DNA from: Platanthera guangdongensis
Lineage: Eukaryota; Streptophyta; Magnoliopsida; Asparagales; Orchidaceae
Direction of reading: 5' to 3'
NCBI GenBank assembly: GCA_039583875.1
Contig: CM077147.1
Span: 108,112,124 to 108,176,123 of the forward strand
Length of the DNA: 64,000 bases
In this document: positions 1 to 64,000 of the stretch, piece after piece
Layout of the letters: each line of letters begins with the position of its first letter
How positions within the stretch are numbered: position 1 is the first letter of the stretch
Position numbers and translations under genes: made by a program
Notes under the pieces: model-generated
What the model saw: only the letters and a program-made list of their open reading frames with translations
Told to the model about the DNA's origin: nothing
The model's database searches: none

Positions 1-468
1 NNNNNNNNNNNNNNNNNNNNNNNNNNNNNNNNNNNNNNNNNNNNNNNNNNNNNNNNNNNNNNNNNNNNNNNNNNNNNNNNNNNNNNNNNNNNNNNNNNNN
101 NNNNNNNNNNNNNNNNNNNNNNNNNNNNNNNNNNNNNNNNNNNNNNNNNNNNNNNNNNNNNNNNNNNNNNNNNNNNNNNNNNNNNNNNNNNNNNNNNNNN
201 NNNNNNNNNNNNNNNNNNNNNNNNNNNNNNNNNNNNNNNNNNNNNNNNNNNNNNNNNNNNNNNNNNNNNNNNNNNNNNNNNNNNNNNNNNNNNNNNNNNN
301 NNNNNNNNNNNNNNNNNNNNNNNNNNNNNNNNNNNNNNNNNNNNNNNNNNNNNNNNNNNNNNNNNNNNNNNNNNNNNNNNNNNNNNNNNNNNNNNNNNNN
401 NNNNNNNNNNNNNNNNNNNNNNNNNNNNNNNNNNNNNNNNNNNNNNNNNNNNNNNNNNNNNNNNNNNN
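1..468. other. Assembly gap (run of N)
   Basis: All bases are N, so the left end of the Tat-type element that follows, its 3' LTR and its left target-site duplication cannot be seen. Confidence 0.99.
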
Positions 469-589
469 GTGAGTTCTTCACCTATTCATACAATCCATTG
501 CAAATAAAATCTATCGCAAAAAGTATGGAATGTCAAGAGATTTTATATTATAAAAGATGTTACGTACATGGTTCAAGGATAAAAATGCT

Positions 590-1834
590 CCAGGTCATCA
601 TCACTCCAGGTGTGACTTAGGGTCTCGCCCTCCACATTCTGGAAGCAATACCCCCGGACTTCAATGCTTCCTTGACACCAAACGCACCCTCCCAATTTGG
701 ATTGAGTTTTCCCACAACAGCTGATCTTCCTGCGTCATTTACCTTTTTCAGGACCATGTCCCCTTACAAGAACTATTTGATTCTAACATACTTGTCAAAA
801 TATTTGGCCATCTGCTATTTAGTATCTTCTTGCCTGATAGCGACCACATCTCGGAGTTCCTCTGTTAGATATAAGGAGAGTCGCAGCTCGTTCACATTCT
901 CGACACTCCATTCTTCTCCACCTTCTTCCGCCTATACTACTCGCAGTGTCCGGACCTCGAACTCTATTGGGTGCACAGCTTCGCAGCCGTGGGAGAGCTT
1001 GACAGGGGTCTCCTTAGTGGATGTGTTGGGAGTGGTTCTCAGGTCCCAAAGGACTGAAGGGAGTTGTTCCACCCAGCTCCCCTTCAAATTCTCCACCTTT
1101 TTTCAATAAGTTTACAATTATCTTGTTCGCCGCATCCACCTGCCCGTTACTCCTTCGGTGATTGAATGATTCGAACCAGAGATTGATCCCGAGCTGATCA
1201 CAAAAACTGATGAACTCCGCGCTAGCAAACTATGGTCTATTGTCCGTGATAATGGCCTGAGGAAACCCGTGCATACAAATAATTTTCCCTCATACAAAGT
1301 TCCGGCTAACCTGGGAGGTTACCTTGGCTAGTGCTTTGACCTCCAACCACTTAGAAAAATAATCAATCATTATTAACAAGAACCTCCTCTGCCCACTGGC
1401 CTGGGGGAAGGATCCCACAAGATCCATCCCCTAGATAGCGAAGGGCCAAGGCACAGTAATACTCCTGAGTCTCTAGGCTGGTAACAGTTGGAGAGGGGCG
1501 AACATCTGTCACTTCTGACACTTTTTGTTGAACTCGGTGGCATTCCGGACAAGGGTCGGCCAAAAGTAGCCTTGCCTCACTATCCTCCCTTCCATGGTCC
1601 TGCACCCTAACTCCCTCACTCCCCAGAGTGAACTTCCTACAAGATCCTTGGGACCTCCTCTTCGGCCACGCAACATGCTAGAAGCCCCAATAGAGTCTTC
1701 TGATACATCTTCTCATCACACATCAAGTAGTATGCTGACTTATACTTGAAGCACTTCTTGTCCAGGACTTCTGAGAACTCCCCTGTAGAAAATAAAGTTG
1801 TGAAGCGGTCCATCCAGGAGGGACGCTGATCCAC
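590..1834 (-). pseudogene. Integrase of the Tat-type gypsy, degenerate
   Basis: Integrase inserts the cDNA into the genome. The minus strand first gives the region before the zinc finger (1637-1834, SWMDRFTTLFSTGEF). The cysteine half of the HHCC finger follows (around 1530-1605, CPECHRVQQKV), then the start of the core near 1330-1440 (GMDLVGSFPQASGQ, MIDYFSKWLEVKALAKVT). Further down comes a C-terminal stretch (around 1000-1130, WVEQLPSVLWDLRTTPNTST) and a tail ending near 590 (LSHTWSDDDLEHFYP). These blocks lie in different frames and contain stops, so no full integrase can be made. Confidence 0.8.
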
Positions 1835-2392
1835 TTACATCAACTCCTCCTCTTCAATGGAAGGGAGAAAGAGGTCGGTCAGGGTTCCTCCCATATGGGG
1901 TCTGAACTTGGCCAACTGATCTACTTGCTCGTTTTTCTCCTGCGACACAAGTCTGATGGAGAAAGTTTGGAACATGCCGATAACCCCTTTCACCTTTGCC
2001 AGGTACAGCTGGAGCGTGGGCTCCCTTGCTTTGAACTTGCCATTTATTGGGGAGGACACCACCATGTAGTCCGTCAGCACCTCTACGTATTGCACTCCCA
2101 ACTCCCTGGCCAGCCGCAGCCCTGCGATTACCGCCTCATACTCTACTTGGTTGTTGGTGATGGGAAAGTGGATGACCACCGTCTGCTCCATCCTTCTCCC
2201 TTGAGGTCTCTCTAGGATCACCCGTACCCCCAAGGAGTGTCTTCTTGACATGACAGCTACCTTCACCTTCCATGGGACCGAATGGGTGAGCTCGGTCTTC
2301 GACACCTTGACCATATAGTCGGCCAGGAAGTCGTCCATCACCCGGGCTTTGATCGAGAGGTAGGGAACAGAAGAAATGTCAAAATTGCTCAA
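1835..2392 (-). pseudogene. Second (archaeal-type) RNase H domain of the Tat-type gypsy
   Basis: An open stretch of 185 codons carries VIHFPITNNQVEYEAVIAGL, then LARELGVQYVEVLTDYMVV, and further on RLVSQEKNEQVDQLAKF. The NNQ-EYEA-I-GL and DS/D-LVV pattern is that of the additional RNase H of Tat elements, distinct from the one fused to RT. It lies between RT-RNase H (to the right) and integrase (to the left), as expected for the lineage. The second acidic position reads TDYMVV where family members usually have SDS-LVV, so at least one catalytic motif is altered. Confidence 0.82.
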
Positions 2393-2539
2393 CTACACCA
2401 TCCACTTTGCCAACCTCACAGAGTGCTCCACCCCATCAAATATGTTGCGGAGGGGGTGGTCAGTCACCACCCAGATAGAATGGGCCTGGAATTAGGGCTG
2501 GAGTCTCTGAGCCGAGACCATCGGAGTGAAAGATAATTT

Positions 2540-3760
2540 CTCCAAAATTGGGTATCAAAGCTCCGCTCTTCTCAGGACCTTGTTACATAGTAAATTGGAA
2601 GTTGCTTCTTACCCTCTCCCCAGACCAAGACGGTGCTTAGGGCCTCTGCCCTGACCCTAAGATACAGGTATAGATCTTACCCTCCTTTGGTCCCTAGAGA
2701 AGCAGAGACTGGGTCAGCTATTTCTTCAAGGCCTGGAAGGCCATCTCGTACTCCTCAGACCACTCAAACTTATGGCCCCCTCTCAATGCTTTGAAGAAAG
2801 GCGACCACTTCTTACCAGCCCAAGAGAGGAACCTGCTCAGCCCTACCAGCTTCCCTGTCAGGCACTGGACCTCCTTGGCATTCCGAGGCGATCCCAACTC
2901 CATGATCACCCTCACCTTATCAAGGTTAGGCTCCACTCCTGCGGGAGTAAGGAAATGGCCTAGGAACTTCCCCATGCTCACCCCAAAGACACAATTCAAG
3001 GGTTTCAGCCTCATTTTATACTTCTGCGGGGTGCTAAAGGTCTATTCCAGATCCTGGAGGTAATAGTCTACATCCCGAATCTTGATCATGAGGTCATCTA
3101 CGTACACCTCTAGGTTCCTTCCCTTTTACTCCCGGAAGACCGGGTCCATCATCCTTTGTAAGTCATCCCTGCATTTTTTAGCCAAAAAGACATCTTTTTA
3201 TAATAGTAGCACCCATCCCCTGTGATGAAGGAGACATATTTGACGTTGGGTGGGTGCATCCTGATCTAATGATAACCTGAAAATACATCCAAAAAGCTCA
3301 TTAGAGAAAAATCGATGGCTGAGTCAACCAACGCGTCGATCCGAGGCAAGGGGTAACAATATTTTGGACATGCTTTATTTAAAAAAGAGAAGTCTGTACA
3401 CATCCTCCAGTGGCCATCCACATTCTTGACCATTACTATATTGGAGACCCAACCTAGATACTGTATCTCTGATACAAACCCCGATTTCAGGAGCTTCTCC
3501 ACCTCTTCTAGGATGGGCTCTACCAGCTTGTCGTCGGTGGTCCTCTTATTCTGACAGACGGGACAAACGTCGGCGTCGAGGTTGAGGCAGTGGAAAGCAA
3601 CATCCGCATCAATTCCCGGCATGTCTGCCACACTCCATGCGAAGATGTCGATGTTCTTCTGGATGCATTCTAACATCCTCCTCTGGTATTCCGGGCTCAG
3701 CCCTCCGTTGACCCGCACTCTCTCCACCCTTCCTCCCTGGGTGAGAACTTTCATCTTCAC
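2540..3760 (-). pseudogene. Reverse transcriptase and first RNase H of the Tat-type gypsy, degenerate
   Basis: The RT N-terminal half is open at 3266-3760, with MCTDFSFLNKACPKYCYPLP, RIDALVDSA and FLDVFSGYH. The palm/thumb part is at 2718-3014 (FLGHFLTPAGVEPNLDKV, EVQCLTGKLVGLSRFLSWAG). The catalytic Y-DD segment should fall around 3060-3120, where the reading is broken. RNase H sequence continues to about 2540 with stops. Normal function would be copying element RNA to cDNA. Several stops and shifts separate the blocks. Confidence 0.83.
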
Positions 3761-3936
3761 CTCCTCATCCGCTGCCTCCAGCCGGGACTGCTCTCCCTAC
3801 TCACCAGCATCCCCCTCGCCTGGGGCAAGAACTTCCTCCACAACCATCATATCGTCCAGCTCCTCCAGAACTTCCTCCACCCCTCCCCCATAGGAGCAGA
3901 ACACTACCTCCTATACCCCCATCTCCTCAGCTTCTC

Positions 3937-4583
3937 TCATGGCCTCCTATCCAAATAGCTCCTCCATCCTTCTCTCCATTTTCCTCGGCTCCTCCTTGCT
4001 AGGTGATGGAGTTGACCGCAATCACGTAGCACTCTCTCACTACCTTGGGGTCTCCCCAGACCCGGAACTAAATGCCCTCGACAATGAACTTGAGACATTG
4101 GTGGAAAGAGGATGGCACGCAACGGAAGGTGCTGATGAGGGGATGTCCTAATATGACATTATAACTGCTAGGAGTGTCCATAATGACGAACCTATAGTTC
4201 CTGGACTGGCCCCCTAAGGTAACATGGAGTCACACTCCCCCTTCTACCTCGTTCCTCTCCCCAGAGAACCCGAACAGGGGATCGTTCGAGGCCAACACTC
4301 TCCTGGCCTCCACTTTCATCGCGTCAAATGCCTTCTTGAAGACGATGTTGACGGATCTCTCATTGTCCACGAGGATCCGGGAGATGGTAAAGTTCTCATC
4401 GGTGACCTGAATGACCAGTGCATCGCAGAACGGATACTCGTGATCTAACTTGTCCTTCCCGATGAAGGTAATCTTCTCCTCTATGGGTGGTATCAGGGAT
4501 GCGGAGGCAACGCTCCTGCGATATATGGTGTGGATGCTCGCCTTGCAGGTGACCTCGACTCCCACCCCCTCATGGATCACCAC
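3937..4583 (-). pseudogene. Aspartic protease region of the Tat-type gypsy
   Basis: A 117-codon open stretch (4230-4583) contains ISRILVDNERSVNIVFKKAF. This matches the retroelement protease active-site pattern LVD-G-S-DI, but with DNE in place of the expected D-G. The loss of the glycine after Asp-Asn suggests an inactive copy. The stretch 3937-4229 shows only low-complexity linker sequence between protease and RT. Confidence 0.65.
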
Positions 4584-4739
4584 AATCCCACCTCAGCCTC
4601 CCACACCGGCCTGGTCCTCACACCTATCCTCCTCTGCCCTTGGCAGGAATTCCTCGATCCACACCTCCTGGCAGTACTACTTCTGCTGCGGGGCCTGAAC
4701 CCTGGCTTCCCTCATTCTAGGAACTCTAGGAAGGTAGTC

Positions 4740-5944
4740 GTCACATGCCCTTCTTCCTGGTGGAAGTTATAGTAGGGCAGCTCTGCCCTGGCCTCCTGCC
4801 TCCTCCTCTGAAAGCCTCTCACCCTCCTCCCCAAGGCTATCACCATAGCCTGATGTTGATCGGGGAAAGGAGGTCTTTGGCCCTGCCTCCAACCTGGAGG
4901 GTTGAACTGACCCTGCTCTCCTTGACGGTGGTCTCCTCCGTGGAAATATCTCCTTGGGCCCTAGTCATACCACTCTGGCTGCTTCAAACCTTGACGATTA
5001 TTCAGCTCCTAGTGCCCCCACCTCGGCTGCTGCTGCTGCTACTCCCTCTGCTTGGGCTCGGCCCTCCTAGACTCCTGCCCCTTACCACCTCCTTGCTCCT
5101 TCTCCTCTTCTAGAAGCCACCTGGCTAACTTCCTGACAAACGTCGGGTTCAATGCCTCCCCCTCGACTTCTCGGGCTGCTCTCTCCATCAACTCCTCAAA
5201 ATACACAGGGGGCACCCTCTTCAGCTCCATCCTGAATAACCCTTACTGCAGCTCTAGGGTGAAGGCCACCATGAGGGTGTGCCCTGCCATCTCTTGAATC
5301 TGGAGGACCTCCTTCTAGAACCTATCCACGTAGATCCCCAGAGTCTTGTTCACCCCCCTGTTTGTGAGAAATAGGGGTTCTGACTCTTTCTTCCTCTTCT
5401 TAGAAGCCGTGAACCTCACTAAGAACTTCTGGCACAAGTCCTCAAAATAGTAGATGAAGCTGGCTAGAAGCTGATGGAACCAGTCCCTCGCCTTCTCTTT
5501 TAGGGCGATGGCAAAGAGCCGACACTTGAAGGCATCCGACATCTGTTAGATCGAAACCACATCCTCGAACCATTCGATGTGCTGGACTGGATCATCCCTT
5601 CTGGTGTAGTAGGATATTTCTGGCTCACAGAACACTTCTAGAACTGGGGCAAATGAGACCAGCTCGCTGAAAGGACTCCCCTCTCCTGCTAGGCGAGATG
5701 GGCCATCTCGCACCTCCACCTCGCTGGTTCAACCCACAATTGACAAGATAGGGAACAAAGCTCGCCCCGGTAGATCCCATTCGCTGCCTTCCTCCGCTGC
5801 TTCTTTCCCAGGTCGCCTGACGGGGGCTTTCTCGCCCAGAGCTAGGGCGATGACTACCAGGATGGCGGGTGTCGAGCACTCGTGACAAGCTTCGATTGCG
5901 AACATGACGAGGTTCCACATCTCCTGCCTGAAGTCCTTAAACAT
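4740..5944 (-). pseudogene. Gag of the Tat-type gypsy, degenerate
   Basis: The minus strand holds a capsid-like stretch at 5315-5542 (SDAFKCRLFAIALKEKARDW, FEDLCQKFLVRFTASKKRK), typical of plant gypsy gag. An N-terminal part is at 5729-5944 and a glutamate-rich C-terminal part at 5039-5230. The three parts are in different frames. I could not find an intact zinc knuckle. Confidence 0.72.
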
Positions 5945-6018
5945 CCCGAGGGTGGTGAGTAGATGGGGAGGTGGCTAGTCTCCCGAGGGTTACTGAAGAC
6001 TTAGAACTCAAAATTGAC

Positions 6019-6032
6019 CCAAGGCACCAACA
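6019..6032 (-). other. Probable primer-binding region of the Tat-type gypsy
   Basis: Immediately inside the LTR end the minus strand reads TTGGTGCCTTGGGTC. Tat-lineage elements commonly have a PBS beginning TTGG-GCC. The tRNA was not identified. Confidence 0.45.
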
Positions 6033-6636
6033 TGGAGGTCTCACCACACACCCGAAAGATTTTAGAGCGCTTCCCCTCCTTAGCCTGTGCCGAGCTAAGG
6101 GCACCTCAGAAAGTGCTGTAAGAAAAGAGAATGAGAAAATTGGAGAGCTTGCCTTTTGAGGTACCCCCTTGGATCTATTTATAGTTTTTTGAAAATGGTC
6201 TGCCAACAACGCAACTCCGCTACTCTGAACAGATATTTGCAGCCCAAATCGGTCTGCCAACAACGTAACTCCGATGTTTGGGGGATACTGGCAGACCAAT
6301 GAGGATGAAAAGGTAAAAATATCTCTAGGAGAGTGGTCCGTGAAATTCCCACTCACCTAGGGTGGCGAGTGACCTATGGGGCTGTCACTCGTCGCATTCC
6401 TATGGCCTGGGGCGAGTGTAAGCCTAGTCTGCCCCACTCCCCTACTACTATCGAGAGTCGGGGGAGAGTGCGAGCCCACTTACTCCACTCACCTCGCACC
6501 TATTTTACCCCCAATCTGGGCGACCCGAGCAACCCTACTGCACTCGCCACCCCTTGGCTGATTAACCTGATTCGAACTGCGCCAAATGGCTGGGCCAGCT
6601 CCTGTCGATCCCACTTGCCAGATATGGGGTTGTACA
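6033..6636 (-). repeat. 5' LTR of the Tat-type gypsy (about 604 bp)
   Basis: On the minus strand the sequence starts TGTACAACCCCATATCTGGC at 6636 and ends ...CTCCA at 6033, directly before the probable PBS. The other LTR is hidden in the gap, so the borders rest on terminal TG/CA and on the abrupt change to copia LTR sequence at 6637. Its first 25 bases resemble the start of the LARD LTR at 24877. Confidence 0.6.
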
Positions 6637-6737
6637 TGGATATCCCTACACTCAGATCCACCACAGGATCTTACCTCAGAGAATAAATCTCCTACAACAC
6701 AAGCACACAAGCACTACCTCAGATCCATAGAAGGATC
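6637..6737 (-). repeat. Fragment of the element C copia LTR
   Basis: On the minus strand this matches the later part of the solo LTR at about 53580-53720 (CTGAGGTA, GTTGTAGGAGAT, TGTAGGGATATCC). It ends in GGATC, the target duplication of SIRE-A1, and continues at 19070. Confidence 0.65.
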
Positions 6738-6879
6738 TGTTGGGTACATTGGAAAAAGTATACCAGATTTGAAGAAGCCTCACCCTACTCAATGATATAC
6801 ATCAAGGTGTATTTGATGTATTTTGAGTTTATATGTGCAGGTTAAGCAATTGCAGGAAATGCAGGAAAATTTCTAAGTC

Positions 6880-7460
6880 CATGTGTCGACACCTAGAGAA
6901 GCAATGTCGACACTTATGAAGGCTTGTGTCGACACTGGAGAAAAGCTGTGTCGACACTTGGAGTAGACAATGTCGACACTTGGAAAGGCTGTGTTGACAC
7001 CAGAAGAAATTGTGTCGACATACAGAGGCAGTGTCGACACACAGAGTAGCAAAGTCGACATCAACTGTGTCGACACTAAGAGGCAGTGTCGACACACACA
7101 TGAATACATAGTCGACATCAAATGTGTCGACACCAAGAGGCAGTGTCGACACACAAAAGTATTTGTCAACATCAACTGTGTCGACACACAGGACTTGTGT
7201 CGATACACAGCAAAGTTTCAACAAAGTTAAAGTAAAGAAGTACTTGTGTCGACACAAAGGAGATGTGTCGACACACATCAAGTTTCAACAAAGTTAAAGA
7301 AAAGAAGGCTTGTGTCGACACACAGAATCAGTGTCAACACATTCTAAAGAAGCTGTGTCGAGAAGCTATTACAACAATAAAAGGAGTTGTGTCGACACCA
7401 CCAAGGCATGTGTCGACACTTAGTCCACTTGTGTCGACACTTAGTCTACTTGTGTCGACA
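6880..7460 (+). repeat. Array of the palindrome GTGTCGACAC in the SIRE-A1 5' LTR
   Basis: About 26 full or slightly decayed copies occur. Central C positions are 6887, 6908, 6930, 6952, 6974, 6995, 7016, 7035, 7056, 7071, 7090, 7113, 7128, 7147, 7167, 7182, 7201, 7250, 7269, 7316, 7335, 7359, 7393, 7414, 7435 and 7456. Most steps are 19-22 bp, or 15 plus 19. Sequence between copies is not conserved. The array lies upstream of the TATA box, so in U3. Confidence 0.95.
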
Positions 7461-7586
7461 CATAATGAAGATCAGACTTGACACTTTCAGACAGAGACAG
7501 TATTTCAAGAAGTGACTGGATGACTTGACAGCTGCCATTCCTAACCGGTCTAATGCAACTGTCAAAGCTATTCGAAGTTTGTTAGA

Positions 7587-7603
7587 AACCGGATCAGCCG
7601 GTT
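7587..7603. promoter_or_regulatory. AACCGG/CCGGTT dyad just upstream of the TATA box
   Basis: AACCGG, 5 nt, CCGGTT forms an inverted repeat ending 15 bp before the TATA box. The same pair occurs at the matching place in the LTRs at 17320-19069, 19647-21544 and 48789-50680. A further CCGGT lies about 50 bp upstream. Its conservation near the promoter suggests a regulatory site, but no factor is assigned. Confidence 0.45.
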
Positions 7604-7618
7604 ACCATGGAGGAAGAC

Positions 7619-7626
7619 TATATAAA
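7619..7626 (+). promoter_or_regulatory. TATA box of the SIRE-A1 LTR promoter
   Basis: TATATAAA followed by GGCC is a canonical plant TATA box. It is kept at 18182-18189 and, on the minus strand, in SIRE-A2 (49740-49747). Transcription would start about 30 bp downstream, leaving the palindrome array in U3. Confidence 0.65.
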
Positions 7627-8029
7627 GGCCTTTCTCCTTTAACAGATAGTGACAAGAAGAATCAATAACAAATAGATTGAAGATCTACACGGATATCGAT
7701 CAACACAAAAGAATAAGACCTTCGACAGATGATCTAAGAAGTTGGAGAGAGAGAGCTCCATCTAAGAAGAGCAGCTGCTGAACCAGGCGGCCAAAAAAGA
7801 TTCAGATTAAGATCTGAATCTCAAGTCAGAAGCTCATTGAAGATCAACTTCTCAAGAGTTCAACCCTACTGAGTTCAGATTCAAGAAGCTTTGAAGAAAG
7901 CTAAGAGAGGTTGTGCTCTACTATCAAGTTCTTCCAAGAACTGTTCAAGAAGCCATCCATCCCTTCTCTCTCTATCTGGGTGGTGGTTAATTACTTTGTA
8001 AACACTATTTTCTGTAGGATCTATTCTAG

Positions 8030-8260
8030 ATCTGAGTTGTAAGCCTATTATATAAAGGCTGAGTGTAGGAGAATATTTTCTCTGAGTGGTAGGGCTGTGA
8101 GGCTGAGGTGTAGGAGATTGAGATCTCTGAGTGTAGGCTTTGTTGAAGGCTGAGGTAGGATAGTTGGCCTGAGTTGTAGGAGTGTGGATACACTCTGAGT
8201 TGTAGGAACCTGGTTTGAGTTCTGAGTTGTAAGATCTAAGGATCTGAGGTGAAGTGCATA
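8030..8260 (+). repeat. CTGAGTTGTAGG-type irregular repeats in the LTR
   Basis: Variants of CTGAGTTGTAGG, CTGAGGTAGGA and CTGAGTGTAGG recur every 20-35 bp. The same block occurs in all SIRE-A LTRs (18596-18800; minus strand 19910-20170 and 49060-49310) and in the element C solo LTR (53525-53830). It is downstream of the TATA box and therefore probably transcribed. Confidence 0.75.
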
Positions 8261-8506
8261 AGTTAGACCAAATCTAGTACACTGCTAGATAGGCGAAGGG
8301 GGAAAGTGGATGTACCCAGACCTTGGGGAACCACTATAAATACTGTGTGCACTCTGTGATTGATTGTTTCTGTGATTGCTGTGTTGTGTTAGAAATAGTA
8401 TTTGCAGTTTATTATTAGTTAACTAAACAGCTGGACTGCCTTAAAAGAAAAACAGGAATTACACCTATTCACCCCCCTCTAGGTGGTTATACACTAATTC
8501 TTTCAA

Positions 8507-8518
8507 GTGGTATTAGAG
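8507..8518 (+). other. Primer-binding site of SIRE-A1 (tRNA-iMet type)
   Basis: GTGGTATTAGAG follows the LTR end by one base. It matches the plant initiator-Met PBS TGGTATCAGAG with one change. Confidence 0.8.
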
Positions 8519-8586
8519 GGAGGTTGCTCAAAGAAGGACTTAACAGTCAGAGTGAGATCCATAATGCAGATTCAAGAATCAAGAAA

Positions 8587-10626
8587 ATGGGTTCAGGTGA
8601 AAATCATAAGGAACTAGGTTCAATGAAACTACCCATATGCAGAAAGGAGATATTTGGCATCTGGAAAGAAAGGGTCAAGCTGTTTATGGAGGCTTCTGAT
8701 CCAAGGATCTATATTACAGTCAAGGAAGGTCCTTATATCCCAATGAAGATTTCAATTCTGGATGCAAACCAAAGAATTCCCAAGGATTTCTCAGAAATGA
8801 CTAAGGATGAGATCATCCTGGCAACTATGGATAAGAGAGCCCAGAATATCATAGTTAGTGTCATAGATGATGCAACTTTTCAAAATTTGATTCACTGCAA
8901 GACCTCCAAAGAAATGTGGGATACTTTAATAGTCTACATGGAGGGTTCTGAAGAAGTAAGATAAGATAGAAAATCTATGCTAAACCAGGAATATGAGAGT
9001 TTCAGATAAGGAAAGTCTGACAGTATCACTGAGTGCTATAAAAAGTTCTATAGGATAGTGAATACGTTGATGTCCTATGGGAGAATCTTCAGTACTTATG
9101 AACTGAATGGTAAATTCCTAAGATCCTTGACAAAGGATTGAGACATAAAGATTTGTGTCATTAGGGAAGTGGCCAAACTTGCAGATATCTCACCTCCAAC
9201 ATTGTTTAGAAAGCTGCTGTCATATGAGATGCATCTAATGGCAAGGAAAGAGGAAGAGAAAAGTGCAAAAGGTGAGCATAGAGAAAAATCTGTGGCCTTC
9301 AAGGTTAAAGCCACTAAGAAAAATATGAGGATGTCTCCATCACCTCCTAAGATTGTTGCTGAAACTACTTCAGAAAATTCAGACAACCAGAATTCAGACA
9401 GCAGTGACTCAGATGAGGATTTTGTAGCATTTACTAGACAGTTTCAGAGATTCTTGAAGAAGAAGTGGTGTAAGTCTAAGCCTTCCACATCTCAGCCTAA
9501 GGATGAGTATTATCAAAAGAGGAAGTCATCCAAGAAGGACAAAAGCAGGTCTAAGCCAAGCAAATCTACAACATCAAAGATAATTTGTTATTGCTGTAAT
9601 AGGCCTGGACATGTTGTGGCTGAATGTCCAGATAAAAGAAAAGAGACTGCAGATAATAAGGAGAGTCAACACTAGAGCAAGAAGGAGAAGTCCTTTGTTG
9701 CTAAGAAGGAGAAGACCTTGTCAGACCAATCTACATTAGAGTCAGAATCTGAAGCTGAGGCTTACATTGGTCTATATGCAGCAGATGAAGAAGAAGACTT
9801 TCTCCAGGTGCTGAACTTTATATATGAACAAGAAGACCATCAGTGCAAGAGACTGATGGCTGTGTCAGAAGAAGACAAGTGCCAGGATCAGCCTGGTCCT
9901 AGTAAGGTATAATGTATTTCTAGAAATTCAGATTACAGTACTGAGTCAGAGTCAGCAACATCTACATCAAGTGATGTGGATGGGTCTGAGTCTGAAGGTG
10001 ATATTCATCAACTGATAGATGAATATGGAGACTTGCTGCAGGCACTTAATAAGAGCAAAAACCTGGCCAAATCTCAGGCTAAGGAAATTGCAGATCTTAA
10101 GTTGGCTGCAGTAGATTCAGAGAAGTTGCTGGATCAAAAACTGAATGAGATAGCCAGACTGAAAAACATTACTGTTATTCAGATGGGTACTATCACATTT
10201 AAGAATGATCAGATTAGAAATCTGGAGATTAGACTTCAGAAAGAGAAAGAGATTGTAGCTAGTTTTTCTAAACCTAAATCTGTATTACCCTTGATTGATG
10301 AGTTTGTACCTCAAAAGTATAAGGCTGGGTTAGGGTTTAAGAAAACTGCATGGACTGCTAGGTCCAAGTCTAAAGGCAAAGCCCCAGCACAAAACAAGAA
10401 GTCTGTTGTAGACAATTCAGCTAGGGTTGTACCTAAACAAAGGTACAACATATTTGAGTGCTGGTGTTGTGGCAAGGTAGGCCACTTTGCCTTAGACTGT
10501 TGGCACAATTCCAGTGTCAAGGAGAGTAGCAATCTACCTGTTAGAAGAGCTACAAGCAGATTTGTTAAAGTTCAGACTAACTTGCACCATGTACCCAAAA
10601 GTTATTTGGGTTCTAAGATTAAGTAA
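8587..10626 (+). pseudogene. Gag of SIRE-A1, broken
   Basis: The start MGSGENHKELGSMK is chosen by comparison with SIRE-A2. A UBN2-like capsid region follows (PICRKEIFGIWKERVKLFME), then a first CCHC knuckle near 9590 (CYCCNRPGHVVAEC). Beyond an acidic serine-rich stretch comes a coiled segment (about 9990-10260) and a second knuckle near 10460 (CWCCGKVGHFALDC). In-frame stops occur near 8962, 9007 and 9140, with others near 9675 and 9910. Where SIRE-A2 keeps the residue these are CAA to TAA or TGG to TGA changes. Gag would normally form the virus-like particle. Confidence 0.88.
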
Positions 10627-10639
10627 TCTGTGTTGCAGG

Positions 10640-12230
10640 TGAGTCCAAGTTGCCATCCTCTAATATGATACTTGGATAGTGGATGTTCCAGGCACATGAC
10701 TGGAACAAGGGGTTTGCTTAAGGACTACACACCTATCATGGATGGCCCTAAAGTAACCTTTGGTGGTTCAGAAAAAAAGAATCATCAAAGGCTTTGGTAA
10801 CATTTCTAATAACCAGATTACTATCTCTCAAGTGGCCTATGTGAAGGGGTTGAAACAAAACCTTATTAGCATAAGTCAGTTGACTGATTTAGGATATGAC
10901 ATTTCATTTATTAAGAATGGATGTCATATCAAAAGGTCAAGTGGTCAAAAGGTCATATTGACAGGATATAGAAAGAGAAATGTTTATTGTCTTAACTTAG
11001 AGTGTGAGAATAATGGTTCTCTTATTTGTCTTGTAGCTGATGAGAGAGTCTCACATTATGTTAAATGGCACAAGAGGCTTGCTCATCTTAACTATAAGAC
11101 TATTGGCCAACTATTTAGCAAAGAGTTAGTGAGAAATGGTCCTCAAGTTAAGTGTATAAAGGATGAGATATGCTCAGCTTGTCAAAAAGGCAAGCATACC
11201 AAATCCACCTTTCATAGCCTTGAAAACAAGGATTCAGTGAGGTGTCTATACCTCTTGTATATGGATCTATTTGGTCCTATGCCAGTTCATTGTCTAAGTA
11301 GGAAGGTCTACACATTTGTGGTGGTAGATGACTATTCTATATATTCCTGGGTGTTCTTTCTAAGACAAAAACCTGAAACCCCAAGTGTCTTATATAGTTT
11401 TGTTAAACAAATTCAGAATGAGTTGGACTGTATAGTGGTCAAAATCAGAAGTGACCATGGTACTGAATTTCAGTCTGAAAGTATGACAAGACTATGTGAA
11501 GAATTTGGGATTTTTCATTAATTTTCCTCACCTAGAACACCTCAGCAAAATGGTATTGCTGAAAGGAAGAATAGAACATTGATAGAGGCTGGTAGAACTC
11601 TATTGCGTGACACTTCTCTCCCAGAATATTTCTGGGCAGAGGAAGTAAACACTGCATGTCATGTGATCAATAGGGCTACTATCACCAAGAGCCACAAAAA
11701 GAATCCCTATGAGATTGTGAAGGGCAGAAAACCAAACTTATCCTATTTTAGGATCTTTGGTTGCAAGTGCTATATACTAAACAATGACAAGTCTTATCTA
11801 ACCAAGTTTGCTGCCAAATCCCAAGAGGGGATATTTGTTGGGTACAACAATAATAGTAAGGCTTATAGGGTCTACAACTTAATTACTCAAGTTGTAGAAG
11901 AGTCTGTACATGTAGTCTTTGATGAAACAAGACTGATTAACTGTGAGTTGCCAAGTAGTGCTTGCAGTTCTATAGGTATAAATGAGAGAATGGACAAGCT
12001 TACCATTACAGAAGATTCTACTGCAACTCAGGAAGTGGAAAATGGTGGCTGTTGTCCAGGGGGAGTACAAGACTCTCAAGATGCTGAAGAAAACCAAGAG
12101 GTGCAGCTTAATGAAGAGGCTGAAGGTGTTCAACTTGAAGATATACTACCTCCAGCTAATAGACACTTAAAGGATCATCCAGCAAATCAAATAATTGGTG
12201 ATCCAAGACAAGGAGTGCAAACAAGAAGCA
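10640..12230 (+). pseudogene. Protease and integrase part of SIRE-A1 pol, broken
   Basis: The protease active site YLDSGCSRHMTG is near 10669, with a frameshift in an A-run near 10775. The pre-integrase HHCC finger follows (HKRLAHLNYKTIGQ to CSACQKGK, about 11070-11200). The integrase core has LYMDLFGPM, VVVDDYSIYS and IRSDHGTEF. A stop at 11519 splits the core before the [13 protein letters not shown] block at about 11540. The frame reopens at 11579 through the C-terminal [19 protein letters not shown] region, followed by an acidic linker. Confidence 0.88.
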
Positions 12231-13801
12231 TGAATCTGAGCACAGTTCTTTGCTCCAGCTTCCTATCACAAGTGGAACCAAAGAAATTTGAAGAAGCTGT
12301 TCTAGACCCACATTGGATTGATGCCATGCAAGAAGAGCTAAATCAGTTCAGAAGATGCAAGGTCTGGAAGTTAGTTCCTAAACCAAAAGACCACAACATC
12401 ATTGGAACCAAGTGGATCTTTAGAAATAAATTGGATGAGAATGGGATCATTGTGATGAATAAAACAAGACTTGTTGCAAAAGGGTATAGGCAGGAAGAAG
12501 GTATTGACTTTGATCAAACCTTTGCCCCAGTAGCAAGACTGGAAGCAATCAGGATGTTCCTTGCTTATGCAACATATCAAGGTTTCAAGGTATTCCAAAT
12601 GGATGTAAAGTCAGCTTTCCTAAATGGAAATCTAAAGGAAGATGTCTATGTAGAGCAGCCCTCAGGTTTTGTTGATCCTCTCAAACCTGATTATGTTTAT
12701 AGACTTAGGAAAGCATTGTATGTGTTAAAATAAGCCCCAAGGGCTTGGTATGAAACCCTGTCTAGTTTTCTTATTGAGAACAAATTCTCAAGGGGGAAAA
12801 TAGATAAGACTCTATTCCTTAGGGAATCTAAAGGAAAGATAATCCTAGTCCAAATATATGTTGATAACATAATATTTGGGTCTACTGAAAGTAATCTTTG
12901 CAGAAAGTTTGCAAAACTTATGCAAGGAAAATTTGAAATGAGCAGTATGGGGGAACTTAAGTTCTTCTTGGGTCTCCAAGTAAGACAGACAGAAGATGGC
13001 TTGTCCATATCCCAGTCTAAGTTCACCCCGGAGTTAATAAAGAAGTATGGTATGGAATCATCCACTACCATGAGAACTCCTATGGGGTCAAGTGTGTATC
13101 TTAACAAAGATGATGCCGGGAAACCTGTAGATGAAACTTTGTATAGAGGGATAGTTGGCTCCCTTCTATATCTGACTGCTAGTAGACCATATATCATGTA
13201 TGCTACATGTGTCTGTGTTATGTACCAAGCATGACCTAAAGAATCTCATCTGACTGCAATAAAAAGGATTTTGAGATATCTTAAGGGCACACCTTATCTA
13301 GGCCTTTGGTACCCTAGGAATGAAGATTTTCTACTGACAGGCTATTCAGATGCAGATTTTGCAGGTTGCAAGGAAGATAGAAAAAGTACTACAGGCACCT
13401 GTCAATTTCTAGGTGGAAGACTAGTGTCTTGGAGTAGTAAGAAGTAGACCAGTGTGGCAATCTCCACAGCTGAGTCAGAGTATGTGGCAGCAGGAAGTTA
13501 TTGTGCACAACTATTGTGGATTCAGCAGCAGCTAGAAGACTATGGTATTCAAGTAAGTAGAACACCTTTGCTTTGTGATTCTACAAGTGCTATTTCTATT
13601 GCAAATAATCCTGTCTCACATAGTAGGACTAAGCACATAGAAATTAGATACCATTTTCTTAGAGAACATGTAGAGAAAGAGGAAATTTCACTAGAATATG
13701 TCAAAACAGATTATCAAATTGCTGATATGTTTACTAATCCTGTAGATGAAACTAAATTTAATAAGTTTAAAATTGAATTAGGAATGTTGAACTTAGAATA
13801 G
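12231..13801 (+). pseudogene. Reverse transcriptase and RNase H part of SIRE-A1 pol, broken
   Basis: RT blocks are [32 protein letters not shown] and [21 protein letters not shown] stop at 12731 interrupts the frame. The catalytic box reads QIYVDNIIFGS near 12855, where SIRE-A2 has [11 protein letters not shown], so a catalytic aspartate is changed to asparagine. RNase H follows with a stop near 13233, a second near 13445, and DSTSAISIANNPVSHSRTKH near 13580. The end is at 13801 (LGMLNLE). Confidence 0.88.
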
Positions 13802-13826
13802 TTTAATAAAATTGACTAAGTAAAAT

Positions 13827-14275
13827 GGTGTCGACACAAGGAGTTGTCTGTGTCGACACATAGAAGTGGTGTTGACATTCCAGAGAAATGATGTCGACAC
13901 ATCTAGAAAGTCTGTGTCAACACTTCAGAGAAATAGTGTCGACACATCCAGAGTAGGTGTCGACACATCTAGAAGTGGTGTCGACACTTAGTTTCAATAC
14001 AGATTTCGTCGAGTAGAGTTTCGAATAATCATCGAGCGCAGATAAGTGTCGGCACATAAATTCTGTCGACTATATTAGTGTCGACATATAGTAGTCAGCA
14101 CCATTGTCGAGACTTAAGTAGTCGGTGTCGACACTTTTCAACAGTGTCGACACATTTAGAGGATTATGATGCGCCTTTTCACCTTCGTTTTTAGAAAGGT
14201 ATAAATAGGTCTTCAACATTGTTTGTCGACACGCTCTCAATAGTTTCGAGACCAAAACTTTGTGTCGACATCTCT
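13827..14275 (+). repeat. Second GTGTCGACAC array, in the spacer between pol and the extra gene
   Basis: Palindrome centres at 13832, 13854, 13873, 13895, 13918, 13940, 13961 and 13982 are 19-23 bp apart. Looser copies continue to about 14270, ending just before the ATG at 14308. The same array lies in SIRE-A2, where the LARD insertion splits it into 43327-43470 and 24560-24876. Confidence 0.92.
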
Positions 14276-14307
14276 CTCATATAAATTCAAGATTTCTCAA
14301 AACCCTA

Positions 14308-17051
14308 ATGGTGCCTAAGCTTGAAGAGAACGTCAATGAAGGATATGAGCTAGTACGCAACGCATTTGACCACGCGGAACCAGAAATTAAGGAGGTAGTA
14401 ACCCTAATTATTGAGAATGGGTTGGAGTATCTAGTTTCTGAGCCAACCAAGATTTGGAAGAAGGAAGTACTCGCATTTTATGGTGCAGCTACGTTGGATT
14501 CTACTGGACTCAAGATCAAGTCTGCAATTCATGGTGCGAAAGTTAAACTGACTATGAAGAGTTTAAGGAAAGTTCTACATCTACCTAGAACTCAAGAGGA
14601 AGTAGAAGTGACCTCTTCTAAGACAAGGGAAGAACTTAAATGGTGTGGATTGGATCCCACCATGAAGATTGGATCCTCAATGAATAAAAAAGGAATGAAT
14701 CAGCAAGACAAATTCCTTTCAGAAATAGTTGGCAAAGTTATACTCTGCAAGCCAGGGGGCATGATAAAATTTCTTCCCATATGTTCAGTTTAATGACCAG
14801 AATAATCTTCACACTAAACACTGATTGGTCAGCAATGATTTTTGAAAAGGTTAAGGAAAGCATTAAGAAGCCCAATCTGGGTAGAATTATGTGCCTGTAC
14901 TTAGCTGGAACTATTCCAAAGGTAATGGAACAAGCAACTGGTTCTAAAATTAACCACATGAGGAGGATGGACATTAGGATTATCTCAAGATGGGATAGGG
15001 TCCTAACTAAGGACATGCCTGATGAGGAAAGGCAAGAGGTTCCTGAGAAATCTACTGCACAAGACCCTGCAGATGAAGCACGAGTGCAGGGGGAGAAACC
15101 ATCTGCTGGCCCCATCCACCTGGATCCACTCTAGGGGGAGCCTCAATATGAGGAAGTGCTTACTCACTTGGACAGTGAATTGGCAACATAAACAATTCTT
15201 GAGGTAATCAGTGAAGTCAATCAATCAATTTTCAATATGGAGAATGAAATGCTAACTGAATCTTTGATTGATATTGATCAGACAACTCAGTTACACAGTC
15301 AACCACAAGATGTAATCTTGGAGGATACATCAGCAGTTGCTGGTGCTCCAGAAATAAGAAACTCTCCTGTCCCTTCTCAACAAGAATTTACCCTAGAAGA
15401 GCTGTTTCCTGATTTAGTGCAGGCTAATATTGAGTGGGAGCATGCTAGTTTTGAGGAGGAGAAAACTGCTTTTGAGGGGGAGCATGTAGAAACTCAGGAG
15501 GAGAATACAATGACTGAGGAGAAGCAAATTAGAACTGAAACTGAGGAGCAAAGGACTCAGGGGGAGCTAAGTAAGACTGCACAAGACTTACCTCCTAATC
15601 CAAAGGATAGAGTAGATATAGACAGCACATCTGATTCTGAGGATGCAACTGAGGTTCAAGCTAAGAAGAGAAAGCTTATAGTCTTCAAAAGGAGAAGCCA
15701 AAGCTACAAAAAGGCATTACAAACTGTTGCTTCACAGCCTGCCCCAACAATTGATTACAGTTCAATGTTAATATCTTTACAAGTGAAGCTGGATGAGCAA
15801 AGGATAGTAATGGAGAAGTATATGGATGAGACTCACAAAGATCTCCAATTCTCCTTGACCCAAGACATCAAATCCATAAGATTTGAGGTGAATCAAAATA
15901 AGAAGGAAATGACTGACTATTTCCACAAAGGAGATAATGCAGTGGTTTACCTAGCCACACACAAAGAGAAAATCAAGACACAAGTGGATGATATAGCAAT
16001 TAAGCAGGGCTATGTCTTAGAAAATCAGATTGGAATGAATGATAATCTGACTACATCCCACAATGCAATTATTACAGAATTGAAAAATGTTGCAAAAGCC
16101 CAGCCTGCTGATAAGTCTAAAGAAAAACAAGAGTTTGATAAGGAGAAGTTTGATAAGGACTTCCAAGAAGGCATAACTGCTGTCAAAACAGCTATTGAGC
16201 TGTCTCAAAAGACTATTTCTGGACTGCTGCTGAAGTTAAAGGGTTTTTATAAGGATGTAGTTAATTTTCTGGATGAACAGATCAGATTTCAGAAGGATGA
16301 TCTTAGAGATTATATGGCTAGAGAAGTCATAAAGGGGAAGAGAGTACTAGTCAAAGCTGGATCTGATCATGCTAAATGGATTTCCAATAGCATCAGAGCC
16401 ACACTTGGATATCCACCCCTGTGTGATGATGACAATGTGGCTGAATCTGGTATAAATCCTGCTATTTTTGGAGGTGAGCAAGCTGAAGTTGCTCAAGTAA
16501 TTTATTCTCCAGCAGATTTTGAGATGATACATCATGAAGTACAATCAATGTATAGCCCTCCAGAGGGTAATAAAAATATTATCATCTAGAAAGTAGACAA
16601 GCCTGTGCCAGAGGCAGTATTGAAAGAGCAAGAAACTCTTTTGTCCAAGAAGAGATTCAGAGAACAAGCAGAGTTAAAGATAGATTTTGAACTGTGGAGC
16701 CCAACATCTAGGAATATTATACTGACTGCTTGGAAAGCTGCAAAGGACAATACCCTAGAGAGGGGCAAATGGTACTCTGACCAAGAATGGAGAAAACATG
16801 AAGCCAGACAAGAAACTATTGTACAGTATAGAAGGAAGGCTAAACTTGGGAAGCTACCTCCTAATGCATAGGGGCCTAGCAAATATTTCCCAAATCCTTA
16901 TCATTATTTTGAAAGACAAAAGATAAGGGCTGAAGAGCTAGAGAAGAAAGGTCAAAAGGGCAAGAAGCCAGTTGATGACACTGATGTTCCAGTTCAAGCC
17001 AAGATTCAATCTGGTAAGGGCATTGTCATCAAGGAGCCAGAGCAACCTTAG
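14308..17051 (+). pseudogene. Extra gene of SIRE-A1 (so-called env-like / plant-transposon-protein ORF), broken
   Basis: The start MVPKLEENVNEGYELVRNAF is in the same relative place as in SIRE-A2. The N-terminal domain (about residues 1-270) resembles proteins labelled 'putative plant transposon protein' in plant databases; this is recalled, not searched. An acidic Glu/Thr-rich stretch follows, then a basic cluster KKRKLIVFKRRSQSYKK that could be a nuclear localisation signal, then a long coiled coil. I see no signal peptide and no membrane segment, so an envelope role is not supported. Lesions are a 1-base shift near 14756 and stops near 15134, 16589 and 16871. Confidence 0.8.
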
Positions 17052-17305
17052 ATTAGATTTACTAGATTTTATCACATTGTAAAATTTAGTGTTTAAAATC
17101 TATGTAAACTTCTATTAAAGAAACTTTTGTAGTTGAAGCAAAACATGATTAATGCATGTTTTGTGCTAGCATTATTATTATTCTGTGATGATTTGTTTTA
17201 TATGTTTTGTTTAAGTATTTACCCTGTCATATAATGTTGTTATACATCATATTGTGTATTTGTTATGCATGGTGTATATCAATGACTAAGGGTTATGACT
17301 TCTCC
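17052..17305 (+). other. 3' untranslated region of SIRE-A1
   Basis: AT-rich sequence between the last stop and the polypurine tract. I see no gene or repeat in it. It has a counterpart at 21561-21810 (minus strand) in SIRE-A2. Confidence 0.7.
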
Positions 17306-17319
17306 AAATAGGGGGAGAT
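17306..17319 (+). other. Polypurine tract of SIRE-A1
   Basis: AAATAGGGGGAGAT directly abuts the 3' LTR start. This is the usual plus-strand primer in copia elements. Confidence 0.88.
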
Positions 17320-19069
17320 TGTTGGGTACATTGGAAAATGTGTACCAGATTTGAAGAAGCCTCACCCTACTCAATGATATGCATCAAGGTGTATTTGATG
17401 TATTTTGAGTTTATATGTGCAGGTTAAGCAATTGCAGGAAATGCAGGAAAATTTCTAAGTCCATGTGTCGACACCTAGAGAAGCAATGTCGACACTTATG
17501 AAGGCTTGTGTCGACACTGGAGAAAAGTTGTGTCGACACTTGGAGTAGACATCGTCGACACTTGGACAGGCTGTGTCGACACTAGAAGAAATTGTGTCGA
17601 CATACAAAGGCAGTGTCGACACACAGAGTAGCAAAGTCGACATCAACTATGTCGACACCAAGAGGCAGTGTCGACACATACAGGAATACATAGTCGACAT
17701 CAAATGTGTCGACACCAAGAGGCAGTGTCGACACATAGAAGTACTTGTCAACATCAACTGTGTCGACACACAATAAAGCTTCAACAAAGTTAAAGTAAAG
17801 AAGTACTTGTGTCGACACAAAGGAGATGTGTCGACACACAACAAGTTTCAACAAAGTTAAAGAAAAGAAGGCTTGTGTCGACACACAGAATCAATGTCGA
17901 CACATTCTAAAGAAGCTGTGTCGAGAAGCTATTACAACAGCAAAAGGAGTTGTGTCGACACCACCAAGTCATGTGTCGACACTTAGTCCACTTGTGTCGA
18001 CACTTAGTCTACTTGTGTCGACACATAATGAAGATCAGACTCGACACTTTCAGACAGAGATAGTATTTCAAGAAGTGACTTGATGACTTGATAGCTGCCA
18101 TTCCTAACCGGTCTACTGCAACTGTCAAAGCTATCAGAAGTTTGTTAGAAACCGGATCAACCGGTTACCATGGAGGAAGAATATATAAAGGCCTTTCTCC
18201 TTTAACAGATAGTCACAAGAAGAATCAATAACAAATAGATTGAAGATCTACACAGATATCGATCAACACAAAAGAAGAAGACCTTCGACAGAAGATCTAA
18301 GAAGTTGGAGAGACAGAGAGCTCCATCTAAGAAGAGCAGTTGCTGAACTAGGCTGCCAAGAAAGAGTCAGATTAAGATCTGAATCTCAAGTCAGAAGCTG
18401 ATTGAAGATTAACTTCTCAAGATTTCAACCCTACTGAGTTCAGATTCAAGAAGCTTTGAAGAAAGCTAAGAGAGTTTGTGCTCTGCTATCAAGTTCTTCC
18501 AAGAACTGTTCAAGAAGCCATCCATCCCTTCTCTCTCTATCTGGGCGGTGGTTAATTACTTTGTAAACACTATTTTCTGTAGGATATATTCTAGATCTGA
18601 GTTGTAAGCCTATTATATAAAGGCTGAGTGTAAGAGAATATTTTCTCTGAGTGGTAGGGATGTGAGCCTGAGGTGTAGGAGATTGAGATCTCTAAGTGTA
18701 GGCCTTGTTGAAGGCTGAGGTACTGCAGTCGGCATGAGTTGTAGGAGTGTGGATACACTCTGAGTTGTATGAACCTGGTTTGGGTTCTGAGTTGTAAGAT
18801 CTGAGGATCTGAGGTGAAGTGTAGAAGTTAGGCCGAATCTAGTATACTGTTAGATAGGCGAAGGGGGAAAGTGGATGTACCCAGACTTTGGGGAACCACT
18901 ATAAATAATGTGTGCACTCTGTGATTGATTGTTTCTGTGATTGGTGTGCTGTATTAGCAGTAGTATTTGCAGTTTATTATTAGTTAACTAAACAGCTGGA
19001 CTGCCTTAAAATAAAAACAGGAATTACACCTATTCACCCCCTCTAAGTGGTTAGGCACTAATTCTTTCA
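17320..19069 (+). repeat. 3' LTR of SIRE-A1 (1750 bp), with palindrome array
   Basis: This is a direct copy of 6738-8505, from TGTTGGGTACATTGG to ATTCTTTCA. The GTGTCGACAC array occupies about 17464-18025 and the TATA box is at 18182-18189. A few array units differ from the 5' LTR: for example, one loses its CpG in the 5' copy only (GTGTTGACAC at 6991). Confidence 0.93.
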
Positions 19070-19646
19070 GGATCCTACCTCTCAGCCTTTATAAATCAGG
19101 CTTACAACTCAGATCAACTAAGATCCTACAAATATGGTAAGTTATTGATGATGATATGAATCCAGAGAAATGATTCTTTGTGTCTACCTTCTCAACTGAG
19201 TGAACTTAGCCCTACTTCTTCTCAGCACCAAGGAAGTAGATCTTCAGGATGTTTCTGTTTGTGTTAGGAAGAATCTCAGAAACTGGGGCTTCTGAACTTG
19301 TAGATGAAGACTAAATGATGTTTCTATTCTTTTCTTCTTCAATCAGCTAACCTTGTCTGAAGTTCTCAGACTTGTTGTTGAACTCGAGTTGCAAAGCTCT
19401 TCTTCTTTATTTTCTAGGAAGAAGATGATCCAGAAAAAAATATTCTCTTCCAAAAGTCAAAACCTTTCGTTAATTTATCAAAACTCGCTTTTTGTTTCAC
19501 GTAAATCCAACGGCTCTATGCACAGTATAGACCCCTGGAATGGGCAACTGCAGCACAACTTTTGCATTAAATGCAGTACTAAAGGTAAGCGACACATTTT
19601 GTCTTCTAGCAAGCAAATCCCGTGGTATTGAAATTTCTGCAGACAT
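19070..19646 (-). repeat. Fragment of the element C copia LTR between SIRE-A1 and SIRE-A2
   Basis: On the minus strand it matches the solo LTR from about 53025 to 53560 in order. Shared words include TACTGCATTTAATG, AGAGCCGTTGGA, AGGTAGACACAAAG, CTTGTAGGATC and TTATAAAGG. It begins with the GGATC duplication of SIRE-A1 and ends with the GACAT duplication of SIRE-A2. Confidence 0.75.
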
Positions 19647-21544
19647 TGAAAGAAATAGTGCCTAACCACCTAGAGGGGGGGGTGAATAGGTATAATTTTT
19701 TTTTTTACTTTAATGACAGAAAATCTGTTCTATAATCTAAGCAGCAATTGCAAATTCTACAGCTATCAGCACGACAATCACAGAAACAAACATTCACAGA
19801 GTGCACATAGAGTTTATAGTGGTTCCCCAAGGTTTGGGTACATCCACTTTCCCCCTTCACCTATCTAGCAGTGTACTAGATTCGGCCTAACTTCTGTACT
19901 TCTCCTCAGATCCTCAGATCTTACAGCTCAGAACCCCAAACAGGTTCCTACAACTCAGAGTGTCCCCACTCATACAACTCAGGCAAACTGCCCTACCTCA
20001 GCCTTCACCAAGGCCTACACTCAGAGAACACAGTCTCCTACAACTCAGGCATAAAGCCCTACCACTCAGTCTACAACAAGACCTACACTCAGAGAATAGA
20101 TTCTCCTACACTCAGGCTCAAAAGCCCTACCTCAGCCTTTATAAATTTAGGCTTACAACTCAGATCCCTTAGGATCCTACAAAAAGATAATAAAAGATTT
20201 TAGGTTACCACTCTGTTTGAGAGAATGAAGAGGGAAACCTTCTTGATCAGTTCTTGATAGAACTGATTTCTGAGATCAACTTTGTCTTTGCTTTCTTCAA
20301 GGCTTCTTGAGTCTGAACTCAGTAAAAGTTGATCTTCTTGAAGTAGTCCGGCGGGCAACTTCCTTCTTAAGATGAAGAATTAAATCTGGATCCTTCTTTG
20401 CAGTCTGGTTCAGAACCTGCTTCTTAAGAGATTTGACTAAACAAGTCTCTTTCTTGATTTCAATTACTGAAGTTCTCTCTCTCCAAGTAAATCTGAAGTT
20501 TCTTCAAAATACTGATTTACAGTTTTCTCTGGATCTGTATTCTACAATGATTGATCATTTTCTCTTGTTCTTACTTTCTGTTGAAGGAGAAAGCCTTTAT
20601 ATAGTCTTCCTCCATGGTAACCGGCTGATCCGGTTTTTAACGAACTTCTGACAGCTTCGACAGTTGCAGTAGACTGGTTGAAATGGCAGCTGTCAAGTCA
20701 TCCAGTCACTTCTTGAAATCACTGTCTCTGTCTGAAAGTGTCGAGACTAATCTTCATTATGTGTAGACACAAATAGACTAAGTGTCGACACAAGTGGACT
20801 AAGTGTCGACACTAGCCTTGGTGGTGTCGACACAACTCCTTCTGTTGTTGTAATAGCTTCTCGACACTGCTTCTGTTGAATGTGTCGACACTGATTGAGT
20901 GTGTCGACACAAGTACTTCTTCTTTAAAAATTAGTTGAATTCTGCTGTGTGTCGACACATCTCCTTTGTGTCGACACAAGTACTTCTTTAAAACTTGGTT
21001 GAATTCTGCTGTGTGTCGACACATCTCCTTTGTGTCGACACAAGTACTTCTTTGCTTTAACTGTTGTTGAAACTTGTCGTGTGTCGACACATCTCCTTTG
21101 TGTCGACACAATTGATGTTGACAAATACTTCTGTGTGTGGACACTGACTCTTGGTGTCGACACATTTGATGTCGACTAAGATTCTTTGGGTGTCGACACT
21201 GCCTCTAAGTGTCGACACAATTTATGTTGACAATTCTTCACAGTGTGTCGACACTGCCTGTATATGTCGACACATTTCTTCTGGTGTCGACTCAGCCTTT
21301 CCTGGTGTCGACCTAATTTACTCCAAGTGTCGACACAGCTTTTCTGCAGTGTCGACACAAGCTTTCATAAGTGTCGACACTGCTTCTCTAGTTGTCGACA
21401 CATGGACTTAGAATTTTCTGCATTTCCTGCAATTACTTAACCTGCACATATAAACTCAAAACACATCAAATACACTTTGATGTATATCATTGAGTAGGGT
21501 GAGGCTTCTTTAAATCTGGTACACATTTTCCAATGCACCCAACA
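19647..21544 (-). repeat. 3' LTR of SIRE-A2 (1898 bp), with palindrome array
   Basis: It runs from TGAAAGAAATAGTG to GCACCCAACA on the plus strand. The GTGTCGACAC array is at about 20755-21405, with decayed copies such as GTTGACAAAT and a GTGTGGACAC variant near 21135. It pairs with 48789-50680. Confidence 0.92.
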
Positions 21545-21560
21545 ATCTCCCTCTATTTGG
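21545..21560 (-). other. Polypurine tract of SIRE-A2
   Basis: The minus strand reads CCAAATAGAGGGAGAT immediately before the LTR start at 21544. Confidence 0.85.
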
Positions 21561-21810
21561 AGAAGTCATAACCCTTAGTCAATGATATACACCATACATA
21601 ACGAATACACAATATGATGTATAACATCATTATATGACAGGGTAATTACTGAAACAAAGCATATAAAATATTTTATCACAAAATTATAATGCTAACACAA
21701 TGAGCATTCATAAAAGATTTGTTTCAACTATCAAAAGTTTCTTTAATCAAAAGTTTACATGGATTTCAACACAAATGATTACAAAGTTGTAAACTTAAGA
21801 AAATTCTATT

Positions 21811-23598
21811 CTATGGCTGCTTTGGCTCCTTGATGACAATGCCCTTGCCTGATTGAATCTTGGCTTGAACTGGAGCATCAATGTCATCAACTGGCTTCTT
21901 GCCTTTAAGATCTTTCTTCTTTAGCTCTTCAGCCCTTATATTTTGTCTTTCAAAATAATGATAAGGCTTAGGGAAATACTTGCTAGGCTCCTGTGCATTA
22001 GGAGGTAGCTTCCCAAGTTTAGCCTTTCTTCTATACTGTACAATAGCCTCTTGCCTGGCTTCATGTTTTCTCCATTCTTGGTCAGAGTACCATTTGCCCC
22101 TTTCTAGGATATTTTCCTTTGCAGCTTTCCAAGCAGTCAATATGATATTTCTAGAAGTTGGGCTCCACTGCTCAAAATCTGTCCTTAACTCACCCTGTTC
22201 TCTGAACCTCTTCTTGGACAAAAGGGTTTCTTGCTCTTTTAATACTGCCTCTGGCACAGTCTGATCTACTCTCTCAATGATAATATTTTTATTTCCCTCT
22301 GGAGGGCTATACATAGATTGGACTTCTTGATGAATCATTTCAAAATCTGCAGGAGGATAGATTACTTGAGCAACTTCAGCTTGTTCACCTCCAAAATTAG
22401 CAGGATGCACTCCAGATTCTGCTACATTGTCATCATCACACAGGGGTGGATATCCAAGTGTGGCTCTGATGCTATTGGAAATCCATTTAGCATGGTCAGA
22501 TCCAGCCTTGACTAAAACCATCTCCCCCTTTATGACTTCTCTGGCTACATGATCTCTGAGATCATCCTTTTGGAATCTAACTTGTTCATCCATAAAGTTG
22601 ACTCCATCTTTGTAGAATGCTTTTAATTTCAGTAGCTGTCCAGAAATTGTCTTTTGGGAATCTGTAATAGCAATTTTTGCAGCAGCTATTCCTTCTTGTA
22701 ATTGCTTGTCAAACTCAGCCTTGGCAGTAGTCCTTGCTTCAGTCTGAGCAGCTGCAATAGTCTTCATTTCAGTTACTATCACATTATGTGATTCAGTTAG
22801 ATTTTCATTCATTCTAATCTGATTCTCAAGAACATATCGTTGTTTTACAGCCATATCATCCACTTGAGTCTTTATCTTTTCCTGATGAGTAGCTAGGTAA
22901 ACAACAACATTTCCACCCTTGTGGAAGCAATCAGTCATTTCTTTCTTATTTTGATTCATCTCAAATCTTATAGATTTTATATCTGTAGCCAAGGAGAATT
23001 GGAAATCTTTGTGAGTTTCATCGATATACTTCTCCATTGCTACTCTTTGTTCATCCAAATTCACTTGTATGGATACTAACAAAGAACTATAATCAATTAT
23101 TGGGGCAGGCTGAGGAGCCACAGTTTGTAATGCTTTCTTGTAGCTTTGGCTTCTTCTTTTGAAGACCATGAGCTCCCTATTCTTAGCCTGAACCTCAGCT
23201 GCATCCTCAGAATCAGAGGTACTGGCAATGTCAACTCTATCTTTAGGACTAGGATGCAAGTCCTGTGTAGTCTTAGGTAGCTCTCCCTGCACCCTTTGCT
23301 CCTCATTCTCATTTCTTTCAGTCTCCTCATGAAACTTTACATGCTCCCCCTCAAGATTTGCCTTCTCCCCCTCAAAAACTGCTTTCTCTCCCTCAAAATC
23401 AGTTTGTAGCAAATCAAGGAACAGCTCTTCTAGTGTATACTCTTGTTGAGTAGGGACATGAGAGTTTCTTATTTCTGGAGCATTATCAGCAACTAATGTA
23501 TCTTCCATGACAACATCTTGTGGTTGACTATGTAATTGAGTTTGCTCAAGGATTGTTTGAGTTTCCATTTCACTATCTAAGTGAGTAGGCTCTTCCAC
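21811..23598 (-). CDS. Extra coiled-coil protein of SIRE-A2, C-terminal 595 codons open
   Basis: This is the longest undamaged SIRE frame in the window. It starts MEEPTHLDSEMETQTILEQT and ends EPKQP. It contains an acidic segment with repeated FEGEKA/LEGEHV units (residues about 75-100). A basic cluster follows (VFKRRSQSYKKAL, about 150), then long heptad-like stretches (about 180-390) and a basic, Trp-rich C-terminus (WSPTSRNIILTAWKAAKENI, WYSDQEWRKHEARQE). There is no transmembrane segment or signal peptide. The equivalent SIRE-A1 gene runs in from an N-terminal domain upstream, so the true start is probably at 24534 and this Met is internal. Function unknown. Confidence 0.72.
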   Translation of the reverse strand: MEEPTHLDSEMETQTILEQTQLHSQPQDVVMEDTLVADNAPEIRNSHVPTQQEYTLEELFLDLLQTDFEGEKAVFEGEKANLEGEHVKFHEETERNENEEQRVQGELPKTTQDLHPSPKDRVDIASTSDSEDAAEVQAKNRELMVFKRRSQSYKKALQTVAPQPAPIIDYSSLLVSIQVNLDEQRVAMEKYIDETHKDFQFSLATDIKSIRFEMNQNKKEMTDCFHKGGNVVVYLATHQEKIKTQVDDMAVKQRYVLENQIRMNENLTESHNVIVTEMKTIAAAQTEARTTAKAEFDKQLQEGIAAAKIAITDSQKTISGQLLKLKAFYKDGVNFMDEQVRFQKDDLRDHVAREVIKGEMVLVKAGSDHAKWISNSIRATLGYPPLCDDDNVAESGVHPANFGGEQAEVAQVIYPPADFEMIHQEVQSMYSPPEGNKNIIIERVDQTVPEAVLKEQETLLSKKRFREQGELRTDFEQWSPTSRNIILTAWKAAKENILERGKWYSDQEWRKHEARQEAIVQYRRKAKLGKLPPNAQEPSKYFPKPYHYFERQNIRAEELKKKDLKGKKPVDDIDAPVQAKIQSGKGIVIKEPKQP

Positions 23599-24534
23599 AT
23601 GTTGAGGCTCCCCCTAGAGTGGATCCAGGTGGATGGGGCTAGCAGATGGTTTCTCCCCCTGCCTCTGTGCATCTTCAGTTCTCACTGGTAACTGTCCAGC
23701 ATTCCAAGCCTCTTCCTCATCAGAACTAAAAACTACTTGCTCCTCTGAACTACTGGAATGTTCAGGAGCCCTTTTGGTTTTCTTCTGCTTCTTCTATGGA
23801 GGTGTTTCCTTCTCTGGAGTAGACATATCCTTATTTAGCACCCTATCCCATCTTGAGATAATTCTGATATCCATCCTCCTCATATGGTTAATTTTAGAAC
23901 CAACAGCTTGATTCATGACTTCTGGAATAGTTCTAGCTAAGTACAAGCTCATTATCCTACCCAGATTAGGCTTCTTCAGACTTTCCTTAATTTTTTCAAA
24001 CATCACTGCTGACCAATCAGTTTTTATCTTAAAGATAATTCTTGTCATTAAACTGAACATGTGAGCTGATACCCTATCATGCCCAGCTAGCTTGCACAGA
24101 ATCACCTTTCCTACTACTTCAGACATGAATTTTCCTTGCATATTCATTCCTCTTCTGTTAAATACTGAACCAATCTTCATGGTTGAATCTAGTCCACACC
24201 ATTGCAGTGCATCCCTAGTCTTAGATGTAGGTACATCTTCCTCTTCTTTAGTTTTTGGTAGATGTAGAACTTTTCTTAGACTCTTTTGGGTGAGTTTTAC
24301 TTTGACTCCATGAACTGCAGACTTGATTTTGAGTCCAGTATCACCAAGGGTAGCTGCACCATAGAATTCGAGTACTTCCTTCTTCCAAATCTTGGTTGGC
24401 TCAGAAACAAAATACTCCAACCCGTTCTCATTAATTAGGGTTACACCATCCTTAATTTCTTGTTCTGCATGGTCAAACGCATTCCGTACTAACTCATATC
24501 CTTCATTGACGTTCTACTCGAGCTTTGGCGCCAT
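23599..24534 (-). pseudogene. N-terminal part of the SIRE-A2 extra gene, interrupted
   Basis: The ATG at 24534 reads MAPKLE and is followed at once by a stop in the position where SIRE-A1 has a sense codon. From 24420 to 23794 the frame is open (EYFVSEPTKIWKKEVLEFYG, KVKLTQKSLRKVLHLPKT, NKDMSTPEKETPP). One stop near 23794 and others before 23598 separate it from the C-terminal frame. Identity to SIRE-A1 14430-15040 is high by eye. Confidence 0.75.
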
Positions 24535-24559
24535 TAGGGTTTGGAGAAATCTTGAAATT

Positions 24560-24876
24560 AGATGAAAGAGATGTCGACACAAAGTTTTGATCTCGAAACT
24601 ATTGAGAGCGTGTCAACAAACAATGGTGAAGACCTATTTATACCTTTCTAAAAACAAAGGTGAAAAGGCGCATCATAATCCTCTAAATGTGTCGACACTG
24701 TTGAAAAGTGTCGACACAGACTACTTAAGTCTCGACAATAATGTTGACTTATATGTGTCGACACCAATTATGATGTGTCGACACTTATACATCTGCGTTC
24801 GATGATTAGTCGATACTTCACTCGACGAAATCAGTGTTAAATCTAAGTGTCGACACCATCCTGGATGTGTCGACAC
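24560..24876 (-). repeat. SIRE-A2 spacer palindrome array, part left of the LARD insertion
   Basis: It contains GTGTCGACAC and decayed copies (for example near 24693, 24709, 24758, 24776, 24850 and 24869). The last copy, GTGTCGACAC at 24867-24876, abuts the LARD LTR. Confidence 0.85.
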
Positions 24877-25011
24877 TGTACAACCCCGTAGCCGGGCGAG
24901 TGGGACCCTCCCCAAAAATCAGCCTAGGGGCGCGTTGTGGGCGACGAGTTGGTGCGACCCCGCGCGGGTCCTCGTGCATGCGTGCGTGCGGAGGTTCTAT
25001 GCGCATATGGT

Positions 25012-25091
<80 letters not shown>

Positions 25092-25552
25092 TAGAATATA
25101 GATAATAGATGATATATGTGATAGATGGGGTAGAGAAGAGATCGGGTGGAGCAGGGGGATATCGCGGGAAGGGGAGATGAGATCAGCTGGGGGGGGGGGA
25201 AATAAAAAGGAGGAAAAAAAAAGAGGGGGTCACGGGTTCCAGAGAAAAAAAAGAAAAAGGAAATAGCAGGGGGAGATCGGGGGGGGGGGGGGGGGGGGGG
25301 AGAAGCGGGAGCCAGAGCCCTAGCCCGATCGGCCTGGAACCCAGTCGCCGCCCCTGTCGTTCCCGCTCTTCCCCGTCCCCGGCTAAGCAACGCCTCCGCC
25401 GCCTCCTTCCCCCTCTCACCCTCGGCCTGGAGCAGCAAGGGGGCGCCCGCCCCCTCCATCTCTCACCCTCGGCACAGCAGGGCCGCCGCCGCCGCCGCCC
25501 CATTTCCCGCTCTTCCCCGTCGCCGGCTAAGCAACGCCGCCGCCGCCTCCTT
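24877..25552 (+). repeat. 5' LTR of the LARD element, left segment
   Basis: It matches 41219 onward: TGTACAACCCCGTAGCCGGG, the (TA)n tract, G-runs and a CG-rich stretch. It ends with the TCCTT duplication of the Tekay insertion and resumes at 36553. Proline/arginine-rich open stretches here on the minus strand come from CG-rich low-complexity sequence, not from a gene. Confidence 0.92.
25018..25088. repeat. (TA)n microsatellite in the LARD LTR
   Basis: About 35 TA units. The same position in the other LTR (41357-41420) has a shorter, interrupted tract. Confidence 0.97.
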
Positions 25553-26438
25553 TGTCACAACCCGCATTTTCTCAATGGTAAAATCGTATCAGAGTAAGAG
25601 AAAACACGTGCTAGTCCACAGTTAAAACTATATTTATACGCAGCAGAAAATACTTCGGTTCAATTAAACTGACACCCTAAGTGAGCATAAGTGTCCCCGG
25701 GGGACGACTTACACGAGCATGACTCTAAGGTGAATATAGTAGGTATGAAAAATAGTGTTTTACGTTGAGGAAAAAGATAGTGTCTTTGTTTTAGAAAACA
25801 TGTTATGCATGAAGTACATATATTAATACTTTTAGATTTTTAAAATATCTAACATGCAGCCTAGCATAAATCCTTCCTAGAAGCAAGTAACCAACCTCAA
25901 ATAGGCAAAAACAGCAGTTTAAATTCATATTCAGCATCACAAAAGGCCACCAGTGGGCGCCAACAACCTGACACGAACCCACTGACGAGTATGTATGTCT
26001 ATACAGAAGAGTAAAGAGCTACCTCACAACAGACGGGGATCAGCAATCTCAGCTACCCTAGAGGCCACCAACAAGCCCCTCCAAAGAACTAGCCGCTGAA
26101 CTGGCTACAACCTGGACCTGAGGCATTCAAGAAAAGAACACCTCAGCAAGGAAACATCAAAAGTAATTAGAGCAATAGGTTAATGAGCAATAAGATGAAG
26201 GGTTTACCAACCCGGCAACAAGCTGCTATAAGAAAAGAAAGAGGGAAAGGCAGCAAGAAAAGAGTACTGTCTATGGCACTGCAGGGCACACCAAGGGTGA
26301 GCATTTAAAACCAACATGCCCCACCAATAAAGCCTGCAACAGCATCAAGACATATGCATATGCCAAAAGAAAGGGAAAGCATAAACAGGAAAGGGACTAA
26401 CAGTCCTAACACGTGTGTGAGTGGCAGTGGTCAGACAT

Positions 26439-26468
26439 GGGTCTGATTGTATAACTAGAATCAGACCC
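26439..26468. repeat. Perfect 10-bp inverted repeat in the Tekay LTR
   Basis: GGGTCTGATT, 10-nt loop, AATCAGACCC. It is identical at 34751-34780 in the other LTR and lies on the side of the array nearer the LTR 3' end. Confidence 0.9.
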
Positions 26469-26793
26469 AAAAAGGGCTAAGGGGTCAAACAGTGGCAGCT
26501 TTACGGTCCCACACATACCAACCCAAACCGGGGCAAAAGGCGGTGGCCACAGCTCTCCACATAAAACCACCCCTCTAGAGGCCACCAAAACTCCACCACC
26601 TGCCACGACCCAAGAGTCGGCATGCAGAAAATAGCCAAACACCCAAAGCACCCCCCCCTAGGGAAAAAGTCAAGCTAACAATCCTAAGGAACTCACGAAC
26701 CCAAGACAAAACGTCGGGTCCAACCGACGCGGCCTTGCACGCCCAACCTGAACCAACCCCGAGTATACCTGACCCCAAGACAAGCGCAGCACC

Positions 26794-27265
26794 AGTGTCG
26801 ACACGATGTGTCGACACCTCGACAAGCCGGTGTCGACACAAGGTGTCGACACAACACGGCCGGTGTCGACACCGAGTGTCGACACTATAGAGGCCAGTGT
26901 CGACACAAGGTGTCGACACTGCCACGGCTGGTGTCGACACCGAGTGTCGACACTACAGAGGCCAGTGTCGACACAAGGTGTCGACACTGCCACGGCTGGT
27001 GTCGACACCGAGTGTTGACACTACAGAGGCCAGTGTCGACACAAGGTGTCGACACTGCCACGGACTGGTGTCGACACCGAGTGTCGACACTACAGAGGCC
27101 AGTGTCGACACAAGGTGTCGACACTGCCACGGCTGGTGTCGACACCAAGTGTCGACACCACTGCAGTCGGTGTCGACACAAGGTGTCGACACTGCCACTG
27201 CTGGTGTCGACACCAAGTGTCGACACCACGACTGGCCGGTGTCGACACAACAGTGTCGACACCCC
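26794..27265 (-). repeat. GTGTCGACAC tandem array in the Tekay 3' LTR
   Basis: The repeating unit is 68 bp (two 34-bp halves) with four palindromes. Centres at 26799, 26812, 26834, 26847, 26867, 26880, 26901, 26914, 26935, 26948, 26969 and 26982 alternate about 13 and 21 bp. The order continues to about 27260. One copy near 27015 is GTGTTGACAC. Long open frames on both strands here simply follow the repeat. Confidence 0.96.
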
Positions 27266-27837
27266 AATTGGCTACAGGAGCCAGATCCAGCAAACGACCA
27301 AAAACGGGAACGGGGAAAAATCCTCTTCTCTCTCGAGCACGACCTCCATCGGCAATGGTACCTACTCGACCTAGACCGAACCAAAACTGCCCCTAATAGA
27401 CGAAATCCCTCAGGAAAACTGAGATTTTCTGGACCTTCCTACACTAACCATGGCATGATCGGGAATAAGCCCTAGCTTACACCTCAGATCTACACAAAAG
27501 AGATAAAAGATTAAATCAAAAGAAGGCAAAGATCAACTAGGCAAGGATGAGGGTACATCACTTGCCTCAAAACCAGGAACTCGGTCGGCGGCCTCCCCCG
27601 CTTGCGGATCTGGACGCAGGGCAGCAAGCTGAGGAGCAGAAAGAAGGCAGATCCCGGCGGGGGCAGCCCAGATCCACTCTCGAAACCAAGATCCGACCGC
27701 AGAAACTCCAGGAAAACGACGTCCAAAGGCTAGGGTAGGCCGGCGACGCTCCTCCTCTCGCACGACGGGCGACGGCTTCTACCAAACAGAGAAACAGGAA
27801 AGAACCAAAAAGGAACCTAGCCCTAATCTGACCCAAG

Positions 27838-27845
27838 ACTATATA
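27838..27845 (-). promoter_or_regulatory. Possible TATA box of the Tekay LTR (3' copy)
   Basis: The minus strand reads TATATAG about 395 bp inside the LTR, with the same sequence at 36152-36158 in the 5' copy. If used, the palindrome array would lie in the transcribed leader rather than in U3. No start site can be shown from sequence. Confidence 0.35.
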
Positions 27846-28235
27846 TCAGCAGTAATAATGATAAACCACAATACATAATAGTTACTATTTACACCCAATA
27901 TCAAAACAACCCGAAACTTCTCGGAAAAAGACGAAATTTACGCCGCAGCTAAAAACCCACGCTACGAACGCAACTACGAAGTCGAAATTAACATTCGACG
28001 AACAAAACCCGGGATAACACCTCCCGAAGCCAAAACACAAGCATTCCCTAAGAGGCCCAACCGAGTCATCAAAAGACTCCGGCTAGCTGGGGAATCTTGC
28101 TAACAGGCTACAAACAGGCTACACAGGGAACCCTAAGAGCTAAGACCACGCTCTACAACGGCAAAAAGCCGGAAATACGCCATCGTAACGCCAGCCAAAG
28201 ATCAAACGAAGCACAGAAAAACCGGGGGCGTTACA

Positions 28236-28251
28236 GCCAGTCCCCCTAAAA
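28236..28251 (-). other. Polypurine tract of the Tekay element
   Basis: The minus strand reads TTTTAGGGGGACTGGC immediately before the LTR start TGTAACGCCCCC. Confidence 0.8.
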
Positions 28252-28359
28252 GAAAGTTTCGCCTCGAAACTTTACTCACAACACTCCTATAGAGAAGGAG
28301 AGAGAAAAAGGCGGGAAAGGGCTAAATAAACAACAAAATAGAACATACCAAGCGCAAGA

Positions 28360-29721
28360 TCAGGGAAACAGATGAGGGTGAGCCTCCCTCATCGCCGACT
28401 CCAACTCCCAAGTCGCGCTTTCCACATCTTGATTTCTCCATAAAACTTTAACCATCGGAATAGTCTTCTTCCGCAACGCCCGAACTTGAGAATCCAAAAT
28501 ACGAACAGGCACCTCCACATAAGAAAGATTCGGCTCCAACTGAGGCCCAGAATCCAAAACCTCCCTGCCATTCATCACACATTTTCGCAGCTGACTGACG
28601 TGAAAGACATCGTGCACGCCAGGGAAATTTGCGGGCAAAGCCAGCCTGTAGGCTGATACCCCAATCCGCTCAACAATCGGAAACGGCCCCACATACCTCG
28701 GGTCCAACTTCCTATTCTTGCCAAACCGCTTGACTCCAACCAACGGGGAGACCTTCAAGAATACCGAGTCCCCCACCGCAAATTCCAAGTCCGATCTACG
28801 CCGATTGGCGTTCTTCTCATACCTCTCCTGGGCTATCCGAAGATTTTCCCGAATAAGCTTCACAGCGGTTTCCATCTCCTCAAGCGCTTCTGGTCCTAAC
28901 AAAGGTCCCTCGCCAAGCTCAGCCCAAAACAAGGGAGTCCTGCAGCGCCTCCCATATAGAGCTTCAAAGGGAGCCATTTGCAAGCTTTCTTGGAAACTGT
29001 TGTTATATGCGAATTCCATAAGCCGCAAGCGCTCGTCCCACGCGCCTCCGTGGTCCAGAATATAACATCGGATCATATCTTCCACAATCTGATTTACTCG
29101 CTCTGTCTGACCATTGGTCTGCGGATGATAAGCTGTGGAATATCTCAAATCTGTACCCAACCCTTCTTGAAGGCTCTTCCAAAAACGAGACGTGAACCTG
29201 GAGTCTCGATCTGATATGATACTTACGGGTACACCATGCAATCTGACAACCTCTTCCAGATACAGCTCGGCTATCTTCCTCATCGGATAATCGTTCTTAA
29301 ATGGCACGAAATGAGCGCTCTTCGTCAATCTGTCTACAATTACCCAAACTGAATCATGCCCCTTAGGCGATCTCGGTAAGCCGGTAATGAAATCCATTGA
29401 GATACTCTCCCACTTCCACATCGGAATCTCCAAGGGAGTCAGCTTGCCACCAGGCCTCCCATGGTCGGCTTTCACGCGCCTGCAAGTGAAACACTCTGAA
29501 ACAAATCTGGCTATGTCCTTCTTCATCCCGTACCACCAGGCAATCTGTTTTAAATCATGATACATCTTGGTAGACCCTGGATGGTAGGCAACACTAGATC
29601 CGTGGGCGTCTCTGCACACCATATCTCGGATATCTCCAACTGCGGGGACGCAAAACCTGCCACGGTACTTCAAGGTACCCGCATCATCTATAGAGAAATC
29701 TTGTAATTCACCCTTCTTAGC
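28360..29721 (-). pseudogene. Integrase and chromodomain-like tail of Tekay pol
   Basis: 437 codons are open (28360-29673). The order is zinc-finger region (HGSSVAYHPGSTKMYHDLKQ, CFTCRRVKADHG), catalytic core (SMDFITGLPRSPKGHDSVWV, ISDRDSRFTSRFW, YHPQTNGQTERVNQI), GPY/F-like part (PRYVGPFPIVERIG, HDVFHVSQLRK) and tail (RILDSQVRALRKKTIPMVKV, WELESAMREAHPHLFP). The tail is the degenerate chromodomain typical of Tekay, thought to steer integration to heterochromatin. An upstream stop near 29720 cuts it from RNase H. The D,D,E core looks intact by eye. Confidence 0.88.
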
Positions 29722-30410
29722 TCAAAGATACAAATGCAGAAGATCGGGATCGTCCTTCTGATGCAGTCTCGTAAGCGAAATCCACGAAGGTTCTGCTATT
29801 GCTATACTACTCTGCGAGTCACAGCTTCCCACGGTAATGTCCATCAACAGAAACTCTTCCACTAGACGCTCGGCGGAGAGATTAAAGATCTTACCTGACT
29901 TCCGACTCAGGGCATCAGCCACCACATTTGCTTTGCCTGGATGATACTGAATTTCAACATCATAGTCGGCCACGTACTCTAACCACCGCCGCTGGCGCAG
30001 ATTCAATTCTTTCTGAGTGAAGACATACTTCAGACTCTTATGATCCGTGAAAATCTTGCACTGCGCGCCATATAGTAGATGCCTCCATAATTTCAACGCA
30101 TAGATCACAGCTGCAAACTCCAGGTCATGCGTAGGGTAGTTCCTCTCGTGAGTCTTTAACTGCCTCGACCCATACGCAATCACCTTCCCGCCCTGCATCA
30201 AAACGCAGCCCAGACCGACATGTGACGCATCCACATAAATATCATATTCACTATCCCCCGTAGGCAAAGACAAAACTGGAGCCGAGCATAGCCTCCTTTT
30301 TAGCTCCTCAAAAGCCTTCTCACACTTATCATCCCATATAAAGGCTACATTCTTCTGTGTCAACTTGGTCAACGGACGCGGACAAGGTAGAGAAGCCTTC
30401 TACAAATCTT
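29722..30410 (-). pseudogene. RNase H part of Tekay pol
   Basis: An open frame of 216 codons with [60 protein letters not shown] and [16 protein letters not shown]. These are the Asp, Glu, Asp, Asp sites of gypsy RNase H. It ends at a TGA where the family is likely to have an Arg codon (CpG to TpG). The upstream side is cut by a frameshift near 30440. Confidence 0.88.
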
Positions 30411-31740
30411 CTATAATAACCCGCCAAACCAAGAAGCTTCTGATCTCTTTGGGGTAACAGGTCTCGCCCAATCCATGACAGCAGCGATCTTCTCTGGGTC
30501 CACCGATATTCCCTCCTTATTAATCACGTGACCTAGAAAAGAAACTTGAGGCAACCAAAATTCACATTTGCTCAGCATGGCGTACAACTTATGGTCCCTC
30601 AGAGTCGCCAAGACCAGGCGCAAATGTCGATCATGCTCCTCTGCATCCCTAGAATACACCAAAACATCGTCTATAAAGACAATCACGAACTTATCTAGAA
30701 AATCCTTGAAAACTCTGTTCATCAAATCCATAAAAGCTGAGGGCGCATTAGTCAAACCGAATGACATAACTAAAAACTCAAAATGCCCATGACGAGAGCG
30801 GAATGCCGTCCGCGAAATATCTGATTCCCGAATCCTCAACTGGTGATAGCCCGAACGAAGATCTATCTTGGAAAACACGGCACTACCTCGCAGTTGGTCA
30901 AACAAATCGTCGATTCGCGGCAAAGGGTACCTGTTCTTAATCGTAACCTTGTTCAACTCTCTATAGTCGATGCATAACCTCATCGACCCATCCTTCTTTT
31001 TAACGAACAGCACTGGTGCACCCCAAGGCGAAGAACTTGGCCTTATAAAGCCCTTTTCCAACAACTCATCCAGCTGAATCCGCAACTCTTCCAGCTCTCG
31101 CGGGGCCATCCGGTACGACGCCTTAACGATAGGACGCGTACCTGGCTCCAAATCTATTACAAACTCGACATCTCGATCAGGTGGAAGACCGGGAAGGTCG
31201 TCTGGAAACACATCAGAAAAGTCACGCACCACAGGAATTTCTTCCAAACGGGGCTTACTAACAATCGACCCTACCAGAGAAACCACACAGGCAAAACAGC
31301 CAGAAACAAGCAACTTTCGAGCACGCACCGCAGAAATGATTGGAGACTCCTGGAGAGAATACCCATAAACGCTCCCTGGCTGACCGTTGTCTTTGACGAA
31401 GTCCAAGCGCTTACCCTTGCACTGGATCACAGCATCGTACCTTGACAACCAGTCCATGCCCAAAATAACGTCGAAGTCCTCCAGGTCAATCACCATCAAA
31501 TCTGCCTTGGCAAGGAAATCTCCCAACAAAATTGGACAATCTAGGACACCCAGGTCCGCAACCACAGAGTCGCCGGAGGGGAACTTAATGCAGAAGGCAC
31601 CACCAACACGATCTAGGCCCAGACTGAACCGCTCCACAAAGGCTTTAGCCACAAACGAGTGGGTAGCGCCGGAATCGAAGAGAACGCGTGCGCAGCGGTT
31701 CTTTACCTTAAATCGCCCTACGAATTTACATACGCATCTA
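30411..31740 (-). pseudogene. Protease and reverse transcriptase part of Tekay pol
   Basis: The protease active site DSGATHSF lies upstream of the first Met, near 31665-31690. RT is complete to the thumb: [72 protein letters not shown] and the catalytic [14 protein letters not shown]. It ends in a one-base frameshift near 30440, after DWARPVTPK, that separates it from RNase H. Gag and protease are also out of frame with each other somewhere between about 31720 and 31976. Confidence 0.88.
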
Positions 31741-31977
31741 AGGCAACAAGCGCCAAAATGAAACTACAACCAAAAAGGGAACGTAACGAAACGACTGGAG
31801 AGGAGTCGAACCTGAGATAACCTGGGTCGAGGTCTGCGCTTCGTCTGCCGAGAGCACATTCAGCTTTCCTTTTCCTTTATCCACTTGCTGAGGCGGTGGC
31901 AGAGCCTGGAGGGGAACTGGCTGCAGAATAGAATGGGTCTGGGGGCACCTTGTCTTGAGATGACCCTTCTGGCCGCA

Positions 31978-33051
31978 CTAAAAACAGACCTTATCTTTTA
32001 ACCAACAACGGGCAGCCTCGTGCCCCTTCCTTCCACACAAGGCACACACCAAGTCTCCCCTGGAAGTACCCTGAATCGCGTGCACCTGTTCCTTCTTCTG
32101 CGCTCCCAACCTTTTGAAGCACTTCTCAAAGGGGTGGCCTGGCCGGCCACAAAAGCTACAAATCTCTTTGACCTTCTTCCTTGCGACAGCATCAGGTTCC
32201 TGAGGGCTCTTCCCTCCACCGGACTTCCGCTTATCTTTCCTTAACTGCTGGCCTCTATTCTTGGCATTCTCAATGGCCTCAACTCTCAAAGCAGCTTCAA
32301 CCGCACTGGCGTAACTGACTGCTCCATAAGCATTCGCTAACTGCTGTATGTCGCTTCTTAATCCACCCAGGAATCGCTTAACCCGGTCTGCCTCAACACT
32401 CACCAGACCCGGAGCAAACCGACTCAACTTACTAAACTCAATCTCATACTCACTAACCGTGAGTTTCCTCTGCTTTAAGTGAAGAAAGTCGTTCATTAGC
32501 CGGTCCCGTTCGACTGAAGGTAGAAACTTACTTAACAACAACACCTTAAATGACTCCCAAGTGCAACCTGCCACTAAGCTCTCTTTCTCCCTCAGCCACC
32601 AATTCTTTGCTAAGCCCTTGAGCTGGTAGGCAGCGAGCATCACTCTCTGTTCGTCCGTAATCCCTGAGTACGAGAACATTTCCTCAATGGTAATCAGCCA
32701 GTCATCCAAAATCATGAAATCGGCCTGTCCATCATAGGTAGGGGGTCTCAGCCGCTGAAACTGGGATATGAATGCCATCTCCGGGGGCACTACAACCAAA
32801 GGCACGGGAGGAGCAGGAGGGGCAGGGACAACTACCCCCTCTGCGGGGTCCTGAGCTCTCGGGGGTTGCCCCGCCACCACAGCTACAAGGGACTGAATCT
32901 GAGCCTGCATAGCCACTACCTGCCTCGATAACTCCTCATTACTCTGTCGCAAGCTTTCTGCCAACGCATCGCTCTGCGCTCCTGACGTCTCACCCTCGGA
33001 CTGGGGCGTCGATCTCGTCGTAGGACGTCTCGCCATCCTAAAATCGCACAA
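31978..33051 (-). CDS. Gag of the Tekay element (357 codons open)
   Basis: The capsid protein has LRPPTYDGQADFMILDDWLI, LKGLAKNWWLREKESL, FLPSVERDRLMNDFLHLKQR and EYEIEFSKLSRFAPGLVS, all typical of plant chromovirus gag. Two CCHC knuckles follow (CSFCGRPGHPFEKC, CALCGRKGHEAARC). A third begins at KVCF and is cut by a TAG near 31977, after which CGQKGHLKTRC continues in the same frame. So the normal Gag is longer and the stop is a single change. The likely start is the second Met (MARRPTTRSTPQ, 33036). Confidence 0.85.
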   Translation of the reverse strand: MCDFRMARRPTTRSTPQSEGETSGAQSDALAESLRQSNEELSRQVVAMQAQIQSLVAVVAGQPPRAQDPAEGVVVPAPPAPPVPLVVVPPEMAFISQFQRLRPPTYDGQADFMILDDWLITIEEMFSYSGITDEQRVMLAAYQLKGLAKNWWLREKESLVAGCTWESFKVLLLSKFLPSVERDRLMNDFLHLKQRKLTVSEYEIEFSKLSRFAPGLVSVEADRVKRFLGGLRSDIQQLANAYGAVSYASAVEAALRVEAIENAKNRGQQLRKDKRKSGGGKSPQEPDAVARKKVKEICSFCGRPGHPFEKCFKRLGAQKKEQVHAIQGTSRGDLVCALCGRKGHEAARCWLKDKVCF

Positions 33052-33710
33052 ACTTTAGACAAATCCTAGCCCATCAACTAGAACAAAATTACCCGGTACG
33101 GACAAACACACTTGAATATGAACTTCAACTGCAAAACTTGCTCTGGGAGTCGTTTTCACCATGATGATGTTATGCTTATCCTAAGATGGTTCACCACCAT
33201 CATACTAACTCAGGTGCCTAAACCATGAATGCATGTATTTATATTCTTTTTGACTCAAAACCATGTGTGTACATATGTCATCTTGCAAATCTTTAGCTTG
33301 GCACGTTGTGCTTATGAAATGATATGCTATGCATGATGTGCTATGCATTCTAAAAAAAACCTTAGTGCATGCCATGGGCGGCGTACACATGAAAATGTTA
33401 TGCATCCCATACTACATAACATTCCCATATAACGAGAAAAGAAAACGTGCTAGCCGCATTCATGTGGTGAGGTTATGCATCCCATACTACATAACCCTCA
33501 CATGTTGCCTCCTATGGTGGATCCATATACAAACACATATTATGCATCCCATACTACATAATATGCCCTGTATACTTCTTCATACTCATGAGTGTAGTGT
33601 TCGTGCTTCGGCCAAGACGTGCTGATGACATATCGGTGTGTGGATGGTATGATGCTAAGCACTAATGCAGACAAGGGAAAGGTTGCCCAACCATTTGTCA
33701 AGCAACCTCC
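33052..33710 (-). other. 5' leader of the Tekay element, with three spaced copies of a short dyad repeat
   Basis: I see no gene. A 22-bp word beginning TTATGCATCCC and ending TACTACATAA occurs three times (33398-33419, 33473-33494, 33540-33561), 75 and 67 bp apart. Its ends TTATG/CATAA form an inverted pair. It could be a packaging or dimerisation stem-loop, but this is only a guess. Confidence 0.6.
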
Positions 33711-33722
33711 CTCTGATACCAA
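33711..33722 (-). other. Primer-binding site of the Tekay element (tRNA-iMet type)
   Basis: The minus strand reads TTGGTATCAGAG directly after the LTR end (GGGTTGTGACA). This is the standard plant initiator-Met PBS. Confidence 0.88.
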
Positions 33723-33723
33723 C

Positions 33724-36547
33724 TGTCACAACCCGCATTTTCTCAATGGTAAAATCGTATCAGAGTAAGAGAAAACACGTGCCATGATGCCACGTCGTGC
33801 AGGGGATAACTGCACACGCTCAGGCAAAACTCCAGACATTACATTTTAAGGAAAATTGTTGATTCGATATGAAAGAAAATCAGTTACGAAGAATGGCCGT
33901 ATCCCTCGGCCCGGTGGATCAGCTAGTCCACAGTTAAAACTCTATTTATACGCAGCAGAAAATACTTCGGTTCAATTAAACTGACACCCTAAGTGAGCAT
34001 AAGTGTCCCCGGGGGACGACTTACACGAGCATGACTCTAAGGTGAATATAATAGGTATGAAAAATAGTGTTTTACGTTGAGGAAAAAGATAGTGTCTTTA
34101 TTTTAGAAAACATGTTATGCATGAAGTACATATATTAATACTTTTAGATTTTTAAAATATCTAACATGCAGCCTAGCATAAATCCTTCCCAGAAGCAAGT
34201 AACCAACCTCAAATAGGCAAAAACAGCAGTTTAAATTCATATTCAGCATCACAAAAGGCCACCAGTGGGCGCCAACAACCTGACACGAACCCACTGGAGA
34301 GTATGTATGTCTATACAGAAGAGTAAAGAGCTACCTCACAACAGACGGGGATTAGCAATCTCAGCTACCCTAGAGGCCACCAACAAGCCCCTCCAAAGAA
34401 CTAGCCGCTGAACTGGCTACAACCTGGACCTGAGGCATTCAAGAAAAGAACACCTCAGCAAGGAAACATCAAAAGTAATTAGAGCAATAGGTTAATGAGC
34501 AATAAGATGAAGGGTTTACCAACCCGGCAACAAGCTGCTATAAGAAATGAAAAAGGGAAAGGCAGCAAGAAAAGAGTACTGTCTATGGCACCGCAGGGCA
34601 CACCAAGGGTGAGCATTTAAAACCAACATGCCCCACCAATAAAGCCTGCAACAGCATCAAGACATATACATATGCCAAAAGAAAGGGAAAGCATAAACAG
34701 GAATGGGACTAACAGTCCTAACACGTGGGTGAGTGGCAGTGGTCAGACATGGGTCTGATTGTATAACTAGAATCAGACCCAAAAAGGGCTAAGGGGTCAA
34801 ACAGTGGCAGCTTTAGGGTCCCACACACACCAACCCAAGCCGGGGCAAAAGGTGGTGGCCACAGCTCTCCACATAAAACCACCCCTCTAGAGGCCACCAA
34901 AACTCCACCACCTGCCACGACCCAAGAGTCGGCATGCAGAAAATAGCCGAACACCCAAAGCACCCCCCCCTAGGGAAAAAGTCAAGCTAACAATCCTAAG
35001 GAACTCACGAACCCAAGACAAAATGTCGGGTCCAACCGACGCGGCCTTGCACGCCCAAACTGATCCAACCCCGAGTCTACCTGACCCCAAGACAAGCGCA
35101 GCACCAGTGTCGACACGATGTGTCGACACCTCGACAAGCCGGTGTCGACACAAGGTGTCGACACAACCACGGCCGGTGTCGACACCGAGTGTCGACACTA
35201 CAGAGGCCAGTGTCGACACAAGGTGTCGACACTTCCACGGCTGGTGTCGACACCGAGTGTTGACACTACAGAGGCCAGTGTTGACATAAGGTGTCGACAC
35301 TGCCACGGCTGGTGTCGACACCGAGTGTCGACACTACAGAGGCCAGTGTCGACACAAGGTGTCGACATTGCCACGGCTGGTGTCGACACCGAGTGTCGAC
35401 ACTACAGAGGCCAGTGTCGACACAAGGTGTCGACACTGCCACGGCTGGTGTCGACACCAAGTGTCGACAACACTGCAGCCGGTGTCGACACAAGGTGTCG
35501 ACACTGCCGCTGCTGGTGTCGACACCAAGTGTCGACACCACGACTGGCCGGTGTCGACACAACAGTGTCGATACCCCAATTGGCTACAGGAGCCAGATCC
35601 AGCAAACGACTAAAAATGGGAACGGGGAAAAATCCTCTTCTCTCTCGAGCACGACCTCCATCGGCAATGGTACCTACTCGACCTAGACCGAACCAAAACT
35701 GCCCCTAATAGACGAAATCCCTCAGGAAAACTGAGATTTTCTGGACCTTCCTACACTAACCATGGCATGATCGGGAACAAGCCCTAGCTTACACCTCAGA
35801 TCTACACAAAAGAGATAAAAGATTAAATCAAAAGAAGGCAAAGATCAACTAGGCAAGGATGAGGGTACATCACTTGCCTCAAAACCAGGAACTCGGTCGG
35901 CGGCCTCCCCCGCTTGCGGATCTGGACGCAGGGCAGCAAGCTGAGGAGCAGAAAGAAGGCAGATCCCGGCGGGGGCAGCCCAGATCCACTCTCGAAACCA
36001 AGATCCGACCGCAGAAACTCCAGGAAAACGACGTCCAAAGGCTAGGGTAGGCCGGCGACGCTCCTCCTCTCGCACGACGGGCGACGACTTCTACCAAACA
36101 GAGAAATAGGAAAGAACCAAAAAGGAACCCAGCCCTAATCTGACCCAAGACTATATATCAGCAGTAATAATGATAAACCACAATACATAATAGTTACTAT
36201 TTACACCCAATATCAAAACAACCCGAAACTTCTCGGAAAAAGACGAAATTTACGCCGCAGCTAAAAACCCACGCTACGAACGCAACTACGAAGTCGAAAT
36301 TAACATTCGACGAACAAAACCCGGGATAACACCTCCCGAAGCCAAAACACAAGCATTCCCTAAGAGGCCCAACCGAGTCATCAAAAGACTCCGGCTAGCT
36401 GGGGAATCTTGCTAACAGGCTACAAACAGGCTACACAGGGAACCCTAAGAGCTAAGACCACGCTCTACAACGGCAAAAAGCCGGAAATACGCCATCGTAA
36501 CGCCAGCCAAAGATCAAACGAAGCACAGAAAAACCGGGGGCGTTACA
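33724..36547 (-). repeat. 5' LTR of the Tekay element (2824 bp), with palindrome array
   Basis: It matches 25553-28235 throughout, apart from 141 extra bases at 33782-33922. The GTGTCGACAC array is at 35106-35575. The inverted repeat is at 34751-34780 and the possible TATA at 36152-36158. Array copies near 35257 and 35279 have lost the central CpG (GTGTTGACAC, GTGTTGACAT) and differ from those changed in the other LTR. Confidence 0.93.
35106..35575 (-). repeat. GTGTCGACAC tandem array in the Tekay 5' LTR
   Basis: Same 34/68-bp organisation as 26794-27265, with four palindromes per 68 bp. The ordering of unit variants is conserved between the LTRs, so the array predates this insertion. Confidence 0.95.
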
Positions 36548-36552
36548 TCCTT

Positions 36553-38031
36553 CCCCCTCTCACCCTCGGCCTGGAGCAGCAAGGAGCCGCCCGCCCTCAC
36601 TCTCCCTCTCCGGCCACCACCCGGATTAGGGCACGACCTCCTTCTTCGATCTCTCTCGTCGCCGGTGAAGCGCAACCACAACCTCGGCCGCCCCTCTCTC
36701 CCTCGGCCTGGAGCAGCGGCCCGAGCATTCTCTCTCTCCCTTTCCCTCGGCCTGGAGCAGGGCTCGGCTTGGAGTGGGGTTCGGCCTGGGGCTAAGCCCT
36801 AATTTTTCACCACCGGCAACAAGCTCGGCCTGGAGCGAGGCTCGGCCTGGAGCGAGGCTCGGCCTGGAGCGAGGCTCGGCCTGGAGCGAGGCTCGGCCTG
36901 GAGCGAGGCTCGGCCTGGAGTGGAGAGCGACCACCGACGCGGCCGCATGCAACAGGATTGGCCCGGAGATCCTCTCCCGCCCCCGCCGCCAAGCACGCGA
37001 CAAGGGTAACGATGTTTCAACTTGTGCAGGTGAAGCCTTCAGTTTCCATATTTGCACGGAAGCTCCTCTCCACCAACGGGTGGGGGGAAGGGAGCTCCCC
37101 GACGGGTTGACGTGCACGTCCCCGCAGTTAATTGCATTAGTACCCGGAAGCGTGAGTACGGGTTTAGGCATGTTGTATGAAGCCCATCCGGACGTGTGAG
37201 CCGGATTGGTGATGTTCTGGGGTTCCCGGAGAAAACTCCGAGGAAGTTGTTTATTTAGCCGCTTGCAGGGAATGCGCGCCACAAGCCCCAAAAAGGGGGT
37301 GTGCGCAATATGTTTGGCCCGCTTCTGTTAGCCGACCGATGACTAGTTGGCCGCCGCTCGTCGAGACGTTGGCGTACAGGTGTTGCAGTACCAGGCGGGG
37401 AGTAGCGGGCTTAAGCCCAAGCTTGTGCTGGCCCTTGAAGGCCTTTTTGTTTATATTTCCGGCCTGCGTGCCGAGTATGGAATTTATATTCCTGTAATAT
37501 TCTTTTATATCTGAGATGCTCTGAGAATGTAGCTTACTCCTCCTGTCTTGGGCGAGCGGCGTGTTCGTGAACCGTTCCCCCGTGTGGGCCCCGAGGTGTA
37601 GATGTCGGGAAGCCCCTGATGGCCCGTTGCCATCTTTTCAGAGTAGCGGAGTTCCGCTATTAGCGGCCCAATTGGGGCTGCGTAGAGTAGGGCTGCTGGG
37701 CGGTTTGGCGCCAATAGTAAGGCAGGCGGGGAGCATTTTACATAGACCCGAGGTGGCACCTTTAGTTAAGGAGTGGATCTCGAGATCCTCCTTGGATGTT
37801 CCGGTCGGCCAAGAGAGCCCTCCGAAGGTGCCTTAGCTCAGCCCTTGGCTTGGGAGGGGAAGAGTTAGTTAGTCTTCCGGGTATGCGGCGGGTCCTCCAC
37901 GCTGAGACCTTGGGTCTGTCCCTTGTGTTCCTAGTCTTGTGCCTAGATCGTTCGCTTGAGGGTAGTAGGTGCGCGGTCACCCCTTCCCCAAGGGTCGAAC
38001 TCCACGAGAGACCGGATTTACGGTTTCAACA
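36553..38031 (+). repeat. 5' LTR of the LARD element, right segment
   Basis: It resumes the LARD LTR after the Tekay insertion and matches 41883-43326. It is CG-rich up to about 37000, then plain sequence, ending ...CGGTTTCAACA. A proline/arginine-rich open frame at 36626-37291 (minus) is not supported as a gene: it runs through the minisatellite and LTR sequence, and the counterpart in the other LTR is differently broken. Confidence 0.9.
36824..36923. repeat. 17-bp minisatellite in the LARD LTR
   Basis: CTCGGCCTGGAGCGAGG occurs five times plus a partial sixth, starting at 36824, 36841, 36858, 36875, 36892 and 36909. The other LTR has three plus a partial fourth (42153-42218), so the copy number changed after insertion or during reverse transcription. 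Confidence 0.95.
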
Positions 38032-38051
38032 TTTTGGTGCGGTGAGTGTGG
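38032..38051 (+). other. Probable primer-binding region of the LARD element
   Basis: TTTTGGTGCGGTGAGTGTGG follows the LTR end. TTGGTGC is shared with the probable PBS of the Tat-type gypsy (6019-6032). The tRNA was not identified. Confidence 0.4.
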
Positions 38052-38487
38052 AAAGTGACCAGCACAGAAGAACTCAGGCGAACATCATGGCTATAGAAGT
38101 GGAACCAGGTGACGACCACGGTCATGCGTTGATACTTTGTGTGTAAGGTCCTCATACTCAGGGTTGTCCCCTCCCATAGCTGTTGTTTGAATCCCATAGC
38201 ATTTGGAGTAAGATCTGCACCTATTTGAAGCGCTTCTACCTATGAAAACCTGTGTGTCCCCACTTATTGCTTCAACGAGAAGCCTGGAGGTTCTTATCTT
38301 CAAGATCGAGTAAGAGAGCAGCTGAGAGGTATTATGAGCCGGGGTGACCGGAAAGGGTTCCCTCCCTAGCGGTAATATGTTACCTCTTCCTTGTAATTCA
38401 GTAGCGGTCAAGTTTTCTCTTTATTACAAATTCGCCTCGAGCTTCTGAGGGCTTCAAGGGTTAGCCTCGCGATCGACTCCAGAAGCC
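38052..38487 (+). other. LARD internal region, unremarkable
   Basis: No retroviral domain, long frame or repeat is recognised in this stretch, which would be the leader in a coding element. Confidence 0.5.
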
Positions 38488-38980
38488 AAACGTCCAACCC
38501 GTTCCTTTTAAATAGCCTAGTTCGGACGATGGGACGGTGCCGTGGGACTTTAAGCGTTATTGTAAGACCGAGCCTCTGCACTGACGCCCGAGATCAGCTC
38601 CCCCCTTGTACATCGGCCTATGTCCTCCCGATCGCACCTCTCCTCCGACTAGAGGAATTATCAGGAACGAGCCTAGACGCTAACCTCCCAGATTTGATAA
38701 AGGGCCGATCTCTCCAAGCAATCACATGCGACATGGCGGAAAGTGATCTTTGTCATTAGATCAGGATACGAAACGTCCAACCTGTTCCTTCTAAATAGCC
38801 CAGTTCGGATGATGGGACGATGCCTCGGGACTCTAAGCGCTATTGTAAGACCGACCCTCTGCACTGACGACCGAGATAAGCTCCCCCCTTGCACGTCGGC
38901 CTATGTCTCCCCGATTGCATCTCTCTTCCGATTGGAGGAATTATTAGGAACAGACTCGGACTCCAGCTTCCCGATTTGAC
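38488..38980 (+). repeat. Direct duplication of about 210 bp, offset 283 bp
   Basis: AAACGTCCAACC at 38488 recurs at 38771. After each come TTCGGA-GATGGGACG, TATTGTAAGACCGA, CTCTGCACTGACG, CATCTC-CTCC/TTCC and AGGAATTAT-AGGAAC. Copies differ at many sites, so the duplication is old. No domain was found in either. Confidence 0.88.
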
Positions 38981-39099
38981 GACTTCCAGATCGTCTCTCT
39001 TATGAATAGAATGTGTCCTCCGTTTGTAAAAGCATCGGTGCAGTTAACTCTCCAGCACCTCTTAAGTAAATAGGATGTCTCCATCTCGAGCAAAGTCAA

Positions 39100-40690
39100 G
39101 TCAGGTAGTTTTGGACCCCGAGCAGATCCCGCTGCCAGGCTCTCACCTAGCTGGCAGGGCCGGAAGTCACTCGGTGTCATCCGTGGGCCTCGAGCAGATC
39201 CTGCTGTCAGGCTCTCACCTAGCTGGCAGGGCCGGAAGTCACTCGATAGCGGTAGTTTTTGACCCCGAGCAGATCCCGCTGCCAGGATCTCACCTAGCTG
39301 GCAGGGCCGGAAGTCACTCGGTGTCATCCGCGGGCCTCGAGCAGATCCCGCTGTCAGGCTCTCACCTAGATGGCAGGGCCGAAAGTCACTCGATGGCGGT
39401 AGTTTTGGACCCCGAGCAGATCCCGCTGCCAGGCTCTCACCTAGCTGGCAGGGCCGGAAGTCACTCGGTGTCATCCGTGGGCCTCGAGCAGATCCCGCTG
39501 TCAGGCTCTCACCTAGCTGGCAGGGCCGGAAGTCACTCGATGGCGATAGTTTTGGACCCCGAGCAGATCCCGCTGCCAGGCTATCACCTAGCTGGCAGGG
39601 CCGGAAGTCACTCGGTGTCATCCGTGGGCCTCGAGCAGATCCCGCTGTCAGGCTCTCACCTAGCTGGCAGGGCCGGAAGTAACTCGATGGCGGTAGTTTT
39701 GGACCCCGAGCAGATCCCGCTGCCAGGCTCCCACCTAGCTGGCAGGGCCGGAAGTCACGCGGTGTCATCCGTGGGCCTCGAGCAGATCCCGCTGTCAGGC
39801 TCTCACCTAGCTGGCAGGGCCGGAAGTCACTCGATGGCGGTAGTTTTGGACCCCGAGCAGATCCCGCTGCCAGGCTCTCACCTAGCTAGCAGGGCCGGAA
39901 GTCACTCGGTGTCATCCGTGGGCCTCGAGCAGATCCCGCTGTCAAGCTCTCACCTAGCTGGCAGGGCCGGAAGTCACTCGATGGCGGTAGTTTTGGACCC
40001 CGAGCAGATCCCGCTGCCAGGCTCTCATCTAGCTGGCAGGGCCGGAAGTCACTCGGTGTCATCCGTGGGCCTCGAACAGATCCCGCTGTCAGGCACTCAC
40101 CTAGCTGGCAGGGCCGGAAGTCACTCGTTGGCGGTAGTTTTGGACCCCGAGCAGATCCCGCTGCCAGGCTCTCACCTAGCTGGCAGGGCTGGAAGTCACT
40201 CGGTGTCATCCGTGGGCCTCGAGCAGATCCCGCTGTCAGGCTCTCACCTAGTTGGCAGGGCCGGAAGTCACTCGATGACGGTAGTTTTGGACCCCGAGCA
40301 GATCCCGCTGCCAGGCTCTCACCTAGCTGGCAGGGCCGGAAGTCACTCAGTGTCATCCGTGGTCCTCGAGCAGATCCCGCTGTCAGGCTCTCACCTAGCT
40401 GGCAGGGCCGGAAGTCACTCGATGGCGGTAGTTTTTGGACCTCGAGCAGATCCCGCTGCCAGGCTCTCACCTAGCTGGCAGGGCCGGAAGTCATTCGGTG
40501 TCATCCGTGGGCCTCGAGCAGATCCCGCTGTCAGGCTCTCACCTAGCTGGCAGGGCCGGAAGTCACTCGATGGCGGTAGTAGTGGACCCCGAGCAGATCC
40601 CGCTGTCAGGCTCTCACCTAGCTGGCAGGGCTGGAAGTCACTCGATGGTGGTAGTAGTGGACCCCGAGCAGATCCCGCTGTCAGGCTCTC
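39100..40690 (+). repeat. 147-bp tandem array (two half-units) inside the LARD element
   Basis: About 10 units. The junction word CGATGGCGGTAG (or variant) falls at 39244, 39391, 39538, 39685, 39832, 39979, 40126, 40273 and 40420, exactly 147 bp apart, then 40568 after a 1-base insertion and 40643. Each unit is two related halves of 73-74 bp. Halves contain CTGCCAG or CTGTCAG paired with CTGGCAG, a 7-bp dyad. The period is divisible by three, so both strands stay open for long runs (563 codons on plus, 39075-40766). This is best read as repeat, not gene. Confidence 0.95.
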
Positions 40691-40734
40691 ATTAGCTAGC
40701 AGGGCTGTAGGCACACCTGGGGGGAAAGGGTTGG

Positions 40735-40925
40735 TTCGTGGAGACTTTTTGCAGGACCCCGAGTGATGCTCGGCCCCGGGTAGACTCGCTGGCAGGCTCC
40801 CACTAGCTAGCAGGGCTGTAGGCACACCTGGAGGTTAAGGGACCCCGAGTGCTGCTTGGCCCCGGGTAGACTCGCTGTCAGGCTCTCATTAGCTGGCAGG
40901 GCTGTAGGCACACCTGGGGGGAAAG
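40735..40925 (+). repeat. Variant repeats after the 147-bp array
   Basis: Two units share GACCCCGAGTG, TGCT-GGCCCCGGGTAGACTC, GCTAGCAGGGCTGTAGGCAC or GCTGGCAGG, and ACCTGG. They are diverged relatives of the main array half-unit. Confidence 0.8.
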
Positions 40926-41202
40926 GATTAGCTCAGCGTGTACAAGAGGATACATAAGATATGACTTTGTTGTTTCATGATATGGCGAGAAATTATATAC
41001 CTGTTGTACATATTGGTATAAGGGCAATTTGATAGCAGTGAGCCAAAGGGTTTCGAGTGATTCAAAAGGTTCAGAAAGGTCGTGGAGAGATCGATGCTCC
41101 TAGCGCAGATTTCAGTTTCTCTCAAACTTTTTTTTTTGGGTCAGCTCCCACTTGCCGGATACGTAGGGTTGGATGATTCTTTCCGAGCTTGTGCCAAGCT
41201 CG

Positions 41203-41218
41203 AAAAGAGCGGGGATTG
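41203..41218 (+). other. Polypurine tract of the LARD element
   Basis: GAAAAGAGCGGGGAT lies directly before the 3' LTR start TGTACAACCCC. This fixes the element's orientation as plus. Confidence 0.75.
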
Positions 41219-41366
41219 TGTACAACCCCGTAGCCGGGCGAGTGGGACCCTCCCCAAAAATCAGCCTAGAGGCGCGTTGTGGGCGACGAGTTGGTGCGAC
41301 CCCGCGCGGGTACTCGTGCATGCGTGCGTGCGGAGGTTCTATGCGCATATGGTTAAATTTATATAT

Positions 41367-41413
<47 letters not shown>

Positions 41414-43326
41414 ATATATTATATTAGAATATAGATAATAGATGATATATTTGATAGAGGGGGTAGAGAACAGATCGGGTGGAGCAGGGGGGATATCGCC
41501 GGGGATATCGCGGGAAGGGGAGATGAGATCAGCTGGGGGGGGGGGGGTTTTAAAAAGGAGGAAATAATAAAAGGGGGTCACGGGTTCCAGAGAAAAAAAA
41601 GAAAAAGGAAATAGCAGGGGGAGATCGGGGGGGGGGGGGAAGCAGGAGCCCTAGCCCGATCGGCCTGGAACCCAGCCGCCGCCCCCGCCGTTCCCGCTCT
41701 TCCCCGTCCCCGGCTAAGCAACGCCTCTGCCGCCTCCTTCCCCCTCTCACCCTCGGCCTGGAGCAGCAGGGGGCGCCCGCCCCCCCCATCTCTCACCCTC
41801 GGCACAGCAGGCCGCCGCCGCCGCCGCCGCCCCATTTCCCGCTCTTCCCCATCGCCGGCTAAGCAACGCCGCCGCCCGGATCCTTCCCCCTCCCACTCGG
41901 CCTGGAGTAGCAAGGAGCCGCCCGCCCTCACTCTCTCTCTCCGGCCACCGCCCGACTAGGGCACGGCCTCCTTCTTCGCTCTCTCTCGTCGCCGGCGAAG
42001 CGCACCACAACCCCGGCCGCCCCTCTCTCCCTCGGCCTGGAGCAGCGGCCCGAGCGTTCTCTCTCTCCCTTTCCCTCGGCTTGGAGCAGGGCTCGGCTTG
42101 GAGTGGGGTTCGGCCTGGGGCTAAGCCCTAATTTTTCACCACCGGCAACAAGCTCGGCCTGGAGCGAGGCTCGGCCTGGAGCGAGGCTCAGCCTGGAGCG
42201 AGGCTCGGCCTGGAGTAGAGAGCGACCACCGACGCGGCCGCATGCAACAGGATTGGCCCGGAGCTCCTCTCCCGCCCCCACCGCCAAGCACGCGATAAAG
42301 GTAACGATGTTTCAACTTGGGCAGGTGAAGCCTTCAGTTTCCATATTTGCACGGAAGCTCCTCTCCACCAACGGGTGGGGGGAAGGGAGCTCCCCGACGG
42401 GTTGACGTGCACGTCCCCGCAGTTAATTGCATTAGTACCCGGAAGCATGAGTACGGGTTTAGGCATGCTGTGTGAAGCCCATCCGGACGTGTGAGCCGGA
42501 TTGGTGATGTTCTGGGGTTCCCGGAGAAAACTCCGAGGAAGTTGTTTATTTAGCCGCTTGCAGGGAATGCGCGCCACAAGCCCCAAAAAGGGGGTGTGCG
42601 CAATATGTTTGGCCCGCTTCTGTTAGCCGACCGATGACTAGTTGGCCGCCGCTCGTCGAGACGTTGGCGTACAGGTGTTGTAGTACCAGGCGGGGAGTAG
42701 CGGGCTTAAGCCCAAGCTTGTGCTGGCCCTTGAAGGCCTTTTTGTTTATATTTCCGGCCTGTGTGCCGAGTATGGAATTTATATTTCTGTAATATTCTTT
42801 TATATCTGTGATGCTCTGAGAATGTAGCTTACTCCTCCTGTCTTGGGCGAGCGGCGTGTTCGTGAACCGCTCCCCCGTGTGGGCCCCGAGGTGTAGATGT
42901 CGGGAAGCCCCTGATGGCCCGTTGCCATCCTTTCAGAGTAGCGGAGTTCCGCTATTAGCGGCCCAATTGGGGTTGCGTAGAGTAGGGCTGCTGGGCGGTT
43001 TGGCGCCAATAGTAAGGCAGGCGGGGAGCATTTTACATAGACCCGAGGTGGTACCTTTAGTTAAGGAGTGGATCTCGAGATCCTCCTTGGATGTTCCGGT
43101 CGGCCAAGAGAGCCCTCCAAAGGTGCCTTAGCTCAGCCCTGAGCTTGGGAGGGGAAGAGTTAGTTAGTCTTCCGGGTATGCGGCGGGTCCTCCACGCTGA
43201 GACCTTGGGTCTGTCCCTTGTGTTCCTAGTCTTGTGCCTAGATCGTTCGCTTGAGGGTAGTAGGTGCGTGGTCACCGCTTCCCCAAGGGTCGAACTCCAT
43301 GGGAGACCGGATTTCCGGTTTCAACA
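41219..43326 (+). repeat. 3' LTR of the LARD element (2108 bp)
   Basis: This uninterrupted copy runs from TGTACAACCCCGTAGCCGGG to TTCCGGTTTCAACA. It contains the (TA)n tract (41357-41420), G-runs, the minisatellite (42153-42218) and the non-repetitive second half. It is followed by GACAC. Confidence 0.93.
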
Positions 43327-43470
43327 GACACCTACTCTGGATGTGTCGACACTTATTTCTCTGAAGTGTCGACACAGACTTTCTAGATGTGTCGACACCA
43401 TTTCTCTGAAATATCGACACCACTTCTATGTTTCGACACAGACAACTCCTTGTGTCGACACTATTTTACT
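43327..43470 (-). repeat. SIRE-A2 spacer palindrome array, part right of the LARD insertion
   Basis: Centres at 43347, 43370, 43393, 43415, 43434 and 43456 are 19-23 bp apart. Decayed forms are ATATCGACAC and TTTCGACACA. It continues the array at 24560-24876. Confidence 0.9.
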
Positions 43471-43495
43471 TAGCCAATTTTTATCAAACTATTCT

Positions 43496-44930
43496 AAGTT
43501 CAACATTCCTAATTCAATTTTGAACTTATTGAATTTAGTTTCATCAAGGGGTTAGTAAACATATCAACTATCTGATTATCTGTTTTAACATATTCTAGGG
43601 AAATGTCCTCTTTTTCTATATGTTCTCTAAGAAAATGGTATCTAATTTCTATGTGCTTAGTCCTACTATGTGAGACAGGATTATTTGCAATAGAAATAGC
43701 ACTTATAGAATCACATAGCAAAGGTGTTCTACTTACTTGAATACCATAGTCTTGTAGCTGATGCTGAATCCACAATAGTTATGCACAGCAGCTTCCTGCA
43801 GCAACATATTCTGACTCAGCTATGGAGATTGCCACATTGGTCTGCTTCATACTGCTCCAAGACACTTGTCTTCCACCTAGAAATTGACAGGTGCCTGTAG
43901 TATTTTTTCTATCTTCCTTGCAACCTGCAAAATCTGCATCTGAATAGCCAGTCAGTAGAAGATCTCCATTCCTAGGGTACCAAAGGCCTAGATTAGGGGT
44001 GCCCTTAAGATATCTCAAAATTCTTTTGACTGTAGTCAGATGAGATTCTTTAGGGCATGCTTGGTACCTAGCACAGACACATGTAGCATACATGATATCT
44101 GGTCTACTAGCAGTCAGATATAGTAGGGAGCCAACTATCCCTCTATACAAAGTTTCATCTGCAGGTTTCCCTGCATCATCTTTGCTAAGAGACACACTTG
44201 ACCCCATAGGAGTTCTTATGGTAGTGGATGATTCCATACCATACTTCTTTATTAACTCCAGGGTGAACTTAGACTGAGTTATGGACAAGCCATCTCCAGT
44301 CTTTCTTACTTGGAGACCCAAGAAGAACTTAAGTTCCCACATACTGCTCATTTCAAATTTTCCTTGCATAAGTTTTGCAAACTTTCTGCAAAGATTACTT
44401 TCAGTAGACCCAAATATTATGTCATCAACATATATTTGGACTAGGATTATCTTACCTTTAGATTCCCTAAGGAATAGAGTCTTGTCTATTTTCCCCCTTG
44501 AGAATTTGTTCTCAATGAGGAAACTAGACAGGGTTTCATACCAAGCTCTTGGAGCTTTTTTCAACCCATACAATGCCTTCCTAAGTCTATAAACATAATC
44601 AGGTTTGAGAGGATCAACAAAACCTGAGGGCTGCTCTACATAGACTTCTTCCTTTAGATTTCCATTCAGGAAAGCTGACTTTACATCCATTTGAAATACC
44701 TTGAAACCTTGATATGTTGCATAAGCAAGGAACATCATGATTGCTTCCAGTCTTGCTACTGGGGCAAAGGTTTGATCAAAATCAATACCTTCTTCCTGTC
44801 TATATCATTTTGCAACTAGTCTTGCTTTATTCTTTACAATGACTCCATTCTCATCCAACTTGTTCCTGAAGATCCACTTTGTTCCAATGATGTTGTGGTC
44901 TTTTGGTTTAGTAACTAGCTTCCAGACCTT
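43496..44930 (-). pseudogene. Reverse transcriptase and RNase H part of SIRE-A2 pol
   Basis: The RT frame is open at 43779-44738, with the catalytic [15 protein letters not shown] intact, [40 protein letters not shown] and [14 protein letters not shown]. One stop near 43778 cuts RNase H just before LWIQHQLQDYG. The RNase H end is open at 43509-43775 (DSISAISIANNPVSHSRTKH). A stop at about 44804 separates RT from its N-terminal part. Confidence 0.88.
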
Positions 44931-46660
44931 GCATCTGTTGAACTGATTCAGCTCCTCTTGCATAGTATCAATCCAATGTGGGTCTAGAACTGCTTCTTCA
45001 AATTTCTTTGGTTCCACTTGTGATAGGAAACTGGAGTAAAGAACTGTACTCAGATTCCTGCTTCTTGTTTGCACTCCTTGTCTTGGATCACGAATTATCT
45101 GATTGACTGGACGATCCTTTAAGTGTCTATTTGTTGGAGGTAGTCTATGTTTAGGTTGAACACCTCCAGCCTCTTCATTAAGCTGCACCTCTTGGTTTTC
45201 TTCAGCATCTAGAGAGTCATGTACTCCCCCTGGATAACAGCCACCATTTTCCACTTGCTGAGTTGCAGTAGAACCTTCTGTAATGGTAAGCTTGTCCATC
45301 TTTTCATTTATACCTGTAGAGCTGCATACACTACTTGGCAACTCACTGTTAATCAGTCTTGTTTCATCAAAGACTATATGTATAGACTCTTCTACAACTT
45401 GAGTAACCAAGTTGTAGACCCTATAAGCCTTACTATTATTGCTGTACCCAACAAAGATCCCCTCTTGGGATTTGACAGCAAACTTAGTTATATAAGACTT
45501 GCCATTGTTAAGTATATAGCACTTGCAACCAAAGATCCTAAAATAAGATAAGTTTGGTTTTCTGCCCTTCACAATCTCATAGGGAGTCTTTTTATGGCTC
45601 TTGGTGATAGAAGCGCTATTGATCACATGACATGTAGTGTTTATTGTCTCAGCCCAGAAATATTCTGGGAGAGAAGTGTCACTCAATAGAGTTCTACCAG
45701 CCTCTATCAATGTTCTATTCTTCCTTTCAGCAATACCATTTTGCTATGGTGTTCTAGGTGAGGAAAATTCTTGAAATATCCTAAATTCTTCACACAGTTT
45801 TGTCATACTTTTAGACTAAAATTCAGTACCATGGTCACTTTTGATTTTGACCACTGTACTATCCAACTCATTCTGAATTTGTTTAACAAAATTATATAAG
45901 ATATTTGGGGTTTCAGATTTTTATCTTAGGAAGAACACCCAGGAATATCTAGAATAGTCATCTACTACACAAATGTGTAGACCTTCCTACCTAGACTGTG
46001 AACTGGCATAGGACCAAATAGATCCATATGCAAGAGGTATAGACACCTCATTGAATCCTTGTTTTCAAGGCTATGAAAGGTGGATTTGGTTTGCTTGCCT
46101 TTTTGACAAGCTGAGCATATTCCATCCTTTATACACTTAACTTGAGGACCATTTCTCACTAACTCTTTGCTAAAAAGTTGGCCAATAGTCTTGTAGTTAA
46201 GATGGGCCAGCCTCTTGTGCCATTTAACACAATGTGAGACTCTCTCATCAGCTAAAAGGCAAATATGAGAAACATTGTTCTCACACTCAAAATTTAGACA
46301 ATAAACATTTCTCTTCCTATATCCTGTCAAAATGATCTTTTGATCACTTGAACTTTTGATATGACATTCATTCTTAATAAATGAAATGTCATATCCTAAG
46401 TCACTCAGCTGACTTATGCTTATAAGGTTGTGTTTCAAACCTTTCACATAGGCCACTTGAGTGATAGTAATCTGATTACTAGAAATGTTACCAAAGCCAT
46501 TGATGATTCCTTTTTCTGAACCACCAAAGGTTACTTTAGGGCCATCCTTGATAGGTGTGTAGTCCTTCAACAACCCCCTTATTCCAGTCATGTGCCTGGA
46601 ACATCCACTATCCAAGTACCATATTGGGGCATGATAGCTTAGACTCACTTGCAACACAGA
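44931..46660 (-). pseudogene. Protease and integrase part of SIRE-A2 pol
   Basis: The protease site WYLDSGCSRHMTG is near 46620. The HHCC finger (HKRLAHLNYKTIGQ, CSACQKGKQTKSTF) and the first part of the core (LHMDLFGPMPVHSLGRKVY) are open to 45965. The middle of the core (45715-45960) carries stops. The C-terminal part is open from 45710 ([40 protein letters not shown]), followed by the acidic linker to RT. Confidence 0.86.
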
Positions 46661-46664
46661 TTAC

Positions 46665-48693
46665 TTAACCTTAGAACCCAAATAACTTTTGTGTCCTTGG
46701 TGCAAGTTAGCCTGTACTTTAACAAATCTACCTGTAGCTCTTCTAGCAGGCAGATTGCTACTCTCCTTGACACTAGAATTGTGCCAACAATCTAAGGCAA
46801 AGTGGCCTACCTTGCCACAACACCAGCACTCAAACCTGTTGTACCTTTGTTTAGGTACTACCCTGGCTGAATTATCTACAACAGGCTTCTTGTTTGTGCT
46901 GGGGCTTTGCCTTTAGATTTGGACCTAGCAGTCCAGGTAGTTTTCTTAAACCCTAATCCAGCCTTACCCTTTTGAGGTACAAACTCATCTATCAAGGGTA
47001 AAATAGATTTAGGTTTAGAAAAGCTAGCCATAATCTCTCTCTCCTTCTGAAGTCTAACCTCCAGATTTCTAATCTGATCATTCTTGAATGTGATTGTACC
47101 CATTTGAATAACAGTTATGTTTTTTAATCTGGCAATCTCATTCAGTTTTTGATCCAGTAATTTTTTTTAATCAGATGCAGCCAATTTAAGACTAGCAATC
47201 TCCTTTTCCTGAGTTTTGGCCAAGGTTTTGCTTTTCTTCAAGGCCTGCAACAAGTCTCTATATTCATCAATTAACTGATGAATATCTCCTTCAGATTCAG
47301 ACCCACCCACATCACTTGATGCAGATGTATCTGACTCTGAATCAGTACTATAAATTGAACTAGAAGAACAACTTTGTACCTTACTTGGTCCAGGATGATC
47401 CTGGCTCTTGTCTCCTTCAGATATAGCCATCAGTCCCTTGCACTGATGGTCTTCATGCTCATAAATTGAGTTCATTAGCTGCATGAACTCATGTTCTTAC
47501 TCTTCAGCAAATAATCCAATGTAGGCTTCAACTTCTGATTCTATTTCTGAAGATGACTGGTCTGTCAAACTCTTGTCTTTCTTAGAAACAAAGGACTTTT
47601 CCTTTTTGCTCTTAAACTTAGTCTTCTTTTTGCCAGCTGACTCCTTCCTCTTTTCAGGACAGTCAGCCACTACATGTCCTTGTCTATTGCAGCAATAGCA
47701 CACAATCTTTGAAGATGTAGCTTTGCTTGGCTTGGACTTTCTTCTGTCATTCCTGGATGACTTTATCTTCTGATAGTAGTCATATTTTGGCTGAGAAGTG
47801 GAAGGATTAGACCTCCACTGCCTCTTGTTTAGAAATCTTTGAAAGTGCCTAGTAAAAGCAGCAAAGTCTTCATCACTTTCACTGCTATCAGAACTCTTGC
47901 TATCTAAAATATCTGTGACAGCCTCAGCAATTATTTTAGGTGGAGATGGAGACTTGCTTCTATACTTCTTAGTGGCTTCAGTCTTGAAGGCCACAGACTT
48001 TTCCTTGTGCTCCACTCTAGTATTCTTCTCTTCCTCCTTTCTAGCCAGTAACTGTATCTCATAAGATAGCAGTTTTCCAAACAAAGTTGGAGGAGGTATA
48101 TCAGCAAGTTTGGCCACTTCCCTAATGACACAAATCTTGGTGTCCCAGTCCTTAGTCAGGGATCTTAAGAACTTGTCATTCAGCTCATAGTTGCCTCTTC
48201 CATAGGACATCAACTCATTAACAATCCTATAGAACTTATTGTAACATTTTGTAATACTATCAGACTTTCCTTGTCTGAAGCTTTCATATTCCTGATTTAA
48301 CATTGACTTCCTATCTTGTCTTACATTCTCTGAGCCCTCCATATAGACTATTAATGTGTCCCACATTTCTTTAGAGGTTTTACAATGAATTAAGTTCTGA
48401 AATATTGAATCATCAATGACACTAACAATTATATTCTGAGCTCTCTTGTCCATAGTGGCCAGGATGATTTCATCTTTAGTCATTTCAGAAAAGTCCTTGG
48501 GAGTTTTCTGATTTGCATCCAGAATGGATATCTTTATTGGCACAAATGGGCCTTCTTTGACTGTAATATATATCCTTGGGTCAGAAGCTTCCATAAAGAG
48601 TCTGACCCTCTCTTTCCATATGCCAAATATCTCTTTTCTACATATTGGCAATTTCATTGACCCCAGCTCCTTGTGATTTTCACCTGAACCCAT
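46665..48693 (-). pseudogene. Gag of SIRE-A2, 398 codons open then broken
   Basis: It starts MGSGENHKELGSMKLPICRK. The capsid region is intact (FSEMTKDEIILATMDKRAQN, MWDTLIVYMEGSENVRQDRK), followed by the first knuckle CYCCNRQGHVVADC. A TAA near 47494 and further lesions near 47166 and 46876 break the remaining part, which includes the coiled segment. The second knuckle (about 46830) reads CWCCGKVGHFALDC. The equivalent SIRE-A1 gag has more stops. Confidence 0.86.
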
Positions 48694-48771
48694 TTTCTTG
48701 ATTCTTTCTTGATTCTTATATCTGCCTTAAGGATCTTACTCTGACTGTTAAGTCCTTTCTTGAGTAACCTC

Positions 48772-48788
48772 CCTCTGATGCCACCACT
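48772..48788 (-). other. Primer-binding site of SIRE-A2
   Basis: The minus strand reads AGTGGTGGCATCAGAGG directly after the LTR end CTTTCA. It is the iMet type with one change from TGGTATCAGAG. Confidence 0.78.
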
Positions 48789-50680
48789 TGAAAGAAATAG
48801 TGCCTAACCACCTAAAGGGGGGGGGGGTGAATAGGTGTAATTTTTCTTTTACTTTAAAGGCAAAAAATCTGTTCTATAATCTAAGTAGCAATTATAAATT
48901 CTACAGCTATCAGCACAGCAATCACAGAAACAATCATTCACAGAGTGCACACAGAGTTTATAGTGGTTCCCCAAGGTCTGGGTACATCGACTTTCCCCCT
49001 TCGCCTATCTAGCAGTGTACTAGATTCGGCCTAACTTCTGCACTTCTCCTCAGATCCTCAGATATTACAGCTCAGAACCCCAAATAGGGTCCTACAACTC
49101 AGAGTGTCCCCACTCCTACAACTCAGGCAAACTGCCCTACCTCGGCCATCACCAAGGCCTACACTCAGAGAACACAGTCTCCTACAATTCAGGCACAAGG
49201 CCCTACCACTCAGTCTACAACAAGACCTACACTCAGAGAATAGATTCTCCTACACTCAGGCTCAAAAGCCCTACCTCAGCCTTTATAAATTTATGCTTAC
49301 AACTCAGATCCCTTAGGATCCTACAAAAAGATAATAAAAGATTTTAGGTTACCACTCTGTTTGAGAGAATGAAGAGGGCAACCTTCTTGATCAGTTCTTG
49401 ATAGAAATGATTTCTGAGATCAACTTTGTCTTTGCTTTCTTCAAGGCTTCTTGAGTCTGAACTCAGAAAAAGTTGATCTTCTTGAAGTAGTCCGGCTGGC
49501 AACTTCCTTCTTAAGATGAAGAATTAAATCTGGATCCTTCTTTGCAGTCTGGTTCAGAACCTGCTTCTTAAGAGATTTGATTAAACAAGTCTCTTTCTTG
49601 ATTTCAATTACTGAAGTTCTCTCTCTCCAAGTAAATCTGAAGTATCTTAAAAATACTGATTTACAGTTTTCTCTGGATCTGTATTCTACAATGATTGATC
49701 ATTTTATCTTGTTCTTACTTTCTGTTGAAGGAGAAAGCCTTTATATAGTCTTCCTCCATGGTAACCGGCTGATCCGGTTTCTAACGAACTTCTGACAGCT
49801 TCAACACTTACAGTAGACCGGTTGAAATGACAGCTGTCAAGTCATTCAGTCACTTCTTGAAATCACTGTCTCTGTCTGAAAGTGTCGAGACTGATCTTCA
49901 TTATGTGTCGACACAAATAAACTAAGTGCCGACACAAGTGGACTAAGTGTCGACACTAGCCTTGGTGGTGTCGACACAACTCCTTCTATTGTTGTAACAG
50001 CTTCTCGACACTGCTTCTGTTGAATGTGTCGACACTGATTGAGTGTGTCGACACAAGTACTTCTTCTTTAAAACTTAGTTGAATTCTGCTGTGTGTCGAC
50101 ACATCTCCTTTGTGTCGACACAAGTACTTCTTTAAAACTTAGTTGAATTCTGCTGTGTGTCGACACATCTCCTTTGTGTTGACACAAGTACTTCTTTGCT
50201 TTAACTGTTGTTGAAACTTGCTGTGTGTCGACACATCCCCTTTGTGTCGACACAGTTGATGTTGACAAATACTTCTGTGTGTCGACACTGCCTCTTGGTG
50301 TCGACACATTTGATGTCGACTAAGATTCTTTGGGTGTCGACACTGCCTCTAAGTGTCGACACAATTTATGTTGACAATTCTTCACAGTGTGTCGACACTG
50401 CCTGTATGTGTCGACACATTTCTTCTGGTGTCGACTCAGCCTTTCCTGGTGTCGACACAATTTACTCCAAGTGTCGACACAGCTTTTCTTCAGTGTCGAC
50501 ACAAGCCTTCATAAGTGTCGACACTGCTTCTTTAGGTGTCGACACATGTACTTAAAAATTTTCTGCAATTACTTAACCTGCACATATTAACAAAAAACAC
50601 ATCAAATACACCTTGATGTATATCATTGAGTAGGGTGAGGCTTCTTCAAATCTGGTACACATTTTCCAATGAACCCAACA
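48789..50680 (-). repeat. 5' LTR of SIRE-A2 (1892 bp), with palindrome array
   Basis: It matches 19647-21544. On the minus strand the array is at about 49885-50545, the CCGGTT dyad near 49765-49780 and the TATA box at 49740-49747. It ends ATGAACCCAACA, followed by the GACAT duplication. Confidence 0.93.
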
Positions 50681-51583
50681 GACATCAATATGACTCAGCG
50701 CTTCTAGACATAGTAAATTCTAGACAGACTGCTCAGGCGTTGAGTGAAGCCTTGTCACTCAATGCAAAAGTACTTAGCATAATTCTGCATCTCCAAGCAT
50801 TGAGTGCGTTAAGTGAGCCTTCATCCCTCTGCACATTCTATCTTTTATAGTCTTAACTGATTAGGCGTCGAGTGAGCCTTAATCACTCAACGCTTCTGAA
50901 CTTAGTTGAATTGTCTGTTGAATATGCGTTGAGTGAACTGCCTTCACTCAATGCTTCTGAACTTAGATAGATTTTCTTCCTGCTTCTTTTGAGGCTTTGA
51001 CTGCTTAAGCTTCTGTCAATGCTTCTGCTCTTCTGGCGTTGAGTGAGTTGAGTTCACTCAATTCTTCTAGACTTGGTGGATTTTCTGCATGTCCAGTAAC
51101 CAGTCTTCTTGACTATGGAATTAAGTGAACTGCCTTCACTCAACGCTTCTATCCATAGCCAGATATCTTGTTGAGTTGGTGTTAAGTGAACTGCCTTCAC
51201 TAAACACTTCTGTACTTAGCTAAATATCTTGTTGAGTTGGCGTTGAGTGAATTGTCTTCACTCAACGCTTCTGGACTTAGCTAGATTTCTAGTCAGCAAC
51301 ATTGCGGCTTTGATTATATGTAGATCTCTCAACACTTTTGCTCTTCTTGCGTCGAGTGAACTACTTTCATTCGATGCTTCTGGACTTAACAAAAATTTTT
51401 CTTTGCCAGCAACTTATCTTGAGTCCAACAAGTATTATGACCCTGACATCCTGTCTAATCATGGTATAGTAGACAACATGTATACACTGAACTTAGGGCA
51501 TGCATCAAATACATTTATGCACTAAGTATTGATGGTGATGCCTCTTCAAATGCCGGGAACATTGAAGGGCAATATTCCCAACA
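50681..51583 (-). repeat. 5' portion of the element C 3' LTR, with hairpin array
   Basis: On the minus strand it starts TGTTGGGAATATTGCCC at 51583 and is followed inside by a polypurine tract. Between 50725 and 51375 it holds about nine hairpin-type units: GTTGAGTGAA (or GTCGAG, GTTAAG), a short loop, TTCACTCAACG or TCACTCAATG. It continues at 19646 and 6737 beyond the nested SIRE elements. Confidence 0.88.
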
Positions 51584-52006
51584 ATCTCCCCCTATTTGAA
51601 GAAGGCAGAACACACAACAATAATAAAATGCATTAATACAGAAACCTTATTAATTAAGCAAATGTAAGCTAGTTCAAAGTTCCCCAGTTTAATGCAGTGA
51701 CTTCACATGTCAAGTCATTGCTCTCCTCATACAACTTATTAAAAGTTGACTTCACATATCAAGTCATTGCTCTCCACATACAACTTGTTAAAAGTTGACT
51801 TCCCCCTTTCTGGCTCTACATATCAAGTTAATGCAGTGATTTGACATGTCAGGTCATTGCTCTCAATTGCTCTCCTCTCCTATTGCTCTCAAATTGATCT
51901 CCTCCCCCTTTTGGCTTCTTCAATAGGCATCCATCTATTGAGGGTGGAGAAAGGATCATGTGAGAACTTTTCTCTTGGTCCTTTTGACCATCATGCTCAG
52001 GAAGAG
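51584..52006 (-). other. 3' internal region of element C, with polypurine tract and 49-bp repeat
   Basis: The minus strand reads AAATAGGGGGAGAT at 51584-51597 (polypurine tract). At 51699, 51748 and 51797 begin copies of a 49-bp tandem unit (GACTTCACATGTCAAGTCAT type). No coding sequence is recognised. Confidence 0.7.
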
Positions 52007-54102
52007 TGTTTGGTCCATTGATCCCAATGTACCAGATTTGAAGAAGGCCTACAGAACAATGGTATACATATGTGTAATCTAATAGTTGCCACAATTTTTA
52101 TATGTGCATAATGTTATTTGAACAAGGAATAGATAGGTTATCTAAGTGACTATGACAGGTGGACTCAAGGCATGATATTGGAAAGACAGAAATCTGTATA
52201 AGTCCACAACCATTGAGTGAAGGCCATTCACTCAACGCCAGAAATCCAAAAGCTTAGAGTAAATCATGGACAGTAAAAGCCTAATTATTTACAAGGCAGA
52301 ATTTTGGTTAAGTTCAAAAGCGTTGAGTGAAGGCAGTTCACTCAACGCTATATAACAAGAGGCATCGAGTAAAGCTCAGACAGACAAAACTTTAGCATTG
52401 TCAAGGAAGAAATCTCACTAAGTCCAGAAGCATTGAGTGAAGCTAGTTCACTCAATGCCAAGCTCAATAAGCGTCGGCAGAACAAGCTCCAGTCATAGCC
52501 TGAGAAGATGTAGACAGATAATCTAAGTCCAAATGCGTTGAGCAGGACAGTTCACTCAACGCCAACTCAATAGAGAAATCAGTAAAGTACAAAAACGTTG
52601 AGTGAAGGCAGTTCACTCAACGCCTCATTGATAAGACTGGCGAAGGCAGAAAGCGTTGAGTGAAGACAACTAACTCAACGCCTTCATACAGATGAAAATA
52701 AACTAAGTGCAAAAGCGTTGAGTGACGGCTATTCACTCAACGCCTCATTAAGATGACAAAAAAGTCAAGTATGCGTTAAGTGATGAAGACTCACTCAACG
52801 CACTCAATGCCTATCAACGGAAAGTTTGTCTAAGGACAAAAGCATTGAGTGAAGTGTTGTTCACCCAATGCTTCCTCAACAGAAATTTGGCTAAGTGTTT
52901 TGGCACTGAGTGACATTCCTTCACTCAATGCCTATACTAAATTCCTTGAATTTGGCATAGTCCACAGATACTGTCGTCAGCAACATTTAAAATCATTGTG
53001 GGAAGTATACAGTGCGCGACAAACGGCGTCGCATGCCTACTGTACTGCATTTAATGAAAAAGTAAGATTATAGATACCAAATCCAAGTGAGCCCATGGAT
53101 CAAAGAGCCGTTGGACAACAGAAGTTAATAAAATAATTCAGATTAGAAATAAAAGATAACCTTTGGATTTATTTTTGAAAAAGCTCTAGACTTCATCTTC
53201 CTTCTCCCGACATTGTTGCAAAGCAAGGAAAGGTTGTTTAAACTGCTGATCAGAAAGTTCAAGCAAAGAAGATAGTTGTTGTGAATCTCACCTTCAACAA
53301 CAAGCATAGATAAGTTCTCTGAGAAAGAATATGCAGTAAGGGTTAACCCTAGCTGCAGCTACTTCACAGTTCAAGCAAATTTTTCCAGAAGATCATTTTT
53401 CTGGAGCTGTGAAGAAGAAGACTGGACTGAGCCACTTCAGTTCAGAAGAAGGTAGACACAAAGAAAATCTCTCTGGTGTCTAGTCATCATCAACACACTT
53501 TACTTTTCTTGTAGGATCCTTTGTATCTGAGTGTAAGCCTAATATTATAAAGGTTGAGTGTAGGGTCTTTTGTATATTCGAGTTGTAGGATTCAGAGCTG
53601 AATCTGAGATAGGATCTTGGATTTTATCAGAGTTTTAGGGCAGTTTGCCTGAGGTAGGATCTGGTTCAGATCTGAGGTAGGAGATTACATCTTTGAGTTG
53701 TAGGGATATCCTCCTAGCCTGAGTTGTAGGACTTGTGCTCAAGTCTGAGGTAGGACTATGTGCATGAGTTGTAGGAGATAACATCTCTGAGTGGTAAGGG
53801 TTTATACCTGAGCTGTAGGTCTTGGAGGATAATGAGAGATTCTGAGGGATCCGTGTTATAAGCTCTTTGGAGCTAAGTTTGGAGAATTTGCCTTGTCCAA
53901 CACACTGTAGAAAGGTGGGAGGGATAGTGGGTGTACCCATAATCTAGGGAACCACTATAAATCATATGTGTGTTGTTGTTGATTGTATTGAAAGCAAAGA
54001 ATAACTAAATCACAACACACCTAAAACAGGAAAAATATAAAAAGGCCTAAAACCTATTCACCCCCTCTAGGTGTTAGCTATCCTTGAATATAAAGACTTT
54101 CA
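52007..54102 (+). repeat. Solo LTR of the element C family (2096 bp), with hairpin array
   Basis: It starts TGTTTGGTCCATTG and ends AATATAAAGACTTTCA. The flanks AAGAG (52002-52006) and TAGAG (54103-54107) match at four of five bases. Structure: hairpin array at 52212-52935, CTGAGTTGTAGG-type repeats at 53525-53830, and the conserved block ending AACCACTATAAAT near 53960. No internal region or second LTR is next to it, so it is a solo LTR from recombination. Confidence 0.85.
52212..52935 (+). repeat. Serial hairpin array GTTGAGTGAA / TTCACTCAAC in the solo LTR
   Basis: About ten units start near 52216, 52320, 52431, 52531, 52594, 52652, 52712, 52770, 52840 and 52902. The best unit is GCGTTGAGTGAA, 5 nt, TTCACTCAACGC (12-bp arms). 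Spacing settles at 58-70 bp in the second half. Decayed arms read GCATTGAG or CTCAATGC, so the CpG was lost. Confidence 0.93.
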
Positions 54103-54107
54103 TAGAG

Positions 54108-54990
54108 TTTATTCCTTAGCCAACAGGGTGGATGGAATGAACTCATCTTGAGTGGAAACATCTGAATGCTTCCCCTCAACTATATCATTATTTTTGGAGG
54201 AACATCATTCTTTTCCAAAACTGTATTTTACTCAGCTGATTCAGCCGATCTTACTGAAGTTTAACCTAGCAAGTTAGAGTGATTAACTACTATCTATCCA
54301 TCTAACATTGCTAAAGATATACTTTAACAACAAGGTAGATGGACCACATTATGATTTGTAAACAAAAAATGTAGCAGTCGTAACTTAATTTTGAAAGATT
54401 TGAACTTAGCCTCATCCAATGATTTAGTGAAGGTATCCGCAACTTGATTGTCAGTGGGGACAAATTCAAGGCACATGACTTCACTTTCTACATGTTCTTT
54501 AATAAAAAAGATATCTAATTTCTATTAGCTTAGTAATGCTATATGAGACAGAATTCTTAGTAATAAAAATCGCACTGGATGAGCCACATTATAAGGGTGA
54601 GTGACTTACCTTGTGATTGTAGTTCTGTAGCTGATGTTGTATCCATAGAAGTTGTGCACAACAACACCAACTGTCTCCTGGTTCACAAACATCTTCATTT
54701 TTGTCCCTTGCAGATACTCTAATGAATGTTCTTTGGCAACAACATTATCTTTGTTAGACTCAGAGGAGTCAATGTTATACACTGTATCTTGAGTAGGGAG
54801 TTCAGAGTGAATCTCCCCCTCAACCTCAGCATTGTCCTTAGAGACAATATGTTCTTCTGTAGAGCTATTCTGAACCTTTTCTGTAACTGTTGCAGGAGCT
54901 TGTCCTGAATATCAGACTAAACTTGCTCCCCCTCAATAGGAGCATTTATCTTCTCAGTCTATAACTCCTTTATTAACCTGCAGAGATTAA
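54108..54990 (-). pseudogene. Element C region after pol: duplicated RNase H piece and acidic stretch
   Basis: At 54385-54680 the minus strand gives a strongly decayed copia RNase H C-terminus with many stops (an ISYRTT-like start; EVMCLEFVPTDNQVADTFTK; SLDEAKFK). At 54690-54960 it gives an acidic Ser/Glu-rich stretch (EHSLEYLQGTKMKM, DSSESNKDN) like the linkers of copia pol or the extra gene. A proper RNase H for this element lies at 55040-55600, so this is a second one, from rearrangement or from another element. No frame is intact. Confidence 0.5.
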
Positions 54991-55039
54991 TACTACATGC
55001 AACAAAAATGCATGAAGATATACTATAACTAGACTAAGT

Positions 55040-56597
55040 TCATTATACCCAATTCAAATTTAAAGGTGTTGAACTTGGCTTCATCTAGTGGCTTTGTAAA
55101 AATATCAGCCACTTGCTTGTTTGTGGAGACAAACTCAAGTTTGATGTTCTCACATTACACATGCTCTCTAATGAAATGATACCTAATCTCTATGTGCTTA
55201 GTCCTGCTATGAGAAACTGGATTCCTTGCAATAGAGAGCGCACTAATAGAATCACAAAACATTGAAGTTCTACTTAGCTTGAGATTGTAATCCTAGAGCT
55301 GATGCTAGATCAATAGTAACTGTGTACAACAACTTCCAGTTGAGATGTACTCTGATTCAACTATTGAGATAACAACACCTGTTTGCTTCTTGCTGCTACA
55401 AGAGACCACTCTTCCTCCTAAAAACTTACAGGTGCCAGAGGTGCTTTTCCTGCCTTCTCTACAACATGCAAAGTCTGCATCTTAATACCATGTTAGTTCA
55501 AAGTCATTATTCATAGGGTACCATAAACCAAGATCAGGTATACCCTTGAGATATCTCAAAATTCTTTTAGTTGTAGAATAATGAGATTCCTTGGGCTTGC
55601 CTAGTATCTAGCATAAACACATATAACATACATAATGTCTGGCCTACTAACAGTAAGGTAGAGGAGGGAGCCAATTATGTCTCTATACAAGGTTTCATCA
55701 ACAAGTTTCCCAGTTTCATCCTTGTCTATTGGCACACTTGAACCCATAAGAGTTTTCATTATGGAGGCACTCTCCACTCCAAATTTTTTAATCAACTCCT
55801 TGATGAACTTAGACTGAGAGATGGATAGTCCATCCTCTGATTGTCTAACTTGGAGGCCCAAGAAATACTTGAGTTCATCCATACTGCTCATCTCAAACTG
55901 CCCTTGCATAAATTTGGCAAACTTTTTGTGGAGGTCATCATTAATAAACCCAAATATTATGTAATCTACATAAATTTGGACTAGAATGTTCTTACCCTTG
56001 ACTTCCCTTAGGAATAATATCTTGTATATCTTTCCACTTGAGAATTTATTCTCAATGAGAAAGCTAGACGGGATTTCATACCATGCCCTAGGGGCTTGCT
56101 TCAACTAATATAAAACTTTTTAAGCCTAAAAATATAATCAGGAAAGTTAGATTTAACAAAACTTGAGGGCTGCTCAACATAAACCTCTTCTTTTAGGTCA
56201 CCATTTAGGAAGGCTGACTTTACATCCATTTGGTAGACTTTGAATCCGTTATGTACAACATATGCAAGGAATAGTCTTATGGCTTCCAATCTAGCTACTG
56301 GTGCAAAGGTTTGATCAAAATTAATATCATCCTCTTATCTGTATCCCTTGACCACCAATCTTGCTTTATTATTTATTATAACACCATTTTCATTAAGCTT
56401 ATTCATGTAGATCCACTTGGTTCTAATGATGTTATGTCCTTATGGTCTAGGAACTAGCTTCCAGACCATGCATCTCTTGAACTGGTTAAGTTCTTCTTGC
56501 ATTACCACAATCCAAAATGGGTCGATGTTGTCATCTTTAAAACTTTAGGTTCAACTTGAGATAAAAAACGGGAGTACATAGCAACACAGAGGCTTCT
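55040..56597 (-). pseudogene. Reverse transcriptase and RNase H of element C pol, degenerate
   Basis: RT blocks are [20 protein letters not shown] and [20 protein letters not shown] (56101-56289), then QIYVDYIIFGFINDD and LGLQVRQSEDGLSISQSKF (55601-56104). The catalytic box reads YVDY instead of YVDD, so it is inactive. RNase H follows at 55040-55560 with stops. At 56597 the linker upstream of RT is interrupted by the CRM element. Confidence 0.82.
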
Positions 56598-57792
56598 TGA
56601 TGCAGGATACATCCCTCGACGAACCGCAATGAACAAACGACACCGAATTACTCTCTCTTATTCCAATTCTACGCTCGCATAGCAAAAAGCAGCACTCCCG
56701 ATTTTGCGATATTATTATTCTGATGCTAACACATGAGTTTGCCACACCCTTAGAGATCAAATAGAGGGTATGGGCCAATAACCACTCAAGCAAAAAAGAT
56801 CTACTCGATTCGGTCGAGCGAGTGTTGTACCAACAAAAATCCACCGAAAAATAACGATTCAGAAAAAGGTAGATCTTTCCCAACAAAAAAACGAGGTCCG
56901 CCAATCCTCATGAATTTAAATAGATTAAAAGAAAACTACAAAATTGTTTGGATCAAAACCACGATGAAAGCAAAGTTCGCAATCAACACCAAAGTAAACC
57001 ACCACAAGATTTATTTAGAGGGAATCTCATAAAGGTAGAAATTTCATTACCCAATCGAAAGATGTTTACGATGAATGATTCGCTCTTCTATGGTCCCGTC
57101 GGAGTCATGCCAAATGGAGAGAAACTCGTCTGCCTTCCTTACTTCACGCCGGAGAAGGTTGCTCGTCACCAGAGTGGTTGACCTTGGCCGAAATCCACCA
57201 AGAGGGGGAGTTGGTGGTTGGCCGAACCCTAGATTGGGAATCCTTTTTTATGGCCGACCTCTTCAAGGGGAAGTATCCTTTGATTTGTTGAACGTAGTTG
57301 GAGAGGAGAAGCAATTTTGTGGGTGATAAGAGAGGTGGGATGAGAGGAAGGAGTTGTGGCCGAAATCCACAAAGAGGGGGAGGGGAGTGGATGGCAGTCA
57401 AGAAGGAGAGGAAGAGGGAAAATTCTCAATCAAAATTAGGTTTTCAATTTATCATTCAATAATCCCATAAACCAACCACACAAAGCCTTATATAAGGCTA
57501 ACAAAAATCCGGGCTATATGCAGCCCAACTAAAATAACAAATGGCTAAAGATAGGCCAAAATTAAAACAAGAATCTAGATAAACACAGTCCAGATCTAAA
57601 AACAAATAAACAAGGAAAAATAAACAAAAGCAAGATAAATATAAAGAGGACATCTTGCGCCGAGGATAGAGGTTGTAGCATCGGTCAACAATGTTTCAGC
57701 GACGCCGCAAGTCTTTGATTGGAGAGGGCGGGGGATCTTTCGTAAGCATGTCGTCACCATCATCAACATGCCTGGGATCGTCATCTCCATCA
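56598..57792 (-). repeat. 3' LTR of the CRM-like element (1195 bp)
   Basis: On the minus strand it starts TGATGGAGATGACG at 57792 and ends ATCCTGCATCA at 56598, with matching TGATG/CATCA ends. The mate is outside the window. A phrase around GGCCGAAATCCAC-AAGAGG occurs twice (57183 and 57359). Confidence 0.72.
57487..57494 (-). promoter_or_regulatory. Possible TATA box of the CRM LTR
   Basis: The minus strand reads TATATAAG inside the palindrome AGCCTTATATAAGGCT, about 300 bp into the LTR. Confidence 0.4.
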
Positions 57793-57806
57793 ATCCTCCC
57801 CCGCTC
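57793..57806 (-). other. Polypurine tract of the CRM-like element
   Basis: The minus strand reads GAGCGGGGGAGGAT before the LTR start TGATGGAG. In CRM elements the coding region commonly runs into this tract, as here. Confidence 0.75.
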
Positions 57807-57807
57807 G

Positions 57808-59354
57808 AAAGGACTCATCACCAATGAGTTGGCTTGAACGTACTAGCGCAAAAGAGCATCATCCAAAAGAGTCACCTTCAATTCAAGTATCTAAGAGTCA
57901 TCGGAGGCCAGACGAACATTCCAGCGAATCAAGTAGCGGCGAATGTCCCCCCTTGGAGTTGTGAGCACTTCATCCTTGATTTTCCTGTCACGCAAAAATG
58001 AGGTCTTGGGTAACCTTAGAAAAACACTAGTCAAAGAAGGAGAAAAGTTTCTACATCAACATTCAACGTACCTACAGTGAATACTGTAGGAGAGAGCGAT
58101 CCAATGATAAGCTCACCCCCAACCCATTAGAAGACACAGTGAACAGAATAAACAGAGAGACAGATAATTCAAGTGGTGGAGAAACATATGACATTAAATT
58201 TGAAACATTGAAAATAAGGGATATACCCCAATTAGTGGGTATCTCAAAAATATATGCGTTTTCTCCTAACTTCTTTAAAATTCGAAAAGAACTGGCTCGC
58301 TGATTCGCCAACTTTTTTATGGAGCCTGAAGGCATCCTTTCAGGGATGAGACACACCAAGACTAAATCATCAACATTAAACTGAGACACTCTCCTATATA
58401 CGTTAGCATGAGATTGATAATCCGTATATTGGGTGGTTAACGTTTCATGAATGTGCTTATGAACATGAAGAGCGAATTCTTTTGCAAAATTATTTGATTT
58501 ATAAGATGCAGGTAACAGAACTAAATCAAGTGGCACCGGTGCTCTATAGACGCGCACGATTTTATTGGGGGATAAGCCCGTGGATCTATTTTTAGAGTTA
58601 TTATACGCAAGCTGAGAGTGGGGAAGAATCAAGTCCTAGGTACCCTTGTGGTTACCCTTTATAAAACAAAGTAAACTACCCAAACTTCTGTTTACTACTT
58701 CTGTTTGCCCATCCGTTTGCGGATGGTAGGCCGAAGAAAACACGAGTTTGACACCCATAAGATTCCATAGGGTCTTCCAAAAATAACACGTATACTTCAC
58801 ATCCCTATCAGTTACAATCATCTTGGGAATGTCTTGATGCGCAACGACTTCTTTAAAATATAATTTTGCAATGTATGACGCATCATCGGTCTTATTACAA
58901 GAGATGAAATAAGCCATCTTCGGGAACTGATCTACTAAAACTAGGATGGAATCATGACGTCTAAAGGTGATGGGTAGACCCAAAATGAAATCCATACTAA
59001 CGTACATCTAAGGAATGGGGGGAATCAGAAGAGGAGTGTAAAAATAGACATTCGTCTTATTGCCCTTAGCTAATTGGCACACATGACAACTCTTCACAAT
59101 TTTGTTTACAATTGATTTGAGACCGGGCCAATGGAACTTATCCTCCACTAACTTATTTGTCTTGTCACGACCAAAATGATCACCTAAACCACCGCTATGT
59201 AATTCCCAAATGATGAAATGGTGTAGGGAAGAACGAGGGATACATAGCTTCGAGTGCTTAAATAGATAGCTGTCTCAAATATAATATGCTGAAATGGAAG
59301 TGGGAGAGTCGCTTTGAGCGGACAAGTAGACTTCTTTGAAATCCGAACAATGAA
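57808..59354 (-). pseudogene. Integrase and C-terminal tail of the CRM-like element, degenerate
   Basis: The core is at 58636-59007: MDFILGLPITFRRHDSILVL, MIVTDRDVKYTCYFWKTLW, SAYHPQTDGQTEVVNRS. The C-terminal domain is at 58072-58632: LPHSQLAYNNSKNRSTGLSP, RRVSQFNVDDLVLVCLIPER, ASSFRILKKLGENAYIFEIP, FNVSNLMSYVSPP. A tail resembling the CRM targeting motif follows near 57830-57960 (RRYLIRWNVRLASDDS, MSPFERGRIDGD) with stops. The zinc-finger part upstream of 59007 is broken. Confidence 0.8.
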
Positions 59355-59355
59355 C

Positions 59356-60006
59356 TTACTCATCCTTAATCCTCTCAAACCCAATGACCTTTACTTCTAC
59401 CATAGACAGTAATAAAGAAACACGACTAAGGGTGTCAGCCACACGATTTAGAGTTCCCTTAAGATGTTTCATTATAAATGTGTACTCCTGTAGATAGGAG
59501 ACCCACTTGGCATGCCGGGGGCTGACTTTGCTTTGAGCGTTGATAAACCTCAAATCATCATGATCAGATTGGATAACAAACTCCTTTGGGAGAAGATAGT
59601 GCCGCCAATGTTGGAGGCAACGAATAACAACGTAAAACTCCCTATCATAATTAGAATAATTTAACTTCGGACCCTCGAGTTTCTCACTAAAATACCTAAT
59701 TGAATGACCCTCCTGACTTAATACACTGCCTATGCCGACCCAAGATGCATCACAAGACAACTCAAAAACCTTATTAAAATCTTGTAACATTACGAGTGGA
59801 GCTTCCGACATCCGTAATTTAATCGTTTCGAACGCTTTGGTAATCGACTTGGTCCAAGTAAAATCACCTTTCTTCTTACATTTTATTATCAGCGCCATAA
59901 TACAACTAAAATCTCGAATGAAGCGATGATAAAAGGTAGCTAAACCATGAAAACTTCTAACATCCCAAATTTTGGTGGGTCCGGCCAATCCTTGATGGCT
60001 TAGACT
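59356..60006 (-). pseudogene. RNase H of the CRM-like element
   Basis: 210 codons are open: VRSFHGLATFYHRFIRDFS, FELSCDASWVGIGSVLSQEG, YDREFYVVIRCLQHWRHYLL, FVIQSDHDDLRF and LKGTLNRVADTLSRVS. The order matches gypsy RNase H with its Asp and Glu sites. It is cut from RT by the solo LTR at 60007-61643. A small frame change lies near 59985. Confidence 0.82.
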
Positions 60007-61643
60007 GAAAGTGATATCAAATATGTTCTGATACCGACAGAAAGTGAAGGATAGATCTTATGTTTACTATAAAGCGGGGGGGGGGGGGGGGGTGAATAGA
60101 GTATTAAAAAAAATTATTCACTGGTTTCTTTTACGGATTAAAAGTATGGCGATATATATGTATATATGAAAAGAAATCACAACATTCAAACATTAAAGTA
60201 AAGGCAATCCAGATGACACAAGAAAATTATAGTGGTTCCCTTAAAACATGGGTACATCCACTCTTCTACCACACGGGTAGGAATCCATTACAGGTTTTTG
60301 ATTAGGTGTCTTGCCACCACAGGTTTTTGTTCAGGTGCCCTGTCACCACAAGATCAATTTTTCTAAGGGAGATCTAGCAACACTTTGAGCTTTTGATCAG
60401 GTGCCCAAAAACCAAACTAAGTCTTTTGATCAGGAGTCTTAACAACCAAAGGGGCTAACTTTTGAAGGGATTTAAAACCCTATAAAAATTTGGAAATAAA
60501 AGAATGATGATGTTCTTCTCTGTCAACAATCTGAGAGAAGACTAGTGGATTGATATGTTGTCAAAGCTCCCCCTGAGTTATAGATCTGATCAGGAGAATG
60601 GAAGCTTTGCTCAGGGTGTAGGTCTTCAATGATGAACTTCTCCTTCCATTATATGTATCGAGTAATTGAACTTTTGATCTCAGATTGGTGATTGTTTGCT
60701 GGAGGAAAATCTAGAGGAAGAAGAATATGGTGAACAAGAAGTTCTTTCTCTATTTATTGTTCTCTGATTGAGATATTCTCTTTCTTCTTCTTCTTGACTT
60801 AGTAAAATTTCTCTATAAATGTTGTGTGTGTATTCTGTATATATGTTAACAATATTCTGAAATTTTCCTTTATATATGACTGCAGATTTGAAATTCAAAT
60901 TTTTTGCATATTCTCTGGGAAATGAAACAACTGTATTTTGTCTTCAATGAATTTCCTCAATTGTCCCAGTAAATATGTCAAGTAATAATTCTGTGAAATC
61001 CTAATTAATGCTGCCAGGAACTGCTATATTCTTGGGAATATTATGAATTAATTATCAGAGTATTATAGTCTTAATACTTGAAATCAATTTGGCTTAGTAG
61101 ATCTGAGAATCTGCAGAGAAGATAGTCGAACAGAATCTGGATGGAGTTAGTCAAACTCAGGAAAGAATTCGTCGACCTGAACTCCAGAATCGTCGAGCTG
61201 ATAAATCATTTTTGTCGAGCTAAGCTCCAAGATCATCGAGCTGAAAATGTACTTGCCAAACTGAGCATCAAGTTCTCCGAGCTAAGAAGGCACATCGTCG
61301 AGCTGAGATCCTGATATATGCTCACAGTTCGTGGACCTGAGCTAGACTTTCGTCGAACTCAACTCAGAGAAGGATATCTGAGTTCATCAATCTGAGACCG
61401 ACGATCGTCGAGCTGAGTTTAGCTATCATCAAATGACTAATTCTGCTATCTTCAAAACTTCCTTGTCTCTTAAGTCTTGAATCTCTGAAGTCTTCTGAAG
61501 TCTTCTGAAGGTAGGTCTCAGTATTCTGACCTAAGTGATTGACCTAAAAACAAACTAGAACTAACAAATGACCCTAGACTATACATGATGGGTCATCAAT
61601 CCTAATAGTGAACCTAGCCCAAATCATAAGTAGGGTTCTAACA
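60007..61643 (-). repeat. Solo copia LTR inside the CRM-like element (1637 bp), third motif array
   Basis: On the minus strand it starts TGTTAGAACCCTAC at 61643 and ends CACTTTCA at 60007. The flanks TAGAC (60002-60006) and TGGAC (61644-61648) match at four of five bases and sit at the RT/RNase H junction of CRM. It shares the CTTTCA end, the G-rich block near 60078-60096 (AGGGGG-TGAATAG type) and the block ATAGTGGTTCCC...GGGTACATCCACT (60229-60266) with SIRE LTRs. No PBS or internal region is kept. Confidence 0.82.
61165..61420 (-). repeat. Array of CGTCGAGCTGAG-type motifs, about 21-bp spacing
   Basis: On the plus strand the TCG or its decayed form falls at about 61173, 61194, 61216, 61237, 61257, 61278, 61299, 61333, 61354, 61388 and 61409. 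Steps are 21, 22, 21, 20, 21, 21, 34, 21, 34 and 21 bp. Copies read GTCGACCTGA, GTCGAGCTGA, ATCGAGCTGA, TCCGAGCTAA and ATCAATCTGA. The array lies 220-480 bp into the LTR. Confidence 0.88.
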
Positions 61644-61648
61644 TGGAC

Positions 61649-62350
61649 CTTCTTAGGGTCGACATATATGCCTTCCGAACTCACAATATGTCCAAGGAAC
61701 TCTACAGACGTCACATAAAACGTACACTTCTTGATATTGACAAATAATTCTTCCATTCTTAGCATGGTAAGTATATTTCTCAAATATGACTCATGATCGA
61801 TCAGAGAAGTACTAAAAATGAGGATATCATACAAATATACCACTATGAATTTTCCCATGAATGGTTGGAAGATTTGAGTCATCATCCTAGAGAAAGTACT
61901 CGGGGCATTGGAAAGCCCAAAGGGAATCACTAACCATTTGTACAGCCCTTCCTTCGATTTAAAAGTCATCTTCCATTCATCTCCCTCCCTAATCCTTATT
62001 TGATGGTAGCCACTCCTAAGATCCAACTCAGAGAAGATCGTGGACCCAGCTAACATATTCAACAAGTCATCCAAGCAAGGGATGGGAAACCTATATTAGA
62101 TCGTAATTTTATTAATAGCCCAGGTATCAACGCACATCCTCCAAGAACCATCTTTCTTGGGGGCTAGTAAAGCTGGTACGGTACAAGGACTCTTGCTATG
62201 GAGGATAAACCCTTTGCTTAGCAAATCCGAAATTTGAGTTTGCAATTCAATGTGTGCGGAGGGGTTAAGCCGATAATAAGGAAGGTTGGGTAAGGAGGAA
62301 CACAGAATGAAATCTATTGCATGTTGGATGTCTCGCATGGGGGGTAACAT
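61649..62350 (-). pseudogene. Reverse transcriptase of the CRM-like element
   Basis: The minus strand has [40 protein letters not shown] (62096-62350), then [40 protein letters not shown] and [13 protein letters not shown] (61574-62074). The catalytic box is YLYD in place of Y-DD, so one aspartate is lost. A stop near 62094 splits the two frames. The 3' end is cut by the solo LTR. Confidence 0.83.
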
Positions 62351-62399
62351 AGGCGGTAGCTCGTCCGGCTACACATCCTCAAACTCTTCTAAAGCTTCC

Positions 62400-63245
62400 T
62401 CAATGCGGGCAGTAAATTCTCAAAAAAGGCTACATCTTACTTTATTTATAGGCAAACTAACGTGTACATGACACCACCTAGAAAAGTATTGTGCGCAAAA
62501 TCCTTCTTACCTAACAGACTTAATGTTTTTTCTCTACCGGAATAAGCATGTCTGTAGAAGGGACGGTAGGATCCTTAGGCAGAGTGGGTTTCAAAATAAT
62601 GTCCTTGTCATTAAATTTGAAGGCATAGGTGTTAACACGTCCAAGGTGAGTAACATCGTGGTCGTAAAGCCACGGACGTCCTAATAGAACACGACATGCA
62701 TCCATGGGGATGACGTCACAGCATATTTTATCCGAATAAGCCATGATGGTTAGGGGAACCAAGCAACACTTCGAAACCAGAAGGGATGTCTTGTTAACCC
62801 ATGCAACCTTATAAGGGTGAGGGTGAGGTTCAGTGGTTAACAACATTTGCGACACCGCATTCTCCGAAATCACGTTCATATAGCTCCCACTATCGATATT
62901 CAATTTGCACCATTTTTCTCCGCTCTTGAAATTTAACGAGAAAATATTTCTCCTATTCCAATCATCTGATGCTCGTGGAGTGGCCAAAATACACCTCATC
63001 ACCATCATATTAATATCATCCTCTATGTCGCTAGGTACACCTTCCGACTCAGATTCTTCGCCTGTCTCAAACACGAGCTCAGCGGACTCAGACGAATTAT
63101 CTAAAAGGGCTAGGAGCTTGGGCTTGGTTGGACACTTGCTAGAATAATGACCCTGAATACCACAAGCAAAACACATAACATTCATCTTGCTAATCCTATC
63201 GATGGGCACTCTCTCACCGGTCGTGCCTTTCAGATTCCTAGCCAT
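62400..63245 (-). pseudogene. Nucleocapsid and protease region of the CRM-like element
   Basis: A 241-codon open frame (62520-63245) begins MARNLKGTTGERVPIDRIS. It contains the CCHC knuckle CFACGIQGHYSSKC (near 63145-63185) and an acidic Ser-rich linker. The protease follows, with active site KLNIDSGSYMNVISENAV (near 62880) and CRVLLGRPWLYDHDVTHLG (near 62680). The protease would cut the polyprotein. The fragment looks intact on its own, but its neighbours on both sides are broken. Confidence 0.82.
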
Positions 63246-64000
63246 AATGACAATGGAGATCGGGTCAGTGGATCCGAACTTGCCCTTATCCTTATGTGTG
63301 GTAGTGGATGTGGTCCTAAGATAGACTTTCCCTTCTAAAAGCTGCAGGATTTGGACTTGAAAGAATTGTGCTTCTCAATATCCAAGGCAACATTAAAGGT
63401 AGTGTTCAAGTCGGTGTGACCATACCATAGTAGTTTACCCTAAATTTTGTGGTTGAGCACGCCCCTTTTGAAACCTAAAGAGGTTGATCTCAGGCATCTC
63501 CCTAACATCGCACTTGACCATCATGTCCTTCAGACGTCTCATGTAATCAACGACTGACATATTCCCTTACCTCAGGGTAGCTAATTCGTCAAACATCTGC
63601 ATCTGATGGTACACAGGGACATACTGATCAGTAACCATGGCTTTCATGCCATCCCAACAATGGGTGGTAAGTCGTTCATCGTACCCAGACACCGTTCCTC
63701 ATTCAGCCAAAATACCTTAGCCTTTCCTAACAGCTTCATCCTCGCAACTCGCACCTTTTGTTCGTCAGTTAGGTTGTGCCACTCGAAATAACACGCCATT
63801 TCTATAACCCAATTTAAGAATAATTGGGGTTCACCTAGTTTGTCATACTATGCGGGTTTGATTCGAACAGCCGTTGTGATATCAAACTCGTACACTGCCT
63901 GGTTATTATGATTAGGTGCACTGGGACATAATCGTTATGATTATTATGATTGTTATTTCCATCGTCACGCTGGCGGGCTGCCTGATTTGGGGCAGTTGCA
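63246..64000 (-). pseudogene. Gag (capsid part) of the CRM-like element, degenerate
   Basis: Minus-strand pieces in several frames fit a CRM capsid region (for example a YVSRRLHETSEGHDGQV-like stretch near 63500-63570) with many stops. It runs off the window. No clear start was found. Confidence 0.5.

What the first reader, a model, noticed from the sequence alone, without database searches (positions are those of the whole stretch)
26794..27265. Same palindrome in a Ty3/gypsy Tekay LTR, unrelated to the copia family that carries it
The Tekay LTR shares no other obvious sequence with SIRE-A LTRs, yet it has dozens of GTGTCGACAC copies. They are arranged as 34-bp units with alternating 13- and 21-bp steps, in both of its LTRs (also 35106-35575). 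Two superfamilies carrying one 10-bp motif in high copy suggests sequence capture, or convergence on one binding factor. A gypsy element could profit from a factor made for, or by, the SIRE elements.
Basis: partly seen in the sequence, partly recalled or inferred. Interest (0 to 1): 0.88.

Follow-up and report, generated by a model that had tools for sequence, protein, structure and literature searches.

The report
Shared palindrome code in orchid retrotransposons
Two unrelated groups of jumping genes in an orchid genome carry large arrays of the same ten-letter DNA palindrome in their terminal repeats, which suggests that both are steered by the same unknown DNA-binding protein.

Summary
Both LTRs of a minus-strand Ty3/gypsy element (25553-36547) carry 28 GTGTCGACAC palindromes at alternating 13- and 20-22-bp steps. 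The held genome (4.25 Gb, probably Platanthera) has 2,076,908 copies against 2,228 for the reversed word. All 20 Tekay-A copies fetched carry the array. It is not a satellite: in a 200-kb sample all six clusters lay in LTR elements. Carriers found are two Sirevirus (copia) and two gypsy lineages; the nearest gypsy relative found lacks it and instead carries two other words, each also found in a Sirevirus lineage. Palindromes stay 92-99% identical between SIRE-A LTRs whose spacers are 45-96% identical, but after insertion decay nearly as fast as spacers. Best flank matches across families are at chance, though average flank identity slightly exceeds it in three of eight comparisons. Best reading: these are 'repeated motif' regulatory arrays, known from Sireviruses, that chromoviruses also carry because they use the same sequence-specific factor, most likely a host one. 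The factor is unidentified and there is no experiment. Capture from Sireviruses stays a serious rival. A Sirevirus-made factor exploited by Tekay is not excluded but has little support.

The parts
25553..28235 (-). 3' LTR of the Ty3/gypsy element (Tekay-A), lacking about 139 bp present in other copies
   Evidence: LTR ends TGTCACAACC.../...GCGTTACA; 98.3% identical to the other LTR over 2,639 aligned columns; other copies carry about 139 bp between query bases 58 and 57
26795..27262 (.). Array of 28 GTGTCGACAC palindromes in the 3' LTR, steps 13/20-22 bp
28360..33054 (-). gag-pol: gag, protease, reverse transcriptase, RNase H, integrase parts, SH3_Tf2-1 and a weak chromodomain match
   Evidence: Pfam hits on four open frames
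33724..36547 (-). 5' LTR of the same element, 2,824 bp; TATAAATAG at LTR position 2598, TATATAG at 391; primer-binding-like TGGTATCAGAG follows
35107..35574 (.). Array of 28 GTGTCGACAC palindromes in the 5' LTR (23 exact, 4 with one mismatch, 1 with two)
25548..25552 (.). Target-site duplication TCCTT, left copy (right copy 36548-36552)
6739..8504 (+). SIRE-A LTR with palindrome array 6883-7461; TATATAAAGG at 7619, 158 bp after the array
   Evidence: the exact LTR ends are my reading of the sequence
17320..19069 (+). SIRE-A LTR with palindrome array 17465-18047
19646..21544 (-). SIRE-A LTR with palindrome array 20738-21401
48789..50680 (-). SIRE-A LTR with palindrome array 49882-50545
13828..14271 (+). 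SIRE-A internal array between pol and the accessory (env-position) frame; its minus-strand counterpart is 24571-24876 plus 43343-43461, split by a nested insertion
   Evidence: accessory frames
21811..24513 (-). SIRE-A accessory frames downstream of pol (weak match to Transposase_32 in 23794-24513)
   Evidence: relatives in Platanthera zijinensis
50684..53500 (.). SIRE-B repeats with a different dyad word, GTGAA-N5-TTCAC, within longer arms of the type CGTTGAGTGAA...TTCACTCAACG; shares half-site CACTCAACGCC with Tekay-0 LTRs

Best explanation
The array is a cis-regulatory 'repeated motif' box in the LTR of a Ty3/gypsy chromovirus. It is a dense set of identical 10-bp palindromic sites, many of them about two helical turns apart, bound by a sequence-specific dimeric DNA-binding protein that raises LTR transcription or keeps the LTR from being silenced. 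The factor is most likely host-encoded, because unrelated element lineages use the same word. SIRE-A elements carry the same boxes upstream of a TATA box in the LTR and upstream of their accessory gene. The Tekay-A lineage gained its array separately, then multiplied it by tandem duplication while keeping the palindrome and letting the spacers turn over. Shown: presence, excess, positions, conservation of the palindrome across SIRE-A LTRs, near-equal decay after insertion, sharing across families. Inferred: protein binding, the sign of the effect, host origin, independent gain.
For: Exact word repeated in SIRE-A (9-29 in five stretches), Tekay-A (22-27 in three), SIRE-C (3-6 in three of five stretches, 0 in two) and Tekay-B (2-6 in four), 0.00 in shuffles of each; 932 times the reversed control genome-wide. 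Over 21 pairs of 7 SIRE-A LTRs, palindrome columns are 92-99% identical while spacers run 45-96% and the rest of the LTR 65-96%; 16, 15, 16 and 10 of 16 exact sites of one LTR keep a site at the aligned place in four others. In 24 Tekay-A sequences 632 of 696 palindromes are exact although 64 different spacers of 9-13 nt occur. After insertion the constraint nearly vanishes: 7/280 palindrome against 4/187 spacer differences between the two window LTRs, 17/1700 against 21/1163 over six other LTR pairs. Steps of 19-22 bp are 96 of 157 in SIRE-A LTRs and 67 of 141 in Tekay-A. In the SIRE LTR the array ends 158 bp before a TATA box, as in Bousios 2010 (PMC2829016, sections 9 and 19 read). The nearest gypsy relative found (L015, reverse transcriptase 70% identical) lacks the word, the more distant Tekay-B (54%) has it, so two gains are likely. 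Best flank matches across families are not beyond shuffles. Other words are shared across superfamilies too.
Against: No binding, expression or methylation data. The Tekay-A array lies about 1.15 kb before the better TATA box; a weaker TATA-like word lies before it, so its place relative to transcription start is open. The alignment tends to match palindromes with palindromes; the alignment-free order test is clear for only some pairs (of 10, 3 never reached in 500 shuffles, 3 reached 5-25 times, 4 reached 122-149 times). Steps of 19-22 bp are only 3 of 11 in Tekay-B. Mean flank identity exceeds the largest null in three of eight comparisons, all with SIRE-A, and Tekay-0 shares a 26-27 nt stretch with SIRE-B; both could mean capture. 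Two gains rest on three reverse-transcriptase sequences, not a tree. The only paper search for the 10-mer listed 20 of 31 papers, by title none on plant LTRs; no search for a binding factor was made.
Confidence: 0.45

Rival explanations
1. Capture: a piece of a Sirevirus LTR or linker array entered the Tekay-A LTR by template switching or recombination, and its spacers were later rewritten by mutation and tandem duplication. Function may be the same, but the origin is not convergent.
For: The Sirevirus array looks older: it is in SIRE-A LTRs only 65-73% identical outside the array, while Tekay-A copies with it differ by about 20% and relatives at 64-66% lack it. Spacer word ACAGAGGC is shared with SIRE-A at p about 0.05. 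Mean flank identity SIRE-A to Tekay-A 0.256 against a largest null of 0.245. For another word, Tekay-0 and SIRE-B share a 26-27 nt stretch at 93-96% that runs well beyond the half-site.
Against: Best flank match between SIRE-A and Tekay-A sites is 14 of 24 bases, shuffled mean 14.1, reached in 47 of 60 shuffles. The shared spacer word is absent from the three diverged Tekay-A stretches L053, L054 and L061 and so may be derived. Regular 13/21-bp alternation was not seen in the Sirevirus copies read.
Confidence: 0.27
2. Element-made factor: the Sirevirus accessory protein, or another element protein, binds the palindromes like VANC proteins bind VANDAL motifs, and Tekay elements without such a gene use it in trans.
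For: SIRE-A and SIRE-C, which both carry the word, both encode a related accessory frame. Tekay-A shows no frame of 180 codons or more on its coding strand beyond gag-pol. VANC precedent: short motifs in tandem arrays in non-coding DNA bound by an element protein (PMC5735166, passages read).
Against: The SIRE accessory protein has only weak matches to a domain of unknown function; its relative P0001 has no convincing solved match (best E 0.28), and the model has mean pLDDT 36.6. L011, a Sirevirus relative with a related accessory frame, has no copy of the word in its 10 kb. Several words shared by several families fit several host factors more simply.
Confidence: 0.1
3. Structure, not sequence: the arrays matter as hairpin-forming RNA or DNA (small-RNA targets, packaging or dimer signals).
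For: The Tekay-A array folds far better than shuffles (z -17.9), the SIRE array too (z -8.4). Maize Sirevirus palindrome clusters are reported to be small-RNA hot spots (PMC5311732 and PMC10760457, passages read).
Against: Structure alone would accept any word paired with its complement; it does not predict the same 10-mer in four lineages with 632 of 696 exact copies in one of them, nor self-palindromic sites 34-58 bp apart.
Confidence: 0.1
4. No function: tandem slippage and gene conversion spread a chance word.
For: Unit number varies between copies and between LTRs about 8 kb apart that look like one element, e.g. 30 and 24 (L029, L030).
Against: Homogenisation would carry the spacers along; they diverge while the palindromes do not. 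The same word in unrelated LTRs is not explained.
Confidence: 0.04

Closest known systems
Sirevirus repeated motif (RM) boxes, Bousios et al. 2010 (PMC2829016; abstract, sections 9 and 19 read)
   Same: Palindromes in 8-32 copies, in the LTR upstream of the TATA box and again upstream of the env-position gene; flanks diverged, palindrome conserved.
   Different: Their RMs have a CGG-CCG core (Tnd-1 excepted); this one is GTGTCGACAC. They call RMs Sirevirus-specific and absent from classic retrotransposons, in an analysis described as of Ty1/copia elements; here the same word is in Ty3/gypsy elements.
Maize copia palindrome CACCGGACNNNGTCCGGTG, also commonest in Helitron structured regions (PMC10760457, passages read)
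   Same: One palindromic word reported in two kinds of element in one genome.
   Different: There a DNA transposon order and a genome-wide structure scan; here two LTR superfamilies with arrays at their own spacing. Bousios 2016 (Genome Research) is not held and was not read.
Heat-responsive elements of ONSEN and other Brassicaceae COPIA families (PMC5059998, abstract and passages read)
   Same: Sites for a host factor with suggested multiple independent origins in LTR families, partly by duplication of a proto-site.
   Different: Few nGAAn sites within Copia; here dozens of perfect palindromes, across Copia and Gypsy, factor unknown.
VANDAL/VANC anti-silencing (PMC5735166, passages read)
   Same: Short motifs accumulated in tandem arrays in non-coding parts of elements, differing between relatives.
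   Different: VANC is encoded by the element and its motif is rare in other elements; no such protein is shown here and the motif is shared across families.

Membership tests
Sirevirus RM box | Palindromic word in at least eight copies within the element | tested here: met
   28 per Tekay-A LTR, 23-26 per SIRE-A LTR array in the window, at up to two mismatches
Sirevirus RM box | Cluster in the LTR shortly upstream of the TATA box | tested here: inconclusive
   Met for SIRE-A (158 bp); for Tekay-A about 1.15 kb before TATAAATAG and after a weaker TATATAG
Sirevirus RM box | Further copies upstream of the env-position gene | tested here: inconclusive
   Met for SIRE-A (13828-14271); no such gene was seen in Tekay-A
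Sirevirus RM box | CGG-CCG core | tested here: not met
   Core is GTCGAC; Vitis CGGTCGACCG in the paper shares GTCGAC
Sirevirus RM box | Carrier is a Ty1/copia Sirevirus | tested here: not met
   Carrier at 25553-36547 has the Ty3/gypsy order gag, protease, RT, RNase H, integrase
Tekay chromovirus | Ty3/gypsy domain order with LTRs, 5-bp target duplication, primer-binding site | tested here: met
Tekay chromovirus | Chromodomain at the integrase C-terminus | tested here: inconclusive
   Tekay-A: Chromo E 5e-5, 23.6 bits, curated cut-off 25.1. Tekay-B (L027): no Chromo match listed
Tekay chromovirus | Reverse transcriptase groups with reference Tekay elements | not tested
VANC-type anti-silencing target | Element-encoded protein binds the motif | not testable with these tools
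   Needs a binding assay; the structure model was worthless
ONSEN-type heat element | Clustered nGAAn sites | tested here: not met
   The repeated word is GTGTCGACAC, with no GAA; spacers were not scanned for nGAAn clusters

The most novel reading that the evidence does not exclude
Sireviruses and chromoviruses of this orchid draw on one common set of switch words (the palindrome GTGTCGACAC and at least the half-sites CTCGACGAA and CACTCAACGC) and change words between sister lineages; the words are read by proteins that Sireviruses themselves encode, so that Tekay elements live on a regulator made by another superfamily.
Probability: 0.08. Interest if true: 0.95.

Novelty: new variant of a known kind. 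Interest (0 to 1): 0.72.

Why it matters
RM boxes were described as a Sirevirus hallmark among Ty1/copia elements. Finding the identical word in Ty3/gypsy elements of the same genome, with other words also shared between the two superfamilies and differing between sister lineages, makes an old question testable: which protein wakes plant LTR elements, and do competing elements converge on it or pass its sites to each other. With two million copies, about half a percent of the genome is one word, a very large sink for whatever protein reads it.

Tried and rejected
General satellite: rejected. 15 of 20 systematically placed 10-kb loci had no exact copy and all six clusters lay in LTR elements.

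Recent insertion of SIRE DNA: rejected on best flank matches and on the array's presence in an 80%-identical Tekay-A subfamily. Old capture is not rejected.

Spacer word ACAGAGGC as a relic of capture: p about 0.05, present in 16 of 20 near copies, absent from L053, L054 and L061; left open.

Tag search to draw random sites: 1,804 and 1,607 hits; the listed places are mostly one tag variant, often in pairs 9-11 kb apart, and one of them was later read as SIRE-C; not usable as a random sample.

AACTCGACGAA as a count of the second word: only about five times its control; the shorter CTCGACGAA is about nine times its control. This second word is the weakest of those proposed.

IMG/VR scan for the 13-bp-step pair: none. 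Paper search for the 10-mer: 31 papers hold it, 20 were listed, none by title on plant LTRs.

Structure of the SIRE accessory protein: mean pLDDT 36.6, no conclusion drawn; no structure search was made on it.

SIRE-C was first taken for a non-Sirevirus because L001's neighbouring RT is only 23-27% identical; L063-L065 show the LTR family belongs to a Sirevirus (RT 66%). L001's own RT remains unexplained. L018's GTGAA-N5-TTCAC copies lie in a SIRE-B stretch, not in the Tekay-0 LTR, and that row was shortened.

Full report
What is there. The window contains 138 exact copies of GTGTCGACAC against 0.03 expected, all in clusters. The named stretch is the array inside the 3' LTR of a minus-strand Ty3/gypsy element at 25553-36547, with TCCTT target duplications, LTRs of 2,683 and 2,824 bp (the shorter lacks about 139 bp that other copies have), a TGGTATCAGAG primer-binding-like site three bases after the 5' LTR, and gag, protease, RT, RNase H, integrase and a weak chromodomain match. 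Each LTR carries 28 palindromes at alternating 13 and 20-22 bp. The two LTRs differ at 28 of 2,157 aligned positions outside the array; with a rice rate of 1.3e-8 per site and year, recalled and not from a call, that is about half a million years.

Genome. The window is G000:C1:108112124-108176123 of a 4.25-Gb assembly. The accessory protein's three relatives are all from Platanthera zijinensis (52-67% identical), and size and contig lengths roughly fit the published P. guangdongensis (21 chromosomes of 143-306 Mb, 4.20 Gb; PMC9023349, passages read; largest contig seen here 308 Mb). The species is inferred. GTGTCGACAC occurs 2,076,908 times per strand, the reversed word 2,228 times. The 13-bp-step pair, frequent in Tekay-A, occurs 26,347 times, control 0.

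Which families carry it. A systematic sample of twenty 10-kb loci holds 48 exact copies in 5 of 20 loci; the six clusters of two or more sites lie in SIRE-A (L017 twice, L025), SIRE-C (L019) and Tekay-B (L027 twice). L018 has two single sites not assigned to a family. SIRE-C is an LTR family (L001, L019 and L063 align at 72-79% over their long matches); between two tagged sites 9.4 kb apart, L064 and L065 encode an accessory frame and a copia RT 66% identical to SIRE-A, hence a Sirevirus. Two of five SIRE-C stretches (the window's solo LTR and L014) have no copy. Tekay-B is a gypsy element with a different LTR; sites with a GC-rich flank, which in the places I followed up were mostly Tekay-B with one Tekay-A, count 8,608 and 8,460, controls 19 and 23.

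Tekay-A copies. Of the 40 scored LTR hits I fetched array regions for 20; 20 of 20 carry 22 to 39 palindromes (L031 is probably cut), with variable unit number. These are among the best-scoring, hence closest, copies of 6,730 first-look candidates. A subfamily about 80% identical (L053) has the same design with other spacers.

Relatives without it. L015 and L018 hold LTRs 64-66% identical to the Tekay-A LTR over their alignable 3' part, with no site at up to one mismatch in the LTR stretch scanned. L055 (L015 itself with flanks) and five further L015-family loci (L056-L060) have none, and the longest hits are nearly colinear with the query. L015's RT is 70% identical to Tekay-A (147 of 210), Tekay-B's 54% (196 of 360), L015 to Tekay-B 57% (139 of 244). 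So the nearer relative lacks the word and the farther one has it: two gains are the simpler reading, from three sequences only.

Other shared words. Tekay-0 LTRs (the L015 family) carry CTCGACGAA/TTCGTCGAG (3 to 8 in L015 and L056-L060; 1 in the L018 stretch) and CACTCAAYGC half-sites (2 to 6; none in L018), with shuffle expectations at most 0.07. CTCGACGAA is also in SIRE-C (7, 4, 6 and 3 in four stretches, 0 in the fifth), and CACTCAAYGC in SIRE-B (24 in the window stretch, 9 in L018). Tekay-0 has only half-sites of the SIRE-B dyad, never the full GTGAA-N5-TTCAC (0 in six loci). Genome counts, both strands against reversed controls: ACACGGGCGTGT (the main word of Tekay-B) 494,367 against 192, CACTCAACGCC 91,482 against 801, CTCGACGAA 413,282 against 45,484, AACTCGACGAA 13,773 against 2,559. 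The SIRE-A and Tekay-A stretches carry GTGTCGACAC and none of the other three patterns.

Selection. Over 21 pairs of seven SIRE-A LTRs palindrome columns are 92-99% identical, spacers 45-96%, the rest 65-96%. Alignment can favour palindromes, so I also compared step orders without alignment: in 3 of 10 pairs the observed order was never reached in 500 shuffles, in 3 pairs 5 to 25 times, in 4 pairs 122 to 149 times. Among 24 Tekay-A sequences 632 of 696 palindromes are exact with 64 spacer kinds. After insertion, differences are 7/280 in palindromes and 4/187 in spacers for the window element, and 17/1700 against 21/1163 over six other LTR pairs, three of which differ in unit number. So the constraint acts on replicating lineages and largely ends at insertion, as expected of a site needed by the element.

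Capture or convergence. Comparing 12 bases on either side of sites across families (eight comparisons), no best pair clearly exceeds shuffles (SIRE-A against Tekay-A 14 of 24, null mean 14.1; the lowest share of shuffles reaching a best pair is 7 of 60, Tekay-B against SIRE-C). Mean identity exceeds the largest null in three comparisons, SIRE-A against Tekay-A, Tekay-B and SIRE-C (0.256, 0.260, 0.293 against 0.245, 0.253, 0.269); neighbouring palindromes at similar steps may cause this, but I did not separate that. The one suggestive spacer word is absent from three diverged Tekay-A stretches. Tekay-0 and SIRE-B share a 26-27 nt stretch at 93-96% that joins two half-sites and runs beyond them, which favours capture for that pair.

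Mechanism. One perfect 10-bp palindrome in many copies, steps of 19-22 bp common in unrelated LTRs (SIRE-A LTR 96 of 157, SIRE-A linker 20 of 36, Tekay-A 67 of 141, SIRE-C 6 of 10, but Tekay-B 3 of 11), upstream of a TATA box in SIRE-A, is what an array of sites for a dimeric protein looks like. RNA folding is strong, but structure alone does not predict one shared word. I recall, without a test, that plant IDD zinc fingers and ARF or DREB proteins read words resembling TGTCG; these are leads only. The SIRE accessory protein could not be assessed.

Known and new. Sirevirus RM boxes are known and match the SIRE part closely except for the CGG-CCG core (PMC2829016; abstract, passages, sections 9 and 19). 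That source calls RMs Sirevirus-specific and absent from classic retrotransposons, from an analysis of Ty1/copia elements. The gypsy arrays and the sharing across superfamilies did not appear in my searches (open-licence papers only, capped lists, mostly judged by listing). A sharing between copia elements and Helitrons in maize is reported (PMC10760457, passages read).

Noticed in passing
window 24877-43326: Nested insertions: the chromovirus sits inside an LTR of another element (LTR 24877-25544 plus 36547-38031, other LTR 41219-43326), which itself splits a SIRE-A element at its internal palindrome array (24876|43327).
   Followed up: partly
window 39104-40705: 10.9 copies of a 147-bp tandem repeat, 95% matches, inside the internal part of that host element.
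   Followed up: no
window 26688-27374 and 35085-35708, + strand: Long open frames run across the arrays (228 and 207 aa), on the strand opposite to the element; they look like a by-product of the repeat.
   Followed up: no
window 60170-61643: Stretch that looks like a solo LTR of the SIRE-C family, without the palindrome array, inserted in a gypsy element.
   Followed up: partly
L028:3284-3410: Six 20-bp tandem units, five TGTCGGACTTGCGACACGAG and one variant, outside any LTR recognised here; a different dyad built from the half-site TGTCG.
   Followed up: no
L018:7580-8150: Tandem units of about 18 bp with CGACATTTGTCG dyads.
   Followed up: no
L054 (C1:9262300-9263700): A Tekay-A array split by an insertion of several hundred bp.
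   Followed up: no
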